60,060 nucleotides of DNA. It comes from Martelella mediterranea (GTDB lineage Bacteria; Pseudomonadota; Alphaproteobacteria; Rhizobiales; Rhizobiaceae). Positions within the stretch are counted from its first letter, which is position 1. The number at the start of each line of letters is the position of its first letter. The notes under the pieces were generated by a model. It did no database searches, was not told the origin of the DNA, and was given only the letters and a program-made list of their open reading frames with translations. This document shows, in pieces, positions 1 to 60,060 of this stretch. A program made the position numbers and the translations under genes. The DNA lies in assembly GCA_003001975.1 (NCBI GenBank), contig PVUG01000020.1, forward strand, positions 1-60,060, read 5' to 3'.

Positions 1-122
1 GCCCGGATGCCGCGGCGATTGTTGGGAATGGTCACGCAGGCGCCGCCGTCACTGACGACGAGATTGTCCTTGGCGACATCAATGCCGAAGCATCGATGCG
101 GTGCAGTGTGCAAAATGTCCAT
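1..122 (-). CDS. IS110-family transposase, N-terminal part (cut by window edge)
   Basis: The reverse strand reads an ATG at 122 preceded by an AGGA ribosome site. The first 40 residues start MDILHTAPHRCFGIDVAKDN and run on through VVSDGGACVTIPNNRRGIR. The GIDVAKD motif carries the first acidic residue of the DEDD (RuvC-like) catalytic domain of IS110/IS1111 transposases, and the following NLVVSDGG strand fits the same fold. The rest, including the Tnp20 C-terminal domain, lies outside the window, so intactness cannot be judged. IS110 elements have no long terminal inverted repeats, so the element boundary cannot be placed precisely; it should lie to the right of 122, before the first housekeeping gene. 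Confidence 0.8.
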   Translation of the reverse strand, partial: MDILHTAPHRCFGIDVAKDNLVVSDGGACVTIPNNRRGIR

Positions 123-262
123 TGTCCTGCTATCCTTTGCGGGCTTAGGATTGTTTGCGGGCGTCTTATGCCCAATCAACTCTCCAAGCGGTGAAGCAAA
201 AGGCGGCAGGGAGCCTTGATGACCTGGGGTGCTGTCCCAATCCTCGGACGGTCGCCTGTCGC
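123..262 (-). other. Non-coding flank upstream of the IS110 transposase
   Basis: There is no convincing gene between the transposase start and the hairpin at 263. In the IS110 group the non-coding end upstream of the transposase is known to encode the bridge RNA that pairs with target and donor DNA, so this stretch is where it would be expected. I did not fold it and see no conserved sequence that proves it. Confidence 0.3.
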
Positions 263-292
263 CGGGACTGCGGGGACAAGCCCGCAGTCCCG
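263..292. terminator. 12-bp perfect stem-loop beside the IS110 end
   Basis: CGGGACTGCGGG (263-274) and CCCGCAGTCCCG (281-292) pair perfectly around a 6-nt GACAAG loop, followed on the plus strand by CTTTAAC. It could act as a factor-independent terminator, although the U-run is short. It could also be an REP-like palindrome that served as an IS110 target: its core ACAAGCCCG resembles the TCAAGCCCG core of the paired palindromes found elsewhere in the window. Confidence 0.5.
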
Positions 293-320
293 CTTTAACA
301 ATAGACCGTTTTCAACAAAC

Positions 321-431
321 AATCCTCGGGCTTGACCCGAGGATCCATGTCAGACGGCAAGTGGCGGCAGAAATTACTATTAATTCAATAACTTGAATCG
401 CCTGGATGCTCGGGTCAAGCCCGAGCATGAC
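321..431. repeat. RIME-like paired palindrome, copy A
   Basis: Two palindromes face each other. The left one has arms ATCCTCGGG/CCCGAGGAT around CTTGA (322-344) followed by CCATG; the right one has core 406-428 preceded by TGG and followed by GACGC. Together they form a large inverted repeat about 110 bp long. It lies between the IS110 end and the 3' end of the hydroxylase gene. The architecture resembles the rhizobial intergenic mosaic elements (RIME) with two large palindromes; six more copies are in this window. Confidence 0.85.
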
Positions 432-561
432 GCAAGTGGAAGGGTACAATCGCCATCAACGAAACGCGACCGACGGCTAAACCGGAAAGTAGCGGCTCAA
501 TGCCGGGGTGACGGGCAGTGGGTGGGCAGTCTCCTGTAACAAACTGCCCGTAAGATTTGCC

Positions 562-1380
562 CTACGGCCGGTTTCGAAGCGCCTCGGCCTCGGCATAGAA
601 CTTCTTTTCCCAGTCCTTGTGGTTGTCGAGGCCTTCGCGGATGAACGGCGTGAAGATCGCCATATGCATCAGCAGCCAGTTGACGAATTTCGCCGGAAAA
701 CGCGTCGGCTTGACGAAATCGACGAACAGCACCACGCGGGTCTTGTCAGTGTGGTTCCAGGCCTCGTGCTCATAGGCGTCGTCGAAAATCAGTACCTTGC
801 CTTCTTCCCAGTGGCAGATCTGGTCCTTGACGCGGATCGCCAGTTCGTCCGGCTCGGCCTCCGGCACGATCATGCCGAGGTGAAGGCGCAGCACGCCGTT
901 ATAAGGGCCGCGATGGGCGGGAAGATGCTTGCCGGGCTCGAAGATCGAAAACATCACCGTCGTCAGCCCCGGTATCTTCTGCATGGCCTTCCAGGTTTCC
1001 GGGCAGGCGGCGATATTCTGTTCCGATTTCAGCCCGTAACCGAGCAGGAAGAATGTCTTCCAGTGGTTGTCGTCGGAAATCGTCTTCACATCGGTCGAGA
1101 TATCCTGGAAGCTCGGCAGCTCGCTCTGGCGCAGAAGGACCTTGTCCAGCTCGGCACGAATGGCGGGCGCTGCCGCCTCGACCTCTTTCGCCCAGGGGAA
1201 GGTGGCATTGTCATAAACCGGCGGATTGCCGTGAATGGCATGTTTCAGATTGAGCTTTTCCGCCCAGTTGACGATGCCCATGAAAAAGCGGGTCGCAGCC
1301 GAGGGTCGTTCCATCGGCGCAATACCATCGGTTCCGAAAGTCTGCCCTTCATCGGTGCTTTCTGTCTGCGCTTTTGCCAT
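562..1380 (-). CDS. Aspartyl/asparaginyl beta-hydroxylase domain protein (LpxO-like)
   Basis: This 272-residue protein belongs to the Asp/Asn beta-hydroxylase group of Fe(II)/2-oxoglutarate dioxygenases, which includes LpxO, the enzyme that 2-hydroxylates lipid A acyl chains. The core double-stranded beta-helix motif is visible at about residues 149-170 (PGKHLPAHRGPYNGVLRLHL, with H156, R165 and H167), and a second metal/cosubstrate segment at about 198-216 (FDDAYEHEAWNHTDKTR, with H205 and R215). A hydrophobic C-terminal stretch after residue 222 (FVNWLLMHMAIF) may associate with the membrane. I chose the ATG at 1380 because AGGAG precedes it; an open reading frame continues to 1554 but the extra 58 residues look non-coding. 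It is transcribed divergently from the kinase gene. A lipid A role is inferred from the family; peptide or small-molecule substrates are possible. Confidence 0.85.
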   Translation of the reverse strand: MAKAQTESTDEGQTFGTDGIAPMERPSAATRFFMGIVNWAEKLNLKHAIHGNPPVYDNATFPWAKEVEAAAPAIRAELDKVLLRQSELPSFQDISTDVKTISDDNHWKTFFLLGYGLKSEQNIAACPETWKAMQKIPGLTTVMFSIFEPGKHLPAHRGPYNGVLRLHLGMIVPEAEPDELAIRVKDQICHWEEGKVLIFDDAYEHEAWNHTDKTRVVLFVDFVKPTRFPAKFVNWLLMHMAIFTPFIREGLDNHKDWEKKFYAEAEALRNRP

Positions 1381-1565
1381 CGTCCACTCCTGTCTGCATG
1401 GCCGCCGGATCACGGCCTGTTCCCATCCGATTACCATAACATCGTCGAAAACAAGGAAAAAGTGCGGCAGGTATGTGCGTTTCACCACGGTTTTCACTTG
1501 CCAAGGACCGTCCTTGTCGAAACATTCAGGCAAACACCGACTTTTCCGATGCAAAGCCAGAGTTC

Positions 1566-4500
1566 ATGACGCCACGCCAACGTATTATCCCCGTCCGGCG
1601 CGAATATAACCGCTGGGTCGCCAACCAGACGCTGGAAGACTACGCGCTGCGCTTTACCGCCAAGAGCGCGCGGCGTTTTTCCTCCAGCCGGATTTCGCAG
1701 ACGGCCATCGGCGCGATTTCGTTTCTGGCGCTGGAGGCCATCGGCGGCACGATCACGCTTTCCTACGGCACGACCAATGCCTTTTTCGCAGCCATCGTCG
1801 CGGCAGCCGTGATGCTGCTGGCCGGTCTGCCGATCGCGAAATATGCGATCCGCCACGGCGTCGACATCGACCTTCTGACCCGCGGCGCATCCTTCGGCTA
1901 TATCGGCTCGACCGTCACATCGCTGATCTATGCAAGCTTCACCTTCATCCTGTTTGCCATCGAAGCCTCGATCATGTCGGCCGCGCTGGAACTGGCCTTC
2001 GGCATTCCGTTGTGGATCAGCTATGTCATCTCGGCGGTGCTGGTCATTCCGTTGGTGACCTATGGCGTGCAGATGATTTCACGGTTCCAGCTTCTCACCC
2101 AGCCGTTCTGGATCATTCTCAACATCCTGCCCTTCATCTTCATCGCCTTCATGGATTTCGAGAAATTCGAACTCTGGCGGGCCTTTGGCGGGCTCAATGC
2201 GGCCTCTGCGGAGCCGGGCACGGCGGCGGCCTTTACGCTGACCGGCTTTGCGGCAGCGGCCGGCGTCATCTTCGCGCTGATGCCGCAGATCGGCGAACAG
2301 GTCGACTTTTTGCGGTTTCTGCCTGCAACGGGCAAGCGCAGTTTCCGCCACCGGCTGGCCGTGTTTCTGGCAGGTCCCGGCTGGGTGGTCGTCGGCGTTC
2401 CCAAGCTGATGGCCGGATCGTTTCTGGCCGTTCTGGCCCTCTCCTCCGGCGTTCCGGCCGAAAGCGCCGCCGACCCGTCGCACATGTATCTGACGGCTTT
2501 CGGCTATATGCTGCCCAACCAGACCGCCGCCCTTTTGCTGATGGCCGCTTTCGTCGTCATCTCCCAGCTCAAGATCAATGTGATGAACGCCTATGCGGGT
2601 TCGCTCGCATGGTCGAATTTCTTTTCGCGGCTGACCCACAGCCATCCCGGCCGCGTCGTCTGGCTGGTGTTCAACGTGGCCATTGCCCTGCTTTTGATGC
2701 AGCTCGGCATCTACCGGCTGCTGGAAGCCTCGCTCAGCGTTTTCGCAATCATCGCCATGTCCTGGCTGTCGACGATTTCCGCCGATCTGTTCATCAACAA
2801 GCCGCTGAAGCTTTCGCCACCCGGCATCGAGTTCAAACGCGCCCATCTCTACGATATCAACCCGGTCGGTCCGGGCGCCATGTTCCTTGCCGCTGCCATC
2901 GCGCTTGCCGCGCATTTCGGCGCGTTCGGCGCGCTCGCCGTCTCGTTCGCGCCCTTCATTGCCTGTTTCGTGGCGCTCATCGCCTCACCGCTGATCGCCT
3001 GGAGCACGGGCGGACGCTATTATCTGGCGCGCAAGCCGAGGAAGGGCTGGCAGTCGCTGACCACCATCACCTGTTCGATCTGCGAGCATCCGTTCGAGCC
3101 GGAAGACATGGCGTGGTGTCCGGCCTATGCAGGGCCGATCTGTTCGCTCTGCTGCTCGCTCGACAGCCGTTGCCACGACTTGTGCAAACCGAAAGCGCGG
3201 CTCAACACGCAGGTGGCGACGGTGGCCGGAAAACTGCTTCCCGCCCGCATTGTCGCCCAGCTTGCCACCCGCCTCGGGCGCTACAGCATTGCCTTCGTGC
3301 TGTCGGCAGCCGCAATCGGCGCCATCCTGTTCATGATTTCGCACCAGATGGCCGAGGCCGCCCCGGAAACGGCATCGGTGGTTTATGACACGGCGCTGAT
3401 CGTCTTCTTCGTCTTCGCCCTGATTGCCGGCGTTGTCGCATGGTTCTTCGTGCTCGCCCATGACAGCCGCATGGTGGCGGAGGAAGAATCCTCGCGCCAG
3501 ACGACCCTGCTCCTGAAAGAAATCGCCGCCCACGAGAAAACCGACGCCGCCCTTCAGGCCGCCAAGGAAACGGCGGAAGCGGCCAACCGCGCCAAGAGCC
3601 GTTATGTCGTCGGCCTTTCACACGAGCTGCGCACGCCGCTCAACGCCGTTTCCGGCTATGCACAACTGCTCGAACGCGACGTGACCATTCCCGAAGCCCG
3701 CAGACCGGCCATCAAATCCATCCGCCGATCAGCCGACTATCTCTCGGGCCTGATCGACGGCCTGCTCGACATTTCCCGCATCGAATCCGGTCGCCTTCAG
3801 GTGTTCTCCAACGAAATCGACCTGACGGAATTTCTCGACCAGATCACCGACATGTTCGAAACCCAGGCGCGCGCCAAGGGCCTCGTCTTCCACCACGAAC
3901 GCGACCGGACCATGCCGGCCTATGTACGCACCGATGAAAAGCGGCTGCGCCAGATTCTCGTCAATCTGCTCTCCAATGCGGTGAAATTCACCGACAGCGG
4001 CGCGGTTCGTTTCAAGGCGCATTACCGCAATCAGGTCGCCACCTTCATTGTCGCAGATACCGGCGGCGGCATTGCCGAAACGGATCTCGAACGCATCTAC
4101 GAACCGTTCGAGCGCGGCGACGGCAAGGCGGAAAAGCCGGGTCTCGGCCTCGGCCTCACCATCACCCGGCTTCTGGTCAACACGCTTGGCGGCGCCATCG
4201 ATGTCGAAAGTGCGGAGGGCAAGGGCACCACCTTCACCGTCAGGCTGATGCTTGCCTCCATTGAACGCCCGGCCCCGCCACGCGGCAGCGCGGACCAGGC
4301 CGGCGGCAGCTATGACGGCCCGCGCCGCACGATCATGGTCGTCGACGACAATGCCGACCACCGCGCCATGATGCGTGATATTCTCGAACCCCTCGGCTTC
4401 ACCGTGATGCTGGCGGAAGACGGGGAAACATGCCTGAAACAGATTGCCGGCAGGCGCCCCGATATATTCCTGCTCGACATCCGTATGCCGGGCATGAACG

Positions 4501-4967
4501 GCTGGCAGCTTGCCACCCGTCTGCGCGATGCCGGCGTTACCGCACCGATTGTCATGCTGTCGGCCAATGTCGGCGACGATGCGATTATCGGCCGGGGCGA
4601 TGACAGCCACAATGATACGCTCGCCAAGCCGGTCAGCCTGAACCGGCTGAAGGATGTTCTGGCCGTCCAGCTTGGCCTGAACTGGCACGACAGACCGGAA
4701 GCCACGCCCGAACCGGCGACAAAAACACCGGAAAAACTGCTCTTTCCGCCCGAAACGGTGCGCGATGAATTGATGCGCCTTGCCGAAATCGGCTATCTAC
4801 GCGGTATCAGGGACATGCTCGGCGAACTTTCGGCCAGTGAGGCTTACCGGCCGTTTGTGCGAAAGGCCGAGCCATTCATCGCCGGTTTCGACGTGGACGG
4901 TTTTGTCCGCTTCCTGAAAACGGCTGAAACCGGCAATACCGGAGAGGAACTGAAATCCGATGGCTGA
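1566..4967 (+). CDS. Hybrid sensor histidine kinase with NCS1-permease sensor module
   Basis: This membrane protein of about 1133 residues joins a transporter to a kinase. Residues about 10-480 form a 12-segment NCS1 (cytosine/purine/hydantoin permease-like) domain starting at YNRWVANQTLEDYALRFT. A cysteine-rich segment follows (from C503: CSICEHPFEPEDMAWC, then CSLCC), then two more membrane helices, a HisKA dimerisation helix with phospho-acceptor H686 in SHELRTPLN, a HATPase_c domain (N box LVNLLSNAVKFTD, DTGGGIA, GLGLGL), and a C-terminal receiver with phospho-acceptor D971 in LLDIRMPG. I placed the start at the ATG at 1566 because the permease homology begins right after it; an in-frame ATG at 1473 adds 31 unconvincing residues. 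The gene overlaps the next one by 8 nt, so kinase and regulator are translationally coupled. The ligand is probably a nucleobase-like or hydantoin-like compound, which is inference. Confidence 0.92.
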   Translation: MTPRQRIIPVRREYNRWVANQTLEDYALRFTAKSARRFSSSRISQTAIGAISFLALEAIGGTITLSYGTTNAFFAAIVAAAVMLLAGLPIAKYAIRHGVDIDLLTRGASFGYIGSTVTSLIYASFTFILFAIEASIMSAALELAFGIPLWISYVISAVLVIPLVTYGVQMISRFQLLTQPFWIILNILPFIFIAFMDFEKFELWRAFGGLNAASAEPGTAAAFTLTGFAAAAGVIFALMPQIGEQVDFLRFLPATGKRSFRHRLAVFLAGPGWVVVGVPKLMAGSFLAVLALSSGVPAESAADPSHMYLTAFGYMLPNQTAALLLMAAFVVISQLKINVMNAYAGSLAWSNFFSRLTHSHPGRVVWLVFNVAIALLLMQLGIYRLLEASLSVFAIIAMSWLSTISADLFINKPLKLSPPGIEFKRAHLYDINPVGPGAMFLAAAIALAAHFGAFGALAVSFAPFIACFVALIASPLIAWSTGGRYYLARKPRKGWQSLTTITCSICEHPFEPEDMAWCPAYAGPICSLCCSLDSRCHDLCKPKARLNTQVATVAGKLLPARIVAQLATRLGRYSIAFVLSAAAIGAILFMISHQMAEAAPETASVVYDTALIVFFVFALIAGVVAWFFVLAHDSRMVAEEESSRQTTLLLKEIAAHEKTDAALQAAKETAEAANRAKSRYVVGLSHELRTPLNAVSGYAQLLERDVTIPEARRPAIKSIRRSADYLSGLIDGLLDISRIESGRLQVFSNEIDLTEFLDQITDMFETQARAKGLVFHHERDRTMPAYVRTDEKRLRQILVNLLSNAVKFTDSGAVRFKAHYRNQVATFIVADTGGGIAETDLERIYEPFERGDGKAEKPGLGLGLTITRLLVNTLGGAIDVESAEGKGTTFTVRLMLASIERPAPPRGSADQAGGSYDGPRRTIMVVDDNADHRAMMRDILEPLGFTVMLAEDGETCLKQIAGRRPDIFLLDIRMPGMNGWQLATRLRDAGVTAPIVMLSANVGDDAIIGRGDDSHNDTLAKPVSLNRLKDVLAVQLGLNWHDRPEATPEPATKTPEKLLFPPETVRDELMRLAEIGYLRGIRDMLGELSASEAYRPFVRKAEPFIAGFDVDGFVRFLKTAETGNTGEELKSDG

Positions 4968-5868
4968 GGAAATCGTACTTCTGGTCGATGACAGTCCGGA
5001 GACGCTGAGCTTCCTCACCGAAGCGCTGGAGGAGACCGGCTATTCCGTGCTGATTGCGACTTCCGGCGAGAGCGCGCTGAAGATTGTCGAGCGGGTTTTG
5101 CCCGACCTCGTGCTGATGGATGCGGTGATGCCGAAAATGGACGGTTTCGAAGCCTGCCGGCGGCTGAAGAGCGGACCGGCGACGGAAACCCCCGTCATCT
5201 TCATGACCGGGCTTTCGGAAACCGAGCATATCGTTCATGCGCTGGAATCGGGCGGCGTCGACTACCTGACCAAGCCGATCAATATCGACGAACTGCGCGC
5301 GCGCATCCGCGTTCATCTGGCAAACGCCCGCTCCACCCAGAGCGCCCGTGTGGCGCTTGACGCCACCGGCCGTCACCTTCTGGCAACCGGGCCCGACGGG
5401 TCGTTTCGGTGGATGACACCGCAGGCAAGCCGGCTTATCGGCGCTGCAACCGGCGGCGAGCCAGACCTTGACCTGATTGCCAGTGAGACCGGCCACTGGC
5501 TGCAATCGGGTGGGGCTTCAGGTGCCGCACCAGATCAGCCCATGCTCCCGATCACGTTGAATGGCCGGCTTCTCTATCAGCTGGCTTTTCTGGAAAAGAC
5601 GGGCGCCGACGAATATCTCTTCCGCGTAACCGGAGCCAATCCGGTGAGCGATGACGCGGCGCTGCGGAAGAATTTCCCGCTGACAGTGCGCGAATCCGAA
5701 GTGTTGCTGTGGATCGCCAAAGGCAAGACCAACCGCGACATCGGCGATATTCTCGGCCTCTCCACCCGCACGGTGAACAAGCATCTGGAACAGATCTACG
5801 TCAAGCTCGGCGTCGAAAACCGCGCCTCTGCGGCAGTGAAGGCAGCCTATGTGCTGCATGATATGTAG
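4960..5868 (+). CDS. Response regulator, receiver plus LuxR-type HTH
   Basis: The 302-residue cytoplasmic regulator starts inside the end of the kinase gene. Residues 4-120 are a receiver domain with acidic pair D10/D11, phospho-acceptor D54 (LVLMDAVMPKMDG), a conserved T near 85 (FMTG) and K of TKPI. A middle segment of about 110 residues has no recognised motif. The C-terminus (about 233-300) is a LuxR/GerE helix-turn-helix (LTVRESEVLLWIAKGKTNRDI, LGLSTRTVNKHLEQIYVKLGV). It is the obvious partner of the permease-fused kinase. No transporter or enzyme gene follows directly, so its regulon is not apparent from the window. Confidence 0.93.
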   Translation: MAEEIVLLVDDSPETLSFLTEALEETGYSVLIATSGESALKIVERVLPDLVLMDAVMPKMDGFEACRRLKSGPATETPVIFMTGLSETEHIVHALESGGVDYLTKPINIDELRARIRVHLANARSTQSARVALDATGRHLLATGPDGSFRWMTPQASRLIGAATGGEPDLDLIASETGHWLQSGGASGAAPDQPMLPITLNGRLLYQLAFLEKTGADEYLFRVTGANPVSDDAALRKNFPLTVRESEVLLWIAKGKTNRDIGDILGLSTRTVNKHLEQIYVKLGVENRASAAVKAAYVLHDM

Positions 5869-5929
5869 AGGAAACACGGGAGGCGATGCTCCGCGCCAAT
5901 TGATGAGAACCGCTTCCCCACTCTGGGGT

Positions 5930-6069
5930 CATCCTCGGGCTTGACCCGAGGATCCATGTGCCTCTCCACATACGAGACCGGTCACCGGTCTGATGACCTG
6001 AGCCATAAAGCTCAATCTTTTCCTGCCGCAACCAGACTGGATGCCCGGGTCAAGCCCGGGCATGACGCA
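5930..6069. repeat. RIME-like paired palindrome, copy B
   Basis: The left palindrome CTCGGGCTTGACCCGAG lies within 5931-5953 and is flanked by TCAT and CCATG. The right palindrome, with CCCGGGTCAAGCCCGGG, lies at 6039-6067 and is followed by ACGC. It sits between the convergent response regulator and cysK genes. Confidence 0.85.
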
Positions 6070-6090
6070 GAGTCTGTGGGACGGTCTATA

Positions 6091-6123
6091 AATAAACAAA
6101 GCGCGGGAACATTGCCCCGCGCT
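6091..6123 (-). terminator. Factor-independent terminator of cysK
   Basis: On the minus strand AGCGCGGG and CCCGCGCT pair (6100-6107 with 6116-6123) around an 8-nt loop and are followed by TTGTTTATTT. It begins about 30 nt after the cysK stop codon. Confidence 0.75.
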
Positions 6124-6152
6124 CGTAGAGATAAATCCGTCAGGTCGAAAGC

Positions 6153-7121
6153 TTACTGCCCCAACCCTTCAAACAGCGCCGTCGACAGATAGCGTTCGGC
6201 GAAGGACGGAATGATGATGACGATGTTCTTGCCTTCGTTTTCCGGGCGCGAGCCGACTTCGATGGCAGCCTTCAGTGCAGCACCGGAGGAGATGCCCACC
6301 GGCACGCCTTCCAGACGCGCCACTTCGCGCGCCAGCGCAAAGGCATCGTCATTTTCCACCTGAACCACTTCGTCATAGACCGAGGTATCAAGCACGCCCG
6401 GCACGAAACCGGCGCCGATGCCCTGAATCTTGTGCGGAGCGGGCGAGCCGCCCGACAGTATCGGAGAGGCGGCGGGCTCAACCGCGATCACCTTCACCTC
6501 CGGCTTCTTCTGCTTCAGCACCTGGCCGACACCGGTGATCGTGCCGCCCGTGCCGATACCGGAGACGAAGAAGTCGACGTCGCCCTTGGTATCGTTCCAG
6601 ATTTCTTCCGCCGTGGTGTTGCGATGAATTTCCGGGTTTGCCGGGTTTTCGAACTGCTGCGGAATAACCGCGTTTTCGATTTCGGCAGCCAGTTCCTCGG
6701 CCTTGGCGACAGCGCCCTTCATGCCCTTGGGCGGCTCTGTCAGCACCAGTTCGGCGCCCAGCAGCGCCACCATCTTGCGGCGCTCGATGGACATCGATTC
6801 CGGCATGGTGAGGATCAGGCGGTAACCCTTGGCGGCCGCGGCAAACGCCAGCGCAATACCGGTATTGCCGGAGGTCGGCTCAACCAGAACAGACTTGCCG
6901 GGCGTGATCTTGCCGGCCTTTTCCAGCGCCTCGATCATCGCAAAGCCGATACGGTCCTTGACCGATGCGATCGGGTTGAAGAATTCGAGCTTGGCCAGAA
7001 GATTGGCCTTCACGCCCTTTTCCTTCGCCAGCTTGTCGAGGCGGACAATCGGCGTATCGCCGATGGTTTCAAGGATGGAGGAATATACTTTCCCGCGTCC
7101 GGGCTTGCCGTTCTGTTCCAT
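6153..7121 (-). CDS. cysK: Cysteine synthase A (O-acetylserine sulfhydrylase)
   Basis: CysK makes L-cysteine from O-acetyl-L-serine and sulfide in the cytoplasm with pyridoxal phosphate. The 322 residues have the usual length and full family signature: PLP lysine K55 in [11 protein letters not shown], the substrate loop TSGNTG, the PLP-phosphate loop [10 protein letters not shown], and the C-terminal SSGAA segment. The N-terminal tail ([16 protein letters not shown]) is slightly long. It is monocistronic: the terminator at 6091-6123 follows, and a spacer of about 170 bp separates it from the next gene. No serine acetyltransferase gene is adjacent. Confidence 0.97.
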
Positions 7122-7289
7122 ATTGATAGCTCCCTGAATGTGTTACTTTCTAGGTAGGATCCGCTGGGACGAAATTCGAGGTACGAAACTGTAACCCGGC
7201 CTCATCTTGCAGAACCTCATTCCAATTACAGACCGTTTGATGGAACAGGATTTCAACACCCCGGCACAGCACGGCGGAATTGCCGTTTG

Positions 7290-8558
7290 TCACGTCGAAA
7301 ACGCCAGAAACGCCCAGAAGCACACGCCGCCGATGACAATCACGGCAAGCGTCACAAGCGCCAGCAGCCTGCCATAGGCGCGCGAGCCGCTGCCATAGGC
7401 CAGCACGACCTTGGTCACCAGATTGGAGACCGCCGCCAGAAGAACCGCGATGGCCGCCGTTTCAACAGGCACGGAACCGCCGGCCAGATGCGCGGTTGAA
7501 AGCGTGATCGCATCGAGATCGGGGATGCCGGAGACCAGCGCGATGATTACGATGCTGGAAGGCCCGAGAAGCTGTACCAGCAGTTTGGCGCTGAAACTGA
7601 CCACCCCCAGCAAGGCCCCGAAGCGCAGCACCGACCAAAATTCGAACGGGTTGGAGAGGTGCAGGTCGGCCCTGGTGTCCGCCGCCTTCCGTCTGCCGTT
7701 CAGAATGAAACTGGCGACAACGAAAACGGCAAGCCCCGGCGCCAGCGCGAAGGCGAGCGGCTCCATCAGAACCGGCGCCACCGCTACGGCGATCACGAAA
7801 CAGCGTACCAGCGAAAGTCCGCCGGCAATCGATGCCGCGCCTGCAAGCTGGCGCGAAAGCGGCGGCTGGGCCACGGAAATGCGGGCAAAGGAGAGCGTCG
7901 TCGCCGTCGATGACACGATGCCGCCGGTGGCGCCGGCAAACAGAATGCCGCGCTCCGGCCCCGCCACCCGCATGGCCACATAGCCGGCATAGGAAAGCGC
8001 TGCGATCATGATCGTCATCAGCCAGACGGAAAACGGATTGAAGCCGCCCCACGGATCAATCGCCCGGTTCGGCAAAAGCGGCAGCGCCACGAAACTCATG
8101 GTCAAAAGCACCAGCGCGGAGCGCAGCTCCACCCATGTCATGGTTCGCAAAAAACCGTGCAGGCTGTGGCGCGCGGCCAGAAGCACGGTGGTGACTACTC
8201 CGCCTGCGGCCGCCAGCCGCATATCGCCGGTTGCCGAGACAACGCCGAGCGCAAAGACGACAAGCGCTGCGACAATGCCGGTGACGCTGAAATCGCCGCG
8301 GGGTGCTGCGGCGCGGTATTCGAAAACGACAAAGGTAATCACCAGCGCCACGGCAAGCGCTGCCGGCAAGGCCGTCCCCATATTTGTCCCGATATACCCG
8401 GCAAGCCCGCCCAGAAGCCCGACAAGCGCGAATGTGCGGATACCGGCCACGCGCTCGCCGTCGGCCATATCCCGTTCCTGCCAGCCGCGCTCGATACCGG
8501 CCAGAAGACCGATCGCCAGCGCCAGACCGATCCGCTGAAATGCTTCCGTCATATCCAT
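7290..8558 (-). CDS. MgtC/SapB-type DUF4010 membrane protein
   Basis: A 422-residue polytopic inner-membrane protein with about 12 hydrophobic segments. The N-terminal part (about 1-140) carries the MgtC/SapB signature GLLAGIERGWQER followed by GIRTFALVGLLGGLAGYIG. The C-terminal half matches the DUF4010 layout, with GATGGIVSSTATTLSFAR and GIPDLDAITLSTAHLAGG. I chose the ATG at 8558 because a GGAGG site lies 7 nt upstream; a longer frame to 8594 lacks a ribosome site. MgtC family members are linked to Mg2+ limitation and virulence, but the function of the DUF4010 branch is not established and the neighbours give no clue. Confidence 0.88.
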   Translation of the reverse strand: MDMTEAFQRIGLALAIGLLAGIERGWQERDMADGERVAGIRTFALVGLLGGLAGYIGTNMGTALPAALAVALVITFVVFEYRAAAPRGDFSVTGIVAALVVFALGVVSATGDMRLAAAGGVVTTVLLAARHSLHGFLRTMTWVELRSALVLLTMSFVALPLLPNRAIDPWGGFNPFSVWLMTIMIAALSYAGYVAMRVAGPERGILFAGATGGIVSSTATTLSFARISVAQPPLSRQLAGAASIAGGLSLVRCFVIAVAVAPVLMEPLAFALAPGLAVFVVASFILNGRRKAADTRADLHLSNPFEFWSVLRFGALLGVVSFSAKLLVQLLGPSSIVIIALVSGIPDLDAITLSTAHLAGGSVPVETAAIAVLLAAVSNLVTKVVLAYGSGSRAYGRLLALVTLAVIVIGGVCFWAFLAFST

Positions 8559-8727
8559 GAGCAAGCCTCCGGAAAATGCGCGGCCGCAAGCCACCTGCCC
8601 TGCCCGCCAAAGACTAGCGCATCGACTGGTAAAACGGAATTGGAAATGAAGTCACCCTATCCCGCGCCGCCGGGCTTGCCATCGCCCCGCAACCGGCTAA
8701 AACCTGAAGCGCAACAAGGAAACAGCC

Positions 8728-9360
8728 ATGCCCGAACCGCATCATCTTCTGGCCTTTATGCTTATCGCCCTTGCCATGGTGATGACGCCGGGTCCCAACA
8801 TGATCTACCTGATCTCGCGCTCGATCTGTCAGGGCGCCACAGCCGGACTGGTCTCGCTTGCCGGTGTCGGGCTGGGCTTTGTCATCTACATGCTGTCGGC
8901 GGCGTTCGGCCTGACGGTTCTGCTGCTGGCGGTTCCCTTTGCCTATGACACGATCCGGCTTCTGGGCGCCTGCTACCTGCTTTACCTCGCCTGGAATGCG
9001 GTCAGGCCCGGCGGCCAGTCGGCTTTTGCCGTGCGCAAACTGCCATCGGACAGCATCCGCAAGCTCTTCGTCATGGGGCTGGCAACCAACCTGCTGAACC
9101 CGAAAGCAGCCGTTCTATATCTGTCGCTCCTGCCGCAATTCATCGACCCCGAACGCGGGCACATCCTGTCGCAGACGCTGGTTCTGGGCTTTGCACAGAT
9201 CGCCGTCAGTCTGGCCGTCAACACGCTCATCGTGCTTGGCGCAGGCGCCATTGCCGTGTTTCTGGCAAACCGGCCGCTCTGGTCGCGCATCCAGCGCTAT
9301 CTGATGGGAACGGTCCTCACCGGCCTTGCCGTACGGATGGTATTCGAGGCGCGGCGCTAG
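8728..9360 (+). CDS. LysE/RhtB-family exporter
   Basis: This 210-residue inner-membrane protein has about six hydrophobic segments and the LysE family pattern: MTPGPNMIYLISRS near the N-terminus, LGACYLLYLAWNAVR in the middle, and the GLATNLLNPKAAVLYLSLLP segment. Family members export amino acids or their derivatives (lysine, arginine, homoserine, threonine). A GGAAAC site precedes the ATG. It is divergent from the DUF4010 gene and convergent with dut. No LysG/ArgP-type LysR regulator is next to it, so the substrate is open. Confidence 0.93.
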   Translation: MPEPHHLLAFMLIALAMVMTPGPNMIYLISRSICQGATAGLVSLAGVGLGFVIYMLSAAFGLTVLLLAVPFAYDTIRLLGACYLLYLAWNAVRPGGQSAFAVRKLPSDSIRKLFVMGLATNLLNPKAAVLYLSLLPQFIDPERGHILSQTLVLGFAQIAVSLAVNTLIVLGAGAIAVFLANRPLWSRIQRYLMGTVLTGLAVRMVFEARR

Positions 9361-9385
9361 GCCGCCGCGCCAAGAACAAGAAACC

Positions 9386-9832
9386 CTATACCCCCGTCGA
9401 GCCGAAGCCGCCGGCACCACGCACCGTATCCGTCAGGTCGTCGACAACCGTCACCGGCATCTGCGTGACCGGAGCGATGATGACCTGGGCGATGCGCATG
9501 TCGCGCTCGATGGAAAAGTCCTTGTCGCCGAGATTGACGAGCAGCACCTTCACTTCGCCGCGATAATCGCTGTCGATGGTGCCGGGCGTGTTGAGGCAGG
9601 TGATGCCGTGTTTGAAGGCAAGGCCCGAGCGCGGGCGGATCTGCGCTTCATACCCTTCCGGGATTTCGAAGATGAAGCCGGTCGGCACCAGCGCACGCTC
9701 GCCGGGTGCAAGCGTGAGCGGCTCACCGGCGGCAACAGCGGCGCGGATATCCATGCCGGCCGAACCGGTGGTCTCATAGGCAGGCGGCTCGATGCCGTCG
9801 GCATGTTCAAGGCGCTTCAGTTTCAGTGTCAT
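9386..9832 (-). CDS. dut: dUTP diphosphatase
   Basis: Trimeric dUTPase of 148 residues, converting dUTP to dUMP and pyrophosphate and keeping uracil out of DNA. All five family motifs are present: AGMDIRA, PRSGLA, the nucleoside-binding hairpin [23 protein letters not shown], and the glycine-rich C-terminal arm [10 protein letters not shown] chose the ATG at 9832 because the conserved N-terminal strand starts there; the upstream frame to 9883 adds residues with no family match. The gene converges with the LysE exporter 25 bp away; copy C of the paired palindrome lies upstream. Confidence 0.97.
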
Positions 9833-9895
9833 TTTGTTTTCCGTATCTGTTGCGGTTCCGGCCTCGCGGTTGCCTGCCCCCATCTCCCCTCGCGC

Positions 9896-9983
9896 GTCAT
9901 GCTCGGGCTTGACCCGAGCATCCAGCGGCCTTCCGGCGTGGGAGCGCGTGTGTGGATCCTCGGGTCAGGCCTGAGGATGACGC
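9896..9983. repeat. RIME-like paired palindrome, copy C
   Basis: The left palindrome CTCGGGCTTGACCCGAG is within 9896-9923, and the right one within 9953-9983 (arms ATCCTC and GAGGAT, core less perfect: GGGTCAGGCCTGAGG). This is the most compact copy, and it lies between the divergent 5' ends of dut and prfC. The spacer around it (9833-10146) contains no gene. Confidence 0.82.
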
Positions 9984-10089
9984 CGGCGTGAGTGGAAGGG
10001 CTGCAACACAAAACCAACATTGGTCATGAGCCCTGCAAGGCCACCATCAATCTCGCCAGCACCATTGCCACTGAGCGGCAACGGGTCAA

Positions 10090-10118
10090 TTGCATCTTGC
10101 CGCCCAAATCGCTAGATA
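10090..10118 (+). promoter_or_regulatory. Possible sigma-70 promoter of prfC
   Basis: TTGCAT (10090-10095) and TAGATA (10113-10118) are 17 nt apart, giving a short leader of about 20 nt before the prfC ATG. Match to the consensus is moderate and there is no experimental support. Confidence 0.4.
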
Positions 10119-10146
10119 GGCGTCAATCAACAGGATTTAACAATCA

Positions 10147-11730
10147 ATGCCCGAGACCATTGCCGAGGCCGTTGCCCGCCGTCGCACCTTCGCCATTATT
10201 TCCCACCCGGATGCCGGTAAAACCACGCTGACGGAAAAGCTGCTGCTTTTCGGCGGCGCCATTCAGCTGGCCGGTGAGGTGAAGGCCAAGAAGGACCGTA
10301 TCCAGACGCGCTCCGACTGGATGAAGATCGAGCGCGAACGCGGCATTTCGGTGGTCACTTCGGTGATGACCTTCGAGTATGAAGACACCGTCTTCAACCT
10401 GCTCGACACGCCCGGCCATGAGGACTTTGCCGACGATACCTATCGCACGCTGACGGCGGTGGATGCGGCCATCATGGTCATCGACGCGGCCAAGGGTATC
10501 GAGCCGCGCACGCTGAAACTGTTCGAAGTCTGCCGCATGCGCGACATCCCGATCATCACCTTCGTCAACAAGATGGACCGCGAGGCCCGCGACACATTCG
10601 AGATCATCGACGAGGTGGCGGAAAAGCTGGCGCTCGATCCGGTTCCGATGACATGGCCCATCGGCCAGGGCAAGAGTTTTGCCGGCACCTATCACCTGCG
10701 TGAAAGCGCCGTGCGCTATGGCGACAGCGAGCGCGAGCTGACAAAGGTGAACGGCCCGGAAGTGGTTTCCGAAAAACTGCCGGAACACGAACGGCAGGAC
10801 TGGGCCGAAATGGCGGAACTGGCCATTGACGGTTATCCGGTATTCTCGAAGGAAGCCTTTCTCGAAGGCCATATGACGCCGGTCTATTTCGGCTCCGCGC
10901 TTCGAAACAACGGCGTGCGCGACCTGATCCACGCCTTGTCCGAGTTCGGCCCGCCGCCGCGCGCGCAGGTGGCCGATACCCGCACCGTGGAAGCCACCGA
11001 CCCGAAGATGAGCGCCTTCGTTTTCAAGATCCAGGCGAATATGGACCCGAACCACCGCGACCGCATCGCTTTCGCGCGAGTCTGCTCGGGTGAACTGAAG
11101 CGCGGCATGAAGGCCCGCCTTGCCCGCACCGGCAAGCAGATGGGGCTGACAGCACCGCAATTCTTCTTCGCCTCGCAGCGCCAGCTTGCCGATACGGCCT
11201 ATGCCGGCGATGTCGTCGGCATTCCGAACCACGGCGCGCTGCGCATCGGCGATACGCTGACGGATGGCGAAGCGCTGGTGTTCCAGGGCGTTCCCAACTT
11301 TGCACCGGAAATCCTGCGCCGCGTGCGCCTGGAAGACGCGATGAAGGCCAAGAAGCTGAAGGAAGCGCTGCAGCAGATGGCCGAGGAAGGCGTGGTGCAG
11401 TTGTTCACTCCGGAAGATGGTTCCCCGGCCATCGTCGGCGTCGTCGGCGCGCTGCAGCTCGATGTGCTGAAGGAGCGGCTGAAGGCCGAATACGGCCTGC
11501 CGGTCTCCTTCGAGATGGCACGTTTTTCGATCTGCCGCTGGATTTCGGCGGAAAAGCCGGCAGAGCTCGAAAAATTCATCTCATCGCACCGCGGCGATAT
11601 TGCCCGCGACCTCGACGGCGATCCGGTGTTCCTGGCACAGGACGGTTTTTCGCTCAATTACGAGAGCGAGCGCGCACCGGAGATCAAGATGATCGCCATC
11701 AAGGAATATCATCAGGCAAAGGCTGCCTAG
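10147..11730 (+). CDS. prfC: Peptide chain release factor 3
   Basis: RF3 is the translational GTPase that removes RF1/RF2 from the ribosome after peptide release. The 527-residue protein shows the EF-G-like G domain: G1 SHPDAGKTTLTE (about 19-30), switch I with RGISVVTSVM, G3 DTPGHEDF, G4 NKMDRE, followed by domain II and the RF3 C-terminal domain (VGALQLDVLKERL, FEMARFSICRW). Length and order are normal for the family. It is followed after 9 bp by an oxidoreductase gene, probably in the same transcript. Confidence 0.97.
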   Translation: MPETIAEAVARRRTFAIISHPDAGKTTLTEKLLLFGGAIQLAGEVKAKKDRIQTRSDWMKIERERGISVVTSVMTFEYEDTVFNLLDTPGHEDFADDTYRTLTAVDAAIMVIDAAKGIEPRTLKLFEVCRMRDIPIITFVNKMDREARDTFEIIDEVAEKLALDPVPMTWPIGQGKSFAGTYHLRESAVRYGDSERELTKVNGPEVVSEKLPEHERQDWAEMAELAIDGYPVFSKEAFLEGHMTPVYFGSALRNNGVRDLIHALSEFGPPPRAQVADTRTVEATDPKMSAFVFKIQANMDPNHRDRIAFARVCSGELKRGMKARLARTGKQMGLTAPQFFFASQRQLADTAYAGDVVGIPNHGALRIGDTLTDGEALVFQGVPNFAPEILRRVRLEDAMKAKKLKEALQQMAEEGVVQLFTPEDGSPAIVGVVGALQLDVLKERLKAEYGLPVSFEMARFSICRWISAEKPAELEKFISSHRGDIARDLDGDPVFLAQDGFSLNYESERAPEIKMIAIKEYHQAKAA

Positions 11731-11739
11731 GGAGACGTC

Positions 11740-12609
11740 ATGAGCGAGAAGGAAACAGTCGGCATCTGTGGTGCCGGACGCATGGGGTCGGCCATGGCAC
11801 GCCGACTGGCCTCTGCCGGTTTTGAACTGGTGTTGTGGTCGCGCAGCGGCGTTCCCGATGAACTGCTGAGCGAGACCGGCGCCCAGAAGGCCCGCAACCC
11901 GGCAGCCCTTGCCGGCAAGGCCGATATCATCATCACATCGCTGATCGATGATAATGCGGTGGAAGACGTGCTCACCGCAATGATGACCACATCCCTGCCC
12001 GGCAAGCTGGTCGCCGAGATGTCCACCGTCAGCCCGAAGACGCTCCGCCGCTTTTCAGAGCCGATCAAGGCCAAGGGCGGCAGCGCCATCGACGCCCCGG
12101 TTTCCGGCGGCCCGGAACTGATCGCGGATGGCAAGGCGGGCCTTTATATTGGTGGCGCCAATGCCGATTTCGCCCGTTTCCATCCCGTCGCCATGGCGCT
12201 GTCGGACAGGGTTCATCATGCGGGGTCTCTGGGCATGGGGGCGGCCGCCAAGGTCGTCAACAACATGATGCTGTGCGGCTATTGGGAAGTGCTGAAAGAA
12301 GCACTACTGACAGGGCGCGAAGCTGGACTTCCGGTCGAAACCATGCTGGAAATCCTGCTGACCAGCCCCGGCGCATCACCGGCGCTGAGAGGGCGTATTC
12401 CGCGCATTCTCGGTGAAGACAAATCGGTCGGTTTTCCCGTCAGGGGCGCACTCAAGGATGCAACGCTGTTTGCACGCGTCGCCGACAGTTTCGGCATCGA
12501 GACGCCCGCAATCGACGCCGCCGTGAAGAGTTACACGCACTGCCTTGAAGCCGGTCACGGCGACGAGGACCTGTCCGCCATGGTGCGCACCGCGCTGGAA
12601 AAGAGCTGA
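11740..12609 (+). CDS. 3-hydroxyisobutyrate dehydrogenase-like NAD(P) oxidoreductase
   Basis: A 289-residue beta-hydroxyacid dehydrogenase. The N-terminal Rossmann motif is GICGAGRMGSAMARRLASAG, followed by W-S-R at the end of the second strand. The substrate segment is DAPVSGGPELIADGK (about 118-132), and catalytic lysine K171 lies in GAAAKVVNNMM. Family members include 3-hydroxyisobutyrate, tartronate semialdehyde and glyoxylate/succinic semialdehyde reductases; the sequence alone does not decide between them. It follows prfC by 9 bp and converges with the GFA gene. Confidence 0.9.
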   Translation: MSEKETVGICGAGRMGSAMARRLASAGFELVLWSRSGVPDELLSETGAQKARNPAALAGKADIIITSLIDDNAVEDVLTAMMTTSLPGKLVAEMSTVSPKTLRRFSEPIKAKGGSAIDAPVSGGPELIADGKAGLYIGGANADFARFHPVAMALSDRVHHAGSLGMGAAAKVVNNMMLCGYWEVLKEALLTGREAGLPVETMLEILLTSPGASPALRGRIPRILGEDKSVGFPVRGALKDATLFARVADSFGIETPAIDAAVKSYTHCLEAGHGDEDLSAMVRTALEKS

Positions 12610-12611
12610 GC

Positions 12612-13016
12612 CTATTCCCGCGCCTCTCCGGGAATTGCGGCAAGATCGTTGACGAACGACGCCGCTTCTTCACACCAGATCTGCCGTTTGGGCGGCAGAT
12701 CATCACGTTGGTCGATCAATCCCCAGCGCAGCGCCCAGTCGTCGGCGGCCTCCCCCTCGCCATGGGAAAGCACCGGCCCGCCGCAGGTCTCGCAAAAGGC
12801 CTGGGCCCGCTTGTTGCCGTTTTCGGCCATTTTCCAGTATTCGCGCAACACGCCGCTCAATATCTCCACATCCTCGCCCGAGACCAGAACGGAAATACGA
12901 TAGGGCGATCCCGACAGCCGCTGGCACTGGTTGCAGTGGCAGACAACGACGGCTTCGGGGTCGACGCTCGCCTCAAAGCGCACATTGCCGCAAAAGCAGC
13001 CTCCGGTGACGTCCAT
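12612..13016 (-). CDS. GFA (glutathione-dependent formaldehyde-activating) family protein
   Basis: A small 134-residue zinc protein of the GFA/CENP-V fold. It has the expected cysteine ligands: CFCG (C7, C9), CHCNQC (C26, C28, C31) and CETCGG (about 73-78). Founding members catalyse or promote S-hydroxymethylglutathione formation; most family members are uncharacterised. A GGAGA site precedes the ATG at 13016, which is why I reject the longer frame to 13079. Only 2 bp separate its stop from the stop of the convergent dehydrogenase gene. Confidence 0.9.
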   Translation of the reverse strand: MDVTGGCFCGNVRFEASVDPEAVVVCHCNQCQRLSGSPYRISVLVSGEDVEILSGVLREYWKMAENGNKRAQAFCETCGGPVLSHGEGEAADDWALRWGLIDQRDDLPPKRQIWCEEAASFVNDLAAIPGEARE

Positions 13017-13131
13017 GGTGTATTCTCCGCTTGTTGTGGGAGGCTGTTTTTGCCATGGCCCACCGATGCAGTGCAACACGACAAGGCTTGAAGAATCCTG
13101 AAACCGGCATCAGATTAATGCAATCACACAT

Positions 13132-13168
13132 TGGAGCGCCGATCCGACTGAAACAGATCGACGCTCCA
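13132..13168. promoter_or_regulatory. Interrupted inverted repeat upstream of cueR
   Basis: TGGAGCGCCGATC (13132-13144) pairs with GATCGACGCTCCA (13156-13168) at 12 of 13 positions around an 11-nt centre. It ends 23 nt before the cueR ATG. It could be an RNA hairpin in the leader or a protein site; it does not look like the usual CueR/HmrR operator. Confidence 0.4.
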
Positions 13169-13191
13169 GATCATGCGCCAGGAGAGCGTTG

Positions 13192-13653
13192 ATGAATATC
13201 GGCCAAGCCGCCCAGCAATCGGGCCTGCCGCCCAAGACGATCCGCTATTACGAGGAAATCGGCCTCGTGGTGGCCGACCGCGCGTCCAACGGATACCGGG
13301 ACTATTCCGACAATCATGTCCACCGGCTGAATTTCATCCATCGTTCGCGCGATCTCGGCTTTTCCGTCGAGGAATGCCGGATGCTGCTGTCGCTTTATGA
13401 CGACGATGCCCGCGAAAGCGCGGAGGTGAAGGCGTTGGCGCTTTCAAAGATCACCGAGATCGACGCCAAGCTCGAAAAACTCGCCGGCCTCAAGGCAACG
13501 CTCCAGCATCTGGCCGAAAACTGCCATGGCGACCATCGACCGGATTGCCCCATTCTCGAGGAGCTTTCCGGCGAAAAGGATTGCTGCGCAAGCCTTCCCG
13601 AGATGAATGACGGGACCGCTCAGCGCGTCGGCACCGGCTCCTCGCCGCGATAA
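13192..13653 (+). CDS. cueR: Cu(I)-responsive MerR-type regulator CueR/HmrR
   Basis: A 153-residue MerR-family activator. The winged helix at residues 1-70 reads MNIGQAAQQSGLPPKTIRYYEEIGL, then a dimerisation helix, then the metal loop C111-HGDHRPD-C119. Two cysteines seven residues apart followed by PIL is the copper/silver/gold signature of CueR. The TTG just before the ATG is not needed: AGGAG is correctly spaced for the ATG at 13192. The usual target, a copper P-type ATPase or a CopZ chaperone, is not adjacent, so it must act elsewhere. Its last 34 bp overlap the 3' end of the convergent dehydrogenase gene. Confidence 0.93.
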   Translation: MNIGQAAQQSGLPPKTIRYYEEIGLVVADRASNGYRDYSDNHVHRLNFIHRSRDLGFSVEECRMLLSLYDDDARESAEVKALALSKITEIDAKLEKLAGLKATLQHLAENCHGDHRPDCPILEELSGEKDCCASLPEMNDGTAQRVGTGSSPR

Positions 13654-14501
13654 TCATAAAACCCGCGGCCCGATTTGCGTCCCAGCCAGCCGGCATCGAC
13701 ATATTTCACCAGCAGCGGGCATGGACGGTATTTGTTGTCGGCCAGCCCCTCATGCAGCATCTGCATGCCCGCTAGGCAGGTGTCGAGGCCAATGAAATCG
13801 GCAAGCTCCAGCGGCCCCATCGGGTGGCGGGCGCCGAGCTTCATGGCGACATCGATGGCATCGACGGAACCGACGCCCTCGTAGAGCACATAGATCGCCT
13901 CGTTGATCATCGGCAGCAGGATGCGGTTGACGATGAAGGCGGGGAAATCTTCCGACACGGTGGGGGTCTTGCCGAGCGAGCGGACGAATTCCTTGGCGGT
14001 TTCGAACGTCACTTCCTCGGTCGCGATCCCGCGCACCAGTTCCACCAGCTCCATCACCGGCACCGGGTTCATGAAATGCACGCCCATGAACCGTTCCGGC
14101 CGGTCTGTGGCGGCAGCAAGCCGGGTAATGGAAAACGCCGATGTATTGGTCGCCAGCAAGGCTTCCGGCTTCAGGATCGGGCAGATTTTCGCGTAAAGCT
14201 CCCGCTTGGCGGCCTCGTTTTCGGTAATCGACTCGATTGCCATGTCGACGGAGGCAAGATCCTGCAGATCCGTCGATCCGCTGATCAGCGACAGCGCTTT
14301 CTTGCGGTCTTCATCGGAAAGCTTTCCCGAATTGACCTGGCGCGCCAGATTGCCGTTGATAGTGGCAAGCGCACCCTCGATCTGCTCGCGTTCCTGATCG
14401 ATCAGGTGCACGTCATAGCCGGCAATCGCACAGACATGAGCCACTCCGCAGCCCATGGCGCCGGCTCCCACGACCCCGATGCGCTTTATGTTATCAGCCA
14501 T
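13620..14501 (-). CDS. 3-hydroxybutyryl-CoA dehydrogenase
   Basis: A 293-residue NAD(P)-dependent 3-hydroxyacyl-CoA dehydrogenase. The Rossmann motif is GVVGAGAMGCGVAHVCAIAG, the substrate/catalytic region is TNTSAFSI and GVHFMNPVPVMELVE (H142), and the C-terminal helical domain ends with GRKSGRGFYDY. It interconverts acetoacetyl-CoA and 3-hydroxybutyryl-CoA, so it would serve butyrate or polyhydroxybutyrate metabolism. AAGGAG precedes the ATG at 14501. In many rhizobia an etfBA pair precedes this gene; here none does. Its 3' end overlaps cueR by 34 bp on the other strand. Confidence 0.94.
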   Translation of the reverse strand: MADNIKRIGVVGAGAMGCGVAHVCAIAGYDVHLIDQEREQIEGALATINGNLARQVNSGKLSDEDRKKALSLISGSTDLQDLASVDMAIESITENEAAKRELYAKICPILKPEALLATNTSAFSITRLAAATDRPERFMGVHFMNPVPVMELVELVRGIATEEVTFETAKEFVRSLGKTPTVSEDFPAFIVNRILLPMINEAIYVLYEGVGSVDAIDVAMKLGARHPMGPLELADFIGLDTCLAGMQMLHEGLADNKYRPCPLLVKYVDAGWLGRKSGRGFYDYRGEEPVPTR

Positions 14502-14711
14502 TTCGCGCTCCTTCTTGTTGTCGGCACATGAAGAGACGCCGCGCGCCCGTTCCGTACCACTTGATAGTCGCTCAGGTCCACCTTTTCCAGTGCCTTGCGG
14601 ATGGGTTCGCCCGATCAAGGCTCCGTTAATTCTTTGCGTTTCCCCTGTCGCCGGGCGAAAAAGTCCGCTAGAGCCTGTGACAGAAAACAGACGGATAACG
14701 GCATCGGCATC

Positions 14712-15875
14712 ATGAATACGCGACGCATCGCCATCTTCGGCGCCACAGGGTCAATCGGGGTCAATACACTTGATGTGATCGAACAGCTCGGGGGACGCGA
14801 CGCCTTCGAGATTACAGCCCTCACCGGCAATGCCAATGTCGACGCACTGGCGCGCAAGGCCATTGACCACGGCGCGAAATTGGCCGTCACCGCCGACGAA
14901 ACGCGCTATGCCGCTTTGAAAGAGGCGCTGTCCGGCTCGCCCGTCATGCCTGCCGCCGGTGAAAGCGGGCTGTCCGAAGCCGCGCAGATGAACAACGACA
15001 TGGTGATGGCCGCAATCGTCGGCACGGCGGGCCTGAAACCCACCCTTGAAGCAGCACGGGCCGGCGCGGATATCGCGCTTGCCAACAAGGAATGTCTGGT
15101 GTCGGCGGGTCCGCTTTTCATGGATGCGATTGCTGCCGGCGGCGGCACGATGATCCCGGTCGACAGTGAACATTCGGCCGTCTTTCAGGTGTTCGAGGAA
15201 AATCAGCGTCGCGCGCTGGAGCGCGTGATCATCACCGCCTCCGGCGGGCCGTTCAGGACGAAAAGCCTGGAAGAAATGCGCCATGTAGATGCCGCCACCG
15301 CCCGCGCCCATCCCAACTGGTCGATGGGCCTGAAAATCTCGATCGACAGCGCCTCGATGTTCAACAAGGCTCTGGAAATGATCGAGGCCATGCATCTGTT
15401 CGCGTTGCGCCCCGATCAGGTGGAGGTGATTGTCCATCCGCAATCGATCATTCATTCCATGGTCGGCTATGCCGACGGTTCGGTGCTGGCACAGCTTGGC
15501 ACACCCGACATGCGCACCGCCATCGGCTATGCGCTGGCCTATCCCGGCCGCCCCGCGCTTTCGGTGGAACGGCTCGATTTCGCAAAACTGTCCCGGCTCG
15601 ACTTCGAGGCGCCCGACGAGACGCGTTTTCCGGCCCTCAGGCTGGCGCGGGTCGCCATGGATCGGGGCCGGCTTCAGGGCGCAGTGCTGAACGGCGCCAA
15701 GGAAGTGGCGCTGGAGGCTTTTATCGCCGGGCGCTGTGGCTTTCTGGAAATGGCCGAGATCACCGAAAAGGTCATGGACGACCTCAGCCATCTGCCCGCC
15801 GCTACCGGCATTGACGATATTTTTGCCGCCGACCAAGAAGCGCGACGCCAGGCCGCAATGCTGGTGACCGGTTGA
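14712..15875 (+). CDS. dxr: 1-deoxy-D-xylulose 5-phosphate reductoisomerase
   Basis: Dxr catalyses the committed NADPH-dependent step of the MEP isoprenoid pathway, DXP to 2-C-methyl-D-erythritol 4-phosphate. The 387-residue protein has the NADPH motif GATGSIGVNTLDVI (10-23), the NKE segment (K126), metal ligands D151 and E153 in DSEHSAVFQ, the flexible loop with SMGLKISIDSASMFNK, and the C-terminal helices. I start at the ATG at 14712, immediately before the family's first strand; the open frame upstream to 14595 does not match. It is a single gene here, convergent with the SDR gene 3 bp away. Confidence 0.97.
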   Translation: MNTRRIAIFGATGSIGVNTLDVIEQLGGRDAFEITALTGNANVDALARKAIDHGAKLAVTADETRYAALKEALSGSPVMPAAGESGLSEAAQMNNDMVMAAIVGTAGLKPTLEAARAGADIALANKECLVSAGPLFMDAIAAGGGTMIPVDSEHSAVFQVFEENQRRALERVIITASGGPFRTKSLEEMRHVDAATARAHPNWSMGLKISIDSASMFNKALEMIEAMHLFALRPDQVEVIVHPQSIIHSMVGYADGSVLAQLGTPDMRTAIGYALAYPGRPALSVERLDFAKLSRLDFEAPDETRFPALRLARVAMDRGRLQGAVLNGAKEVALEAFIAGRCGFLEMAEITEKVMDDLSHLPAATGIDDIFAADQEARRQAAMLVTG

Positions 15876-15878
15876 AAT

Positions 15879-16586
15879 CTACCACTCTATCCGGCTGCCG
15901 TCATAGGCCAGGAAAAGACCGGTCTCGCCTTCTGCAATCCCGTTTAACGCCGAAAGCATGCTATCCGCTGCTTCGCCGGCTTCAACCCGCCGGTTGCCGG
16001 TGGCAAAGGGATCGGAAAGCGGTGTGGCCACCGTACCGGGGTGAAGTGCAGCGAGCGAGAGCCGCGGCAGTTTGCGCCGGGCTTCGATCGATGCGGTGCG
16101 GACAATCTGATTGAGCGCGGCCTTCGAGGCCCGATAGGACATCCAGCCGCCGATGTGATTGTCGCCGATTGAACCGACACGCGCCGAAAGGCAGGCAAAA
16201 ATCGTTCGACGGTCACGCGCGATCAGCGGCAGGAAATGCTTCATGACCAGCGCCGGGCCGATGGCATTGACGGCAAACTGGTTCGACATCGCGCCGGCAT
16301 CCACAGCCCGGATGGTCTTTTCAGGTCCAACACCATCGATATGGAGCGCACCGGTGGCGCACAGGATGAGGTCAAATCGCGTATCGGCGAAATTCGCAGC
16401 AGCCGCGGCAACGGACGTCTCATCAGTGATCTCAAAGCCGTCATCGCGCCGCGAAAGCCTGTGGAGGCCGCCGCAGCGCCGATCGTCTACAATCGTCTCA
16501 CAAAAGGCCCGGCCAATGCCGCCCGATGCTCCAATGACGAGCGCATGATAGCCTTCTGCCAGGCTGGTCATTTCCGATTTCGACAT
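15879..16586 (-). CDS. SDR-family oxidoreductase (C-factor-like)
   Basis: A 235-residue short-chain dehydrogenase. The cofactor motif is VIGASGGIGRAF, the NAG-equivalent is degenerate (CATGALH), and the catalytic serine precedes YRASKAALN (Y-x-x-x-K). The NNFAVNAIGPALVMKHFLPL-type helix is recognisable as NQFAVNAIGPALVMK. It resembles the small cell-to-cell signalling factor A/C-factor-like branch rather than FabG. A GGGAGAG site precedes the ATG. Substrate unknown. Confidence 0.88.
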   Translation of the reverse strand: MSKSEMTSLAEGYHALVIGASGGIGRAFCETIVDDRRCGGLHRLSRRDDGFEITDETSVAAAAANFADTRFDLILCATGALHIDGVGPEKTIRAVDAGAMSNQFAVNAIGPALVMKHFLPLIARDRRTIFACLSARVGSIGDNHIGGWMSYRASKAALNQIVRTASIEARRKLPRLSLAALHPGTVATPLSDPFATGNRRVEAGEAADSMLSALNGIAEGETGLFLAYDGSRIEW

Positions 16587-16634
16587 CCATCTCTCCCTGT
16601 AGAACCTGATCTACGCGCGGGAGGTTCATCCGGA

Positions 16635-17753
16635 TTACCTGTCGAAAATCGCCTGCCAGATTTCGAACGGATAAGCGCCGTCACATCCTTCCGGTGCAGT
16701 GTTGGTCATGGCCACAGCGACCGTGCCGCTTGCCGGATCATAGCACCAGCGATTGCCGTAAACCCCGCCCCACGACACCGTGCCATCCGGCAGCGGTGAA
16801 TTGTCGAGAGCGGCATCTTCCGTGACAGCGCCCAAAAAGCCGAACTTGACGCCCGGGCGGACATTGAGACGGCCGATCTGGTTGGCAATGGCCGCTGCGA
16901 CTGTCTCGGGCTTCAAAACGCCGTCACCGCCCTTGCGGATCATTTCGAGAAGCCGGATCACATCGCCGGCGGTTCCCGCCATACCGCCGCCACCGCTCTG
17001 AAAAGCATGACGGTTGAAAATGCGCGCGGGCGAGAAGCAATAGACATTGTCATAGGGACCGGGAACACGCTCGGGCTCTCCCATCGGGCGCGGTGCGGGC
17101 GTGTCGTTGACGTAAGGCACGGCAAGCCGCGCGGGATCGTCAACGACAAAGCCGGTATCCCTGATGCCCAGCGGTTCAAAGACATAGGCGCGGATCGCCT
17201 CTTCCACCGTGCCGCCGTGGATTTGTGCCACAACGGCCCCCAGAATATCGATCGCAATCGAATATTCCCAGGCCGTTCCCGGCTTGTAGGAAAGCGGCAC
17301 GGTGTTCAGCTTCGAGAAATTCTCCTCAAGCGTCATCTCGGTATTTTCAAGACCGGCAGTGACGGCTTCATGCTCGGGCAAATCGCCCTTGTCGAGCTTG
17401 TAGGTCAGCCCGGCGGTATGGGTCAGCAGCTGGCGAATGGTGATATCGGCCATCCGCCCGTCCGGCCCCGGCGGATGAAACCAGTCCAGATAATCGGAGA
17501 CCCTGCCGGCAAGCGACAGCCGGTCGTGATCGATCATCGCAAGTGCCGTCGCTGCCACGAACGGCTTGGTCACGGAAGCAAAACGGAAGACCGTATCCAG
17601 CGCAACCGCCCGGCCCGCTTCGCGGTCTGCAAAACCGGCGGCGCGTTCATAGACCGGCACGCCATTGCGCCAGACCATGACAACGGTTCCGACGATCCGC
17701 GCCTGAGAAAGCGCCCGGTCCACTGCCGCGTCAACGCGTTGCGAAAGTTCCAT
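16635..17753 (-). CDS. Class C beta-lactamase-like serine hydrolase
   Basis: A 372-residue protein of the beta-lactamase/esterase EstB fold. The nucleophile motif S60-VTK63 is clear, the second motif is Y164-SI (in place of Y-x-N), and THTAGL precedes it. The typical HTGG/KTG third motif is replaced by SWGGVYG near residue 328, as in esterase-type members. There is no signal peptide, so it is probably a cytoplasmic esterase or amidase rather than a beta-lactamase. It shares orientation with the SDR gene 48 bp downstream. Confidence 0.88.
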   Translation of the reverse strand: MELSQRVDAAVDRALSQARIVGTVVMVWRNGVPVYERAAGFADREAGRAVALDTVFRFASVTKPFVAATALAMIDHDRLSLAGRVSDYLDWFHPPGPDGRMADITIRQLLTHTAGLTYKLDKGDLPEHEAVTAGLENTEMTLEENFSKLNTVPLSYKPGTAWEYSIAIDILGAVVAQIHGGTVEEAIRAYVFEPLGIRDTGFVVDDPARLAVPYVNDTPAPRPMGEPERVPGPYDNVYCFSPARIFNRHAFQSGGGGMAGTAGDVIRLLEMIRKGGDGVLKPETVAAAIANQIGRLNVRPGVKFGFLGAVTEDAALDNSPLPDGTVSWGGVYGNRWCYDPASGTVAVAMTNTAPEGCDGAYPFEIWQAIFDR

Positions 17754-17838
17754 GGAAAGCCCTCCAGACCAAAACCAACACTGGTTGCTTGATCCGGAAA
17801 GGCGAACGTTGAGTCAAGTGAATTCCAGGTAACGGCCG

Positions 17839-19056
17839 TTACGCGACAGCACGCGCCAGCGCACACTGCGACCATAGCGAATGCAGCGCTTCGACCAGAT
17901 GATCCATATCCTCATCGCTGTGCAGCGGCGTCGGCGTGAAACGCAGCCGCTCGGTCTTGCGCGGCACGGTCGGATAATTGATCGGCTGGACGTAGATGCC
18001 GAAATCATCGAGCAAAATGTCCGAAATCCATTTGCACTTCGATGCATCCCCGACCATGACCGGCACGATATGGCTCGAATTGTCCATATGCGGAATGCCC
18101 TGCGCATCGAGCTTGCGGCGCAGTGTGGCGACCCGCTCCCGGTGACGCTCACGCTCGATCTGGCTGACCTTCAGATGGCGGATGGAGGCAACGGCACCGG
18201 CAGCCAGCGACGGCGGCAGCGCGGTGGTGAAGATAAAGCCGGAGGCAAAGGAACGAACGAAATCGACAACGGCCTTGGAGCCGGCGATATAGCCGCCCAT
18301 GACGCCGAAGGCCTTGCCGAGCGTGCCCTCTATGATGGTCAGACGATCCATCAGCCCGTCGCGTTCGGCAACGCCGCCGCCGCGCGGACCGTACATGCCG
18401 ACGGCATGGACCTCGTCGAGATAGGTCATTGCGCCGTATTTGTCGGCAAGATCACAGATTTCCTTGATGGGCGCAATATCGCCGTCCATCGAATAGACCG
18501 ATTCGAAGGCGATCAGCTTCGGCGCGTCGGGATCGGCCGCCTTCAGCTTGGCTTCGAGATCGTTGAGATCATTGTGCTTGAAAATCACCCGCGCGCTCTT
18601 GCCGTGGCGAATTCCCTCGATCATCGAAGCATGGTTCAGCGCATCGGAAAAGATGATCAGGCCCGGAATTTTCTGGCCGAGCGTGCCAAGCGTTGCCCAG
18701 TTGGACACATAGCCGGAGGTGAAGATCAGTGCCGCTTCCTTGGCATGCAGGTCGGCCAGTTCTTCCTCAAGCTGAACGTGATAATAATTGGTGCCGGAAA
18801 TATTGCGGGTGCCGCCGGCCCCTGCCCCGCAAGCCTCGATCGCCTCCTGCATGGCGGCGATCACGGTGGGACACTGCCCCATGCCGAGATAGTCGTTGGA
18901 ACACCAGACCGTGACGGGGGATGCCGTGCCGTCCCTGAACCGCGAGGCACGGGGGAATTCACCGCGATGCCGCTTCAATTCTGCGAAGACACGGTAACGG
19001 CCCTCATCATGCAGTCCCGCAAGTTCACTTTTGAAAAATGCTTCGAAATCCATCAC
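17839..19056 (-). CDS. hemA: 5-aminolevulinate synthase (Shemin pathway)
   Basis: Type I ALA synthase condenses glycine and succinyl-CoA to 5-aminolevulinate, the first step of tetrapyrrole synthesis in alphaproteobacteria. The protein of about 405 residues has the typical N-terminus ([20 protein letters not shown]), the glycine-rich [13 protein letters not shown] segment, the [16 protein letters not shown]-binding motif, and the Schiff-base lysine K248 in [13 protein letters not shown] at 19056 has the better spacing (7 nt) from GGAG; the next codon is ATG, so the start is uncertain by one residue. It is monocistronic. An FNR/FixK-type box upstream suggests oxygen control. Confidence 0.97.
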
Positions 19057-19186
19057 TCAAGTGCTCCACCGCAAGGCCGTTTTGTTTTCCTTCAGGATTT
19101 GACGAAGTTTGCACAACGTCAAGCCGCAAAGCCTCAAAAATCGGGCACATGCGGCAAAAGGCCCATGTTTGAATTATTCCAAACTG

Positions 19187-19229
19187 CTTCTACACGCAAC
19201 CGCCCATGGTAAAACTTGATCGGTATCAA
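19187..19229 (-). promoter_or_regulatory. FixK/FnrL-type box with class II promoter of hemA
   Basis: TTGATcggtATCAA at 19216-19229 is a perfect 5-4-5 palindrome matching the FNR/FixK anaerobox. On the minus strand a -10-like TAGAAG (19192-19187) sits where class II activation would put it: a start near 19181 places the box centre at -41.5. The hemA start codon is about 125 nt further. Control of hemA by FnrL or FixK is known in several alphaproteobacteria. Confidence 0.7.
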
Positions 19230-19402
19230 TTCACAGAGATTATCCACCTACCCTGAAAACTGCCCCTTGAAACACGCCTGCAGGACGAGAAATAATTGAC
19301 TGACAGCATAGCGTTGTCTGCCATAGTCGAATTGACCGGCTGATGCTTTGGATGCTTTTTCACTTCCCGCGTCAGCGCTATTCGGATATGTATTTGTAGA
19401 AG

Positions 19403-19419
19403 CGGCCGAAAATCGGCCG
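19403..19419. other. Small perfect hairpin upstream of lipoprotein gene
   Basis: CGGCCGA and TCGGCCG (19403-19409, 19413-19419) pair around AAA. It lies in the 445-bp intergenic region between hemA and the glycine-zipper gene, 80 bp before the latter. Apart from this and the hemA control site I see nothing in that spacer. Confidence 0.35.
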
Positions 19420-19498
19420 TGGCAAGAAAAGCGGCGGCAGGCACGGGACCCCGGGGAGCGTCCGGTCGTACCGCGACCAAATCGGTGATGAGGGAATC

Positions 19499-19771
19499 AT
19501 GAAAAAACTATTCGCAGGACTTCTGATCGGTATTTCTTCGCTTGCGGCCACGGCCTGCACACCCACACAGGAAGGCGCTGCAATCGGCGCAGGCAGCGGC
19601 GCACTGATCGGCACGGCCATTGACGACGGCGGCCTCGGCGGTGCGCTTCTCGGTGGTGCAATCGGCGCAGGTGCCGGCGCGCTGGTCGGTCGGGCCGTCG
19701 AAAACCAGCCTGGCAAATGCTATTACCGCGACCGCTACGGCCGCGAATATGTCGACGATTGCCCGCGCTAA
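19499..19771 (+). CDS. Glycine-zipper small lipoprotein
   Basis: A 90-residue exported protein. A basic start and hydrophobic stretch lead to a lipobox-like site (AATAC, C20), so it is probably a lipoprotein with mature end at C20. Residues about 27-68 are a glycine zipper (AAIGAGSGALIG, LGGALLGGAIGAGAGALVG), which in this family forms membrane-associated or periplasmic helices. The C-terminal end YYRDRYGREYVDDCP has two cysteines (near 74 and 88) that could form a disulfide. GAGGGA precedes the ATG. A role in outer-membrane stability is plausible but unproven. Confidence 0.88.
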   Translation: MKKLFAGLLIGISSLAATACTPTQEGAAIGAGSGALIGTAIDDGGLGGALLGGAIGAGAGALVGRAVENQPGKCYYRDRYGREYVDDCPR

Positions 19772-20008
19772 AACAATGATACCGCCGTCGGTCTCCGGCG
19801 GCGGCTGTCTGTTGGCTGTGCCCATGGCGTTCGACAGGAACAACACGGCAATGGCTGCAACAAGAACCCGACAATTCAGCGCATCCGAAAGGTTCGGTTA
19901 ACGCTGTTGCCGGGTTTTGGATTTTCACGGAATGCATAGATCGCTTCCGTGCTAATATATTGTCGCGTCTATTCAATTTACGGATCAGCGACTTGGTTTG
20001 AGTACATT

Positions 20009-21937
20009 ATGGTAACCCGTTTCAACCGGCGACAATACAGCACGCTTGCGTCTCTCAAGGCCGGGATTCTGTTGTCTGCGGCCCTGTTCGCAGCGCTGTC
20101 TGCCGGTGTCGGCGAGGCGCAGGCCTTCTCCCTGTTCGGCGTCCATTTGTGGGGCGAACGCGAAGAAGAGATCGACAATGTCGAGGACCCGGTTCGCTAT
20201 AATGTATCTTTCAGCGTCACGGGCGGCGATAGCGAGCTGGAAAAATTCCTGCGCAACCGCTCCCAGCTCGTCTCGGATGAGAAGAAACCGGTCGATGGCG
20301 ATCTCGGTCTTCTGGTCAAGGCCCGCGACGACCTGCAGATTCTCGTCGGTTCGCTTTACGAAAAGGCCCGTTACGGCGGCCTGGTGAATATCAGTATCGA
20401 AGGTCAGTCGATCGAGGATATCGTCGGCCTGCCGAATTTCGACCGGGTAAATCCGGTGCCTGTGACGGTCAATATCGAGGCCGGACCGCAATTTACCTTC
20501 GCAAAAATCGATATCGTGGATGCGCCGCCGGGCTTCAATGCCACAAAACTCGGTCTCGTTGCCGGTAGCCCCGCCTATTCGACAACCGTTCTGACCGCTG
20601 CCCGGCAGATCGTCTCCGACCTGAAAGACGACGGTCACCCGTTCGCGACAATTACCCGGCGCGAGGTGATTGCCAACCATAGGAACAATACCATCGATGT
20701 GGTCATCGATGCCGAGGCCGGCCCGAAAGCCAATCTCGGCCCGATCGCGATTACCGGATCGGATGCGGTGGATCCCGATTTCATCCGAACCTATTCCCGG
20801 CTGAAGGCCGGCGAGCCGTATTCACCGGAAACGCTTTCCGATGCCGCCAACCGCCTGCGCACGCTGAAGACCTTCAATTCCGTGGTGATCAACACGGCCG
20901 ATACGCTGGATGAAAACGGCCAGCTCCCCGCGACCATTGCGGTGAAGGACGGCAAGTTCCGTTATTTCGGCTTTGGCGGGACCGTATCGTCGATCGACGG
21001 CCTCGGGCTGGAAGGCTATTGGGGCCACAGAAACCTGTTCGGCAAGGCGGAAGGGCTTCGCCTTGAGGCCGGCGTTTCACGCATCGGTGCCACCGGTGAC
21101 CTTGGCTCGCTCGACTATGCCGGCGGCATCACCTTTACCAAGCCCGGCCTGTTCCACCCCTCGGGCATGTTCACGGCAAGCCTCGTGGCGGGAACCGAAA
21201 ACCCGGATCCCTACACCGCCAAGACCCTAGCCGGCAGCGTCTCCTACAGCTACGAGCAGAATGAATTCAACACGATCACGCTTGGCGCGACGACGGAATA
21301 TTCCCATATCGAAGATGCGTTCGGCACCGATGACTACCTGACGTTCTCGCTGCCCGTCGGCTTTGACCGCGACACCCGCGACGATGCGCTCAATCCGACC
21401 GAGGGCATCTACCTCGTCACAACGGCCGAACCGGCCTATGACTTTCTCAACAGCACGGTCTATTCATCCTTCGATGCCGTCGGTTCGACCTATTTTTCGG
21501 CGGGCGCAGACGACCGCTTCACGCTTGCCGCAAGGGTGGGCGCCGGAACAATCGTCGGCGGCGGAAGCCTGAAAGACATTCCCGCCAACCAGCGCTTTTA
21601 TTCAGGCGGCGGCGGAAGCGTGCGCGGTTATGCCTATAAATCCATCTCGCCGCGCAATGCGGATGGCGAGGAAACGGGTGGCCGGTCCTATGTCGAGGCT
21701 TCGCTTGAAGCCCGCATCGGCGTCACCGAAAACATCCAGATCGTGCCCTTCATCGACGCTGCCGATGTTTCGGCCGACAATTTCCCGGATTTCAGCAATG
21801 TCCGTGCCGGCGCCGGCATCGGGGTGCGTTATCTGACCGGCTTCGGTCCGATCCGGCTCGATGTCGCCCTGCCGCTTGATCGCTATCCGGACGGCGACAA
21901 ATTCGGTATATATGCCGGGATCGGACAGAGTTTCTGA
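20009..21937 (+). CDS. tamA: TamA-type outer membrane assembly protein
   Basis: A 643-residue outer-membrane protein of the BamA/TamA (Omp85) family. A signal peptide is evident (LKAGILLSAALFAALSAGVGEAQA). Residues about 45-330 contain POTRA-like repeats, and the remainder is a 16-strand barrel with the Omp85 loop-6 motif VRGY in GGGGSVRGYAYK and a C-terminal phenylalanine (GIGQSF). With TamB it forms the translocation and assembly module that inserts some outer-membrane proteins and moves phospholipids. I start at the ATG at 20009; an upstream in-frame ATG at 19949 would add residues ahead of the signal peptide. Confidence 0.94.
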   Translation: MVTRFNRRQYSTLASLKAGILLSAALFAALSAGVGEAQAFSLFGVHLWGEREEEIDNVEDPVRYNVSFSVTGGDSELEKFLRNRSQLVSDEKKPVDGDLGLLVKARDDLQILVGSLYEKARYGGLVNISIEGQSIEDIVGLPNFDRVNPVPVTVNIEAGPQFTFAKIDIVDAPPGFNATKLGLVAGSPAYSTTVLTAARQIVSDLKDDGHPFATITRREVIANHRNNTIDVVIDAEAGPKANLGPIAITGSDAVDPDFIRTYSRLKAGEPYSPETLSDAANRLRTLKTFNSVVINTADTLDENGQLPATIAVKDGKFRYFGFGGTVSSIDGLGLEGYWGHRNLFGKAEGLRLEAGVSRIGATGDLGSLDYAGGITFTKPGLFHPSGMFTASLVAGTENPDPYTAKTLAGSVSYSYEQNEFNTITLGATTEYSHIEDAFGTDDYLTFSLPVGFDRDTRDDALNPTEGIYLVTTAEPAYDFLNSTVYSSFDAVGSTYFSAGADDRFTLAARVGAGTIVGGGSLKDIPANQRFYSGGGGSVRGYAYKSISPRNADGEETGGRSYVEASLEARIGVTENIQIVPFIDAADVSADNFPDFSNVRAGAGIGVRYLTGFGPIRLDVALPLDRYPDGDKFGIYAGIGQSF

Positions 21938-21946
21938 CCGGCGGAC

Positions 21947-21960
21947 CGGGGACATCCCCG
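21947..21960. other. Hairpin in the tamA-tamB gap
   Basis: CGGGGA and TCCCCG (21947-21952, 21955-21960) form a 6-bp stem right after the tamA stop codon. It lacks a U-run, so it may be an RNA-stability or attenuating hairpin rather than a terminator. Confidence 0.35.
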
Positions 21961-22074
21961 AAAATGACGTTCGCCACGCCCGGATTGACGCTGTATTCAC
22001 ACGTTCCATGGCATATAACTGGCCCGATCAGGTAGGGAGCCTGTATCGGGGACACCGTAAAGCACAGGAAGAAA

Positions 22075-25000
22075 ATGGCCGCACTGCTTCGCATATTGAT
22101 CAAGGTGATCGCGGGACTTGTCGCCGGCGTCGTACTCATCGCGCTCGCTGTCATCATTTTCGTCGGTTTCACCGGCTTTGGCGCCAATTTCGCCGTGCAG
22201 CAGGTCACCCAGCGGATTGCCTCGCCTGATTTCGCGGTTCATGTGGGCCGGGTCAGTGCGCCGCTTACCGGTCATTTCACGGTTGAATCGGTCACGGTTT
22301 CCGATATCGACGGCCCTTATGTCTCGGTCGACGATGTCGTGCTGGACTGGTCTCCGCTTGCCCTTCTCCGCGGCAATTTTGTCGCCGAAACCCTTTCCGC
22401 CCAGAATGTCGCACTGGACCGCCTCCCCGCTGCCGGTGAAGACAAGGCGGAGAAAAGTAGTGATGCAGGCGGCGGTTTCTCGCTGCCGATCGGCATCAAG
22501 ATCGCCAGCTTCGACTTTCCGCAGATCGACATTGCCGCACCGGTGCTTGGCGAAGATTATCCGCTTTCGGCAGCCGGAAAACTCACCGCGGCAACCGATA
22601 CGATTTCAGCATCGCTCGATGCCAGACATCGCGCCCGTCCCAGCACCTATGTCAAGGCCGATGTCGAATATGCCCCGGCCGACAACCGCCTCGATCTGGA
22701 TGCCGAGGTCAACGAGCCGCAGGGCGGGGTTATCGCCACTTTGATGCAGCTGCCCGGCGCGCCCGCGCTCAACATCACGCTCGGCGGCGACGGGCCGCTA
22801 TCGGACTGGCAGGGCAAGGTTACGGCCGAACTCTCCGGTGCGCCGCTTGGCGAAATCGATATTCACCACCAGCTCGACAGCGCCAATGAGCGGCTGATCA
22901 CCGTTTCCGGCACCGGACAGTTTGCGCCGTTGACGCCCGAAGCCTTTGCCAGCCTTGTCGAAGGCACCACGAACCTCGACATCGCGGTGTCGTTGTCGCC
23001 TTCCGGCCGTATCGCCATTTCGAAGGGCAATATCACCACCGGCAGTTTCACCCTTGCGGCATCCGGCGCCTATGACCCGGCGGGCAACAACGACCTGAAG
23101 GCCACGCTGAACGGCACTGACGGCCCCGTGCCGTTTTCCTGGCCGATGGGCGAGAACATGCTGGACCTTGCCATCTCGAATGCGTCCATCGCGCTGACGG
23201 GGGCCGCCGAAAATGCCGATCTTCAGACATCCGTCACGCTTGACAGGCTTTCGATGCCGGAAATCAGCGTTGGCGGGCTTGCCCTTGTCGCCAGCGGCAC
23301 GGGGCTCAACCTTGCAAACCGCAGCGGCAGCCTCGATACCGCGCTGACGGTCGAAACCCTGTCCTTCGAAAACGACAACCTGAACCAGCTCGTCAAGGCG
23401 CCGATATCGCTCTCGGCCCCGGTTTCCCTTTCCGGCTCACGCATTGAAATCGCATCCGCCGAACTTGAAAGCGGCAGCATCGGCGGCACCGCATCCGTGG
23501 CTTACGACATGGACGCACAGAATGCCTCCGGCAATGCCCGGCTTTTCGTTCTGGCCGATGCCCTGCCCGCACCGGCCGCCGGAATGATCGAAGGCATGAC
23601 GGAAATCGAGACCGGTTTTTCAGCCGATCTTGCCGATGCCAGCTACACGCTTTCCGATCTCCACATCAAGAACAGCCTCGTTGACGCCACGGGCGACGTT
23701 TCGCTGGCAGACGGCACAATCGATGCCTCGCTGAAGGCGGCACTGACCGAACTCGGCACATTTGCTCCGCAGGTCGGCGGAGCCGCGGAAATTTCGGCTT
23801 CCGCGACCGGCGCCCTGTCCGCACCTGATATCGAGGCCACTGCAACGGCCGACAATCTGGTGATTTCCGGCGAGACACTGAAGGATTTTTCGCTTTCGCT
23901 GAAGGGCAAGGCCGATCCGGCGGCCCCCAGCGGCTCCGTTTCGGCGAAAGGCACCTATGCCGATGCTCCGCTGACACTTGCCGCCGATGTCACATCCACG
24001 GATGGCACGATCAACATTTCCGGGCTTGAAGGCGCGGTCGGGGGCAATACGCTTTCCGGCGATCTGACGCTCAATGAAAGCTTTCTGCCCGCCGGCGGCA
24101 TCAATTTCAACTTTCCCGACCTGAAACTTCTGGCCGGTCTTGCCGGACAGGACGCTTCCGGCGGCATTTCGGGCCGGATCGCGCTCGACAATGCCGGCAA
24201 CGCGCTCGGTCTTTCGCTCGACGCTGAGGGGAACAGGCTCTCCTTTTCCACGATCACGGCGGAAAACATCGATGCCGACATGACCGTCGCCGACCTTTCG
24301 GAACTGAAGGCCAACGGCAAGATCACGGTCGGTTCGGTTTCCGCCAGCGGGCAGCGGGTCGCCAATATCGTCCTTTCAGCAAGCAATGAGGGGGCTCAGA
24401 CCACTTTCGACCTTTCCGCCGATTATGACGGACAGCCCGTCAGCACCGAAATCCGCGTCACGCGTGCAGAAACGATGGATATCGAAATCCTCCGGCTTGA
24501 GGGGTCGCCGATGTCGCTTGCGCTCAAGCTTGCCGAACCGGGGCGGATCACGATCGCAGACGGCACGGCCGATATCAAAAACCTCAGGATCGGCATTGGT
24601 GGCGGCACGGTCAGCGCGCGCGGCAGCGTTGGCGAAAGCATGGACATGACCGTCAATATCGCCAATGTCGGCGCGTCGATTGCCAACGCGTTCGTGCCGA
24701 ACCTCGGCCTGCAGGGCACGGTTTCCGGCACGATCACGGCAAACGGCGCCCTGTCGAACCCGGCCGCCAGTTACGACCTGAGCTGGAACAATGCCAATCT
24801 GGCGCAAGCCAGCGCAATCGGCGGCCAGCCCTTCAGCCTGTCGACCAGCGGCCGCTACGAAAACAACCGGGTCACCACCGACACGACGGTGACCAATGCG
24901 CAGGGGCTGACGGCCAGGGCCAATGGTTCCGTCGGTCTGGGCGCGAACATGCCGCTCGATATCACCGTCACCGGTCGCCTGCCGCTTGCGCTTGCCTCCG

Positions 25001-26238
25001 TCGCCGCGGCCAATGCCGGATTTGCGGTCTCGGGCAATGCCGACGTGAACATGAGCATCGGCGGAAGCGTAAAAGCGCCGTCCTATTCCGGCGGCATGGA
25101 CGTCAACATCACCTCCGTGACCGACCTCAGGCGCAATCTGCGGGTCAATGACATACGCGGCCGGATCTCGCTTTCCGGCGATCGCATGGTCGTGGAAAAC
25201 ATCACCGGACGGCTTGCCGCCGGCGGCACGATGACCACCAGCGGCAGTATTTCGCTTGCCGGCGACCTTCAGGCCTCCCTGCGGCTCGACGCCAACGATG
25301 CCGTGATCAATGACGGACGGCTGCTGACGACCACGGTCAACGGCACTGTTACGCTTGAAGGACCGCTACTTGGACAGCCGACGGTTTCCGGCCGGCTCAA
25401 TCTCGGCAGGACGGCCATCGTCATTCCCGACCGGCTGCCGGCATCGATCTCGGAAATCGACATCGTGCATGAATACGCCTCCGAGGCTGTGAAACGGCAA
25501 GCACAGGAGCTTTCGCCGCAGCAGACGACCGATGCGCGCTCGTCCTTCAACCTCGACATCACCATCTCCGCCCCCAACGCGATTTTCGTCAGGGGCCGCG
25601 GCGTCGATGCCGAGCTGGGCGGTTCGATCAGCGTTTCCGGCACGACCGCAAACCCGATCATTACCGGCGGTTTCGATCTGATCCGCGGCCGTCTTTCCAT
25701 CCTTAACCGTCGTTTCGATTTTGACCGTGGGCGGATCACCTTCGGCGGCGCACTGGTGCCGCTGATCGACCTGCAGGCACAGACCTCGGCCGGTTCGACC
25801 GCCATCACCATCGCGCTTCAGGGGGTGGCAACCGACCCGCAGGTCAGCCTCAGTTCCGTTCCCGCCCTGCCGAATGACGAGATCCTGGCGCAGCTTCTGT
25901 TCAACCAGTCGTCTTCAGGGCTGTCGGCGCTGCAGATTGCCCAGCTTGCCGATGCCGTGATCCAGCTGACCGGCGGCACCGATCAGTCGCTGTTCGGCTC
26001 GATCCGGGATGTGCTCGGCATCGACAATCTCGATGTATCGACGGATTCCGACGGAAACACCGCCGTCAGCGTCGGCAAATACCTGAACAGCAACACCTAT
26101 GTTGAAATCGAGCAGAGCCGCGACAGCGGCACCAAGGCCAGCGTCAACATCGATATCGGCCGCAATTTCATCGTCAAGGGATCGGCCGGTTCCCGCGGCG
26201 AGGCCAGCGGCGGGATTTTCTACGAGAAGGAATACTAG
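22075..26238 (+). CDS. tamB: Translocation and assembly module protein TamB
   Basis: A 1387-residue inner-membrane-anchored protein spanning the periplasm. An N-terminal signal anchor (LIKVIAGLVAGVVLIALAVII) is followed by a very long repetitive beta-rich, hydrophobic-groove region, and the C-terminal DUF490/TamB domain occupies about the last 330 residues (ITGGFDLIRGRLSILNRRFD, FGGALVPLIDLQAQT, ending IFYEKEY). AsmA/TamB-like proteins act as lipid conduits; with TamA this one links to the outer membrane. AGGAAG precedes the ATG. It lies 137 bp after tamA and is probably co-transcribed. Confidence 0.95.
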   Translation: MAALLRILIKVIAGLVAGVVLIALAVIIFVGFTGFGANFAVQQVTQRIASPDFAVHVGRVSAPLTGHFTVESVTVSDIDGPYVSVDDVVLDWSPLALLRGNFVAETLSAQNVALDRLPAAGEDKAEKSSDAGGGFSLPIGIKIASFDFPQIDIAAPVLGEDYPLSAAGKLTAATDTISASLDARHRARPSTYVKADVEYAPADNRLDLDAEVNEPQGGVIATLMQLPGAPALNITLGGDGPLSDWQGKVTAELSGAPLGEIDIHHQLDSANERLITVSGTGQFAPLTPEAFASLVEGTTNLDIAVSLSPSGRIAISKGNITTGSFTLAASGAYDPAGNNDLKATLNGTDGPVPFSWPMGENMLDLAISNASIALTGAAENADLQTSVTLDRLSMPEISVGGLALVASGTGLNLANRSGSLDTALTVETLSFENDNLNQLVKAPISLSAPVSLSGSRIEIASAELESGSIGGTASVAYDMDAQNASGNARLFVLADALPAPAAGMIEGMTEIETGFSADLADASYTLSDLHIKNSLVDATGDVSLADGTIDASLKAALTELGTFAPQVGGAAEISASATGALSAPDIEATATADNLVISGETLKDFSLSLKGKADPAAPSGSVSAKGTYADAPLTLAADVTSTDGTINISGLEGAVGGNTLSGDLTLNESFLPAGGINFNFPDLKLLAGLAGQDASGGISGRIALDNAGNALGLSLDAEGNRLSFSTITAENIDADMTVADLSELKANGKITVGSVSASGQRVANIVLSASNEGAQTTFDLSADYDGQPVSTEIRVTRAETMDIEILRLEGSPMSLALKLAEPGRITIADGTADIKNLRIGIGGGTVSARGSVGESMDMTVNIANVGASIANAFVPNLGLQGTVSGTITANGALSNPAASYDLSWNNANLAQASAIGGQPFSLSTSGRYENNRVTTDTTVTNAQGLTARANGSVGLGANMPLDITVTGRLPLALASVAAANAGFAVSGNADVNMSIGGSVKAPSYSGGMDVNITSVTDLRRNLRVNDIRGRISLSGDRMVVENITGRLAAGGTMTTSGSISLAGDLQASLRLDANDAVINDGRLLTTTVNGTVTLEGPLLGQPTVSGRLNLGRTAIVIPDRLPASISEIDIVHEYASEAVKRQAQELSPQQTTDARSSFNLDITISAPNAIFVRGRGVDAELGGSISVSGTTANPIITGGFDLIRGRLSILNRRFDFDRGRITFGGALVPLIDLQAQTSAGSTAITIALQGVATDPQVSLSSVPALPNDEILAQLLFNQSSSGLSALQIAQLADAVIQLTGGTDQSLFGSIRDVLGIDNLDVSTDSDGNTAVSVGKYLNSNTYVEIEQSRDSGTKASVNIDIGRNFIVKGSAGSRGEASGGIFYEKEY

Positions 26239-26272
26239 GGCCTGACGGCCCAATCAGTTTGTGGACAAACCC
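26235..26272. repeat. Direct repeat flanking RIME copy D, left unit
   Basis: CTAGGGCCTGACGGCCCAAT (starting at the tamB stop codon) is repeated with few changes 230 bp downstream at 26465-26498. It also contains GGGCC..GGCCC, a short stem that may help end tamB transcripts. Confidence 0.55.
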
Positions 26273-26314
26273 GAAGACGTGCGGGGTGTTGCCGCCGTCA
26301 GCCGTCCCCACAGG

Positions 26315-26432
26315 TGTCATGCTCGGACGTGATCCGAGCATCCATTCCGCTCAACCCTTTTGATAAGAAAGGGTTTAAGGCAAGCATACATCGTGTGACC
26401 CTGGATCCTCGGGTCAAGCCCGAGTTGATGAC
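26315..26432. repeat. RIME-like paired palindrome, copy D
   Basis: The left palindrome has arms TGCTCGGA and TCCGAGCA around CGTGA, a compensated variant of the usual CTCGGG/CCCGAG pair. The right one (26403-26431) is CTCGGGTCAAGCCCGAG followed by a degenerate outer arm TTGATGAC. It lies in the 394-bp gap between tamB and chaA, which holds no gene. Confidence 0.8.
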
Positions 26433-26464
26433 CCGGAGTGAGGGGCAGCTTTGTCAGCAGCCTG

Positions 26465-26498
26465 CTAGGGCCTAACGGTCCAATGATCTGTGACAATC
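26465..26498. repeat. Direct repeat flanking RIME copy D, right unit
   Basis: CTAGGGCCTAACGGTCCAAT is a close copy of the sequence at the tamB stop (26235). The pair brackets the palindromic element at a spacing of 230 bp. Confidence 0.55.
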
Positions 26499-26632
26499 CC
26501 TGCCCCCTTGCCTGCCGCAATGCAGACCAACGGCATGACGGAGTTGAAATAACGGCGATATCATGGCAATCGAATGAGGGGGCAGGCGCATGCTGATCTT
26601 CTCTGTGCTGGCCCACAAGAGGAGATTTACAT

Positions 26633-27781
26633 TTGCCCACGCCGGAATCCGCTCGAGACCCGATTGCCTTTCCGTCCTTTCGCACGCTGGTCCGGCGTGA
26701 ACGGTTTTACGGTCTCACACTGCTGACATGCCTGCTGGTGCTGCTGTTCGAAGACAAGCTCTTTGCGCGTCTTGATCAACCGGTGCTGTTGGTGCTGACC
26801 ATGGCCTGGCTTTTCTTCGTCATCCTGGCAACGGCCATCGGCGTCGTCCGCCATGCCGAGGCGCTGTCGGAGCGCCTGGGAGAGCCGTTCGGCACATTGG
26901 TCCTGACACTATCCATCACCGGCATCGAAGTGATGAGCATTACCGCCGTGATGCTCCACGGCGACAACAACCCCGCCCTTGTGCGCGATACGCTGTTTTC
27001 CGTGGTCATGATCATCATGGGCGGCATGGTCGGCATCTCCCTGCTGCTCGGCGCATTTCGCCATCGCGAACTGACCTTCAACCTCCAGGGCGCCAACGCC
27101 TATCTGAGCGTGATCATTCCGCTGGCCGTGTTCAGCCTGATCCTGCCGGACGTGACCCTGTCGACGCAGGGCCCGACCCTGACCGGACTGCAGAAAACAA
27201 TGGTCGGCGCGATGGCAGGCGGGCTTTATCTCACATTCCTGCTGATCCAGACCGGCCGGCATCGCGGCTATTTTTCGCAGCCGCTGGAGGAAGAAGCACA
27301 GGCCGAAGAACATCATGCAGCGCCGTATACGCCGCTCATTCTCCATGTCATCATGCTGTTCTGTTACATCGTTCCCGTGGTGTTTCTGGTCGAGCAGTTT
27401 GCCAGACCGGTCGATTATGTGATCGAAACACTCGGCGCCCCCACCACGATCGGCGGCATTTTGATGGCAATCCTGGTGACCACCCCTGAAGGCATCGGCG
27501 GCGTGCGTGCCGCCCTTGATCAAAAGCTGCAGTCGTCGGTGAACATCTTTCTCGGTTCGGTTCTTGCCACGATCGGCCTTACCGTGCCGATCATGCTCGT
27601 CATTGCCAGCCTGCTCGGGCTTGACCTCGAGCTTGGCCTCGACCCCACCGATATGCTGCTGCTGGTGCTCATTCTCGCCGTCAGTATCGTGACCTTTTCC
27701 AGCGGCCGCACCAATCTGCTACAGGGTGCCGTGCATTTTCTGCTTTTCATCGCATTTCTTGTTCTGAACTTTAACGGCTAG
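26633..27781 (+). CDS. chaA: Calcium/proton antiporter, ChaA-type
   Basis: A 382-residue inner-membrane antiporter of the CaCA superfamily with about 10-11 helices. The two alpha-repeat signatures are recognisable: ITGIEVMSITAVMLHGDNNP (about 99-118) and LVTTPEGIGGVRAALDQKLQSSVNIFLGS (about 281-309), each with the conserved acidic residue needed for cation transport. An acidic/histidine loop (EEEAQAEEHHAA) lies between the halves. The start is a TTG at 26633 with GAGGAG 8 nt upstream; no ATG fits. It is followed after 45 bp by the receptor-channel gene, probably in one operon. Confidence 0.9.
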   Translation: MPTPESARDPIAFPSFRTLVRRERFYGLTLLTCLLVLLFEDKLFARLDQPVLLVLTMAWLFFVILATAIGVVRHAEALSERLGEPFGTLVLTLSITGIEVMSITAVMLHGDNNPALVRDTLFSVVMIIMGGMVGISLLLGAFRHRELTFNLQGANAYLSVIIPLAVFSLILPDVTLSTQGPTLTGLQKTMVGAMAGGLYLTFLLIQTGRHRGYFSQPLEEEAQAEEHHAAPYTPLILHVIMLFCYIVPVVFLVEQFARPVDYVIETLGAPTTIGGILMAILVTTPEGIGGVRAALDQKLQSSVNIFLGSVLATIGLTVPIMLVIASLLGLDLELGLDPTDMLLLVLILAVSIVTFSSGRTNLLQGAVHFLLFIAFLVLNFNG

Positions 27782-27826
27782 GCAATCCGGCCACCGATAC
27801 CGCGACACAGGAAAGGATCGAAATCA

Positions 27827-28963
27827 ATGACGAGTGCAGTCACGGCACGGTTTTTCCGGGCAGTCTTCAGCCTTCTGATCGTTTTTTTCCTGACGGCAAT
27901 GGTGTCTATGTCGGGCGAAACGACGGCATGGGCGCAGGAACAGGAAAGCGAGCCCCCGCAGGAAATCCGGGTCGGCTACCGCGTCACGCCCCCCTTTGTC
28001 ATGCGTAACGCCGACGGCGATTTCACCGGCATGGCAACCGAACTCTGGAAAGAGATCGAGGCCGGTCTCAACGTGACCGCCAGCTATACCGAATACGAAA
28101 CCATTGCCGACCTTCTTGCCGCCGTTGAAGCCGAAGAACTGGATGTCGCGGTTGGCGCCATATCGATTACCGAAGACCGCGCCGAAGTTGTTGATTTCAC
28201 CCAACCCTGGTTCGATTCCGGCCTCAGGATCATGATTGACGACCGGTCATCGTCGTCGCTGGTCAATATCTGGAACGGGCTCGCCGAGGCCGGGTATCTG
28301 CGATACTATGGCTGGCTGCTGGTGTTTATCGTGCTGGGCACAATCGGCCTCACCTTCTTCGACCGCCATTTCGACAAGAACTTCCCCCGCCGCTGGCGCG
28401 ACGGCGTATCCGAAAGCTTTTATGCCGTCATGCTGGTGGTCACCAAAGGCTCGCTTCCAAGCCGGTCCAAACTGTTCGGCTGGATCGGACGGGTGTTCGC
28501 CGCCTTCTGGCTGGTGATCGGCATTGCGGTCGTCGCCTATGTCACATCCTCGGTCACCAGTGTCATGACCAGCATTGCCATCACCGGCAGCGTCACGGGG
28601 CCGGACGATCTGCCCGGCCACACCGTCGGTGTGTTCCGCGGATCCTCCGCCGAAAATCTCGTGCGACGCGAGGGCTACGATTTCGTCACCTATAGCGGCA
28701 TCGAAACCGCGGTCGAAGGGCTTCGCAATGCCGAAGTCGACGCGCTGGTCGCCGATGCGCCGGTTCTCGAATACTTCAAGGCGCAGAATCCGAGCCTCGG
28801 CCTCGATGTCGTCGGCCGGCTGTTTGCGCCCGACAAGTTCGGTTTTGCCCTTCCCTATGGACAGGATACGCTGATCTATCCCGTCACCGTGCGGCTGCTT
28901 GCTCTGAAGGAAAATGGCTATCTGACCGAACTCAGCCAGCAATATTTCGGCGACGAGCGATAA
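27827..28963 (+). CDS. Ionotropic glutamate receptor-like ligand-gated channel
   Basis: A 378-residue protein laid out as a minimal prokaryotic glutamate receptor (GluR0-like). A signal peptide (to about residue 36) is followed by lobe S1 of a periplasmic amino-acid-binding domain (IRVGYRVTPPFVMRNADG to TQPWF, with R118 at the ligand alpha-carboxylate position), membrane helix 1 (about 161-177), a re-entrant pore loop (about 195-212), membrane helix 2 (about 222-248), then lobe S2 with D310 (ALVADAP). In GluR0 the pore loop carries the potassium filter TVGYG; here the corresponding segment is VVTKGSLPSR, so selectivity or gating must differ. AGGAAAGGA precedes the ATG. Confidence 0.85.
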   Translation: MTSAVTARFFRAVFSLLIVFFLTAMVSMSGETTAWAQEQESEPPQEIRVGYRVTPPFVMRNADGDFTGMATELWKEIEAGLNVTASYTEYETIADLLAAVEAEELDVAVGAISITEDRAEVVDFTQPWFDSGLRIMIDDRSSSSLVNIWNGLAEAGYLRYYGWLLVFIVLGTIGLTFFDRHFDKNFPRRWRDGVSESFYAVMLVVTKGSLPSRSKLFGWIGRVFAAFWLVIGIAVVAYVTSSVTSVMTSIAITGSVTGPDDLPGHTVGVFRGSSAENLVRREGYDFVTYSGIETAVEGLRNAEVDALVADAPVLEYFKAQNPSLGLDVVGRLFAPDKFGFALPYGQDTLIYPVTVRLLALKENGYLTELSQQYFGDER

Positions 28964-29021
28964 AGCCGTGGCCTGAAAACACGCCGGCCGGGGCTGCTGA
29001 CAAAGCTATTCCCAAATTTTT

Positions 29022-29135
29022 TCGTCATACCGGCCTTGAGCCGGTATCCAGGGCCACTTGTTATGCGCTTTCAAAAAGAGTCTTTGCGCGCAAGGACTTG
29101 CGCTTATTGGATTCCGGCTCAAGGCCGGAATGACG
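29022..29135. repeat. RIME-like paired palindrome, copy E (divergent arms)
   Basis: The left palindrome has arms ATACCGGC and GCCGGTAT around CTTGA; the right one has ATTCCGGC and GCCGGAAT around TCAAG. Flanks CGTC and CCA are as in other copies, but the arm sequence is replaced while pairing is kept. TGCTGACAAAGCT at 28995-29007 resembles, in inverted form, sequence just outside copies D and F. It sits between the convergent channel and iclR-type genes; no gene in this 307-bp gap. Confidence 0.75.
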
Positions 29136-29270
29136 GCGGGGAGAGAGGCAAAGCTGTGATTGTTTGCGGGGTTTGTCAATAATCTGAGCCGCCGCCTGAA
29201 GACACGGCAACCCGGGCTGCGAACAGGCGACAGCGATGTGCCGTCTCAGCGCATATTTCCGACCGTCTCC

Positions 29271-30056
29271 CTAATCGGTATACCCAAGCGCCTGCGAGAC
29301 ATTGCGCGTTGCCGATTTCAGGAGCGCTACGTAGTCTTCCTTGCGGGCCTCGTCGAACCGAAACAGCGGAAAGGCGATGCTGATCGCCGCAATCGACTTT
29401 CCGACATGGTTGAGCACCGGCGCGGCGATGCAGCGCACACCGGCCTCGCTTTCCTCGATTTCCTCTGCGTAACCATTTTCCCGCACCGCCTGGAGCTGCT
29501 GGCGCAACACCGCCTTGTCGGTCACGGTATTGGGGGCGGAGACCTCCATATCCATGACGGCAAGCCGCCCCTCGATTTCCTCGTCATCGCGAAAGGCCAG
29601 AAGCGCCTTGCCCAGCGCGGTGGAATGCAGCGGATTACGCGTTCCCAGCGTCGAATTCATCGACAGGCTGTAGCTTGAATCATACTGATGAATATAGACC
29701 ACGCGCTGTTCGCGCCCGTCGAAAATACCGAGATTGATCGATTCGCCGGTGGCCCGCGACAGCCGCCCCATGGCCTTGTCGGCAACGCGCAGAATATCCG
29801 CCTGGCTCTTCATCGTCTGCGCGGCGAGGCTGAACAGGCGCGGCGTCAGCTCATAGCGCTCGCTTTTCTCATCCTGCGCCACATAGCCAAGCTCCATCAT
29901 CGTGTGCAGGAGCCGGTGTGTGGTGCTTTTCGAGGTCATGGCGCTCTGCGCGATCTCGGCGAGCGCCGCGCTGCGGTTTTCCGCCAGTGTTTCCAGAACC
30001 GCAAAGACCTTGAGGACGGCAGCCACATTCTCCGTTTTCGGTTTGTCGTTTTTCAT
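29271..30056 (-). CDS. IclR-family transcriptional regulator
   Basis: A 261-residue regulator with an N-terminal winged HTH (VLKVFAVLETLAENRSAALAEI, SKSTTHRLLHTMMELGYV) and a C-terminal IclR effector domain (GRLSRATGESINLGIFDG to IAAPVLNHVGKSIAAISIAFP). The KdgR-like branch responds to sugar-acid breakdown products. It lies downstream of, and in the same direction as, the ABC importer genes, 140 bp after the ATPase gene with an inverted repeat in the gap, so it is likely the regulator of that importer and may have its own promoter. Confidence 0.92.
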   Translation of the reverse strand: MKNDKPKTENVAAVLKVFAVLETLAENRSAALAEIAQSAMTSKSTTHRLLHTMMELGYVAQDEKSERYELTPRLFSLAAQTMKSQADILRVADKAMGRLSRATGESINLGIFDGREQRVVYIHQYDSSYSLSMNSTLGTRNPLHSTALGKALLAFRDDEEIEGRLAVMDMEVSAPNTVTDKAVLRQQLQAVRENGYAEEIEESEAGVRCIAAPVLNHVGKSIAAISIAFPLFRFDEARKEDYVALLKSATRNVSQALGYTD

Positions 30057-30111
30057 TCAAATGCTCCACCTGCCCGCATCAGCCGACAACCGGCCCCCGC
30101 CCTAAAGAGAC

Positions 30112-30130
30112 AACGAGCCTAACGCTCGTT
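30112..30130 (-). terminator. Inverted repeat between ABC importer genes and the IclR gene
   Basis: AACGAGC and GCTCGTT (30112-30118, 30124-30130) pair around CTAAC. On the minus strand the stem is followed by GTCTCTTT, so it could terminate the importer transcript. Its location 56 bp before the IclR start codon also makes it a possible operator. Confidence 0.5.
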
Positions 30131-30196
30131 CAACGCGCATCATGTCCTCAGTCCCCACCAATCACTCCTCCCGACCGTGCTGCCGGGTCGCGACGG

Positions 30197-31288
30197 TCAC
30201 GCCGGGACAGCTTCCCCCAGTTCGACACGCTGCCCTTCGGCATCGAAAAGATGCTGGTCAGCCGGTTCGAAACCAATACGCACGGTCTCCCCGACCCTGT
30301 GCTTTTCCATCTGATGGGTCTGGAAAATCAGTGGCTTGCCGGAAGGAAGGTCCACATGAACGATGGTCTCGCTGCCGAGATACTCGACCAGACGAACGCG
30401 TCCCTCTGTCTGGATCGAACCGGCATCCGGCTTGATGGCTTCCGGGCGTACACAGACCGTCAGACGCTCATGGCTCTCCGGCAGCCCCGGCGGCAGCGGA
30501 TGGGTTCCGAAATCGCCGAGATCAAGCTTGCGCCCTGCCCCCGTTCCGGTGACCGTCGCCTCGAACATGTTGATCTTCGGCGAGCCGATAAAGCCGGCGA
30601 CGAAAAGGTTTGCGGGCCGGGTATAAAGCTCCTCCGGCGTCCCGACCTGTTCGATTTGCCCGGCGCGCAGCACGACGATGCGGGTGGCCAGCGTCATCGC
30701 CTCCACCTGATCGTGGGTCACATAGATCATCGTGGTCTTGAGACGCTCATAGAGGCTTGCCAGCTCCACCCGCATCTGCACCCTGAGTTCGGCATCGAGG
30801 TTCGACAACGGTTCATCGAACAGGAAAAGCTGCGGCTCGCGCACGATCGAACGGCCGATGGCAACACGCTGTTTCTGGCCGCCGGAAAGCTGGCGGGGTT
30901 TGCGCGCCAGCAGCGGCTCGATCTGCAGGATGCGCGCGGCTTCATCGACCCGCCGGTCGATCTCGGCGCGGCTCATCTTGAGGTTCTGCAGGCCGAAGGC
31001 GAGGTTTTTCCGGACTGTCATATGCGGATAGAGCGCATAGGACTGGAACACCATGGAAAGCTCACGTTTGGAGGCCGGCAGGTCGTTCACCACCTTGCCA
31101 TTGATGGCGATGGTTCCGTCGGTGATTTCCTCCAGACCGGCGATCATGCGCAAGAGTGTCGATTTTCCGCAGCCGGACGGGCCGACGAGCACGAGAAATT
31201 CGCCATCGTGGATTTCCAGATTGAGGTCGTGCATCACCGACAGCGAGCCGTAGGATTTGCCGACTTTTCTGAGTTTGAGTTCAGCCAT
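30197..31288 (-). CDS. Sugar ABC importer ATPase (MalK/UgpC type)
   Basis: A 363-residue ATPase of a type I carbohydrate importer. Walker A is GPSGCGKST (about 37-45), the Q-loop MVFQSYALYPHMTV, signature LSGGQKQR, Walker B LFLFDEPLSNLDAELR, and switch histidine VTHDQVEAMTLA; a C-terminal TOBE-type regulatory domain follows (KINMFEA, CVRPEAIKP, FEPADQHLFD). Such ATPases can serve several permeases. It lies 14 bp after the second permease gene in the operon 34450 to 30197. Confidence 0.95.
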   Translation of the reverse strand: MAELKLRKVGKSYGSLSVMHDLNLEIHDGEFLVLVGPSGCGKSTLLRMIAGLEEITDGTIAINGKVVNDLPASKRELSMVFQSYALYPHMTVRKNLAFGLQNLKMSRAEIDRRVDEAARILQIEPLLARKPRQLSGGQKQRVAIGRSIVREPQLFLFDEPLSNLDAELRVQMRVELASLYERLKTTMIYVTHDQVEAMTLATRIVVLRAGQIEQVGTPEELYTRPANLFVAGFIGSPKINMFEATVTGTGAGRKLDLGDFGTHPLPPGLPESHERLTVCVRPEAIKPDAGSIQTEGRVRLVEYLGSETIVHVDLPSGKPLIFQTHQMEKHRVGETVRIGFEPADQHLFDAEGQRVELGEAVPA

Positions 31289-31302
31289 CTTTCAGCTCCT
31301 GC

Positions 31303-32235
31303 TTATTTCATGCCCGATGTCGCGATGCCGCGAACGATAAGTTTCTGGAAGGCGACGAAGAAGATCACCACCGGCACCAGCGAGAGCACCGACATGGCGA
31401 ACATCTGCCCGAAGGCGGATTCGCCCTCCGTGTCGATGAACAGCCTGAGCGCCAGCGGCACGGTGTAGTTCTTGATGTCGTTCAGGTAGATCAACGGCGC
31501 CAGAAAATCCTCCCAGACCCAGATCATCGAAAAGATTGCCGAGGTCGCCAGCGCCGGCAGTGACAGCGGCAGGATCACCGCCCAGTAGATCTTGAAGCTC
31601 GAACAGCCGTCGATCTGGGCCGCCTCGTCAAGCTCACGCGGGATCTGGCGGAAGAACTGCACCATCAGGAAGATGAAGAACCCGTCGGAGGCAAGAAAGC
31701 GCGGCACGATCAGCGGCAGATAGGTATCCACCCAGCCAAGCTTCAGAAACATCACATATTGCGGGATCAGGACGACGTGATAGGGGATCATCAGCGTCAT
31801 CATCATCAGCCCGAAAAACAGCCGTTTTCCGGTAAATTCCAGCCGCGCGAAGGCATAGGCCGCAAACGAACAGGAAAACAGATTGCCGATCACGCACAAC
31901 ACCGTGACGATGGTCGAATTCCGGTAGAAGACCGTGAAGGAAACCGGCAGCGCTTCCCAGCCTTCAGTGTAATTGCTCCACTGGAAGCGTGAGGGCCACA
32001 GGCCCAGACTGCCGAAAATCTCGTTTTCCGGCTTCAGCGAGGAGGCCAGCAGCCAAAGCAGCGGATAGAGCATGATGAAGGAAAACACGATCAGGAAGAT
32101 GTGCTTGAAAAGCCGCGCCCGTCGCTCCCGCCTGTTTTTCGCCAGCCGGTATTCATGCGCGACCCGTGCGGCCTCATCGCGCTCGGCCTCCAGTTCCGTC
32201 TCGGCCAGCGCGGCCTCAGTCGCGTTCATTTTCAT
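31303..32235 (-). CDS. Sugar ABC importer permease (MalG type)
   Basis: About 310 residues with an acidic and basic N-terminal tail (residues 1-45) unusual for MalG-type permeases, then six helices. The EAA loop reads ELDEAAQIDGCSSFKIYWAVILPL, which contacts the ATPase. I start at the ATG at 32235, which overlaps the preceding permease gene by 20 bp; an ATG six bases further in is equally possible. The export partner is the first permease of the operon. Confidence 0.93.
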   Translation of the reverse strand: MKMNATEAALAETELEAERDEAARVAHEYRLAKNRRERRARLFKHIFLIVFSFIMLYPLLWLLASSLKPENEIFGSLGLWPSRFQWSNYTEGWEALPVSFTVFYRNSTIVTVLCVIGNLFSCSFAAYAFARLEFTGKRLFFGLMMMTLMIPYHVVLIPQYVMFLKLGWVDTYLPLIVPRFLASDGFFIFLMVQFFRQIPRELDEAAQIDGCSSFKIYWAVILPLSLPALATSAIFSMIWVWEDFLAPLIYLNDIKNYTVPLALRLFIDTEGESAFGQMFAMSVLSLVPVVIFFVAFQKLIVRGIATSGMK

Positions 32236-33109
32236 AATGCACCCAATATTTCGAGGTCGCGAAGGCAAGCGCCGTGAACAGGCCGATGATCACCAGCAGC
32301 ACCCAGGCCAGTGCGGAGGCATAGCCCATGCGGAAGAACTTGAAGGCCTCGTTGAAAAGGTAAACCGTGTAGACCAGCAGGCTGTCTGCCGGGCCGCCCG
32401 TGCCGTTTGAAATGATGAAGGCGGGCGAGAAGATCTTGAACGCCTCGATGATCTGCAGCACCAGATTGAAGAACACCACCGGCGCCAGCATCGGCAGGGT
32501 GATCGCGTAGAATTTGCGAAAGCGGGAGGTTCCGTCGATATCCGCCGCCTCGTAGAGATCGCGCGGTATGCCGCGAAGGCCGGCGAGAAAGATCAGCATC
32601 GGCGCGCCGAACTGCCAGATCGCCAGCACGATCAGCGTATAGATCGAGGTCGATGGGTTGGTGATCCAGCCCACGCCCTGAATGCCGAAGACGGCCAGCA
32701 CCTGGTTGACCACGCCATCGATTGAAAACAGCTGCCGCCACAGGATCGCGATCGCAATCGAGGCGCCGAGCAGCGAGGGCAGGTAGAAAATCGCGCGGTA
32801 AAGCCCGATTGTCCTGAGGCCCTTGTCCAGCAGCATGGCGACGCTCAGCGCCATGATCAGCCTCAGCGGCACGGCGAAGATGACATAATGGAAGGTGACT
32901 TCCAGTGTTTTCCAGAAGCGCCGGTCGCGGGTGAACATGTAGATATAATTGTCCAGCCCCGTCCAGCGCGGATCGCCGACCATGTCATAGCGTGTGAATG
33001 ACAGATAGAGCGACACCAGGATCGGGCCGATGGCGAGCAGGAAAAAGCCGATCAGCCAGGGAGACAGGAACATATATCCGGAAGCGTTGCGCGCTTTCGT
33101 ATTCTTCAT
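32216..33109 (-). CDS. Sugar ABC importer permease (MalF type)
   Basis: A 297-residue six-helix permease starting MKNTKARNASGYMFLSPWLIG, with the EAA loop DLYEAADIDGTSRFRKFYAITLPML. It follows the binding-protein gene by 63 bp and overlaps the next permease gene, as expected for a CUT1-type sugar importer operon. Confidence 0.94.
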   Translation of the reverse strand: MKNTKARNASGYMFLSPWLIGFFLLAIGPILVSLYLSFTRYDMVGDPRWTGLDNYIYMFTRDRRFWKTLEVTFHYVIFAVPLRLIMALSVAMLLDKGLRTIGLYRAIFYLPSLLGASIAIAILWRQLFSIDGVVNQVLAVFGIQGVGWITNPSTSIYTLIVLAIWQFGAPMLIFLAGLRGIPRDLYEAADIDGTSRFRKFYAITLPMLAPVVFFNLVLQIIEAFKIFSPAFIISNGTGGPADSLLVYTVYLFNEAFKFFRMGYASALAWVLLVIIGLFTALAFATSKYWVHYENERD

Positions 33110-33172
33110 CGAACCACTCTTTCAAAAGGAAAGGCGGTCCCCGCACCGGACGGGGACCGGAGGCAAGACCTG

Positions 33173-34450
33173 TCAGCGCGCGCGATCGATGATCGCCTGT
33201 GCATCGTCGACGAAGCGTTCGGCTGCCTGCTGCGGCTCGATATCGCCGAGCACCACATTCGTGCCGGCGCGAATGAAGGCGTCACGCACTTCGCCCGCCC
33301 CCTTGGGCTCCGGCGGCGGCAGCGGGCCGACCTTGTCCTGGATGGCGTTGAAGTAATCCACGGAGACCTTTTCGGCCGGCGTGAAATCGGGCGCCAGCGC
33401 CGCACGCACATCCGGATTGGCGGGAATACCGCGTTCCAGACCGAGGATCTTCGTTTCTTCCGGATTGTTGATCCAGTCGTTCATGTACATGATCGCGGCT
33501 TCGGTATCCTCGCTGTCGCGCGTCAGGCTCATGAACATTGACGGCTTGATGAACTGGCCGGGATCGCCGCCTTGCCTGTGCGGCACCATGGCGGCGCCGA
33601 CGGGATCCTGCATCAGCGCCTGAACGCCGACGATCTGGTTCGACCAGAAGTTCGAAATCGCGGTGTCGCCGGCAACAATGCCGACATCCGACATCGGCAG
33701 GTTGGCATCGAGCGATTTATCGGCGGACCGCAGCACACCGGCGTCCCTGAGGTCGCGCCAGAACTGCCAGTAATCGGCGATGATATCCGGAGACACGGTC
33801 ACATCGCCATCCGGGCCGAAGAAGGAACTGCCGTTCTGGCGGATCCAGACCTCGCACACTTCCAGCACCACCGAGCAGTCGTCGGAGCCCTTGACCTTGC
33901 CGCCGGTGGCCTCGGTGATGGTCTTGCAGACGTCGGCGAACTGCTCCCACGTCCAGTCGATCACATCGACATCGACGCCGGCCTCTTCGAAGATCGTCTC
34001 GTTGTAGACGAACACCTGGCTGTTGGAGCCGATATTGAGCGCATAGAGCTTGCCATCGACCATGCCGCCCTGCAGCGGGCCCTTGTCGAAATTCGACAGA
34101 TCGAGACCGTTGCCAATGAAGGGGTCGAGCTCCTGCAGCGCGCCACGGCGCACATATTCAAACAGGAAACGATAATCCATCTGCACCAGATCGGCCATGT
34201 TGCGGCCGGCGGTCTGGGTCGCCATCTTGGTCCAGTAATCGCCCCAGCCGATGGTCTCGCCCGAAACGGATATGCCCGGATGGTTCTTTTCAAAAACCTC
34301 GATGACCTCGAAGGTGCGCCTGTCGCGCTCGGGATTGCCCCACCAGAAATGGCGGATGCTGCGATCCTGCGCAAGCGCCGGCATCGGCAGGCCCGCAGCC
34401 AGCGCCAGCCCGCCCGTGGTGGTCAGGAATTTCCTACGTGAAACGGCCAT
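33173..34450 (-). CDS. Tat-exported sugar-binding protein of ABC importer
   Basis: A 425-residue periplasmic binding protein (family 1, MalE/UgpB-like). The N-terminus MAVSRRKFLTTTGG is a twin-arginine signal with cleavage after PALAQ, implying folding before export. The mature start RHFWWGNPERDRRTFEVIEVFEK resembles binding proteins for acidic oligosaccharides such as oligogalacturonides or alginate, which also have a WWG followed by a helix beginning with R-T. AGGAGG precedes the ATG. It heads the five-gene leftward unit that ends with the IclR regulator. Confidence 0.92.
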   Translation of the reverse strand: MAVSRRKFLTTTGGLALAAGLPMPALAQDRSIRHFWWGNPERDRRTFEVIEVFEKNHPGISVSGETIGWGDYWTKMATQTAGRNMADLVQMDYRFLFEYVRRGALQELDPFIGNGLDLSNFDKGPLQGGMVDGKLYALNIGSNSQVFVYNETIFEEAGVDVDVIDWTWEQFADVCKTITEATGGKVKGSDDCSVVLEVCEVWIRQNGSSFFGPDGDVTVSPDIIADYWQFWRDLRDAGVLRSADKSLDANLPMSDVGIVAGDTAISNFWSNQIVGVQALMQDPVGAAMVPHRQGGDPGQFIKPSMFMSLTRDSEDTEAAIMYMNDWINNPEETKILGLERGIPANPDVRAALAPDFTPAEKVSVDYFNAIQDKVGPLPPPEPKGAGEVRDAFIRAGTNVVLGDIEPQQAAERFVDDAQAIIDRAR

Positions 34451-35398
34451 AAACTCCTCCTTTTCATGGCTTTCCGATGTGTATCCCGGCTCCTCAACCG
34501 GATACGTCGCATATGTGTGCAGGCGCGGAACCAGCCCGGCGCCATTGGGAAAACAGCGGAAACCGCATCAACCACCGCCCGGAAAGGCATGACATGCCAT
34601 CCCGCCTCGGCGGTTCAGAACCGCTCTCCAACGCTACAGTGTGTTGACAAAGGTCGCTTCAGTCTCATTCGTCATGCTCGGGCTTGACCCGAGCATCCAA
34701 GCACCTCTCGCCACGACAGGCCTTCCGGCTGAAGCGACGGAATCATTTAGTCTGTGCAAGACAGACGCACCGCGTAGGCGGCAACGTGGTTAGATCCTCG
34801 GGTCAAGCCCGAGGATGACGCCCGTAGAATGGACAGCTTTGTCAGCAGTCTGCAGCCCGTCAGGACTGGTTCCTGTTTTCCGAATTTCCTCCCTTTCGGT
34901 CACGTCACGGCATCACCCGTATCGCCAGTCGGCTTGCCTGCTTCGTTCCTCCCCGCAGACGCCCGCCGACGGAACCCGTTTCAAATGGACACAGTTTGTA
35001 AACCTGCATACCGTTTTTTTCAAAACAGCGTTCCGCTTATGAAATTTACAACACAGCACTTCGATGATTGCAAGGATCATTTAATCTGTCCCAGAGGCGG
35101 AAGCGGCGCCGGAAAGGCCTGAACGCCTTTATGGCGGGGGCTTTGGCCGCCGGACGACCTCATTGACCAAAACCAAGCGGGGGACTGCGAGTGCCGGCGA
35201 CGCAAAATGCGATCACGGGTCACGATGCGCCCTGTATCACCGCCGAAAACACCGCAAAACGGGGCCCGTCGGCCATCAGCTATTGACAAATGACGGTCCC
35301 GTAAGGTTTTTCTGACCGACCAAAAGCCCGCCGGAATCGGCTGGTGAGAACAATACCGGCGCGCCTGCGTCGAAAAACATATTTCCGGGAGGACCTCG
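34451..35398. other. Gene-free 948-bp spacer between divergent transporter operons
   Basis: This stretch separates the ABC operon and the first TRAP operon, so it should carry both promoters. It holds palindrome copy F, and on both sides of it TTGACAAAG (34644) and AGCTTTGTCAGCAG (34829), which are roughly inverted relative to each other. No credible protein or RNA gene was seen; short open frames here have no ribosome site or recognisable product. Confidence 0.7.
34669..34822. repeat. RIME-like paired palindrome, copy F
   Basis: The left palindrome is CGTCATGCTCGGGCTTGACC followed by CGAGCATCC (34670-34698). The right one, GATCCTCGGGTCAAGCCCGA followed by GGATGACG, is at 34792-34821. The 95-bp interior is unrelated to the interiors of the other copies. 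Confidence 0.85.
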
Positions 35399-36385
35399 AT
35401 GAAAAAGATACTGCCCGCAGCGGCCATCGCTGCCACCATCCTGTCGGCCGGGGCGATGCCGGCCTGGGCCGATATGGACCCGGTCAACCTGCGCCTTGCC
35501 CATGTCGTGAACGAGCAGGACGGCTTCCACGCTGCCGCCACCAAGTTCCAGGAACTGGTTTCCGAGCGCTCCGACGGCGCGATTTCGGTCGAGATTTTCC
35601 CGAACGCCACGCTTGGCGACGAGCGCACCCTTCTGGAAGGCATGCAGATCGGCACGGTCGATATGGGTGTGATCACCAATGGTCCGGTCTCGAATTTTGT
35701 CGAAGATATTGCGGTTTTCGAACTGCCGTTCCTGTTTCCCTCGCGCGACGCCGCCTATGAGGTTCTCGACGGCGAGATCGGCCAGGAACTTCTGGACCGT
35801 CTCTCGGAAGTCAACCTGAAGGGCCTCGCCTATGCCGAACGCGGTTTCCGCAACCTGACCAATTCCGAACATGCGGTAAACACCCCGGAAGACATGGACG
35901 GGCTGAAAATCCGCGTCATGGAAAACCCGGTCTATATCGACACCTTCCGCGCGCTCGGCGCCGATGCGGTGCCCATGGCCTGGACCGAAGCGCTGACCGC
36001 CATGCAGCAGGGCACGATCGACGGCCAGGAAAACCCGGTCAACGTGGTCTATTCCTTCAAGCTCAACGAAACCCAGACCAACATGACGATGACCCGCCAC
36101 AGCTACGCGCCGGCGCTGTTCGTCATGGGCATGCCGATCTGGAACGGCCTGTCGGAAGAAGCGCAGGAGATCATTCTCCAGTCCGCCCGCGATGCCGCCC
36201 AGTATGAGCGGGACCTGAATGCAGCGCAGGAAGACGAACAGCTTCAGGCGCTGCGTGATTCCGGCATGGAAATCATCGACGACGCCGACCTTTCGGCCTT
36301 CTCGGCAGCCGTCGAGCCGGTCTACGAAAAATACGGCAGCCAGTTCGGTGATTACCTGCCGCGCATCCGCGAACAGCTGAACTGA
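35399..36385 (+). CDS. TRAP transporter solute-binding protein (DctP family), first system
   Basis: A 328-residue periplasmic binding protein with a Sec signal (MKKILPAAAIAATILSAG to AWA). It has the DctP fold: LRLAHVVNEQDGFHAAATKF at the start, the conserved arginine that binds the ligand carboxylate in GLKIRVMENP, and the typical MQQGTIDGQENP hinge segment. It feeds a Na+-driven TRAP permease, and likely ligands are C6 or shorter sugar acids. GGGAGG precedes the ATG; it is the first gene of the unit dctP-Q-M, 1 bp from the next gene. Confidence 0.94.
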   Translation: MKKILPAAAIAATILSAGAMPAWADMDPVNLRLAHVVNEQDGFHAAATKFQELVSERSDGAISVEIFPNATLGDERTLLEGMQIGTVDMGVITNGPVSNFVEDIAVFELPFLFPSRDAAYEVLDGEIGQELLDRLSEVNLKGLAYAERGFRNLTNSEHAVNTPEDMDGLKIRVMENPVYIDTFRALGADAVPMAWTEALTAMQQGTIDGQENPVNVVYSFKLNETQTNMTMTRHSYAPALFVMGMPIWNGLSEEAQEIILQSARDAAQYERDLNAAQEDEQLQALRDSGMEIIDDADLSAFSAAVEPVYEKYGSQFGDYLPRIREQLN

Positions 36386-36386
36386 T

Positions 36387-36893
36387 ATGCTGCGGGTGCT
36401 GGCGTGGATTGACCGTGCGCTTGGCGCACTGCTGAAGCCGGTGGTCTTCGCCGGCATGGTGGGCCTCAGCCTGGTGATCACGCTTCAGATCGTATCGCGG
36501 GTGGCCTTCACCTCCGTCCCCTGGACGGAGGAGGTCGCCCGCTTTCTTCTGATCTGGACCACCTTTCTCGGCGCAACGCTCGCCTTCCAGCAAGGCCGTC
36601 ATATCGCCGTCAGCATCCTGCGCGACCGCCTGCCGCCGCTGCCGCGCCGCATCGTCGCGCTCGCCGGCACGCTGGTGATCCTCGCCTTTCTCATCATGCT
36701 GGCCATCATCGGAACCCGGTACATGAACGTGCAGAGCTTTCAGCGCTCGCCGTCGCTGCGCCTGTCGATGTTCTGGGTCTATGCGGTGATGCCGGTTTCC
36801 GCCGTGCTGATGGCGGTTCTGGCCGTCATCGACGTGGTGCGTATTCTTGCCGGCAAGGAACTGCGCGACGCACCCGGGGAGCTTGCGGAATGA
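36387..36893 (+). CDS. TRAP transporter small permease (DctQ type), first system
   Basis: A 168-residue four-helix membrane protein. It has the DctQ motif around helix 2: SVPWTEEVARFLLIWTTFLG, followed by FQQGRHIAV. It starts 1 bp after the binding-protein stop and its last four bases (ATGA) overlap the large permease start, so the two subunits are translationally coupled. Confidence 0.93.
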   Translation: MLRVLAWIDRALGALLKPVVFAGMVGLSLVITLQIVSRVAFTSVPWTEEVARFLLIWTTFLGATLAFQQGRHIAVSILRDRLPPLPRRIVALAGTLVILAFLIMLAIIGTRYMNVQSFQRSPSLRLSMFWVYAVMPVSAVLMAVLAVIDVVRILAGKELRDAPGELAE

Positions 36894-38140
36894 CGCTGCT
36901 GCTGGTCGCCCTTTTCGTCCTGTTCCTGCTGATGGGCATTCCCGTCGCCATCGTCATCGGTGCGGCCACCTCGATGGCGCTCAATGCCGCCAATGTGCCG
37001 CTGATGGTGGTGCCGCAACAGATGTTTGCCGGCATCAATTCGTTTGCGCTGGTGGCCGTGCCGATGTTCGTGCTTGCCGGCGACATCATGGCCCATGGCG
37101 AAATCTCCCGCCGGCTGGTCGCCTTCGCCGATGCGATTTTCGGTTTCGTCAAGGGCGGGCTGTCGGTGGTTTCGGTTCTGGCCGGGATGTTCTTTGCCGC
37201 GATTTCCGGCTCCGGCGCGGCAACAACCGCTGCCGTTGGCGCCAGTCTGGTGCCCGAACTGAAGCGCAAGGGCTATGACCCGGCTTCCGCCGCCTCGCTG
37301 ATTGCCGCCTCAGGCACGATCGGCGTGGTAATACCGCCGTCCGTGCCGATGATCCTTTATGCGGTGATTGCCCAGGAATCGGTGGCGAAACTGTTTCTGA
37401 ATGGTATCATTCCCGGCGTCGCCATGGGGCTCGGGCTGATCGGCATCGCGCTCGTGCAGGGCCATCGCCGCGCCTATCCGCGCGGAACCGAACTGAATAT
37501 CCGCACGATCCTGAAAACGCTGAAATCGGCAAGTTGGGGCCTGATGGCGCCGGTCATCATTCTCGGCGGTATCTTTTCCGGCATCTTCACGCCCAGCGAG
37601 GCCGCGGCGGTCGCCGTCAATTACGCCGTCATCGTTTCGCTGTTCATCTATCGCGATCTGTCGCTGCGCGATCTCTATCGCATTGTCGTGAAGGCCGGCG
37701 TGACCACCGCCGTCATCATGTTCGTGATTGCAGCCTCGTCGGTGCTGAGCTGGACGCTTTCGAACTGGCAGGTCCCGGGCGCCATTGCCGATTTTGCGCT
37801 GTCGCTCTCGGGCAATGTCTATCTTCTGCTGCTGATCGTGATGCTGCTCATCCTTCTGACCGGCACCTTCCTGGAAACGGCATCTGCGCTGATCATCCTG
37901 ACGCCGATGTTGCTGCCGCTGGCCGCACAGATGGGTCTCGGTACGGTCCATTTCGGCATCATCATCGTCGTCGGACTGGCAATCGGCATGGTGACGCCGC
38001 CGGTGGCGGTGAACCTGTTCGTGGCCTCCACGACCGCAAACCTGCCGATCGAGCGGATCATCCGGGCCGTGATCCCCTATCTCGCCGTTCTTCTGGGCGT
38101 TTACCTTCTGATCGCCTTCGTGCCGCTGATCCTCGGCTGA
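36890..38140 (+). CDS. TRAP transporter large permease (DctM type), first system
   Basis: A 416-residue, roughly 12-helix transport subunit. Family features include the N-terminal LFVLFLLMGIPVAIVIG, the SGSGAATTAAVGASLVPELK hairpin region that binds Na+, a second such region (GTFLETASALIILTPMLLP), and TPPVAVNLFVA near the C-terminus. It starts in the ATGA overlap with the small permease. Its end is 7 bp from the stop of the convergent rhamnosidase gene. Confidence 0.95.
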   Translation: MTLLLVALFVLFLLMGIPVAIVIGAATSMALNAANVPLMVVPQQMFAGINSFALVAVPMFVLAGDIMAHGEISRRLVAFADAIFGFVKGGLSVVSVLAGMFFAAISGSGAATTAAVGASLVPELKRKGYDPASAASLIAASGTIGVVIPPSVPMILYAVIAQESVAKLFLNGIIPGVAMGLGLIGIALVQGHRRAYPRGTELNIRTILKTLKSASWGLMAPVIILGGIFSGIFTPSEAAAVAVNYAVIVSLFIYRDLSLRDLYRIVVKAGVTTAVIMFVIAASSVLSWTLSNWQVPGAIADFALSLSGNVYLLLLIVMLLILLTGTFLETASALIILTPMLLPLAAQMGLGTVHFGIIIVVGLAIGMVTPPVAVNLFVASTTANLPIERIIRAVIPYLAVLLGVYLLIAFVPLILG

Positions 38141-38147
38141 GGGACGG

Positions 38148-40802
38148 TCAGGCAGAAAGCGTGAAGCGAACGCGGTGCGTTCCGGGCGCAAGCCGGGTTC
38201 GCCTGCCGTCAAGCGGCACGCCATCGACCACGACATCGCGCACGCCTTCGGGCAGTTCGACATCGGCGCTCACCGAAGGCGGCAGCACCAGCTGCCATTC
38301 CCCTTCGTCGCCATTCACCCGCCAGTTGCTCTCGATCACGCCTGTCCGCGCTTCATAACTGGCCGCAACATGGCCGATGCGGCGGTCGAAGACGGGACGC
38401 GCCAGAACCGCGCGATAACCGGGTTCGGCCTCGTTCCAGTCGATGCCGGCAAGGCGCGACCAGATCCATTCCCCCACTGCACCATAGGCATAATGGTTGA
38501 ACGAATTCATGTTCGGGCTCTGGAAGCCGCCCTCCGGCGTCCAGCCATCCCAGCGCTCCCAGATCGTGGTTGCACCGTGGCGGATCGAAAAGCCCCAAGA
38601 AGGATAAGTGTCCTTGAGCAGCAGGTCGATCGCGCGGTCGGGGCCGATATGATCCGCCACCACCGGGCAGACATGCCGCACGCCGAGAAAACCGGTCTGC
38701 AAATGCCAGTCCGCCGCCTCGAAAAGCGCTTCCAGACGAACGGCCGCCTGTTTACGCATCTCCTGCGGCAGGATCGCGAAATTGAGCGCTAACAGATAGG
38801 CCGTCTGGGTATCGGAGGCGAGTTTTCCATCGTGCCAGTAAGCCGCGACAAAGGCTTTTCGAAGTTTCCGGCCCAGCGCCTGCCAGCGCCGGCGGTCACG
38901 CCCGGTGGCGCCGGCGATCTTTTCCATCAGGTCGGCCAGATGCACCCAATAGGCGCTTGCGACCAGAAAGGGATCGGTTTTCGGGCCGACATTCAGCCAG
39001 TCGCCGTAGTTGTTGTTGTTGCGATTGACGCGCAGGCCATCCGGATTGGCGGCCTCGATATAATCCATCCACGCAACAAGCCGCTCATAGACCCTGACAA
39101 GCAGCGCGCGGTCGCCATAGCGCATGAAATGATGCCAGGCCATGATGACGGGCGCATCGCCCCACCCCGGCGCACCGGGCTGCGGCGTCAGGCGATAGGG
39201 ATTGAGCGGCTTGGTCGGCGCGACATCGGGAAACGCCCCTTCGTCCGACTGGCCGTCGATCAGGTCTTCCATCCACTTTGAGAGGAAGGCCTCGACATCC
39301 ATGTTGTAGCCGGCCGTGCGCCAGAACACCTGCGCATCCGCCGACCAGCCATAGCGCTCGTCGCGCTGCGGGCAGTCGGTCGGCACGGAGAGGAAATTGC
39401 CGCGCTGGCCCCAGAGGATGTTCGACAGCAGTCGATTGACCAGCGGATGGCCGGTCTCGATTTCGCCGCGCACGGGCGTATCGGTCTGGATCGCGATTGC
39501 CGCAAGCTCCGGCGTGCTTTCCGCAGCGCCTTCCACGGTCAGCCCCGCATACTGAAAACCCCGGAAGGTGAAGCGCGGCTTGAACACTTCCTCGCCTTCC
39601 CCTTTGGCGATGTAGATATCCTCGTTGACCGCATAGCGCATATTGTCGAGATAGAGCGTGCCGTCATCCTGCAGGCGTTCGGCAAAGCGCAACCGGAAGA
39701 CGGTCCCCGCCGGGGCCTTCACCTTCAGTTCGGCAAAACCTGCAAGGTTCTGCGAACAATCGTAGATCCGCATGCCATCTTTTTCATGCAGGAAACGTCC
39801 GGCAAACCGGGCCACTTCACGGGCAGGCTGCACGCGCTGGGCATCGAGCAGCGGCGCACCCGGCTCGGGAATGAAGGCTTCAACCGGTTGCCATGACGAT
39901 GCATCAAAGCCCGGCCTGTCCCAGCCGTCGATTTCCAGCCGCGCGTCATAGGCTTCGCCCGCCAGAAAGTCGCTGTAGAGGATCGGCCCCTGCGCCGTCT
40001 GCCAGTTGCCATCGCTGACAATGCGTTCGACGCGGCCGTCGGCATATTCGAGATGGATCTGGCACTTGAAGGCCGGGCGGCCGCCGTAATGATTACCCGC
40101 GCGACGCTGGTTGTGGCCGATCCGGCCCGAATACCAGCCCTCCCCGAGGATCGCGCCAATGACGTTTTCACCGTCCGCAAACATCCCGGTCACATCGAAT
40201 GTCTGGTATTCGACGCGAGTGTGATAATCGGTCCAGCCCGGCGCCATCACGTGATCGCCGACACGCGCGCCGTTGATCGAGAATTCGTAGAGACCGAGTG
40301 CCGTCACATAGGCAAATGCGCGAACCGGCTTCTCGCCAAGTCTCGCGGTCCGGCGCAGATAGTCGGCCGGGCGCGCCTGAAAGCGGTTGTCGTAGCGATT
40401 GCCCTGCGGCACGTCGCGGCCGGCCGGCAGCACGAAATAACGCGCGATCCATTCCGCCTGCCAGTCTTCCGCCCGAAGCCCGGTGAAAAACCGTACAGGC
40501 GGCGCGAAACCCGTCGTCTCCCCCGTCTCGTCCCAAAGCTGTACCGACCACCAGACCGACAGGTCGGAGGCCGGCGGCGGACCGTCCCAGGCAACACCCG
40601 GCCAGCGTTCTTCGCGCCTGCCGCTGTCCCAGAGATCGCCCTTTCCCTCGGCAACACCACGCGGGTCGGTTCCGGCGATAACGCGGAAGGCCCGCTGCTC
40701 CCGCGCGTCTCCGCCCAGCCCCCATGAAAACCGCGGCATTTCGCCGTTCAGCCCGGCCGCCTCGTCCAGGGCGGCAACGCGCAGGCGCAAGGGTTTCAGC
40801 AT
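38148..40802 (-). CDS. Alpha-L-rhamnosidase, GH78
   Basis: An 884-residue glycoside hydrolase that releases terminal alpha-L-rhamnose. Layout is that of family 78: an N-terminal Bac_rhamnosid_N-type domain with WQAEWIARYF (about 113), beta-sandwich domains, the (alpha/alpha)6 barrel, and a C-terminal beta domain ending RVRFTLSA. The catalytic region DCPQRDERYGWSADAQ (D476-Q491) and the second acidic residue E749 in TIWERWDGW are intact. No signal peptide is present, so it probably acts in the cytoplasm on imported glycosides. It follows the GntR gene by 30 bp in the leftward unit lyase-GntR-rhamnosidase. Confidence 0.95.
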   Translation of the reverse strand: MLKPLRLRVAALDEAAGLNGEMPRFSWGLGGDAREQRAFRVIAGTDPRGVAEGKGDLWDSGRREERWPGVAWDGPPPASDLSVWWSVQLWDETGETTGFAPPVRFFTGLRAEDWQAEWIARYFVLPAGRDVPQGNRYDNRFQARPADYLRRTARLGEKPVRAFAYVTALGLYEFSINGARVGDHVMAPGWTDYHTRVEYQTFDVTGMFADGENVIGAILGEGWYSGRIGHNQRRAGNHYGGRPAFKCQIHLEYADGRVERIVSDGNWQTAQGPILYSDFLAGEAYDARLEIDGWDRPGFDASSWQPVEAFIPEPGAPLLDAQRVQPAREVARFAGRFLHEKDGMRIYDCSQNLAGFAELKVKAPAGTVFRLRFAERLQDDGTLYLDNMRYAVNEDIYIAKGEGEEVFKPRFTFRGFQYAGLTVEGAAESTPELAAIAIQTDTPVRGEIETGHPLVNRLLSNILWGQRGNFLSVPTDCPQRDERYGWSADAQVFWRTAGYNMDVEAFLSKWMEDLIDGQSDEGAFPDVAPTKPLNPYRLTPQPGAPGWGDAPVIMAWHHFMRYGDRALLVRVYERLVAWMDYIEAANPDGLRVNRNNNNYGDWLNVGPKTDPFLVASAYWVHLADLMEKIAGATGRDRRRWQALGRKLRKAFVAAYWHDGKLASDTQTAYLLALNFAILPQEMRKQAAVRLEALFEAADWHLQTGFLGVRHVCPVVADHIGPDRAIDLLLKDTYPSWGFSIRHGATTIWERWDGWTPEGGFQSPNMNSFNHYAYGAVGEWIWSRLAGIDWNEAEPGYRAVLARPVFDRRIGHVAASYEARTGVIESNWRVNGDEGEWQLVLPPSVSADVELPEGVRDVVVDGVPLDGRRTRLAPGTHRVRFTLSA

Positions 40803-40832
40803 CGTCCCGTTCCCGTTGTCTTGTTCAGGATT

Positions 40833-41504
40833 TCAAAGTTCGAGGGCGCGATTGCGCGCATTGCGCACATGCGCATCCATCGCCTCGACGGCCGCCGCCC
40901 GATCCCGCTTCTGAATGGCATCGATCACCGCCAGATGGTCGCCGAAGGCTTCCGGCAGCACGGTTTCATTGAGCCGGATCCGGTCGAGCTTGATCAGCCG
41001 CATGCGGATGGCGTTGATGTTGTAGGCGTTGCGCAGAAGCTCGTTGTCGGTGGCGAAAATCAGCAGGTTGTGGAAGCCTGTATCGATCTCCTGCCCGCGC
41101 GCCAGCAGTTCCGGCGTCGGCGCCTTTTTCACTGCTTCGATCATCTCGGCATGCAGCTTGCGCTGGCTTTCCAGAACCGTGTCGGACATTTCCTTCACGG
41201 CATGGATCACCGCCTCGCGCTCAAGGGCGGCGCGCATCTGAAAGGTGTTGCGGATCATCGAAAGATCGATTGCGGGGATCAGAATGCCGCGCTGCGGCAG
41301 CACACTGACCAGCCCTTCGGCCTGAAGGCGCGGCAAAAGCTCCCGGAGCGCGCCGATCGACAGGTTCAGCATTTCGACAAGCGCGCGCTGGGAAACCATC
41401 TGGCCGGGCCGCAACTGCCCGTTCATCAGCGCCTCCTGAAAGAGGTCGTAGGCCGCATCCTTCACGCCCGCGCCGCCAGCTTCGGCTGCACCTTGTTTTG
41501 CCAC
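40833..41504 (-). CDS. GntR-family regulator with FCD domain
   Basis: A 223-residue regulator. The N-terminal winged helix reads AYDLFQEALMNGQLRPGQMV and LVEMLNLSIGALRELLPRLQAEGLV, and the C-terminal all-helical FCD effector domain carries the metal-binding pattern D/H (GFHNLLIFATDN, FGDHLAVIDAI, MDAHVRNAR). It starts with GTG at 41504, with GGGAGAG well placed; an ATG-initiated frame to 41561 has no support. The HTH has IGALRE where most members have TPVREAL, a small deviation. It likely controls its own operon and the divergent second TRAP system. Confidence 0.92.
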   Translation of the reverse strand: MAKQGAAEAGGAGVKDAAYDLFQEALMNGQLRPGQMVSQRALVEMLNLSIGALRELLPRLQAEGLVSVLPQRGILIPAIDLSMIRNTFQMRAALEREAVIHAVKEMSDTVLESQRKLHAEMIEAVKKAPTPELLARGQEIDTGFHNLLIFATDNELLRNAYNINAIRMRLIKLDRIRLNETVLPEAFGDHLAVIDAIQKRDRAAAVEAMDAHVRNARNRALEL

Positions 41505-41566
41505 GGTTGTTCTCTCCCTCTTTCGGCCCGGACAGCACCATGGCGCTGCCCCTGCCGTCAACCCGT

Positions 41567-42463
41567 TCAGCCGGCGACCGGCTCATGCCCGATTGCCGCA
41601 TGCACCTTCTCCATATCGGCATCGCTCGCCGGAGAAAGCGGCGGCAGCGTGCGCCTGAAAGCGTCGTCATTGTGCATTTCGGCAACCAGCGCCTTCAAAA
41701 CCACCGTACCGCCATAGCCGTCAACAGCCTCGATCCGCGCCTTGGCCCGGGCCCTGAGCGCGTCCGTGACCGGTCCGGTATAAAGCTGAACTGTATCAGC
41801 GGGATAAGGATTTGTCATACCGCCGATCATACCAGCGCCGCCGGCGGCCACCATATCGGGCAATATCCGGTCGTCACCGGTAAAGATCGACAATTGCGGG
41901 AAGGCTTCGATCAGCTTCAGCCCGTCAGCAAGATTGCCGGTGGAATCCTTGATGCCGATCACTCGCTTGCCGAACCGTTCCAGCATCACCTCCACCTGGG
42001 GCACATCGAATGTGACGCCGGAAAAATGCGGGAAGTTATAGAGAACGATCTCGATGTCCGGCGACCCGGCACGCTCGATCATCGCCTCGTAGAAATCAGC
42101 GACAGCCGTGCGCGACGACGGCGCATAATAATAGGGCGGAATCACCAGAGCCGCGCGCGCGCCGACCTGGGTGATCGCTGTCAGCATGTCCGCGGCCTCG
42201 TCCAGCGCGGAAGCGACCACGCCCGGGATATGGCGTTTCATGTCCATGCCGGTCCCGGCAAGCGCCCTCAAGGCTGCGGTTTTCTGGCGGGTCGAGAGCG
42301 AAGCGCCCTCACCCGTCGTGCCGAATTCCGAAACGAAGGAACAGCCCTCCGCCAGCACGAATTCCATATGCGACTTGAGGCGCTGAACATCGATTTCACC
42401 GGCGGCCGTCACCGGTGTCACGCACGCCCCGACAACACCTCTCAGATCACTTTCCGCCAGCAT
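41567..42463 (-). CDS. Dihydrodipicolinate synthase/N-acetylneuraminate lyase family protein
   Basis: A 298-residue class I aldolase. The key family residues are seen: GTTGE (48-52) for the substrate carboxylate, tyrosine Y142 in LYNFP, and Schiff-base lysine K172 in IGIKDSTGN. Members include DapA, sialic acid lyase, 2-keto-3-deoxygluconate aldolase and 5-dehydro-4-deoxyglucarate dehydratase. The context (rhamnosidase, TRAP carriers) argues for a keto-deoxy sugar acid rather than lysine synthesis. AAAGGAAC precedes the ATG at 42463; the frame to 42481 adds six residues without a ribosome site. First gene of the leftward unit. Confidence 0.92.
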   Translation of the reverse strand: MLAESDLRGVVGACVTPVTAAGEIDVQRLKSHMEFVLAEGCSFVSEFGTTGEGASLSTRQKTAALRALAGTGMDMKRHIPGVVASALDEAADMLTAITQVGARAALVIPPYYYAPSSRTAVADFYEAMIERAGSPDIEIVLYNFPHFSGVTFDVPQVEVMLERFGKRVIGIKDSTGNLADGLKLIEAFPQLSIFTGDDRILPDMVAAGGAGMIGGMTNPYPADTVQLYTGPVTDALRARAKARIEAVDGYGGTVVLKALVAEMHNDDAFRRTLPPLSPASDADMEKVHAAIGHEPVAG

Positions 42464-42505
42464 GATGTTCCTTTCCCGCATATTGATCGGATGTTTTATC
42501 CTATA

Positions 42506-42520
42506 ACTGATACAATCAGT
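42506..42520. promoter_or_regulatory. Candidate GntR operator between the lyase and second TRAP operon
   Basis: ACTGATacaATCAGT is a perfect 6-3-6 palindrome in the 150-bp divergent intergenic region. A second short palindrome, ATCAGTGAT, lies at 42527-42535. The size and spacing fit a dimeric GntR-family site; the regulator at 40833-41504 is the natural candidate. Confidence 0.5.
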
Positions 42521-42620
42521 ATTTACATCAGTGATCGAAACCCGTAAAGTCTATTTTGCCCGCCGGGACATTTTGCTAAATGAGGGGCCCGGCTGACCTG
42601 ACGTTTAGGGAGGAATGATT

Positions 42621-43610
42621 TTGAAGAAGTCACTTATCGCCAAGGCGCTCCTGTGCTCGGTGTTCATCGCAACGCCCGCTCTGGCCCAGGATCCGATCGA
42701 GTTCAAAATGACCGTGCCGAGCGTGCCGACCGACCTGCACACCAAGGCGCTGCACGTTTTTGCCGAAGAAATCGAAAAGGAAATGCCCGGCGCGTTCGAC
42801 GTACAGATCTATGATTCGGGCTCGCTGTTCGGCCAGGGGGCCGACCTTGACGCCCTGCAGCGCGGCAATGCCGAAATGACCTATGTGTCCTATCAGCTGA
42901 TCGCCGACGCCCTGCCGCAATACGGTCTTCTGACCGCCGGCTACCTGTTCCAGAGCCCGGAACACTATCGCGCCTTCCTCGACAGCGATATTGGCGAAGA
43001 ATTCAAGCAGACCGTCTCCGACGAGATGGACATCCAGCTGCTCGACGCCTGCTATCTCGGCACCCGCCAGCTCAACCTGCGCAACGAGATGGACATCCAG
43101 ACCCCGGATGATCTGGCCGGCGTGAAACTGCGCATGCCAAGCTCGGATGCATGGCTGTTCCTCGGTCAGGCGCTTGGCGCCAATCCGACGCCGCTGCCCT
43201 TTGGCGAGGTCTATCTTGGCCTGCAGACAGGCACGATCGACGCCCAGGACAACCCGCTGCCGACCGTCGAGGCCGCCAAGTTCTACGAAGTCACCGACCA
43301 GATCACGCTGACCTCACACCTTGTCGACGCCATCAACTTCTCCGTCTCCAACATCTTCTGGGATGAGCTGGACGATGCGCAGAAAGAAGCCGTCACCAAG
43401 GCTGCAAAGGCTGCCTGCGACTGGAACAATGCCGAACGCGTGAAGGTCGAGCAGGACCTTGTCGCCTTTTTCGAGGGCGAGGGTCTGGCCGTCACCACGC
43501 CGGATGTCGATGCATTCCGCGCCCATGTTCAGGAGGCCTACATGAATTCGCCGCGCGCGGCGGACTGGCCCGAGGGCTGGGTCGAAAAAATCAACCAACT
43601 CGCCGAGTGA
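42621..43610 (+). CDS. TRAP transporter solute-binding protein (DctP family), second system
   Basis: A binding protein of about 330 residues with a Sec signal (LLCSVFIATPALAQ). DctP features are IEFKMTVPSVPTDLHTKALH, the ligand arginine in GVKLRMPSSD, and GLQTGTIDAQDNP. An ATG at 42615 directly abuts the GGGAGGA site, so the in-frame TTG at 42621, 6 nt from the site, is the more likely start. Sequence differs clearly from the first DctP, so the two systems have different ligands. Unit order is P-Q-M. Confidence 0.93.
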   Translation: MKKSLIAKALLCSVFIATPALAQDPIEFKMTVPSVPTDLHTKALHVFAEEIEKEMPGAFDVQIYDSGSLFGQGADLDALQRGNAEMTYVSYQLIADALPQYGLLTAGYLFQSPEHYRAFLDSDIGEEFKQTVSDEMDIQLLDACYLGTRQLNLRNEMDIQTPDDLAGVKLRMPSSDAWLFLGQALGANPTPLPFGEVYLGLQTGTIDAQDNPLPTVEAAKFYEVTDQITLTSHLVDAINFSVSNIFWDELDDAQKEAVTKAAKAACDWNNAERVKVEQDLVAFFEGEGLAVTTPDVDAFRAHVQEAYMNSPRAADWPEGWVEKINQLAE

Positions 43611-43616
43611 TCCGCC

Positions 43617-44123
43617 ATGCCGGCCCGAGACAATGCCAATGCCCTGCGCAAGTGGGGCATTTTTCTAAAGGCGGTCGCGGATACGATCGGCGCCCTGTTC
43701 TTTCTGTCGGCCTTCGTCGGCTTCATCATCCAGATCTTCTACCGCTACGTGATGAACCGGCCGCTGTTGTGGACCGAGGAATTCACCATGATCGCCTTCG
43801 TCTGGGCGGTCTTCTGGGCAGCCGCCTTCTGCGTGCCGATCCGCGAGCATGTCTCCTTCGATGTCGTCTATGACATCGTTCCGGAGCGCACGCGCCGGCT
43901 TTTCACCATGTTTTCGATGGTGATGCTGATCGCCGCCTTTGCCCTGCTGATCCCGTATACCTGGGACTATCTCGACTTTCTGACACGCAAGAAGAGCTCG
44001 GTTCTGCGCATCCCAATGAACTGGGTCTATGGCTGCTACCTGCTCTTCCTGTTCGGCTTCACCGTCCAGGCGATCTGGCGGCTCGTGCGTCTTTTCGGGC
44101 CCAAATGGACCGAAGAGATCTGA
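43617..44123 (+). CDS. TRAP transporter small permease (DctQ type), second system
   Basis: A 168-residue four-helix protein with the DctQ signature NRPLLWTEEFTMIAFVWAVFW followed by CVPIREHVSFDVV. It starts 6 bp after the binding-protein stop and lies 15 bp before the large permease gene. Confidence 0.93.
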   Translation: MPARDNANALRKWGIFLKAVADTIGALFFLSAFVGFIIQIFYRYVMNRPLLWTEEFTMIAFVWAVFWAAAFCVPIREHVSFDVVYDIVPERTRRLFTMFSMVMLIAAFALLIPYTWDYLDFLTRKKSSVLRIPMNWVYGCYLLFLFGFTVQAIWRLVRLFGPKWTEEI

Positions 44124-44138
44124 CGGGGGACTTTTGAC

Positions 44139-45443
44139 ATGGCATTTCTTTCCGAGCATGCGCTGATCGTCATGCTGGTCATCATGGTGACGATCACCAT
44201 CACCGGGCTGCCCTTCGGCATCTCGATGATCGTCGCCAGCATCTTCTATCTGTTCCTGGCCGGCCGCGATGTGGGGCTTGCCGCCGAAAACGTGCTGAAC
44301 GGCGTTTTCGGCAATTTCGTCGCGCTCGCCGTGCCGCTGTTCATCTTCGCCGCCAATGTGATGAACGAGGGCAAGATATCCGACAGGCTGCTCGATTTTG
44401 CGCTTGCCGTGGTCGGCCGGCTTCCCGGTGGGCTGGCACAGGTCAACATCTTCACCAGTCTGATCTTTTCCGGCATGAGCGGCTCGGCGATTTCCGATGC
44501 CGCAGGTGTGGGCAAGATCATCACCGAAATGATGATGAAGGAAAACCGTTATCCGCGCGGTTTCGCCGGCGCGCTGACCGCAGCGTCTGCCGTTGTCGGA
44601 CCGATCTTCCCGCCGTCGATCCCGATGGTGTTTTATGCGCTGATCTCATCGACGTCTGTCGGCGTGCTGTTCCTCGGCGGCGTCGTGCCGGCGATCCTGA
44701 TGTGCACCGTCATGGCGATCGCCGTCGGCATCATGGCCAAGGTGCGCGGTTTCCCGATCGAACAGGCCGTGCCCTTCCGCGCCCTGCCGCTGATCATCAT
44801 CCGCGCCTTTCCCGCATTGCTGATGCCGATCATCCTGCTCGGCGGCATCTATTCGGGTATTTTCACGCCCACCGAAGCGGCTGCCGTTTCAGCGCTCTAC
44901 GCCCTGCTTCTGGCTGTCTTCGCCTACCGGGTGCTCGGCCTGAAATCCTTCTGGAACGTGGTCGTTTCCAGCATGAAGACCACCGCCGTGGTCACCATGG
45001 TGCTGTGCGGTGCCTTCATCTTCAATTATGTGATCACCGTCGAGCGCGTTCCCCAGGCCGTCTTCCACCTGTTCGAGAGCTTCCAGCTTGAAACCTGGCA
45101 GTTCCTGATCCTGCTCAACATCCTGTACCTGCTGCTTGGCTGCATCCTCGACGTTTCGACGATCATGCTGGTGGTAACCCCGCTGTTCATTCCGACGGCG
45201 GCAGCGCTGGGCATCGACCTCAACCATCTCGGCGTGGTTCTCGTCTTCAACATGATGATCGGTCTGATCACCCCGCCCTACGGGATATTGCTGTTCATCA
45301 TCAAGGCGCTGAACGGGATACCCTTGGCGGAAATGATCCGGGAAACATGGTTCTTCATGGCCATCCTGATCACCATGCTTCTGGCGCTGACCTTCATTCC
45401 CGGCCTGACCTTGTGGCTGCCGCGCGCAGCGGGCATGCTGTGA
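44139..45443 (+). CDS. TRAP transporter large permease (DctM type), second system
   Basis: A 434-residue DctM subunit. It shows FTSLIFSGMSGSAISDAAGV with the first Na+/substrate hairpin, FPPSIPMVFYALISSTSVG, a second hairpin region LLGCILDVSTIMLVVTPLF, and ITPPYGILLFIIKALNG near the end. The SDAAG version of the first hairpin differs from the TTAAVG of the first system. A hairpin right after the stop probably terminates the transcript. Confidence 0.95.
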   Translation: MAFLSEHALIVMLVIMVTITITGLPFGISMIVASIFYLFLAGRDVGLAAENVLNGVFGNFVALAVPLFIFAANVMNEGKISDRLLDFALAVVGRLPGGLAQVNIFTSLIFSGMSGSAISDAAGVGKIITEMMMKENRYPRGFAGALTAASAVVGPIFPPSIPMVFYALISSTSVGVLFLGGVVPAILMCTVMAIAVGIMAKVRGFPIEQAVPFRALPLIIIRAFPALLMPIILLGGIYSGIFTPTEAAAVSALYALLLAVFAYRVLGLKSFWNVVVSSMKTTAVVTMVLCGAFIFNYVITVERVPQAVFHLFESFQLETWQFLILLNILYLLLGCILDVSTIMLVVTPLFIPTAAALGIDLNHLGVVLVFNMMIGLITPPYGILLFIIKALNGIPLAEMIRETWFFMAILITMLLALTFIPGLTLWLPRAAGML

Positions 45444-45468
45444 GAGTCCAAAGGGATTGCGAAAAACG

Positions 45469-45490
45469 GCCGGTCCGGAGACAGACCGGC
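45469..45490 (+). terminator. Stem-loop after second TRAP operon
   Basis: GCCGGTC (45469-45475) pairs with GACCGGC (45484-45490). It follows the dctM stop by 26 bp; no strong U-run. A near copy lies at 45701-45720 facing the VOC gene. Confidence 0.55.
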
Positions 45491-45521
45491 TGTCAGATTA
45501 TTAGCCCGCCTCCCCCGCTCC

Positions 45522-45635
45522 GCGTCATCCTCGGGCTTGACCCGAGGATCCAGGCGGCAAGGCCTATGGCTTCGAAAAATTACGCGAACTCAATGCCTTG
45601 ATCGACATGGATGCTCGGATCAGGTCCGAGCATGG
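45522..45635. repeat. RIME-like paired palindrome, copy G
   Basis: The left palindrome with CTCGGGCTTGACCCGAG is at 45523-45551. The right one has arms ATGCTCGGA/TCCGAGCAT around TCAGG (45610-45632), a compensated variant. It sits between convergent genes, bracketed by two near-identical hairpins. Confidence 0.83.
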
Positions 45636-45700
45636 CACCTGTGGGACGGTCGACTGCAACACGAATTCCCGTGTCTCTCGCCCCGCCGGCAGTCTGGCAC

Positions 45701-45720
45701 CCGGTCCGGAAACAGACCGG
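45701..45720 (-). terminator. Stem-loop after the VOC gene operon
   Basis: CCGGTC and GACCGG (45701-45706, 45715-45720) pair; loop CGGAAACA differs at one base from that of the hairpin at 45469. On the minus strand it follows the VOC stop by about 30 bp. Confidence 0.5.
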
Positions 45721-45751
45721 CCGTTTCGCACTTTGCCGATGCAGAAATGCT

Positions 45752-46180
45752 TCAGCGCTCCACCAGCTCGATCAGAATGCCATCGGGGTCGCGGCAGAAC
45801 GCCACCTTGCTGATGATATCCCGGTTATAGGCCTGACGCGGAGCCTCGACCATTTCCACACCCGCCGCTTCCAGCCTGCGGTAAAGCGTTTCGACATCAT
45901 CGAAGCAGAAGGTCAGGTGGCGCAGGCCGGCGCGGCCGGCGGCAACGTCTTCCGCCTGAAGCGCGCCTGTGGCCGGGCCCATGATCTCCAGCATGGCATT
46001 GCCCGCATCGAGGAAACAGAGCTGGTGGCCGGCCGGCCGCCGGTCGACCGGTTCCCCATCGGACCGCTCGTCGCCCGACCGGCGCACGACCAGCTTCAGG
46101 CCCAGTAGATCGACATAGAAATTCAGGCTCTTGTCGATATTGCTGACGGTCATGCCGACATGTTCGAAGCCCTTCAACAT
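45752..46180 (-). CDS. VOC-superfamily (glyoxalase-like) protein
   Basis: A 142-residue protein with two beta-alpha-beta-beta-beta modules of the vicinal oxygen chelate fold. It begins MLKGFEHVGMTVSNIDKSLNF with putative metal ligand H7, has HLTFCFDD mid-protein and ends DPDGILIELVE with the terminal glutamate ligand. Members include glyoxalase I, epimerases and dioxygenases. GAGGAGG lies upstream of the ATG at 46180. It is last in the operon after the FadR-type regulator (16-bp gap), so it may process a sugar-derived keto acid or aldehyde. Confidence 0.88.
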   Translation of the reverse strand: MLKGFEHVGMTVSNIDKSLNFYVDLLGLKLVVRRSGDERSDGEPVDRRPAGHQLCFLDAGNAMLEIMGPATGALQAEDVAAGRAGLRHLTFCFDDVETLYRRLEAAGVEMVEAPRQAYNRDIISKVAFCRDPDGILIELVER

Positions 46181-46196
46181 GGATTTCAGAACCTCC

Positions 46197-47009
46197 TCAT
46201 TCGTCCGTTTCGCCGGATGAGAACTGCCCGAGTTCATCGGCCTTCAAAAGCTCATCCTTGACGTTGTTGATATGGCGCGCCATGGCGTCGCGCGCTGCTT
46301 CGCTGTTTCGCATTTTCAGCGCTGCAACGATGGCGTAGTGATCGCCGATCCAGAGCGCCCGCAGGCGCGGTGCGTGAATATAGCGATGAACCCGCTGCCA
46401 CATGCGCGAGGAATCCCGCTGGTCCCACAACGCCTGCACCATCGACAGGATAATGGCGTTGCCGGTCATGTTGGCGATGGAGAGATGAAACTCCCGATCC
46501 CCCTTCTCGTTGACGGCCACTTCGTCGGTTTCGAGCTGCATGCGCTCGATACAGTCTTCCAGCTCCATGATATCGTAGCGCGTGGCGCGCTCGGCCGCGA
46601 ATGCTGCGGCACTCGTTTCCAGGGCAAGCCGCGCCTCCAGCAGCTCGAAAGGACCGGGACCGATATCGGTGTTGAGCGCATCGAAGGAGAGCGCGTTGAC
46701 ATGCGCCGGCAGCACGATGATGCCCGCCCGACCGCGCACCTCGACAATGCCGCGCATTTCAAGCGCGATGACCGCCTCGCGCACAACCGTGCGGCTGACT
46801 TCAAGCTGCTCGGCAAGTTCCCGTTCGGACGGCAGGTGCCAGTCGGGCGTCGCCTGGTTTTCCTCGATCATCCGGGCGATCCGCCGGGCAACGACCTGAT
46901 AGAGCCGTTTGGCGGCCAGCAGGCGCACCTTGCGGCCATCGCCAGCCCGTTCCTCCCCGTCCTTTCGGTTTTCCTGCACGGCGTTCGCTATCCTTGTTGT
47001 GGCAGCCAC
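46197..47009 (-). CDS. FadR-subfamily GntR regulator (FCD)
   Basis: A regulator of about 270 residues. The winged HTH reads YQVVARRIARMIEENQ, LPSERELAEQLEVSRTVVREA and VEVRGRAGIIV, followed by the FadR/FCD effector domain (FELLEARLALETSAAAFAAERAT, REFHLSIANMTGN, DHYAIVAAL, MARHINN). It starts with GTG at 47009, overlapping the preceding oxidoreductase gene by 22 bp, with no clear ribosome site, so translation is probably coupled. A palindrome of FadR-subfamily type lies upstream of the operon at 49310. Confidence 0.92.
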   Translation of the reverse strand: MAATTRIANAVQENRKDGEERAGDGRKVRLLAAKRLYQVVARRIARMIEENQATPDWHLPSERELAEQLEVSRTVVREAVIALEMRGIVEVRGRAGIIVLPAHVNALSFDALNTDIGPGPFELLEARLALETSAAAFAAERATRYDIMELEDCIERMQLETDEVAVNEKGDREFHLSIANMTGNAIILSMVQALWDQRDSSRMWQRVHRYIHAPRLRALWIGDHYAIVAALKMRNSEAARDAMARHINNVKDELLKADELGQFSSGETDE

Positions 47010-48061
47010 GAGCCATAGAGCGGGTGGTCTGCCGTAATCGGCATCGGCGTGGCGCGGCCGGTGCGATCGGAATGGTAGGCCGCCGTTACCAGTTCCAGAG
47101 AATTGCGGGCATCGTCAAGCGTGACGGGCGGTTCGCCGCCTTCGACAAGCGCGTGATAAAACAGTTCGAACTGGCGGGTATAGCCATCCTCGGTCTTCGG
47201 CATTTCGGCAAACGCCGCCTCCACCAGCCTCTGGTGAGCCTCGTCCCCGGCAGTAAACCGCCAGGGGTCACGGGCCACGGTATACGGCTCAAGAATGCTT
47301 TCCACCGTCACCTTCTCGAAGCAGAAGCGCAGGCGGGAAATCTCCTCATGCGAATTGAGTGTCATGGACAAGGCAGCCAGCGAACCATTTTTCATCCGCA
47401 CCGCCAGCGCCATCGTATCCTCGGTCTCAATCGGATTGTTGAGCGTAGCGCCATAGGCAAAGACCTCATCGCAGGGACCGTGAATGTAATTCAGCATGTC
47501 ATGGGCGTGAATGGCATGCCCCAGCAAACCGCCGCCAAGCTCGGTCTTCCACTTGCCGCGCCATTCGACGGCAAAATATTCAGGCGGCCGCCACCAATGC
47601 GTCTCGATCGTGGTCAGGAAGGCACGGCCCGTCAGACCAAGTTCGACAAGGCGCTTCAGTTTCTGCAGCCCCGCGCCGTAGCGATACTGAAAGATCGGCA
47701 TGATGGTCCTGCCCGTTGCCCTGGCGACATCGCTGATCGCATCGATATCGGCGACCGAGCCGAACAGCGGCTTTTCGCAGATCACATGCTTGCCGGCCTC
47801 AAGCGCCCGCCGGCTCAGATCGAAATGGCTGTGCGGCGGGGTGCAGATATCGATGATGTCGATATCGTCGCGGGCAAACAGCGTATCCACATCCTGCGTG
47901 TATTCCGGTATGCCGAATTCATCGCACAGCTTGCGCCCGCGGTCCTCATCCAGTGAGCACAGCACGGGCACATCGAAAAGCTCTGCATTCCATTTAAACC
48001 CTGTCAGATGCCGCTCGGCGATGCCGGCGCCAATGACGGCGACACGAAACTTCCTGGTCAT
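46988..48061 (-). CDS. Gfo/Idh/MocA-family oxidoreductase
   Basis: A 357-residue NAD(P)-dependent dehydrogenase. The Rossmann N-terminus is FRVAVIGAGIAERHLTGF, the cofactor/catalytic loop is VICEKPLFG (EKP motif), and the C-terminal alpha/beta domain includes the GGGLLGHAIHAHDMLNY segment, whose histidine is the usual catalytic base region. Family substrates are sugars, inositols or their acids. It lies 9 bp after the second such oxidoreductase gene. Confidence 0.93.
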   Translation of the reverse strand: MTRKFRVAVIGAGIAERHLTGFKWNAELFDVPVLCSLDEDRGRKLCDEFGIPEYTQDVDTLFARDDIDIIDICTPPHSHFDLSRRALEAGKHVICEKPLFGSVADIDAISDVARATGRTIMPIFQYRYGAGLQKLKRLVELGLTGRAFLTTIETHWWRPPEYFAVEWRGKWKTELGGGLLGHAIHAHDMLNYIHGPCDEVFAYGATLNNPIETEDTMALAVRMKNGSLAALSMTLNSHEEISRLRFCFEKVTVESILEPYTVARDPWRFTAGDEAHQRLVEAAFAEMPKTEDGYTRQFELFYHALVEGGEPPVTLDDARNSLELVTAAYHSDRTGRATPMPITADHPLYGSWLPQQG

Positions 48062-48070
48062 GATCGCCCC

Positions 48071-49090
48071 CTACCCTGCCCGGCGCGGGGAAATGTTCTC
48101 GGCCTTCGCCTGCGCTGCGAGCGACAGCCGGCAAACCTCGAAAACGTGATCCTGGCTCATCGCGGTTTCGGTGCGATCGCGCACATCGGCAATAAATTGA
48201 CCAAAATATTCAATCGGCTCAGCCGAGCAGTCGATATATTCGACGCCCGCCTGATTGACGAGGAACAGATGATCCTTGCCCGGTTTGCCGGCAATATCGA
48301 TATATTTGCGCAGTTCGATATAGCCATCGGTCCCCAGTATGGTCAGCCGGCCGTCTCCCCATGTCGACAGGCCTTCGGGCGTGAACCAGTCGACACGGAT
48401 ATAGCCGGAAGCATGATCGCTGCGCAGCAGCACTTCACCGAAATCCTGAAACGCCGCGTGCTGTTCGGTCCCGAAATTGCCGATGCTCGATGCGGTGACT
48501 TCGCCCGTCGCAGAGCCGGTGAAAAACAGGAACTGATCGATCTGGTGGGAGGCGATATCGACGATGATGCCGCCAAAGCGCTCCGGCTTGAAGAACCAGT
48601 CCGGGCGCTTCTCGAACTGTTTGCGGTGCGGCCCCATGCCGAGCGTCTGCACCACCGTGCCGATGGCCCCCTCACGGACCAGCTTGCCGGCCTTGACGGC
48701 AGAACGCACGCACAGACGTTCGGAAAAGCAGATCGAGAAAATCCGCCCGGTGCTTTCGACCGTGGCCTTGACGGCGGCAAGCTGCTCCGGCGTGGTCACA
48801 CCGGGCTTGTCGACCATCACATCCTTGCCCGCTTCCATGGCGCGGATCGCAAGATCGGCACGGTCGGCGGGGATGGCGGCGATGCAGATGACGTCGATAT
48901 CGGGATCAGCGAAAATCGCATCCCGGTCGATTACCGGAATGTCCGGATATGTCTCCCTGAAACCATCGACAAGAGCCGGAACGGAAGTCTTGTCACAATA
49001 GCCGACGAACTCTCCTCCGGCGGCAAGCAATCCCTTGACCTGATCGAAAATATGCCCGTGGTCGATCCCCACGACAGCAAATCGCAGCAT
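48071..49090 (-). CDS. Gfo/Idh/MocA-family oxidoreductase, first of operon
   Basis: A 339-residue enzyme starting MLRFAVVGIDHGHIFDQVKG. The usual GAG of the Rossmann turn is GIDHGH and the EKP motif is DKPGVT, as in an atypical branch of the family; the C-terminal domain keeps GGIIVDIASHQIDQFLFF. It heads the leftward unit of four genes (two oxidoreductases, regulator, VOC). The pair suggests sequential or epimerising oxidation of one polyol or sugar. Confidence 0.9.
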   Translation of the reverse strand: MLRFAVVGIDHGHIFDQVKGLLAAGGEFVGYCDKTSVPALVDGFRETYPDIPVIDRDAIFADPDIDVICIAAIPADRADLAIRAMEAGKDVMVDKPGVTTPEQLAAVKATVESTGRIFSICFSERLCVRSAVKAGKLVREGAIGTVVQTLGMGPHRKQFEKRPDWFFKPERFGGIIVDIASHQIDQFLFFTGSATGEVTASSIGNFGTEQHAAFQDFGEVLLRSDHASGYIRVDWFTPEGLSTWGDGRLTILGTDGYIELRKYIDIAGKPGKDHLFLVNQAGVEYIDCSAEPIEYFGQFIADVRDRTETAMSQDHVFEVCRLSLAAQAKAENISPRRAG

Positions 49091-49309
49091 TTGACGTATC
49101 CTCCGCTATGCCCAGACCGCCACGCAGCCGACCGCACAAACCAGCCGGCAACCGCAGCATCACCTCCACTTTGGACAGACCAGATATAATTGTGGCGATT
49201 TTGTCAAGACAGATACTACCGCGTAAACGGTTCAAAATGGCCAAAATAATAGCTATTTCGGGAGAATGAGCGCGATCTTGATGCTTCGAGAAATTCAGTA
49301 ATTTTTCTT

Positions 49310-49322
49310 TTGGTCTAACCAA
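49310..49322. promoter_or_regulatory. Candidate FadR-subfamily operator
   Basis: TTGGTctaACCAA is a perfect 5-3-5 palindrome that fits the general FadR-subfamily pattern T-x-GT-(3)-AC-x-A. It is 220 bp upstream of the oxidoreductase operon that encodes such a regulator. An AT-rich block (49195-49325) around it probably contains the promoter. Confidence 0.55.
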
Positions 49323-49567
49323 TAAATGCCAGGGAAAGAGCCGTGACGGGACTGAGCGATGATAGACACAGCGACGAACAAACGCCGCCCCGAAATTCGA
49401 ACAGGCCTCATTCGGAGAGCGGAGAAACCGAACCTGAGCATCCTTCGTGCTGGGCACGTGCTTCCTCGCCTTCCCCTACAAAGGTCCGTGAAACGGTTAG
49501 GCCAGGCACGCCTTGCCGGGATCAAGAGGAACGCATACACTCCGGGCTTGCCCGCGACCGATACGAC

Positions 49568-49582
49568 TGACTGCGGCAGTCA
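49568..49582. promoter_or_regulatory. Short palindrome upstream of the RpiR gene
   Basis: TGACTG and CAGTCA flank CGG, 53 bp before the regulator start codon. It could be an autoregulatory site or a leader hairpin. The rest of the 544-bp spacer 49091-49634 contains the site at 49310 and no recognisable gene. Confidence 0.3.
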
Positions 49583-49634
49583 TCCGACAAACGGCATTGC
49601 CGTGCGTTCATCCGCAATCCCGAATGACAGACAC

Positions 49635-50510
49635 ATGCCAAAACGCTCTCTCGAAGCCCGCATCTATGCAATCTATGAGACCCTGACGCCGGCGGAAAAG
49701 CGGCTTGCGGAGGTTCTGCTGCAATTCCAGATGGACCTGCCGAGCTATACGGCGGGCGAACTGGCGGAGAAGGCGCATGTTTCCAAGGCAACGGCCGCCC
49801 GCCTGATCCGCACACTTGGTTACAAGACCTATCCCGATGCCAAGCGGCAGATCCGCGAAGACCAGCACTGGGGATCGCCCCGCGCCGGGCTGGCCGATGC
49901 CAGCGAACCGGCCCCCGCCAAACTGTCGATCGCGACGACGATGCAGATGGATCTGAACAATATCCGCGCCACGGCGGAAGGCTTGCCGGAAAAGACGCTT
50001 GAGGAAGCGAGCAAGGCGATCATTGCGGCAAAGCGGGTCTGGATCATGGGGCTGCGCAGCGGCTATGGGCTGGCGCATCAGGCCGCACATTATTTGACGC
50101 TGATGAAAAGCGATGTGCATGTCATTCCGACCGGCGGCGCCAGCTACTCCCATGAGATCGCATCGATTACCAAGGGCGACGTTCTTCTGGTGATTGCCTT
50201 TCGCAGGCGTCCGCGCCTGTTGCCGACAATTCTGAAAGAGGCCCGCGCCGCCGGAGCGGTCACGATCCTGATTACCGATCTCAGCGCGGCCGAGAGCGCC
50301 AAGGCGGCCGAACATGTGCTGCGCTGCCATTGTCAGTCGCCCTCGCCGTTCAACTCCTTCGTCGCGGCGCTCACCATCATCAACTATCTGGCCTGGAGCG
50401 TGGCGACGGGCATGGGCGATGACAGCCTCAAGCGCTACGAGCGTATCGACTGGCTGGTGAAGCGGCTGGACGATGTTTCGACGCCGCAGACCAAGGGCGG
50501 CCCCGTCTGA
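49635..50510 (+). CDS. RpiR-family regulator with SIS domain
   Basis: A regulator of 291 residues. The N-terminal HTH_6 domain reads LEARIYAIYETLTPAEKRLAEVLL and AGELAEKAHVSKATAARLIRTLGY. The C-terminal SIS domain (about 125-260) includes RVWIMGLRSGYGLAHQAAHYL and TKGDVLLVIAFRRRP and would bind a phosphosugar or similar ligand. I use the ATG at 49635 because the HTH begins shortly after it; the frame is open to 49359 but those residues look non-coding. It converges with the racemase gene (18-bp gap) and is the likely regulator of the leftward cluster up to 57859. Confidence 0.92.
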   Translation: MPKRSLEARIYAIYETLTPAEKRLAEVLLQFQMDLPSYTAGELAEKAHVSKATAARLIRTLGYKTYPDAKRQIREDQHWGSPRAGLADASEPAPAKLSIATTMQMDLNNIRATAEGLPEKTLEEASKAIIAAKRVWIMGLRSGYGLAHQAAHYLTLMKSDVHVIPTGGASYSHEIASITKGDVLLVIAFRRRPRLLPTILKEARAAGAVTILITDLSAAESAKAAEHVLRCHCQSPSPFNSFVAALTIINYLAWSVATGMGDDSLKRYERIDWLVKRLDDVSTPQTKGGPV

Positions 50511-50528
50511 GGCTTCCGCCGTGCGGTT

Positions 50529-51242
50529 TTATTCCGCGGCCAGAAGCTGTGTCCGCGTCGGCGGCGACCACACGCCTGTCTTTGCGGTGGGCAGCCCGCA
50601 CCGCACCAGCGTCTCGGCCAGACCGACGGCGGCAGAAACGCCATCGACGACGGGAATGCCGTGACGCGCCTGAAGATCGCGGGCAAAGCCCGCCATGCCG
50701 GCGCATCCAAGCGCGACACCTTCCGCACCCGCCGCGATGCCCTTTTCGATGAAGGCCGAGATGGTCTCGAATGCCCCGCTTTTCGGGTCTTCCAGAGCCA
50801 GAACCGGAATGTCCGAAGCAAAGACCTTGCGGCAGCGCCGGTCAAAACCATAACGCAGGATATTGTCCTCGATCACCGGCGCCGAGCGTGACAGCGTCGT
50901 CACCACGCAGAAGCTGTGGGCCAGCAGCGTGACGGCGTGGAAGGACGCCTCGCCGATGCCGATCACCGGCCGGGTGGCGACAGCCCGCGCGGCATCGAGG
51001 CCGGTATCGTCGAAACAGGCAATCACATGCGCATCCGCCCCTTCGGCTTCCGCCGCTACAATCGCCTTCAAGAGGCCCGGCACGGCCAGCGCGCCGTCGA
51101 AAGGCCCCTCGATGGCATCCGGGCCGCACAGCGACTGGCGCCCCAGTATCTCCGTATCCCTGCCGACAACAGCTTTTGCCGCATCGGCGATGCGGGCCGT
51201 CATGGATGGCGTCGTATTGGGGTTGATGACTGCGATACGCAT
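50529..51242 (-). CDS. Asp/Glu/hydantoin racemase family protein
   Basis: A 237-residue racemase starting MRIAVINPNTTPSMT. The two catalytic cysteines of hydantoin racemases are present: C76 in ACFDDTGLDAAR and C180 in LGCAGM. Enzymes of this branch racemise 5-substituted hydantoins or allantoin; others act on aspartate, glutamate or maleate. It is the last gene of the seven-gene leftward cluster, 34 bp after the NMT1-like gene, so it probably acts on the imported compound. Confidence 0.9.
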   Translation of the reverse strand: MRIAVINPNTTPSMTARIADAAKAVVGRDTEILGRQSLCGPDAIEGPFDGALAVPGLLKAIVAAEAEGADAHVIACFDDTGLDAARAVATRPVIGIGEASFHAVTLLAHSFCVVTTLSRSAPVIEDNILRYGFDRRCRKVFASDIPVLALEDPKSGAFETISAFIEKGIAAGAEGVALGCAGMAGFARDLQARHGIPVVDGVSAAVGLAETLVRCGLPTAKTGVWSPPTRTQLLAAE

Positions 51243-51276
51243 CGTCTTGTGCTCTTTTGCGGTGGAAGGGGCTTTT

Positions 51277-52170
51277 TCAGAAGATGGTCGGGCGACCGTC
51301 GATCAGCGTGTCATAGGCAATCGGGGTCTCGGTGAGGTGGCCGTCGCAGATACCGCCCTGCCAGCGGGCATAGGCGTCGGGGTCGATGCGCGGCGTCGTC
51401 CACATGCCGTTGGCGCGGTATATATCGGTCAGTTTCACCAGAAGATCGGGGGCAAATTTCGGGAAGGTTTCGGCGAGAAAATCGCGATACCCTTCCGCCT
51501 CGCGGGCAAGTATCCAGTCCATGCCGCGCTTCAGCGCCCGGGCGAAGCGGGTATGCGTCTCCAGCCACACATCGTCTGCCTCACCCTCGGTGTAATAGAC
51601 GCTCCAGGGGATATTGCCGCCGGTTATCGACAGCGGCTGCACGACATACCCGCCGCCGGCCTCCTCGAGCGTCACCGCAGAGGGATAATCGATGACGAGG
51701 TAATCGCCCATGCCGCCGACGAACAGGTCGGTCAGCATCTTGCCGTCAAGATCCTGCACGAAGCCGACCGTGGCCGGGTCAATGCCCTTTTCGCGCAGCA
51801 TCATCTTGATGAACAGGCCGACACTGGCGCCATTGCTGCCCTTCATCGCGATCACCTTCCCGGCCAGCGCGCCCCAGGCGAAATCTTCCGGCCGTTCGCG
51901 GCCGATGATCGCCAGAGGCGCGCGCGCGGCAACCTGCGCAAAGGGGACATAGCGCTTGCCGCGACCGTGGAACATCGACGGCACCCAGATGCCGCCCAAC
52001 GCCGCCTGCGCCTTGCCGGAACCGATATCGTCGAGAACCCGGTCCCAGGGCGACGGCACCTCGGCGGTGACATTCAGCCCTTCATCGGCAAAGAAACCCT
52101 GCCATACGGCGACATATTCGGGCAGGTAGTTGAGGCTGTGCCCGGTGGCGGTAATGTGAAAATTCTGCAT
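51277..52170 (-). CDS. NMT1/THI5-like substrate-binding protein without signal peptide
   Basis: A 297-residue protein of the NMT1/SsuA-type periplasmic-binding fold: HSLNYLPEYVAVWQGFFADEGLNV at the N-terminus, then GIWVPSMFHGRGKRYVPFAQ and GKVIAMKGSNGAS. Relatives are binding proteins for aliphatic sulfonates, taurine or thiamine precursors, or the HMP-P synthase THI5. There is no signal peptide upstream: the fold starts at residue 3 after MQNFHITATG, and AGAGAAG precedes the ATG. It may be a cytoplasmic enzyme or ligand-binding protein rather than a transporter subunit. It lies 29 bp after the ATPase gene. Confidence 0.85.
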   Translation of the reverse strand: MQNFHITATGHSLNYLPEYVAVWQGFFADEGLNVTAEVPSPWDRVLDDIGSGKAQAALGGIWVPSMFHGRGKRYVPFAQVAARAPLAIIGRERPEDFAWGALAGKVIAMKGSNGASVGLFIKMMLREKGIDPATVGFVQDLDGKMLTDLFVGGMGDYLVIDYPSAVTLEEAGGGYVVQPLSITGGNIPWSVYYTEGEADDVWLETHTRFARALKRGMDWILAREAEGYRDFLAETFPKFAPDLLVKLTDIYRANGMWTTPRIDPDAYARWQGGICDGHLTETPIAYDTLIDGRPTIF

Positions 52171-52199
52171 CGTCTTCTCTTTGTTATTTCATGCGCCGG

Positions 52200-53348
52200 T
52201 TATTTCAGGCGCTGGCCGTTTTCGACATCGAACAGAAGGACGTCGTCAGCGTCGTAATCCAGCGAGCACGACTGGCCGATTTCCATGCGCAGATGGCCGG
52301 AGACACGCACGAACACCAGCCCGGTTTCCAGCAGGCGGCCGTCGTCTTCCTCATCGCCGGTCATCAGCCGGCAGCCGATCACGGTTTCCGCGCCAAGGCG
52401 CTCGACCACCGAGACACGGGCCGGAAGCCGGCCCTTGCCCTGGCCAAGCAGCGACAGTTTTTCCGGGCGGATGCCGAAGGTGACTTCCCGGCGCTTCGGC
52501 AGCGGGGCGGGAAGCTCGGCGACAAGCTTTCCCGACAGTTTCAGCGTGTCGTCACGGATCGATGCCGGGACAAGGTTCATCGGCGGCGAGCCGACGAACT
52601 GGGCAACGAAGGTGTTGGCCGGCTGGTCGTAGATTTCGTCCGGCGTTCCGACCTGCTGCACCACGCCCTTGTTCATGATGATGATGCGGCTTGCCATGGT
52701 CATCGCCTCGACCTGGTCATGCGTCACATAGACGAATGTCTTGCCGACCTTGTGATGCAGGGCGGAGATCTCGGAGCGCATCTGGGTGCGCAGCTTGGCA
52801 TCGAGGTTGGAAAGCGGCTCGTCGAGAAGATAGAGCGAGGGGTTGCGCACCAGCGCACGCGCCAGCGCCACGCGCTGACGCTGGCCGCCGGAGAGGCTCG
52901 CCGGCCGGCGATCAAGCAGCGGCTCCAGCTCAAGCTGGCGGGCAATCTTCAAGGTCCGCTCGGCGATATCGGCGCGCTTCATCAGCCGCGCCCGGGCGAT
53001 CATGTTGACGACCGGCAGATGATACCATTTGCGGAAGGCATCCATGATCAGCGGAAAGGCGATATTCTCGCGCACGGTGGCATGCGGGTAGAGCGCATAG
53101 GTCTGGAACACGAAGGCGACGCCACGCTTCTTCGGCTGCCAGTCATTGGCAACCTCGCCGTTAAACAGCAGGTCGCCGGAGGAGATATCGCTGAGGCCTG
53201 CAATCATCCGCAACAGCGTGGACTTGCCGCAGCCGGAGGGGCCGAGAAGAACCAGAAACTCGCCGTCATGAATTTCGGCATCGAAGGTCTTGATAACGGT
53301 GTTGTCGCCAAATGTCTTGGAAACGTTCCTGAAGGTCAAAGCGGGCAT
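52200..53348 (-). CDS. ABC importer ATPase (MalK/UgpC type), RpiR cluster
   Basis: A 382-residue ATPase. Walker A is GPSGCGKST, signature LSGGQRQR, Walker B LYLLDEPLSNLDAKLR, and the switch is VTHDQVEAMTMA. A roughly 17-residue insert (FRKWYHLPVVNMIARAR) follows the Q-loop region, unlike the ATPase at 30197. The C-terminal TOBE-type domain includes FGIRPEKLSLL. It starts 5 bp after the permease stop and completes the importer. Confidence 0.94.
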   Translation of the reverse strand: MPALTFRNVSKTFGDNTVIKTFDAEIHDGEFLVLLGPSGCGKSTLLRMIAGLSDISSGDLLFNGEVANDWQPKKRGVAFVFQTYALYPHATVRENIAFPLIMDAFRKWYHLPVVNMIARARLMKRADIAERTLKIARQLELEPLLDRRPASLSGGQRQRVALARALVRNPSLYLLDEPLSNLDAKLRTQMRSEISALHHKVGKTFVYVTHDQVEAMTMASRIIIMNKGVVQQVGTPDEIYDQPANTFVAQFVGSPPMNLVPASIRDDTLKLSGKLVAELPAPLPKRREVTFGIRPEKLSLLGQGKGRLPARVSVVERLGAETVIGCRLMTGDEEDDGRLLETGLVFVRVSGHLRMEIGQSCSLDYDADDVLLFDVENGQRLK

Positions 53349-53353
53349 GAGCG

Positions 53354-54187
53354 TTATCCCTTGACGGCGCCGGAGGTGAGACCGGCCACGATTTTACGCT
53401 GGATAAGAAGAAAGAAGACGATGGCCGGAATGCTGAACACCAGCGCGGCCCCCATGACGGCGGACATCGGGGTTTCATACTGCCCGACGAAGGAGGCTAG
53501 CCCGACGCTTGCCGTCCACTTGTCGCGGTCCATGAGGAAGGTGGAGGCGAACAGGAATTCGTTCCACCCGGCAAAGAAGGACACGACGGCGGCTGCGGCC
53601 ATGCTGGGCATGATCAGCGGCAGGATGATCATCGTCAGAATGCTGAAGCGCGGGCAATTGTCGATGATCGCCGATTCCTCGATTTCGTAGGGAACCGCAT
53701 CCATCGCGCCCTTGAGTACGAAACAGGCGACCGGCAGCGAAAAACCGACATTGGCGAGAACCAGACCCGCAAGGCTGTTCAACAGGCCGAAGGTGATGAA
53801 CATCGCATAAAGCGGCACCAGAATGAGCGCCTCGGGCACGACCTGGGTGACGAAAAGGAGGAAGCCGACCAGCCCCTTGCCGTGAAAGCGGAAGCGGCTC
53901 AGCGCATAGCCCGCCAGCGAGCCGAGCGTCAGGCTGAGCACCGTGCCGCCGGCGGCAACCAGAAGCGTGTTGAACAGCCACAGCCCGATCGGGACCTGAT
54001 TGAGATCGTTGAAAAGCTGCGGGAAATGGCGCAACTGCAGCCAGATCACCTGACCGGAACCGTAAAGTTCGGAATTTTCCGACAGCGCGGTGGCGGCCAT
54101 CCAGTAGACGGGGAACCCGGCCAGCACGACGAGAACGCCGATCAGCAGGTAGCGCAAAAGCCGGAGCGTGAGTTTTTTCGTCGTCAT
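53354..54187 (-). CDS. ABC importer permease (MalG type), RpiR cluster
   Basis: A 277-residue six-helix permease. It starts MTTKKLTLRLLRYLLIGVL and has the EAA loop in the region EIEESAIIDNCPRFSILTMI, a degenerate version of EAAxIDG. Its ATG at 54187 overlaps the TGA of the preceding permease by one base, so translation is coupled. The open frame continues upstream in this phase but overlaps the real upstream gene. Confidence 0.93.
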   Translation of the reverse strand: MTTKKLTLRLLRYLLIGVLVVLAGFPVYWMAATALSENSELYGSGQVIWLQLRHFPQLFNDLNQVPIGLWLFNTLLVAAGGTVLSLTLGSLAGYALSRFRFHGKGLVGFLLFVTQVVPEALILVPLYAMFITFGLLNSLAGLVLANVGFSLPVACFVLKGAMDAVPYEIEESAIIDNCPRFSILTMIILPLIMPSMAAAAVVSFFAGWNEFLFASTFLMDRDKWTASVGLASFVGQYETPMSAVMGAALVFSIPAIVFFLLIQRKIVAGLTSGAVKG

Positions 54188-55092
54188 CAGCGCGACATCC
54201 ACTTCATGCGGCGTTGTTCGAAAAAGTAATGGATCCCGGCAATCGCCAGCGCCAGAACCAGGCCGACCGCGCCATAGGCGCTTGCAAGACCAAGCTGCTG
54301 GTTCTCGAAGGCGACCTGCTTGATCTTGACCACCAGCGTGCTGGTGGAGCCGACCGGCCCGCCGCCGGTAAGCAGGTAGATGATATCGAAACGGCGGATC
54401 GACCAGACGCAGACCAGAAGCGCTGCCAGCTGAATGGCGGGCCGGATATGCGGCAGGGTGACCATGCGGAAGCTGCTCAGCCCGTCGGCGCCATCGATTG
54501 CCGCGGCCTCGCGCACTTCGCCGGGAACCGACTGAAGCGCTGCCAACACGACCAGCATGACGAAGGGCGCCACCTGCCAGACCGTCACCGCCAGCACCGA
54601 GGCAAGCGCTAGATCTGTGCTGGTGAGCCATGCGAACCGGCCAAGGCCGAGCTCTTCGGTGATCCGGTTGAAGATGCCGGAACGGTCGTTATACATCCAC
54701 AGCCAGATCAGCGAGGCGGCGACATTCGGCACGGCCCAGCCGAACAGGAGAATGCCGCGGGCAATGGCCCGCCCCCTGAACGGCCGGTCGATTGCCAGTG
54801 CGGAAATCACGCCCAGCGACACGCCGAAGATGACGGCCAGAGCCGCATAAATCAGCGTAACGCGGATTGACTGGAAAAACGACGGATCGCCGAGAAGCCG
54901 CTCGTAGTTACCAAGGCCGATGAACCGGCCGTGGTTGGGATTGATGATCCGCGTCTTGGTGAGGCTCATATACATCTGCCGCGCCAGCGGCCAGAACATG
55001 AACACCACCAGATAGATCATGGGCGGAAGAATGAAGCCGTAGGCAGTCAGGCGGGTTATGCTTTTTTTCAGTTTCGGGCCTGTCATGGCCAT
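54187..55092 (-). CDS. ABC importer permease (MalF type), RpiR cluster
   Basis: A 301-residue six-helix permease starting MAMTGPKLKKSITRLTAYGF. The EAA loop is EVREAAAIDGADGLSSFRM. It follows the binding-protein gene by 17 bp and is coupled to the second permease by a TGATG overlap. Confidence 0.94.
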   Translation of the reverse strand: MAMTGPKLKKSITRLTAYGFILPPMIYLVVFMFWPLARQMYMSLTKTRIINPNHGRFIGLGNYERLLGDPSFFQSIRVTLIYAALAVIFGVSLGVISALAIDRPFRGRAIARGILLFGWAVPNVAASLIWLWMYNDRSGIFNRITEELGLGRFAWLTSTDLALASVLAVTVWQVAPFVMLVVLAALQSVPGEVREAAAIDGADGLSSFRMVTLPHIRPAIQLAALLVCVWSIRRFDIIYLLTGGGPVGSTSTLVVKIKQVAFENQQLGLASAYGAVGLVLALAIAGIHYFFEQRRMKWMSR

Positions 55093-55109
55093 TCCTCCGC
55101 CAGCGGGGA

Positions 55110-56366
55110 TTAAAACTCGCGATCGACCTCAGCCTGGGCTTCGGCAAGCGCATCGGCAGGAGACGTGTCGGTCAGGATCGACTTTTCGACAGCCTGCATC
55201 ACGTAGCGCATGATCTGCGGGGTCTCGACTTCATAGCCCGGAATGAGCGTGCTGCGCGAGTGCTTGGCAAGCTCGGCAAACTCGTTCGCCCAGGGGTTGG
55301 CGGCGGCGAATTCGGCCGTGACCGGGACGTCAGTTGCCAGCGCATCCGGGCCGGAAGCGGCACGCAGCGACTGCTGACCTTCCGGGCTGACCAGCCATGT
55401 CAGGAAGTCGATGGCTTCCTCCTGATGGTCGCTGTGGGCGCTGACGCCGAGGAAAATCTGCTGATGGGCGCCGGGATGGGCAAACGGCATGGCAGCCGCA
55501 CCGATATCAGCGCTCGGAAGTGCGCCGCCGGAAGCGATGTTCAGCGTGCCGCCGGAATTGTCGATCGAGAAGGCGACCTGCTTTTCCTTGAAGCGCGTGC
55601 GCTGCGTCGGCATGCTGTCGCCGACCGGGATGATGCCGGAGGCGTAGGTGTCCTTGAAGGCCTGAACGGCTTCAACGGCTTCCGGCGTGTCGATCGTCAG
55701 ATTGCCCTCGTCATCGACCCAGTTGACGCCATAGCCATAGGCCCAGTTCTGGAAGTCCATCGACCAGCCGCTGAAATCGTTGATCTGGTGACGGGCGGTG
55801 AAACCGATAACGCCAGGGGTCTTTTCAGACGCTTCCTTTGCCGAGGCAATCAGTTCCTGCACGGTGGTCGGAACCTTGACGCCGAGCGCTTCGGTCACCT
55901 CCTTGTTGAAGATCAGCGCATAGGCGGCGCGCTGCCATGCGATGCCGTAACGCACATCATCGACCACGCCGTTCTCGTTGGTGGTGTTGAGGTCGACACC
56001 CTCAACGGCATCGCCGACATCCACCAGAAAGCCGGCATCGGCCATGGTGAAGAACACGCCTTCCTGCATGATGGCGATATCGGGCCCCTGGCCGGCGCCC
56101 ATCTCGGTGGTCAGCTTGTCGGCGTATTCCTTCGACGGAATGGCCTCCTGCTCAAGGACGACATCCGGATTGACCTCCTCGTATTTCTTGACGGCGGCCC
56201 AGAGGTTCTGGCCGCGCAGGGCGTCGAGCCACTGCGAGTTGGAAATCACCAGGGTGACCTTCTCACCGGACTGGGCGAAACTCGTTCCGGCACTGCCGAG
56301 CGTGGCGGCAAGACCGACGAAAACGGCGGAGGCCAGAAGCCTGCGGCGGTGTATCTGCTTGAACAT
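55110..56366 (-). CDS. Sugar-type ABC substrate-binding protein, RpiR cluster
   Basis: A 418-residue family 1 binding protein. The N-terminus MFKQIHRRRLLASAVFVGLA ends at SFAQS, a Sec- or weak Tat-type signal. Mature features include VTLVISNSQWLDALRGQNLW, GPDIAIMQEG and the C-terminal FLTWLVSPEGQQSLRAASG helix. AAGGAG precedes the ATG at 56366. The family usually binds sugars or sugar-like molecules; with a creatinase-like neighbour the ligand may be something else. Confidence 0.93.
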   Translation of the reverse strand: MFKQIHRRRLLASAVFVGLAATLGSAGTSFAQSGEKVTLVISNSQWLDALRGQNLWAAVKKYEEVNPDVVLEQEAIPSKEYADKLTTEMGAGQGPDIAIMQEGVFFTMADAGFLVDVGDAVEGVDLNTTNENGVVDDVRYGIAWQRAAYALIFNKEVTEALGVKVPTTVQELIASAKEASEKTPGVIGFTARHQINDFSGWSMDFQNWAYGYGVNWVDDEGNLTIDTPEAVEAVQAFKDTYASGIIPVGDSMPTQRTRFKEKQVAFSIDNSGGTLNIASGGALPSADIGAAAMPFAHPGAHQQIFLGVSAHSDHQEEAIDFLTWLVSPEGQQSLRAASGPDALATDVPVTAEFAAANPWANEFAELAKHSRSTLIPGYEVETPQIMRYVMQAVEKSILTDTSPADALAEAQAEVDREF

Positions 56367-56422
56367 GTCGTTCTCCTTCTGAGGTTTTGTTTTTTTATTC
56401 TGCGTTGAGGTTTGAGGGCAGG

Positions 56423-57859
56423 TTAACCCGCTTTGACGCGATGCGGCGCGAGCGGGGTATGGCAGCTCAGGTTTTCTGCACCGTCTGCTGTCACCAGATA
56501 ACAATCGCCGACATTGCAGCCCGCCACTTCCGGCTCGAGCCACTGGGCGTGGAGAACGAAGGTCATTCCCTCTTCCAGCTTGTCGTGATTGTTCGACTGG
56601 ATATTGTAATTCCTGAATTTCTGCATCGACACCGAATGGCCGACATTGGGGTTATGCGGCCCGAGCGTTGCCGGATAGACATGCATCAGCTTGCGGCCCT
56701 GGCGCTCCCAGTCTTCATCCGGCACGTGCCTGCGCGGGATCAACCGCGGCTTGCCGTCGTCTTCGGAAACCCAGTTATAGGGCATAGTGCGGCTATCGGC
56801 CGAATTCAGATAGCCGCGCTCGAGATAGGGTTCGAAGGAGGCGTTCGCCACTTCGGAAACGAGGTTGCCCGGCCGGACCTTTGCCGCGGCTTTCTCCACG
56901 CCCTCAACGCACATTTGCAGAACCTCTTCCTGCTTGTCCGTGATGTCGCCGACGGCGATCATGCGGGCGATCTGGGCGGTGTAGCCCTGATAGATGACGG
57001 CGGAAATATAAAGATTGATCAGGTCGCCATTGCGCACGACATGGCCGTAGGGCTTGCCGCAATGGGTGCCGAAACGGTTGATGCCGATCTGGTAGCCGTC
57101 GCCGGTCTCCCCGCCGCGCGCCATCTGGGCATAGGTGAAGGCGGCATAGATTTCGTAATCGGTCACGCCCGGCCTGATCACATGATAGGCCGCCTGAATG
57201 CCGATATCGGCAAGCTGGGCGGCAGCGCGCACGACCGCCTGTTCACGCGGGGAACGGACCTTCTGCATCCGGTCGATGATCGATGCGCATTCGGCAAAGG
57301 CGCTTTTGGGCAGGCGGGTTTTCAGGCCGTTCCAGTAAGGCGTCGATGTCGCATCGCCGATCAGGCCGACCTGCGCGACGGAAAAGCCCTCGCGCTCGAG
57401 AAAGGCACCGACCGCCTCGACCACCTTGTCGACCGTATTGCCCGGCCGGTTATAGGTCTCCCGGCCCCAGGTGCCGACCTGCCAGATATCCTCGACGAGA
57501 ACCGGCTCGCCGGCCGGCGGCAGCAGCACCGAACTGCTGAAGATCGAAAACATCGTCAACGGCTTGTCGTCATCCGTCGGCACGACAAGAACGCCCTCGC
57601 GCGCCCAGTCGCAGATATAACGCAGATAGGAATTGGAGACCTTGTAGGACCCGATGGAATCGGCATGGATGAGGATCACGTCATGACCGGCAACCACGGC
57701 CTCCCGTCGGATGCGGCGCAGCCGGTCGACAAACTCGCTCTCCGGCAGCGGGCCGACAGGCTCGAACGCGAAGGACGGCTGAAAGCCATCCAGAAGACGT
57801 TCGAACCGATTGTCGGGCGCAAAGCCTGACGAGGTGAGGGAAGCATTTATGGCAGTCAT
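56423..57859 (-). CDS. Creatinase-like M24 (pita-bread fold) protein lacking metal ligands
   Basis: A 478-residue protein with an N-terminal creatinase/prolidase domain (about 40-200) and a C-terminal pita-bread domain (about 205-465). Of the five metal ligands of M24 aminopeptidases, four positions appear replaced: Asp to Y284 and Q296 (in NLYISAVIYQGYTAQIAR), Glu to H437 (GMTFVLH), Glu to G451 (NVGDCYLVT); H408 (VGHSVS) remains. This recalls creatinase, which is metal-free and uses histidine; H266 (FGTHCGKP) is a possible equivalent of its catalytic histidine, but the creatinase glutamates do not align clearly. So an amidinohydrolase or amidase is plausible. It is the first gene of the leftward cluster. 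Confidence 0.85.
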   Translation of the reverse strand: MTAINASLTSSGFAPDNRFERLLDGFQPSFAFEPVGPLPESEFVDRLRRIRREAVVAGHDVILIHADSIGSYKVSNSYLRYICDWAREGVLVVPTDDDKPLTMFSIFSSSVLLPPAGEPVLVEDIWQVGTWGRETYNRPGNTVDKVVEAVGAFLEREGFSVAQVGLIGDATSTPYWNGLKTRLPKSAFAECASIIDRMQKVRSPREQAVVRAAAQLADIGIQAAYHVIRPGVTDYEIYAAFTYAQMARGGETGDGYQIGINRFGTHCGKPYGHVVRNGDLINLYISAVIYQGYTAQIARMIAVGDITDKQEEVLQMCVEGVEKAAAKVRPGNLVSEVANASFEPYLERGYLNSADSRTMPYNWVSEDDGKPRLIPRRHVPDEDWERQGRKLMHVYPATLGPHNPNVGHSVSMQKFRNYNIQSNNHDKLEEGMTFVLHAQWLEPEVAGCNVGDCYLVTADGAENLSCHTPLAPHRVKAG

Positions 57860-57868
57860 GGCATGGTC

Positions 57869-57904
57869 TCATCGATACTGAAGGTAAGATCAGCTTATCG
57901 ATGA
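57869..57904. promoter_or_regulatory. Inverted repeat just upstream of the M24 gene
   Basis: TCATCGAT (57869-57876) and ATCGATGA (57897-57904) are inverted around 20 bp, ending 9 bp before the start codon at 57859. Position suggests an operator for repression or a leader hairpin. Confidence 0.4.
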
Positions 57905-58437
57905 AATTTTTTTTGCAAATAGCGACCACGCATCAAGTTTAAGCGCCGTGCCCATCAAATATGCATTCGTAATTTTTGTCCATTCTGATGCAAAAAAGTG
58001 ACCAGAGGCTCAGATGCCCTTATCTTCAGGGGGCTGTAAAGACAGCGATTTTTTGGTGACAACGAGCAGTCTCTGAAATTTTTATTTCAATTTTCTGCAA
58101 AAAACCATCAAACCACAATTTCAGCCCCGCCTAACTTATGGGCAGAAGCAGAAAAACAGCACCTTCCGAAGCAGCGCGAAAACAGCACAAGCCCGCCGCC
58201 CCGTGCCGAGAAGCCATCCTTCAGGGCACAATTTGTAACAATGGCCCGTTTTAGCTTGGGGGACGGCCAGACGACCATTTCTGAAAAACACCACCCGGCC
58301 ATAGCGTTCAGATTGAGGGCACAAACTGGCAGAAACGGGGCCGACTGCGGACTGTCCGCTTTTCGACAGGTCTAGCTAAGAGCTAACCATACGAGCAAAC
58401 TGTAGCGCTTTGGCTTTTTAAGCGTCCTTGTCAAAAT
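57905..58437. other. AT-rich gene-free spacer before the RES gene
   Basis: This stretch of about 530 bp is clearly richer in A+T than the rest of the window, with runs such as AATTTTTTTTGC near 57906 and CAAAAAA near 57985 and 58097. It separates the 5' end of the leftward cluster from the 3' end of the RES gene and so contains the cluster promoter. No credible gene was seen. Confidence 0.6.
58074..58089. promoter_or_regulatory. Candidate RpiR operator
   Basis: TGAAATttttATTTCA is a perfect 6-4-6 palindrome 215 bp upstream of the M24 start. RpiR-family regulators often bind AT-rich GAAA/TTTC-type palindromes, so it is a candidate site for the regulator at 49635. The distance is long for simple repression. 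Confidence 0.35.
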
Positions 58438-59628
58438 TCAGCCCCGCTGATCATAGGGGAGATCGCTATCGCCGGGAACAAGTTCGGATGGCACGCGATC
58501 AATCGAGTAGGCCACCGTGTTGAGCCGACGCACCTCGGAATGGTCTGGAACGAACTCGAATTTCTCAGGATAAAATACGCAGATGTTGCTCCCGTCAGAA
58601 ACTGAACTACGGTACCGGACGCCGTCGAAGCCTCTTCGCAACAGAACTTCCGCCAGCAATTGGGTCAGCAAATAGGGTGTGCGCTCGTCTGGCGTTACTG
58701 GCATACTCATAAGCCTGTCAAAAGCCTGGATCGTTTCGTACAACGACAGCCGAGCGTCTGATGTGGCAAAAATCGAAATGTCGGGATTGAAATCAGCCAA
58801 GCGAATAGCTTCGCAACTTCTGAAGCCACCAATGGAAACGTGATGGCCAGGATGCGGCCTGATCTCGGCAACAGCTGTGTATTGCTCGGAGGCCAGATAC
58901 ATTACCGAGACACCTGCGCGGTTAAGACGACCGAACCCTGCCTTGGGTGGTGGTGGCGCCCCAATCTCTTTATCCTGCCATGGAATCCTGATGATCTGTG
59001 TTTCCCAGCCAGCCAGCGGAAATCGCCTGAAAGTCCCGGACTCTCCCAAGCGGGCTCGATACCAAATCTCACCTTGCGGAAGCTGCATTTCGATATCGTC
59101 CAGAAATGGCGCGATCATCTCCTCAAGCCCTGGCTCGACCTGATGAAAATTCTGAGTTAGCAGTCGATGTTGTAATTCCACGAACGCAGCCGGTTTGGTT
59201 CGAGAGATCGCGAAGTTCATCATGCGAACACCGTCATTGAACCCGGCGTAGACGGCAATGCCCTTGTCCCAGTCGGGGTACACGGGCCAATTCAGCCACT
59301 CGTCGAAGTCATCAACAAAGAGGTTCGATTTCGGCGGTACCACTATGGGGTTCTCTGCGGAGAGCAGCGACATGACGCTATCTCCTCCCCAATGTGGATT
59401 GTACTGATGTTCGTCGTAGTGAAAGCGGATGAGCGCTCGAAGGAGCATCACGAGGTGCTCGCGGTTTTCTGGATTTCGGACATCCACGTCGTCGCGAGCA
59501 CAGAGGGCACATCGACCCTTCGTGCAATCGTCTAAGATGATTTTTTTTACGCTTGGATGACGAGCGCAATCTAAGCAAATACTCGTAGGGGCTACCTCTT
59601 CCGGATCGAAATCTAGCTCGTTTTCCAT
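58438..59628 (-). CDS. RES-domain protein with N-terminal cysteine cluster
   Basis: A 396-residue protein. The N-terminus has a possible zinc site: C18-LD-C21, C35 and C40-AL-C43. Residues about 60-185 have no motif I recognise beyond acidic and aromatic patches and may correspond to the N-terminal domain seen in HEPN/RES conflict proteins. Residues about 190-370 form a RES domain (EIWYRARLGESG, AGVSVMYLASEQYTAVAEIRP, LLAEVLLRRGFDGVRYRSS). RES proteins are NAD+-degrading toxins, usually paired with an Xre-type antitoxin; none is adjacent. Base composition is lower in GC than the neighbours, suggesting transfer. The IS21 element lies just upstream. Confidence 0.85.
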   Translation of the reverse strand: MENELDFDPEEVAPTSICLDCARHPSVKKIILDDCTKGRCALCARDDVDVRNPENREHLVMLLRALIRFHYDEHQYNPHWGGDSVMSLLSAENPIVVPPKSNLFVDDFDEWLNWPVYPDWDKGIAVYAGFNDGVRMMNFAISRTKPAAFVELQHRLLTQNFHQVEPGLEEMIAPFLDDIEMQLPQGEIWYRARLGESGTFRRFPLAGWETQIIRIPWQDKEIGAPPPPKAGFGRLNRAGVSVMYLASEQYTAVAEIRPHPGHHVSIGGFRSCEAIRLADFNPDISIFATSDARLSLYETIQAFDRLMSMPVTPDERTPYLLTQLLAEVLLRRGFDGVRYRSSVSDGSNICVFYPEKFEFVPDHSEVRRLNTVAYSIDRVPSELVPGDSDLPYDQRG

Positions 59629-59733
59629 CTAACCTACTAACTCATAGCGATGCGAATCTAGTGTATTTTGCATCCATGAGTAGCTCAGATCGCTGGTCAT
59701 TCAAAGTGCAGGCGAGGACGGTTGAGAACGGCG

Positions 59734-59798
59734 GTGCAAAAGTCGGCCACGGAAGCGGCGGAATAATTCGTCCGCGGGCGGAGTAAAATCCGGCCACC
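59734..59798. repeat. Subterminal repeats of the IS21-type left end
   Basis: GTGCAAAAGTCGGCCAC (59734-59750) and AGTAAAATCCGGCCACC (59782-59798) are two versions of the same motif in direct orientation, as in the multiple terminal repeats that the IS21 transposase binds. The outer tip of the element lies between about 59640 and 59733 and could not be fixed from one end. Confidence 0.65.
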
Positions 59799-59844
59799 TA
59801 TCTTCCTTCTGCAATGAGCGCAGGAGGGACAGAGGATCTACACC

Positions 59845-60060
59845 GTGGAACTTTATCTGAAGGTTCGTCTGGCCGTCTCGGAAGGGATGAGCCAACGTCA
59901 GGCATCCAAACACTTCAACATATCCCGCGACAGCGTAGCGAAGATGCTGTCGTATTCGACGCCTCCTGGCTATCAGCGACAATCACCAGTCCGGCGGCCG
60001 AAGCTGGACGCGTTCGTTTCGACGATCGATCACTGGTTGGATGAAGACAGACACGTACCG
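59845..60060 (+). CDS. istA: IS21-family transposase IstA, N-terminal part (cut by window edge)
   Basis: A GTG at 59845 begins VELYLKVRLAVSEGMSQRQA and continues through SKHFNISRDSVAKMLSYSTPPGYQR, the helix-turn-helix of IS21 IstA transposases that recognises the terminal repeats. AGGAGGGA lies about 18 nt upstream. The DDE catalytic core and istB are beyond the window. The 72 visible residues show no frameshift. Confidence 0.85.
   Translation, partial: MELYLKVRLAVSEGMSQRQASKHFNISRDSVAKMLSYSTPPGYQRQSPVRRPKLDAFVSTIDHWLDEDRHVP

Follow-up and report, generated by a model that had tools for sequence, protein, structure and literature searches.

What would bacteria import and break down with an operon that combines a sugar-type ABC importer, a racemase, a signal-less protein with a binding-protein fold, and an M24-fold protein in which most metal ligands appear to be replaced? 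The question is raised by a 60,060-nucleotide stretch of Martelella mediterranea DNA, referred to here as the window, in which an initial annotation had described such a cluster and had suggested the uptake and breakdown of a guanidino, hydantoin or ureide compound, or of a conjugate of one with a sugar.

Operon layout and conservation

The seven co-directional, tightly spaced genes claimed for the cluster were found in that order on the minus strand, from 57859 to 50529 (Table 1). From the M24 gene to the racemase gene, consecutive genes are separated by 56, 17, -1, 5, 29, and 34 bases, the MalF and MalG frames overlapping by 1 base at 54187. The start of the binding protein gene was set by its signal sequence. 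The RpiR gene likewise adjoins the operon as described; it is convergent with it, 18 bases from the racemase stop, and lies outside the co-directional set. The importer has the full gene complement of a CUT1 (sugar-type) system with its own binding protein, in line with the earlier description: an SBP_bac_1 protein, two MalFG-type permeases, and a MalK-type ATPase with OB and TOBE domains. Among the NCBIfam transporter matches listed (the best 25 for the first permease and the ATPase), none reached its cut-off. A Gfo/Idh pair at 46988-49090 was rejected as part of the operon, since none of the 27 lineage-A loci has a match at 50% identity or at E 1e-20.

Table 1. Genes of the operon and the adjoining regulator gene in the window
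Feature	Coordinates	Strand	Basis
M24-fold ("pita-bread") protein, 478 aa	56423..57859	-	PF00557, 102 bits; metal ligands replaced, as predicted by alignment
Binding protein (SBP) of CUT1 (sugar-type) ABC importer	55110..56366	-	SBP_bac_1 PF01547, 130 bits; signal sequence
MalF/UgpA-type permease	54187..55092	-	BPD_transp_1 PF00528; closest NCBIfam models GlcT and UgpA, under cut-offs
MalG/UgpE-type permease	53354..54187	-	PF00528; closest NCBIfam model MalG, under cut-off
MalK/UgpC-type ATPase	52200..53348	-	ABC_tran PF00005, OB_MalK PF17912, TOBE_2 PF08402; UgpC subfamily 416.7 bits (cut-off 432)
NMT1/THI5-fold protein, cytosolic (signal-less)	51277..52170	-	PF09084, 46.7 bits
Asp/Glu/hydantoin racemase family protein	50529..51242	-	Asp_Glu_race PF01177, 200 bits
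RpiR-type regulator (HTH_6 and SIS)	49635..50510	+	PF01418, PF01380

The M24 gene occurs together with all four importer genes in 27 of 27 lineage-A loci, and given that these loci were fetched by the M24 gene alone, the association goes beyond chance. The NMT1 gene is present in 26 of the 27, a 33% homologue taking its place in the last, and RpiR in 25, contig ends cutting off the remaining two. The racemase gene was found in 21 loci, in 20 of these in operon position. The joint conservation of M24, racemase, NMT1, and importer genes was thus confirmed in relatives, though the racemase gene is missing from the operon position in six of the 26 loci where that position is visible, which counts against the pathway that we propose below. 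So does the absence of both the NMT1 and the racemase genes from all 16 sister-lineage loci. The counts for the 27 loci, many of which are close kin, include one (L038) that the M24 alignment omits because its M24, SBP, and MalF genes match in pieces, one (L033) with the NMT1 and racemase genes in pieces, and two (L041 and L045) of the 12 lineage-A plasmid records found.

The M24 gene set is a real unit. Among plasmid records, the 13 that match the NMT1 protein best all have the M24 gene as well, 12 of them matching at 60% identity or higher over 98-99% of the NMT1 query and the Shinella record at 32%. At E 1e-15, 18 plasmid records have an NMT1 match; the five not among the M24 carriers comprise four at 25-29% and an apparent relic in Roseomonas, a fragment (57% over 24%) located together with RpiR next to an IS3 element. 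Hosts of the operon include rhizobia, agrobacteria, and marine Rhodobacterales, and the M24 gene also occurs in Oscillospiraceae. The Agrobacterium C58 copy lies at 409 kb, and no family member was found among the annotated genes of pAtC58 at 115-160 kb, where we had guessed the att region to be. The operon would be an accessory, patchily distributed catabolic unit. A search of titles and abstract starts found no paper on this gene combination.

The M24-fold, racemase, and NMT1-fold proteins

An AlphaFold2 model of the M24 protein (mean pLDDT 76) matches prolidases and creatinases, and its Foldseek match to 1wy2 (E 1.1e-22, TM by target 0.84) identifies the pita-bread fold. In a profile alignment, the prolidase ligands Asp, Asp, His, Glu, and Glu fall on Y284, Q296, H408, H437, and G451, so that only the His, one of five, is kept. 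The four changed ligands that the initial annotation had noticed are therefore upheld by alignment to prolidases, and all 43 aligned family members have Tyr, Gln, His, and Gly in their place. Among these 43 rows, L010 and L057 come from a single genome and are one gene entered twice, L012 is a truncated copy, and L075 was taken from the start of its match. Over them, 106 positions are fixed with at most one gap each, among them all five ligand positions as well as K269, Y271, H273, R87, and W85. The fixed polar positions suggest selection on a site without metal ligands. The M24 protein thus belongs to a sharply bounded family with a predicted loss of the dinuclear metal site. Annotated records name its homologues "Xaa-Pro peptidase family protein".

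Among solved structures, the racemase matches two allantoin racemases over its full length, 3qvj from Klebsiella (KpAllR; E 3.8e-51) and 5lfd from Pseudomonas (E 2.3e-43), and it shares their two catalytic cysteines. The cysteines of KpAllR are given as Cys79 and Cys184 in the consulted part of its description (PMC12661438). The C76/C180 pair reported for the window's racemase is kept in all 20 full-length rows, a set that contains the window's and omits two short rows. Unlike allantoin racemase systems, the window's operon has no allantoinase gene. A paralogue on contig 9 of the same genome (53%), next to an ABC importer and to genes for glycyl-tRNA synthetase, offered no hint.

The model of the NMT1 protein (pLDDT 92) matches 3qsl, Thi5, and thiamin-precursor and sulfonate binding proteins. 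In 21 of 21 aligned rows, the window's included, the protein starts at the mature fold; starts were picked to match the window's. The distance from the ATPase stop to the NMT1 start is 2 to 53 bases in 26 lineage-A loci, too short for a signal sequence, and 249 bases in L023. The absence of a signal is thus well founded. THI5 HMP synthase and DszB desulfinase, both cytosolic enzymes, likewise have a binding-protein fold without a signal. Both identities were rejected for the NMT1 protein: the position of the THI5 PLP lysine is Gly59 in the alignment, and G59 and V63 are invariant in 21 of 21 rows, in place of that lysine and the active His66, while the only cysteine, Cys275, is not conserved across the aligned rows and leaves no counterpart of the DszB nucleophile. 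Structure entry titles record a His66 mutant of THI5 and a Cys27 mutant of DszB.

Alternative functions

That the M24 protein is an ordinary Xaa-Pro metallopeptidase using imported peptides is what its automatic annotation says, and Xaa-Pro dipeptidase/aminopeptidase P (M24B) proteins share its fold and provide its top sequence-profile matches (1wy2, 5cdl). This reading is contradicted by the absence of four of five metal ligands throughout the family and is almost certainly wrong: the closest NCBIfam prolidase model gives 62 bits against a cut-off of 630, the His of the prolidase VHE motif, a proton shuttle, is F415, and about 48 extra residues precede the GH motif relative to 5cdl. DddP (DMSP lyase) and DoeA (ectoine hydrolase) are M24-fold enzymes other than peptidases, and the window protein scores far below the NCBIfam cut-offs of both; DddP, as described in the consulted part of its report, retains its metal ligands and binds iron (PMC4108388). 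An operon that handles creatine or some other guanidino compound by means of a true creatinase (creatine amidinohydrolase, M24B; 1chm, 7yto, 1kp0) has more in its favour, namely the common fold, the missing metal ligands, the shared QxGxNxxGxH pattern, a matching His324 position, and R87 and W85 (43 of 43; aromatic, not Phe) at the positions of creatinase Arg64 and Phe62, which are substrate contacts made by the N-terminal domain of the neighbouring subunit. Against it, Glu262, Glu358, and His376 are replaced by A/S298, H437, and G451 in 43 of 43 rows, identity in structural matches is 17-19%, and the stretch ahead of the GH motif is longer. In creatinase, Glu262 and Glu358 hold the guanidinium; the guanidino option is thus unsupported. 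A gapless local alignment places the catalytic His232 on H266, in place of Y271 or C267 as gapped profile alignments had it, and this column holds His in 40 rows and Ala in three (L029, L032, L039), so that no catalytic base is established. The likeness to creatinase drawn by the initial annotation is hence limited to the fold, the loss of the metal site, and a small number of common positions, and we consider a creatinase operon very unlikely.

The M24 protein could be a pseudoenzyme that binds a ligand or serves as a scaffold without catalysis, possibly in partnership with the NMT1 protein. The loss of four of five ligands, the variable H266, and the binding-protein fold of the putative partner fit this idea, but the 106 fixed positions, many of them polar, its retention with four different transporter sets, and the lack of the NMT1 partner in all 16 sister-lineage loci make it improbable. 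Somewhat better placed, yet still unlikely, is a sugar or amino-sugar conjugate pathway, in which an N-glycoside or acylated amino sugar would be imported, the M24 protein would cut the amide or N-glycosidic link, and the racemase would act on the freed amino acid. It draws on the CUT1 importer, closest by NCBIfam to sugar and glycerol-phosphate systems, and on the RpiR regulator, since SIS-type RpiR proteins usually sense sugar phosphates; both points count against our own proposal. In addition, an SMP-30/gluconolactonase-family gene lies beside the operon in three loci (L017, L021, L038), and a TIM-barrel sugar isomerase-family gene occurs in 12 of 16 sister-lineage loci. By contrast, clustering of 33 loci, with clusters only partly annotated, revealed no further gene family recurring beside most of them, and relatives use other transporters: the sister lineage has an iron/polyamine-type binding protein in 16 of 16 loci and an amino-acid-type binding protein and permease in 12, Shinella has an amino-acid-type transporter beside two signal-less NMT1 proteins, and two Firmicutes have a GltS-like symporter with the M24 gene. 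Given that the transporter class differs by lineage, an ordinary sugar is argued against as the substrate. Dipeptide-type ABC permeases near seven loci were discarded as a clue because their clusters are loose (35% identity); such systems are common in rhizobia.

Ureide neighbours and a proposed pathway

Ureide-type genes adjoin the M24 gene in three lineages (three of the 47 loci read), and none is in the window's operon. In L061, genes co-directional with and following the M24 gene score as allantoinase (436.9 bits; cut-off 357.85), a subfamily of allantoate amidohydrolases (433; cut-off 399), and ureidoglycine aminohydrolase (320; cut-off 200), the last being the sole match to this enzyme in 2.5 Mb of that genome. 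L022 has an allantoate amidohydrolase (542; cut-off 479), and in L070 an allantoicase/ureidoglycine aminohydrolase is annotated past a flavin reductase gene. A stricter AllC model gave 286 and 273 of the 598 bits required in L061 and L022, so the M20 genes in question may encode carbamoylases of another kind. The window's genome has no match to ureidoglycine aminohydrolase, and two other genomes (G332 and G749) carry the gene away from the M24 operon. Counted without a background, the ureide genes are a thin hint to the substrate. HyuA/HyuB neighbours in one genome (G1188) were dismissed as evidence because it holds 58 Hydantoinase_B (HyuB) matches, and an adjacent D-glutamate cyclase-like gene was set aside likewise. 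The metallo-beta-lactamase gene of L061 is of the Lactamase_B_2 type. Of the substrates first suggested, the guanidino option falls away, while the idea of import and breakdown gains from the gene set being kept together, the ureide enzymes in three lineages, and the transporters that speak against sugar.

We tentatively propose that the operon imports a neutral ureido or cyclic-amide carboxylate and then hydrolyses it without metal. The CUT1-type importer would bring in a small, polar, nitrogenous compound with a carboxylate; the racemase, judging from its family, would equilibrate an acidic stereocentre beside the cyclic or ureido amide; and the M24-fold protein would cut the neutral ureido or cyclic-amide C-N bond. 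The invariant K269-x-Y271-G-H273 motif probably forms its catalytic set together with H408 and H437, and R87 and W85 align where creatinase has Arg64 and Phe62. The cytosolic NMT1-fold protein may act as a further enzyme or as a binding partner, and RpiR probably controls the unit. It is rather doubtful, but conceivable, that the M24 fold carries here an undescribed catalytic solution, an amidohydrolase that needs no metal and whose substrate, the carbonyl analogue of creatine, would be a neutral ureido acid or a cyclic amide; it would act with a cytosolic enzyme of binding-protein fold in an undescribed pathway.

Databases label this M24 family as Xaa-Pro peptidases despite the lost metal ligands. 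If its members are metal-free hydrolases, the family would join creatinase, to our knowledge the only such kind so far on the M24 fold, as a second one. The operon would then point to a nitrogen-rich compound shared as food by its host bacteria, and the signal-less NMT1 protein would add to the examples of binding-protein folds at work in the cytosol.

Organisation and distribution of the gene unit

The source genome comprises 4.63 Mb, and the window lies on its contig 20. The seven-gene operon, the putative regulator gene RpiR beside it and other features of the window are listed in the table. What the initial annotation had read from the sequence, including the co-directional operon and the altered M24 metal site, was borne out where checked, with one refinement: the solute-binding protein (SBP) starts at 56366. 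RES domains are often the toxin parts of toxin-antitoxin pairs.

Features of the window
Feature	Position	Strand or orientation	Content
Operon, seven genes	57859 to 50529	minus	In order: M24-fold protein, SBP with signal, MalF, MalG, MalK-type ATPase, NMT1-fold protein, Asp/Glu/hydantoin racemase
RpiR	49635-50510	convergent with operon	
Adjacent Gfo/Idh/MocA oxidoreductase genes	46988-49090	divergent from RpiR	Pair of genes
Region that looks like a separate sugar-utilisation region	35399-45443		Alpha-L-rhamnosidase and DHDPS-family gene between two TRAP transporter sets
RES-domain protein	58438-59628		Upstream of operon; PF08808, 60 bits

Loci were collected with the M24 protein alone as the query. 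The window's own lineage (lineage A; M24 identity of at least 72% for aligned loci) comprises 25 of the 27 loci from the genome search, with L035 and L037 excluded, together with L041 and L045, two of 12 plasmid records of this kind. All 27 lineage-A loci carry M24 and the four importer genes; the record titles cover Rhizobiales and Rhodobacterales, and many loci are close kin. NMT1 reaches at least 50% identity in 26, and L023 has a 33% homologue at the same place. The racemase was found in 21, in operon position in 20 of them and displaced by 4.4 kb in L022; L029 is truncated there by its contig end. RpiR accompanies 25 loci, the other two (L024 and L029) reaching a contig edge first, and the Gfo/Idh pair on the far side of RpiR is present in none of the 27. 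The gene set is thus a real, conserved unit centred on the M24-fold protein. Matches to M24, SBP and MalF in L038, and to NMT1 and the racemase in L033, are fragmented, reflecting either decayed copies or sequencing errors.

The M24 family is rare and patchy. Counting the window's own genome, it occurs in 5 of 397 genomes sampled from the order (E 1e-60), 3 of 385 from the class (E 1e-100) and 2 of 398 from the phylum (E 1e-70); in the order of an Oscillospiraceae genome it occurs in 2 of 394, including the starting genome. Three Martelella genomes hold relatives of 90-92% identity, and 61 of 72,556 plasmid records matched a Shinella member (E 1e-60). The operon therefore looks like an accessory catabolic unit. 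A search of the open-access literature found nothing on this gene combination, which does not show it to be unpublished.

The M24 protein and its relation to creatinase

Profile alignment to prolidases places Y284, Q296, H408, H437 and G451 at the five metal-ligand positions. These residues are invariant, as are N76, W85, R87, K269, Y271, H273 and H393, across 43 rows representing 42 genes from alphaproteobacteria, one genome of another class in the phylum, a plasmid recorded as Roseateles and two Firmicutes (51-52% identity); in all, 106 alignment positions are invariant, none of them with more than a single gap. As judged by its residues, the protein lacks four of the five metal ligands and fails the tests for a peptidase. 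The structure model (mean pLDDT 76, below 50 at residues 108-139) resembles prolidases and creatinases. The family edge is sharp: 61 plasmid records stand at 60% identity or more, against 20-29% for 50 listed non-members (even-step listing, 60 of 382 plasmid records). In the tree, a branch with full support separates the 15 rows that fall outside lineage A from the others; the great length of the creatinase row makes the position of the root uncertain.

Creatinase from a Klebsiella plasmid (598 bits to 1chm) served as the yardstick. Its FQSGLNTDGAH pairs without gaps with M24 residues 256-266, and its CSFGR with CDWAR (83-87). The places of creatinase Arg64, Phe62 and His232 are taken by R87, W85 and H266, and that of His324, via the prolidase alignments, by H408, whereas Glu262, Glu358 and His376 are replaced by A/S298, H437 and G451 in all 43 rows. 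H266 itself is Ala in L029, L032 and L039; L032 and L039 are also without the racemase, and L029 is truncated at that point. With Glu262, Glu358 and His376 replaced, the protein fails the residue tests for a creatinase and is very unlikely to be one. Glu262 and Glu358 presumably hold the guanidinium in creatinase; if they do, the fact that both are gone while a counterpart of Arg64 remains suggests a substrate with a carboxylate and a neutral head group, for example a ureido acid or cyclic amide.

The NMT1-fold partner and alternative transporters

The NMT1 proteins start at the mature fold in all 21 aligned rows, and at most 53 bases separate their gene from the ATPase gene in 26 lineage-A loci. 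The structure model (pLDDT 92) resembles both exported binding proteins and THI5, whose lysine position has no equivalent here; the aligned proteins share no conserved cysteine. Eighteen plasmid records matched NMT1 at E 1e-15, and 13 of these also carry M24 (12 with NMT1 identity of 60% or more, Shinella with 32%); since nine of the 13 are a near-identical Rhizobium set, they amount to about four independent cases. Four further matches reach only 25-29%, that of Vescimonas adjoining its own ABC permease and ATPase genes. The last of the 18 is on a Roseomonas mucosa plasmid (L077:6001-7198), where an NMT1 tail fragment (57% identity across 24% of the query) with an RpiR gene and an adjoining IS3 transposase is likely a relic of the operon. 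A further signal-less NMT1 (44%) lies next to an extra RpiR (44%) at L025:18467-20308, with no second M24 within the stretch read.

Relatives of M24 keep other transporters. Read with their flanks, all 16 sister-lineage loci have an iron/polyamine-type SBP and none has NMT1, the racemase, the CUT1 SBP or RpiR; in 12, a TIM-barrel gene accompanies an amino-acid-type SBP and its permease, and 13 have a flavin reductase, missing in L044, L056 and L075. The amino-acid-type permease is 50% identical to that of Shinella PSBB067, where an importer of the amino-acid type and a pair of NMT1 proteins lacking a signal stand next to the M24 relative (61%). In the two Firmicutes, a GltS-like symporter gene lies just upstream of M24 (L061) or divergently upstream (L062), and genes for an amidohydrolase and an HD protein come after M24; relatives of the HD protein (24-30%) are also near the lineage-A operons of L017, L021, L033, L034 and L038.

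Ureide-type neighbours and predicted function

Ureide-type genes neighbour M24 in 3 of 47 loci (27 lineage-A, 16 sister-lineage, Shinella, two Firmicutes and G1188), as a raw count. In L061, M24, a lactamase-fold protein, HD, amidohydrolase and nitroreductase are followed co-directionally by allantoinase (437 bits, cut-off 358), an allantoate amidohydrolase subfamily member (433, cut-off 399) and ureidoglycine aminohydrolase (320, cut-off 200). After M24 in L070, a gene annotated as allantoicase/ureidoglycine aminohydrolase, a cupin by Pfam with 32% identity to the L061 gene, overlaps the end of the flavin reductase gene. In L022, RpiR is followed by an allantoate amidohydrolase (542 bits, cut-off 479), an ArgE/DapE-family gene and the racemase. 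Neither M20 gene, in L061 or L022, reached the cut-off of the stricter AllC model. Amidase-family genes adjoin or lie near M24 in L044, L074 and L075. The 3.4-Mb genome G1188 has an unusual 58 Hydantoinase_B matches, so hydantoinase neighbours there are uninformative. The window's genome has no match to ureidoglycine aminohydrolase and a single Hydantoinase_B, located elsewhere; in genomes G332 and G749 the ureidoglycine gene is present away from M24. The neighbours offer a thin hint of a ureide link.

Because AllC scored below its cut-off and some NMT1 matches come without M24, our confidence in the best explanation is slightly reduced; two rival readings, a pathway for a sugar conjugate and a non-catalytic M24 pseudoenzyme, gain marginally. 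The likeliest function that we can propose for the operon is to import and break down a ureido or cyclic-amide compound, and we predict it tentatively, at somewhat less than even chances.
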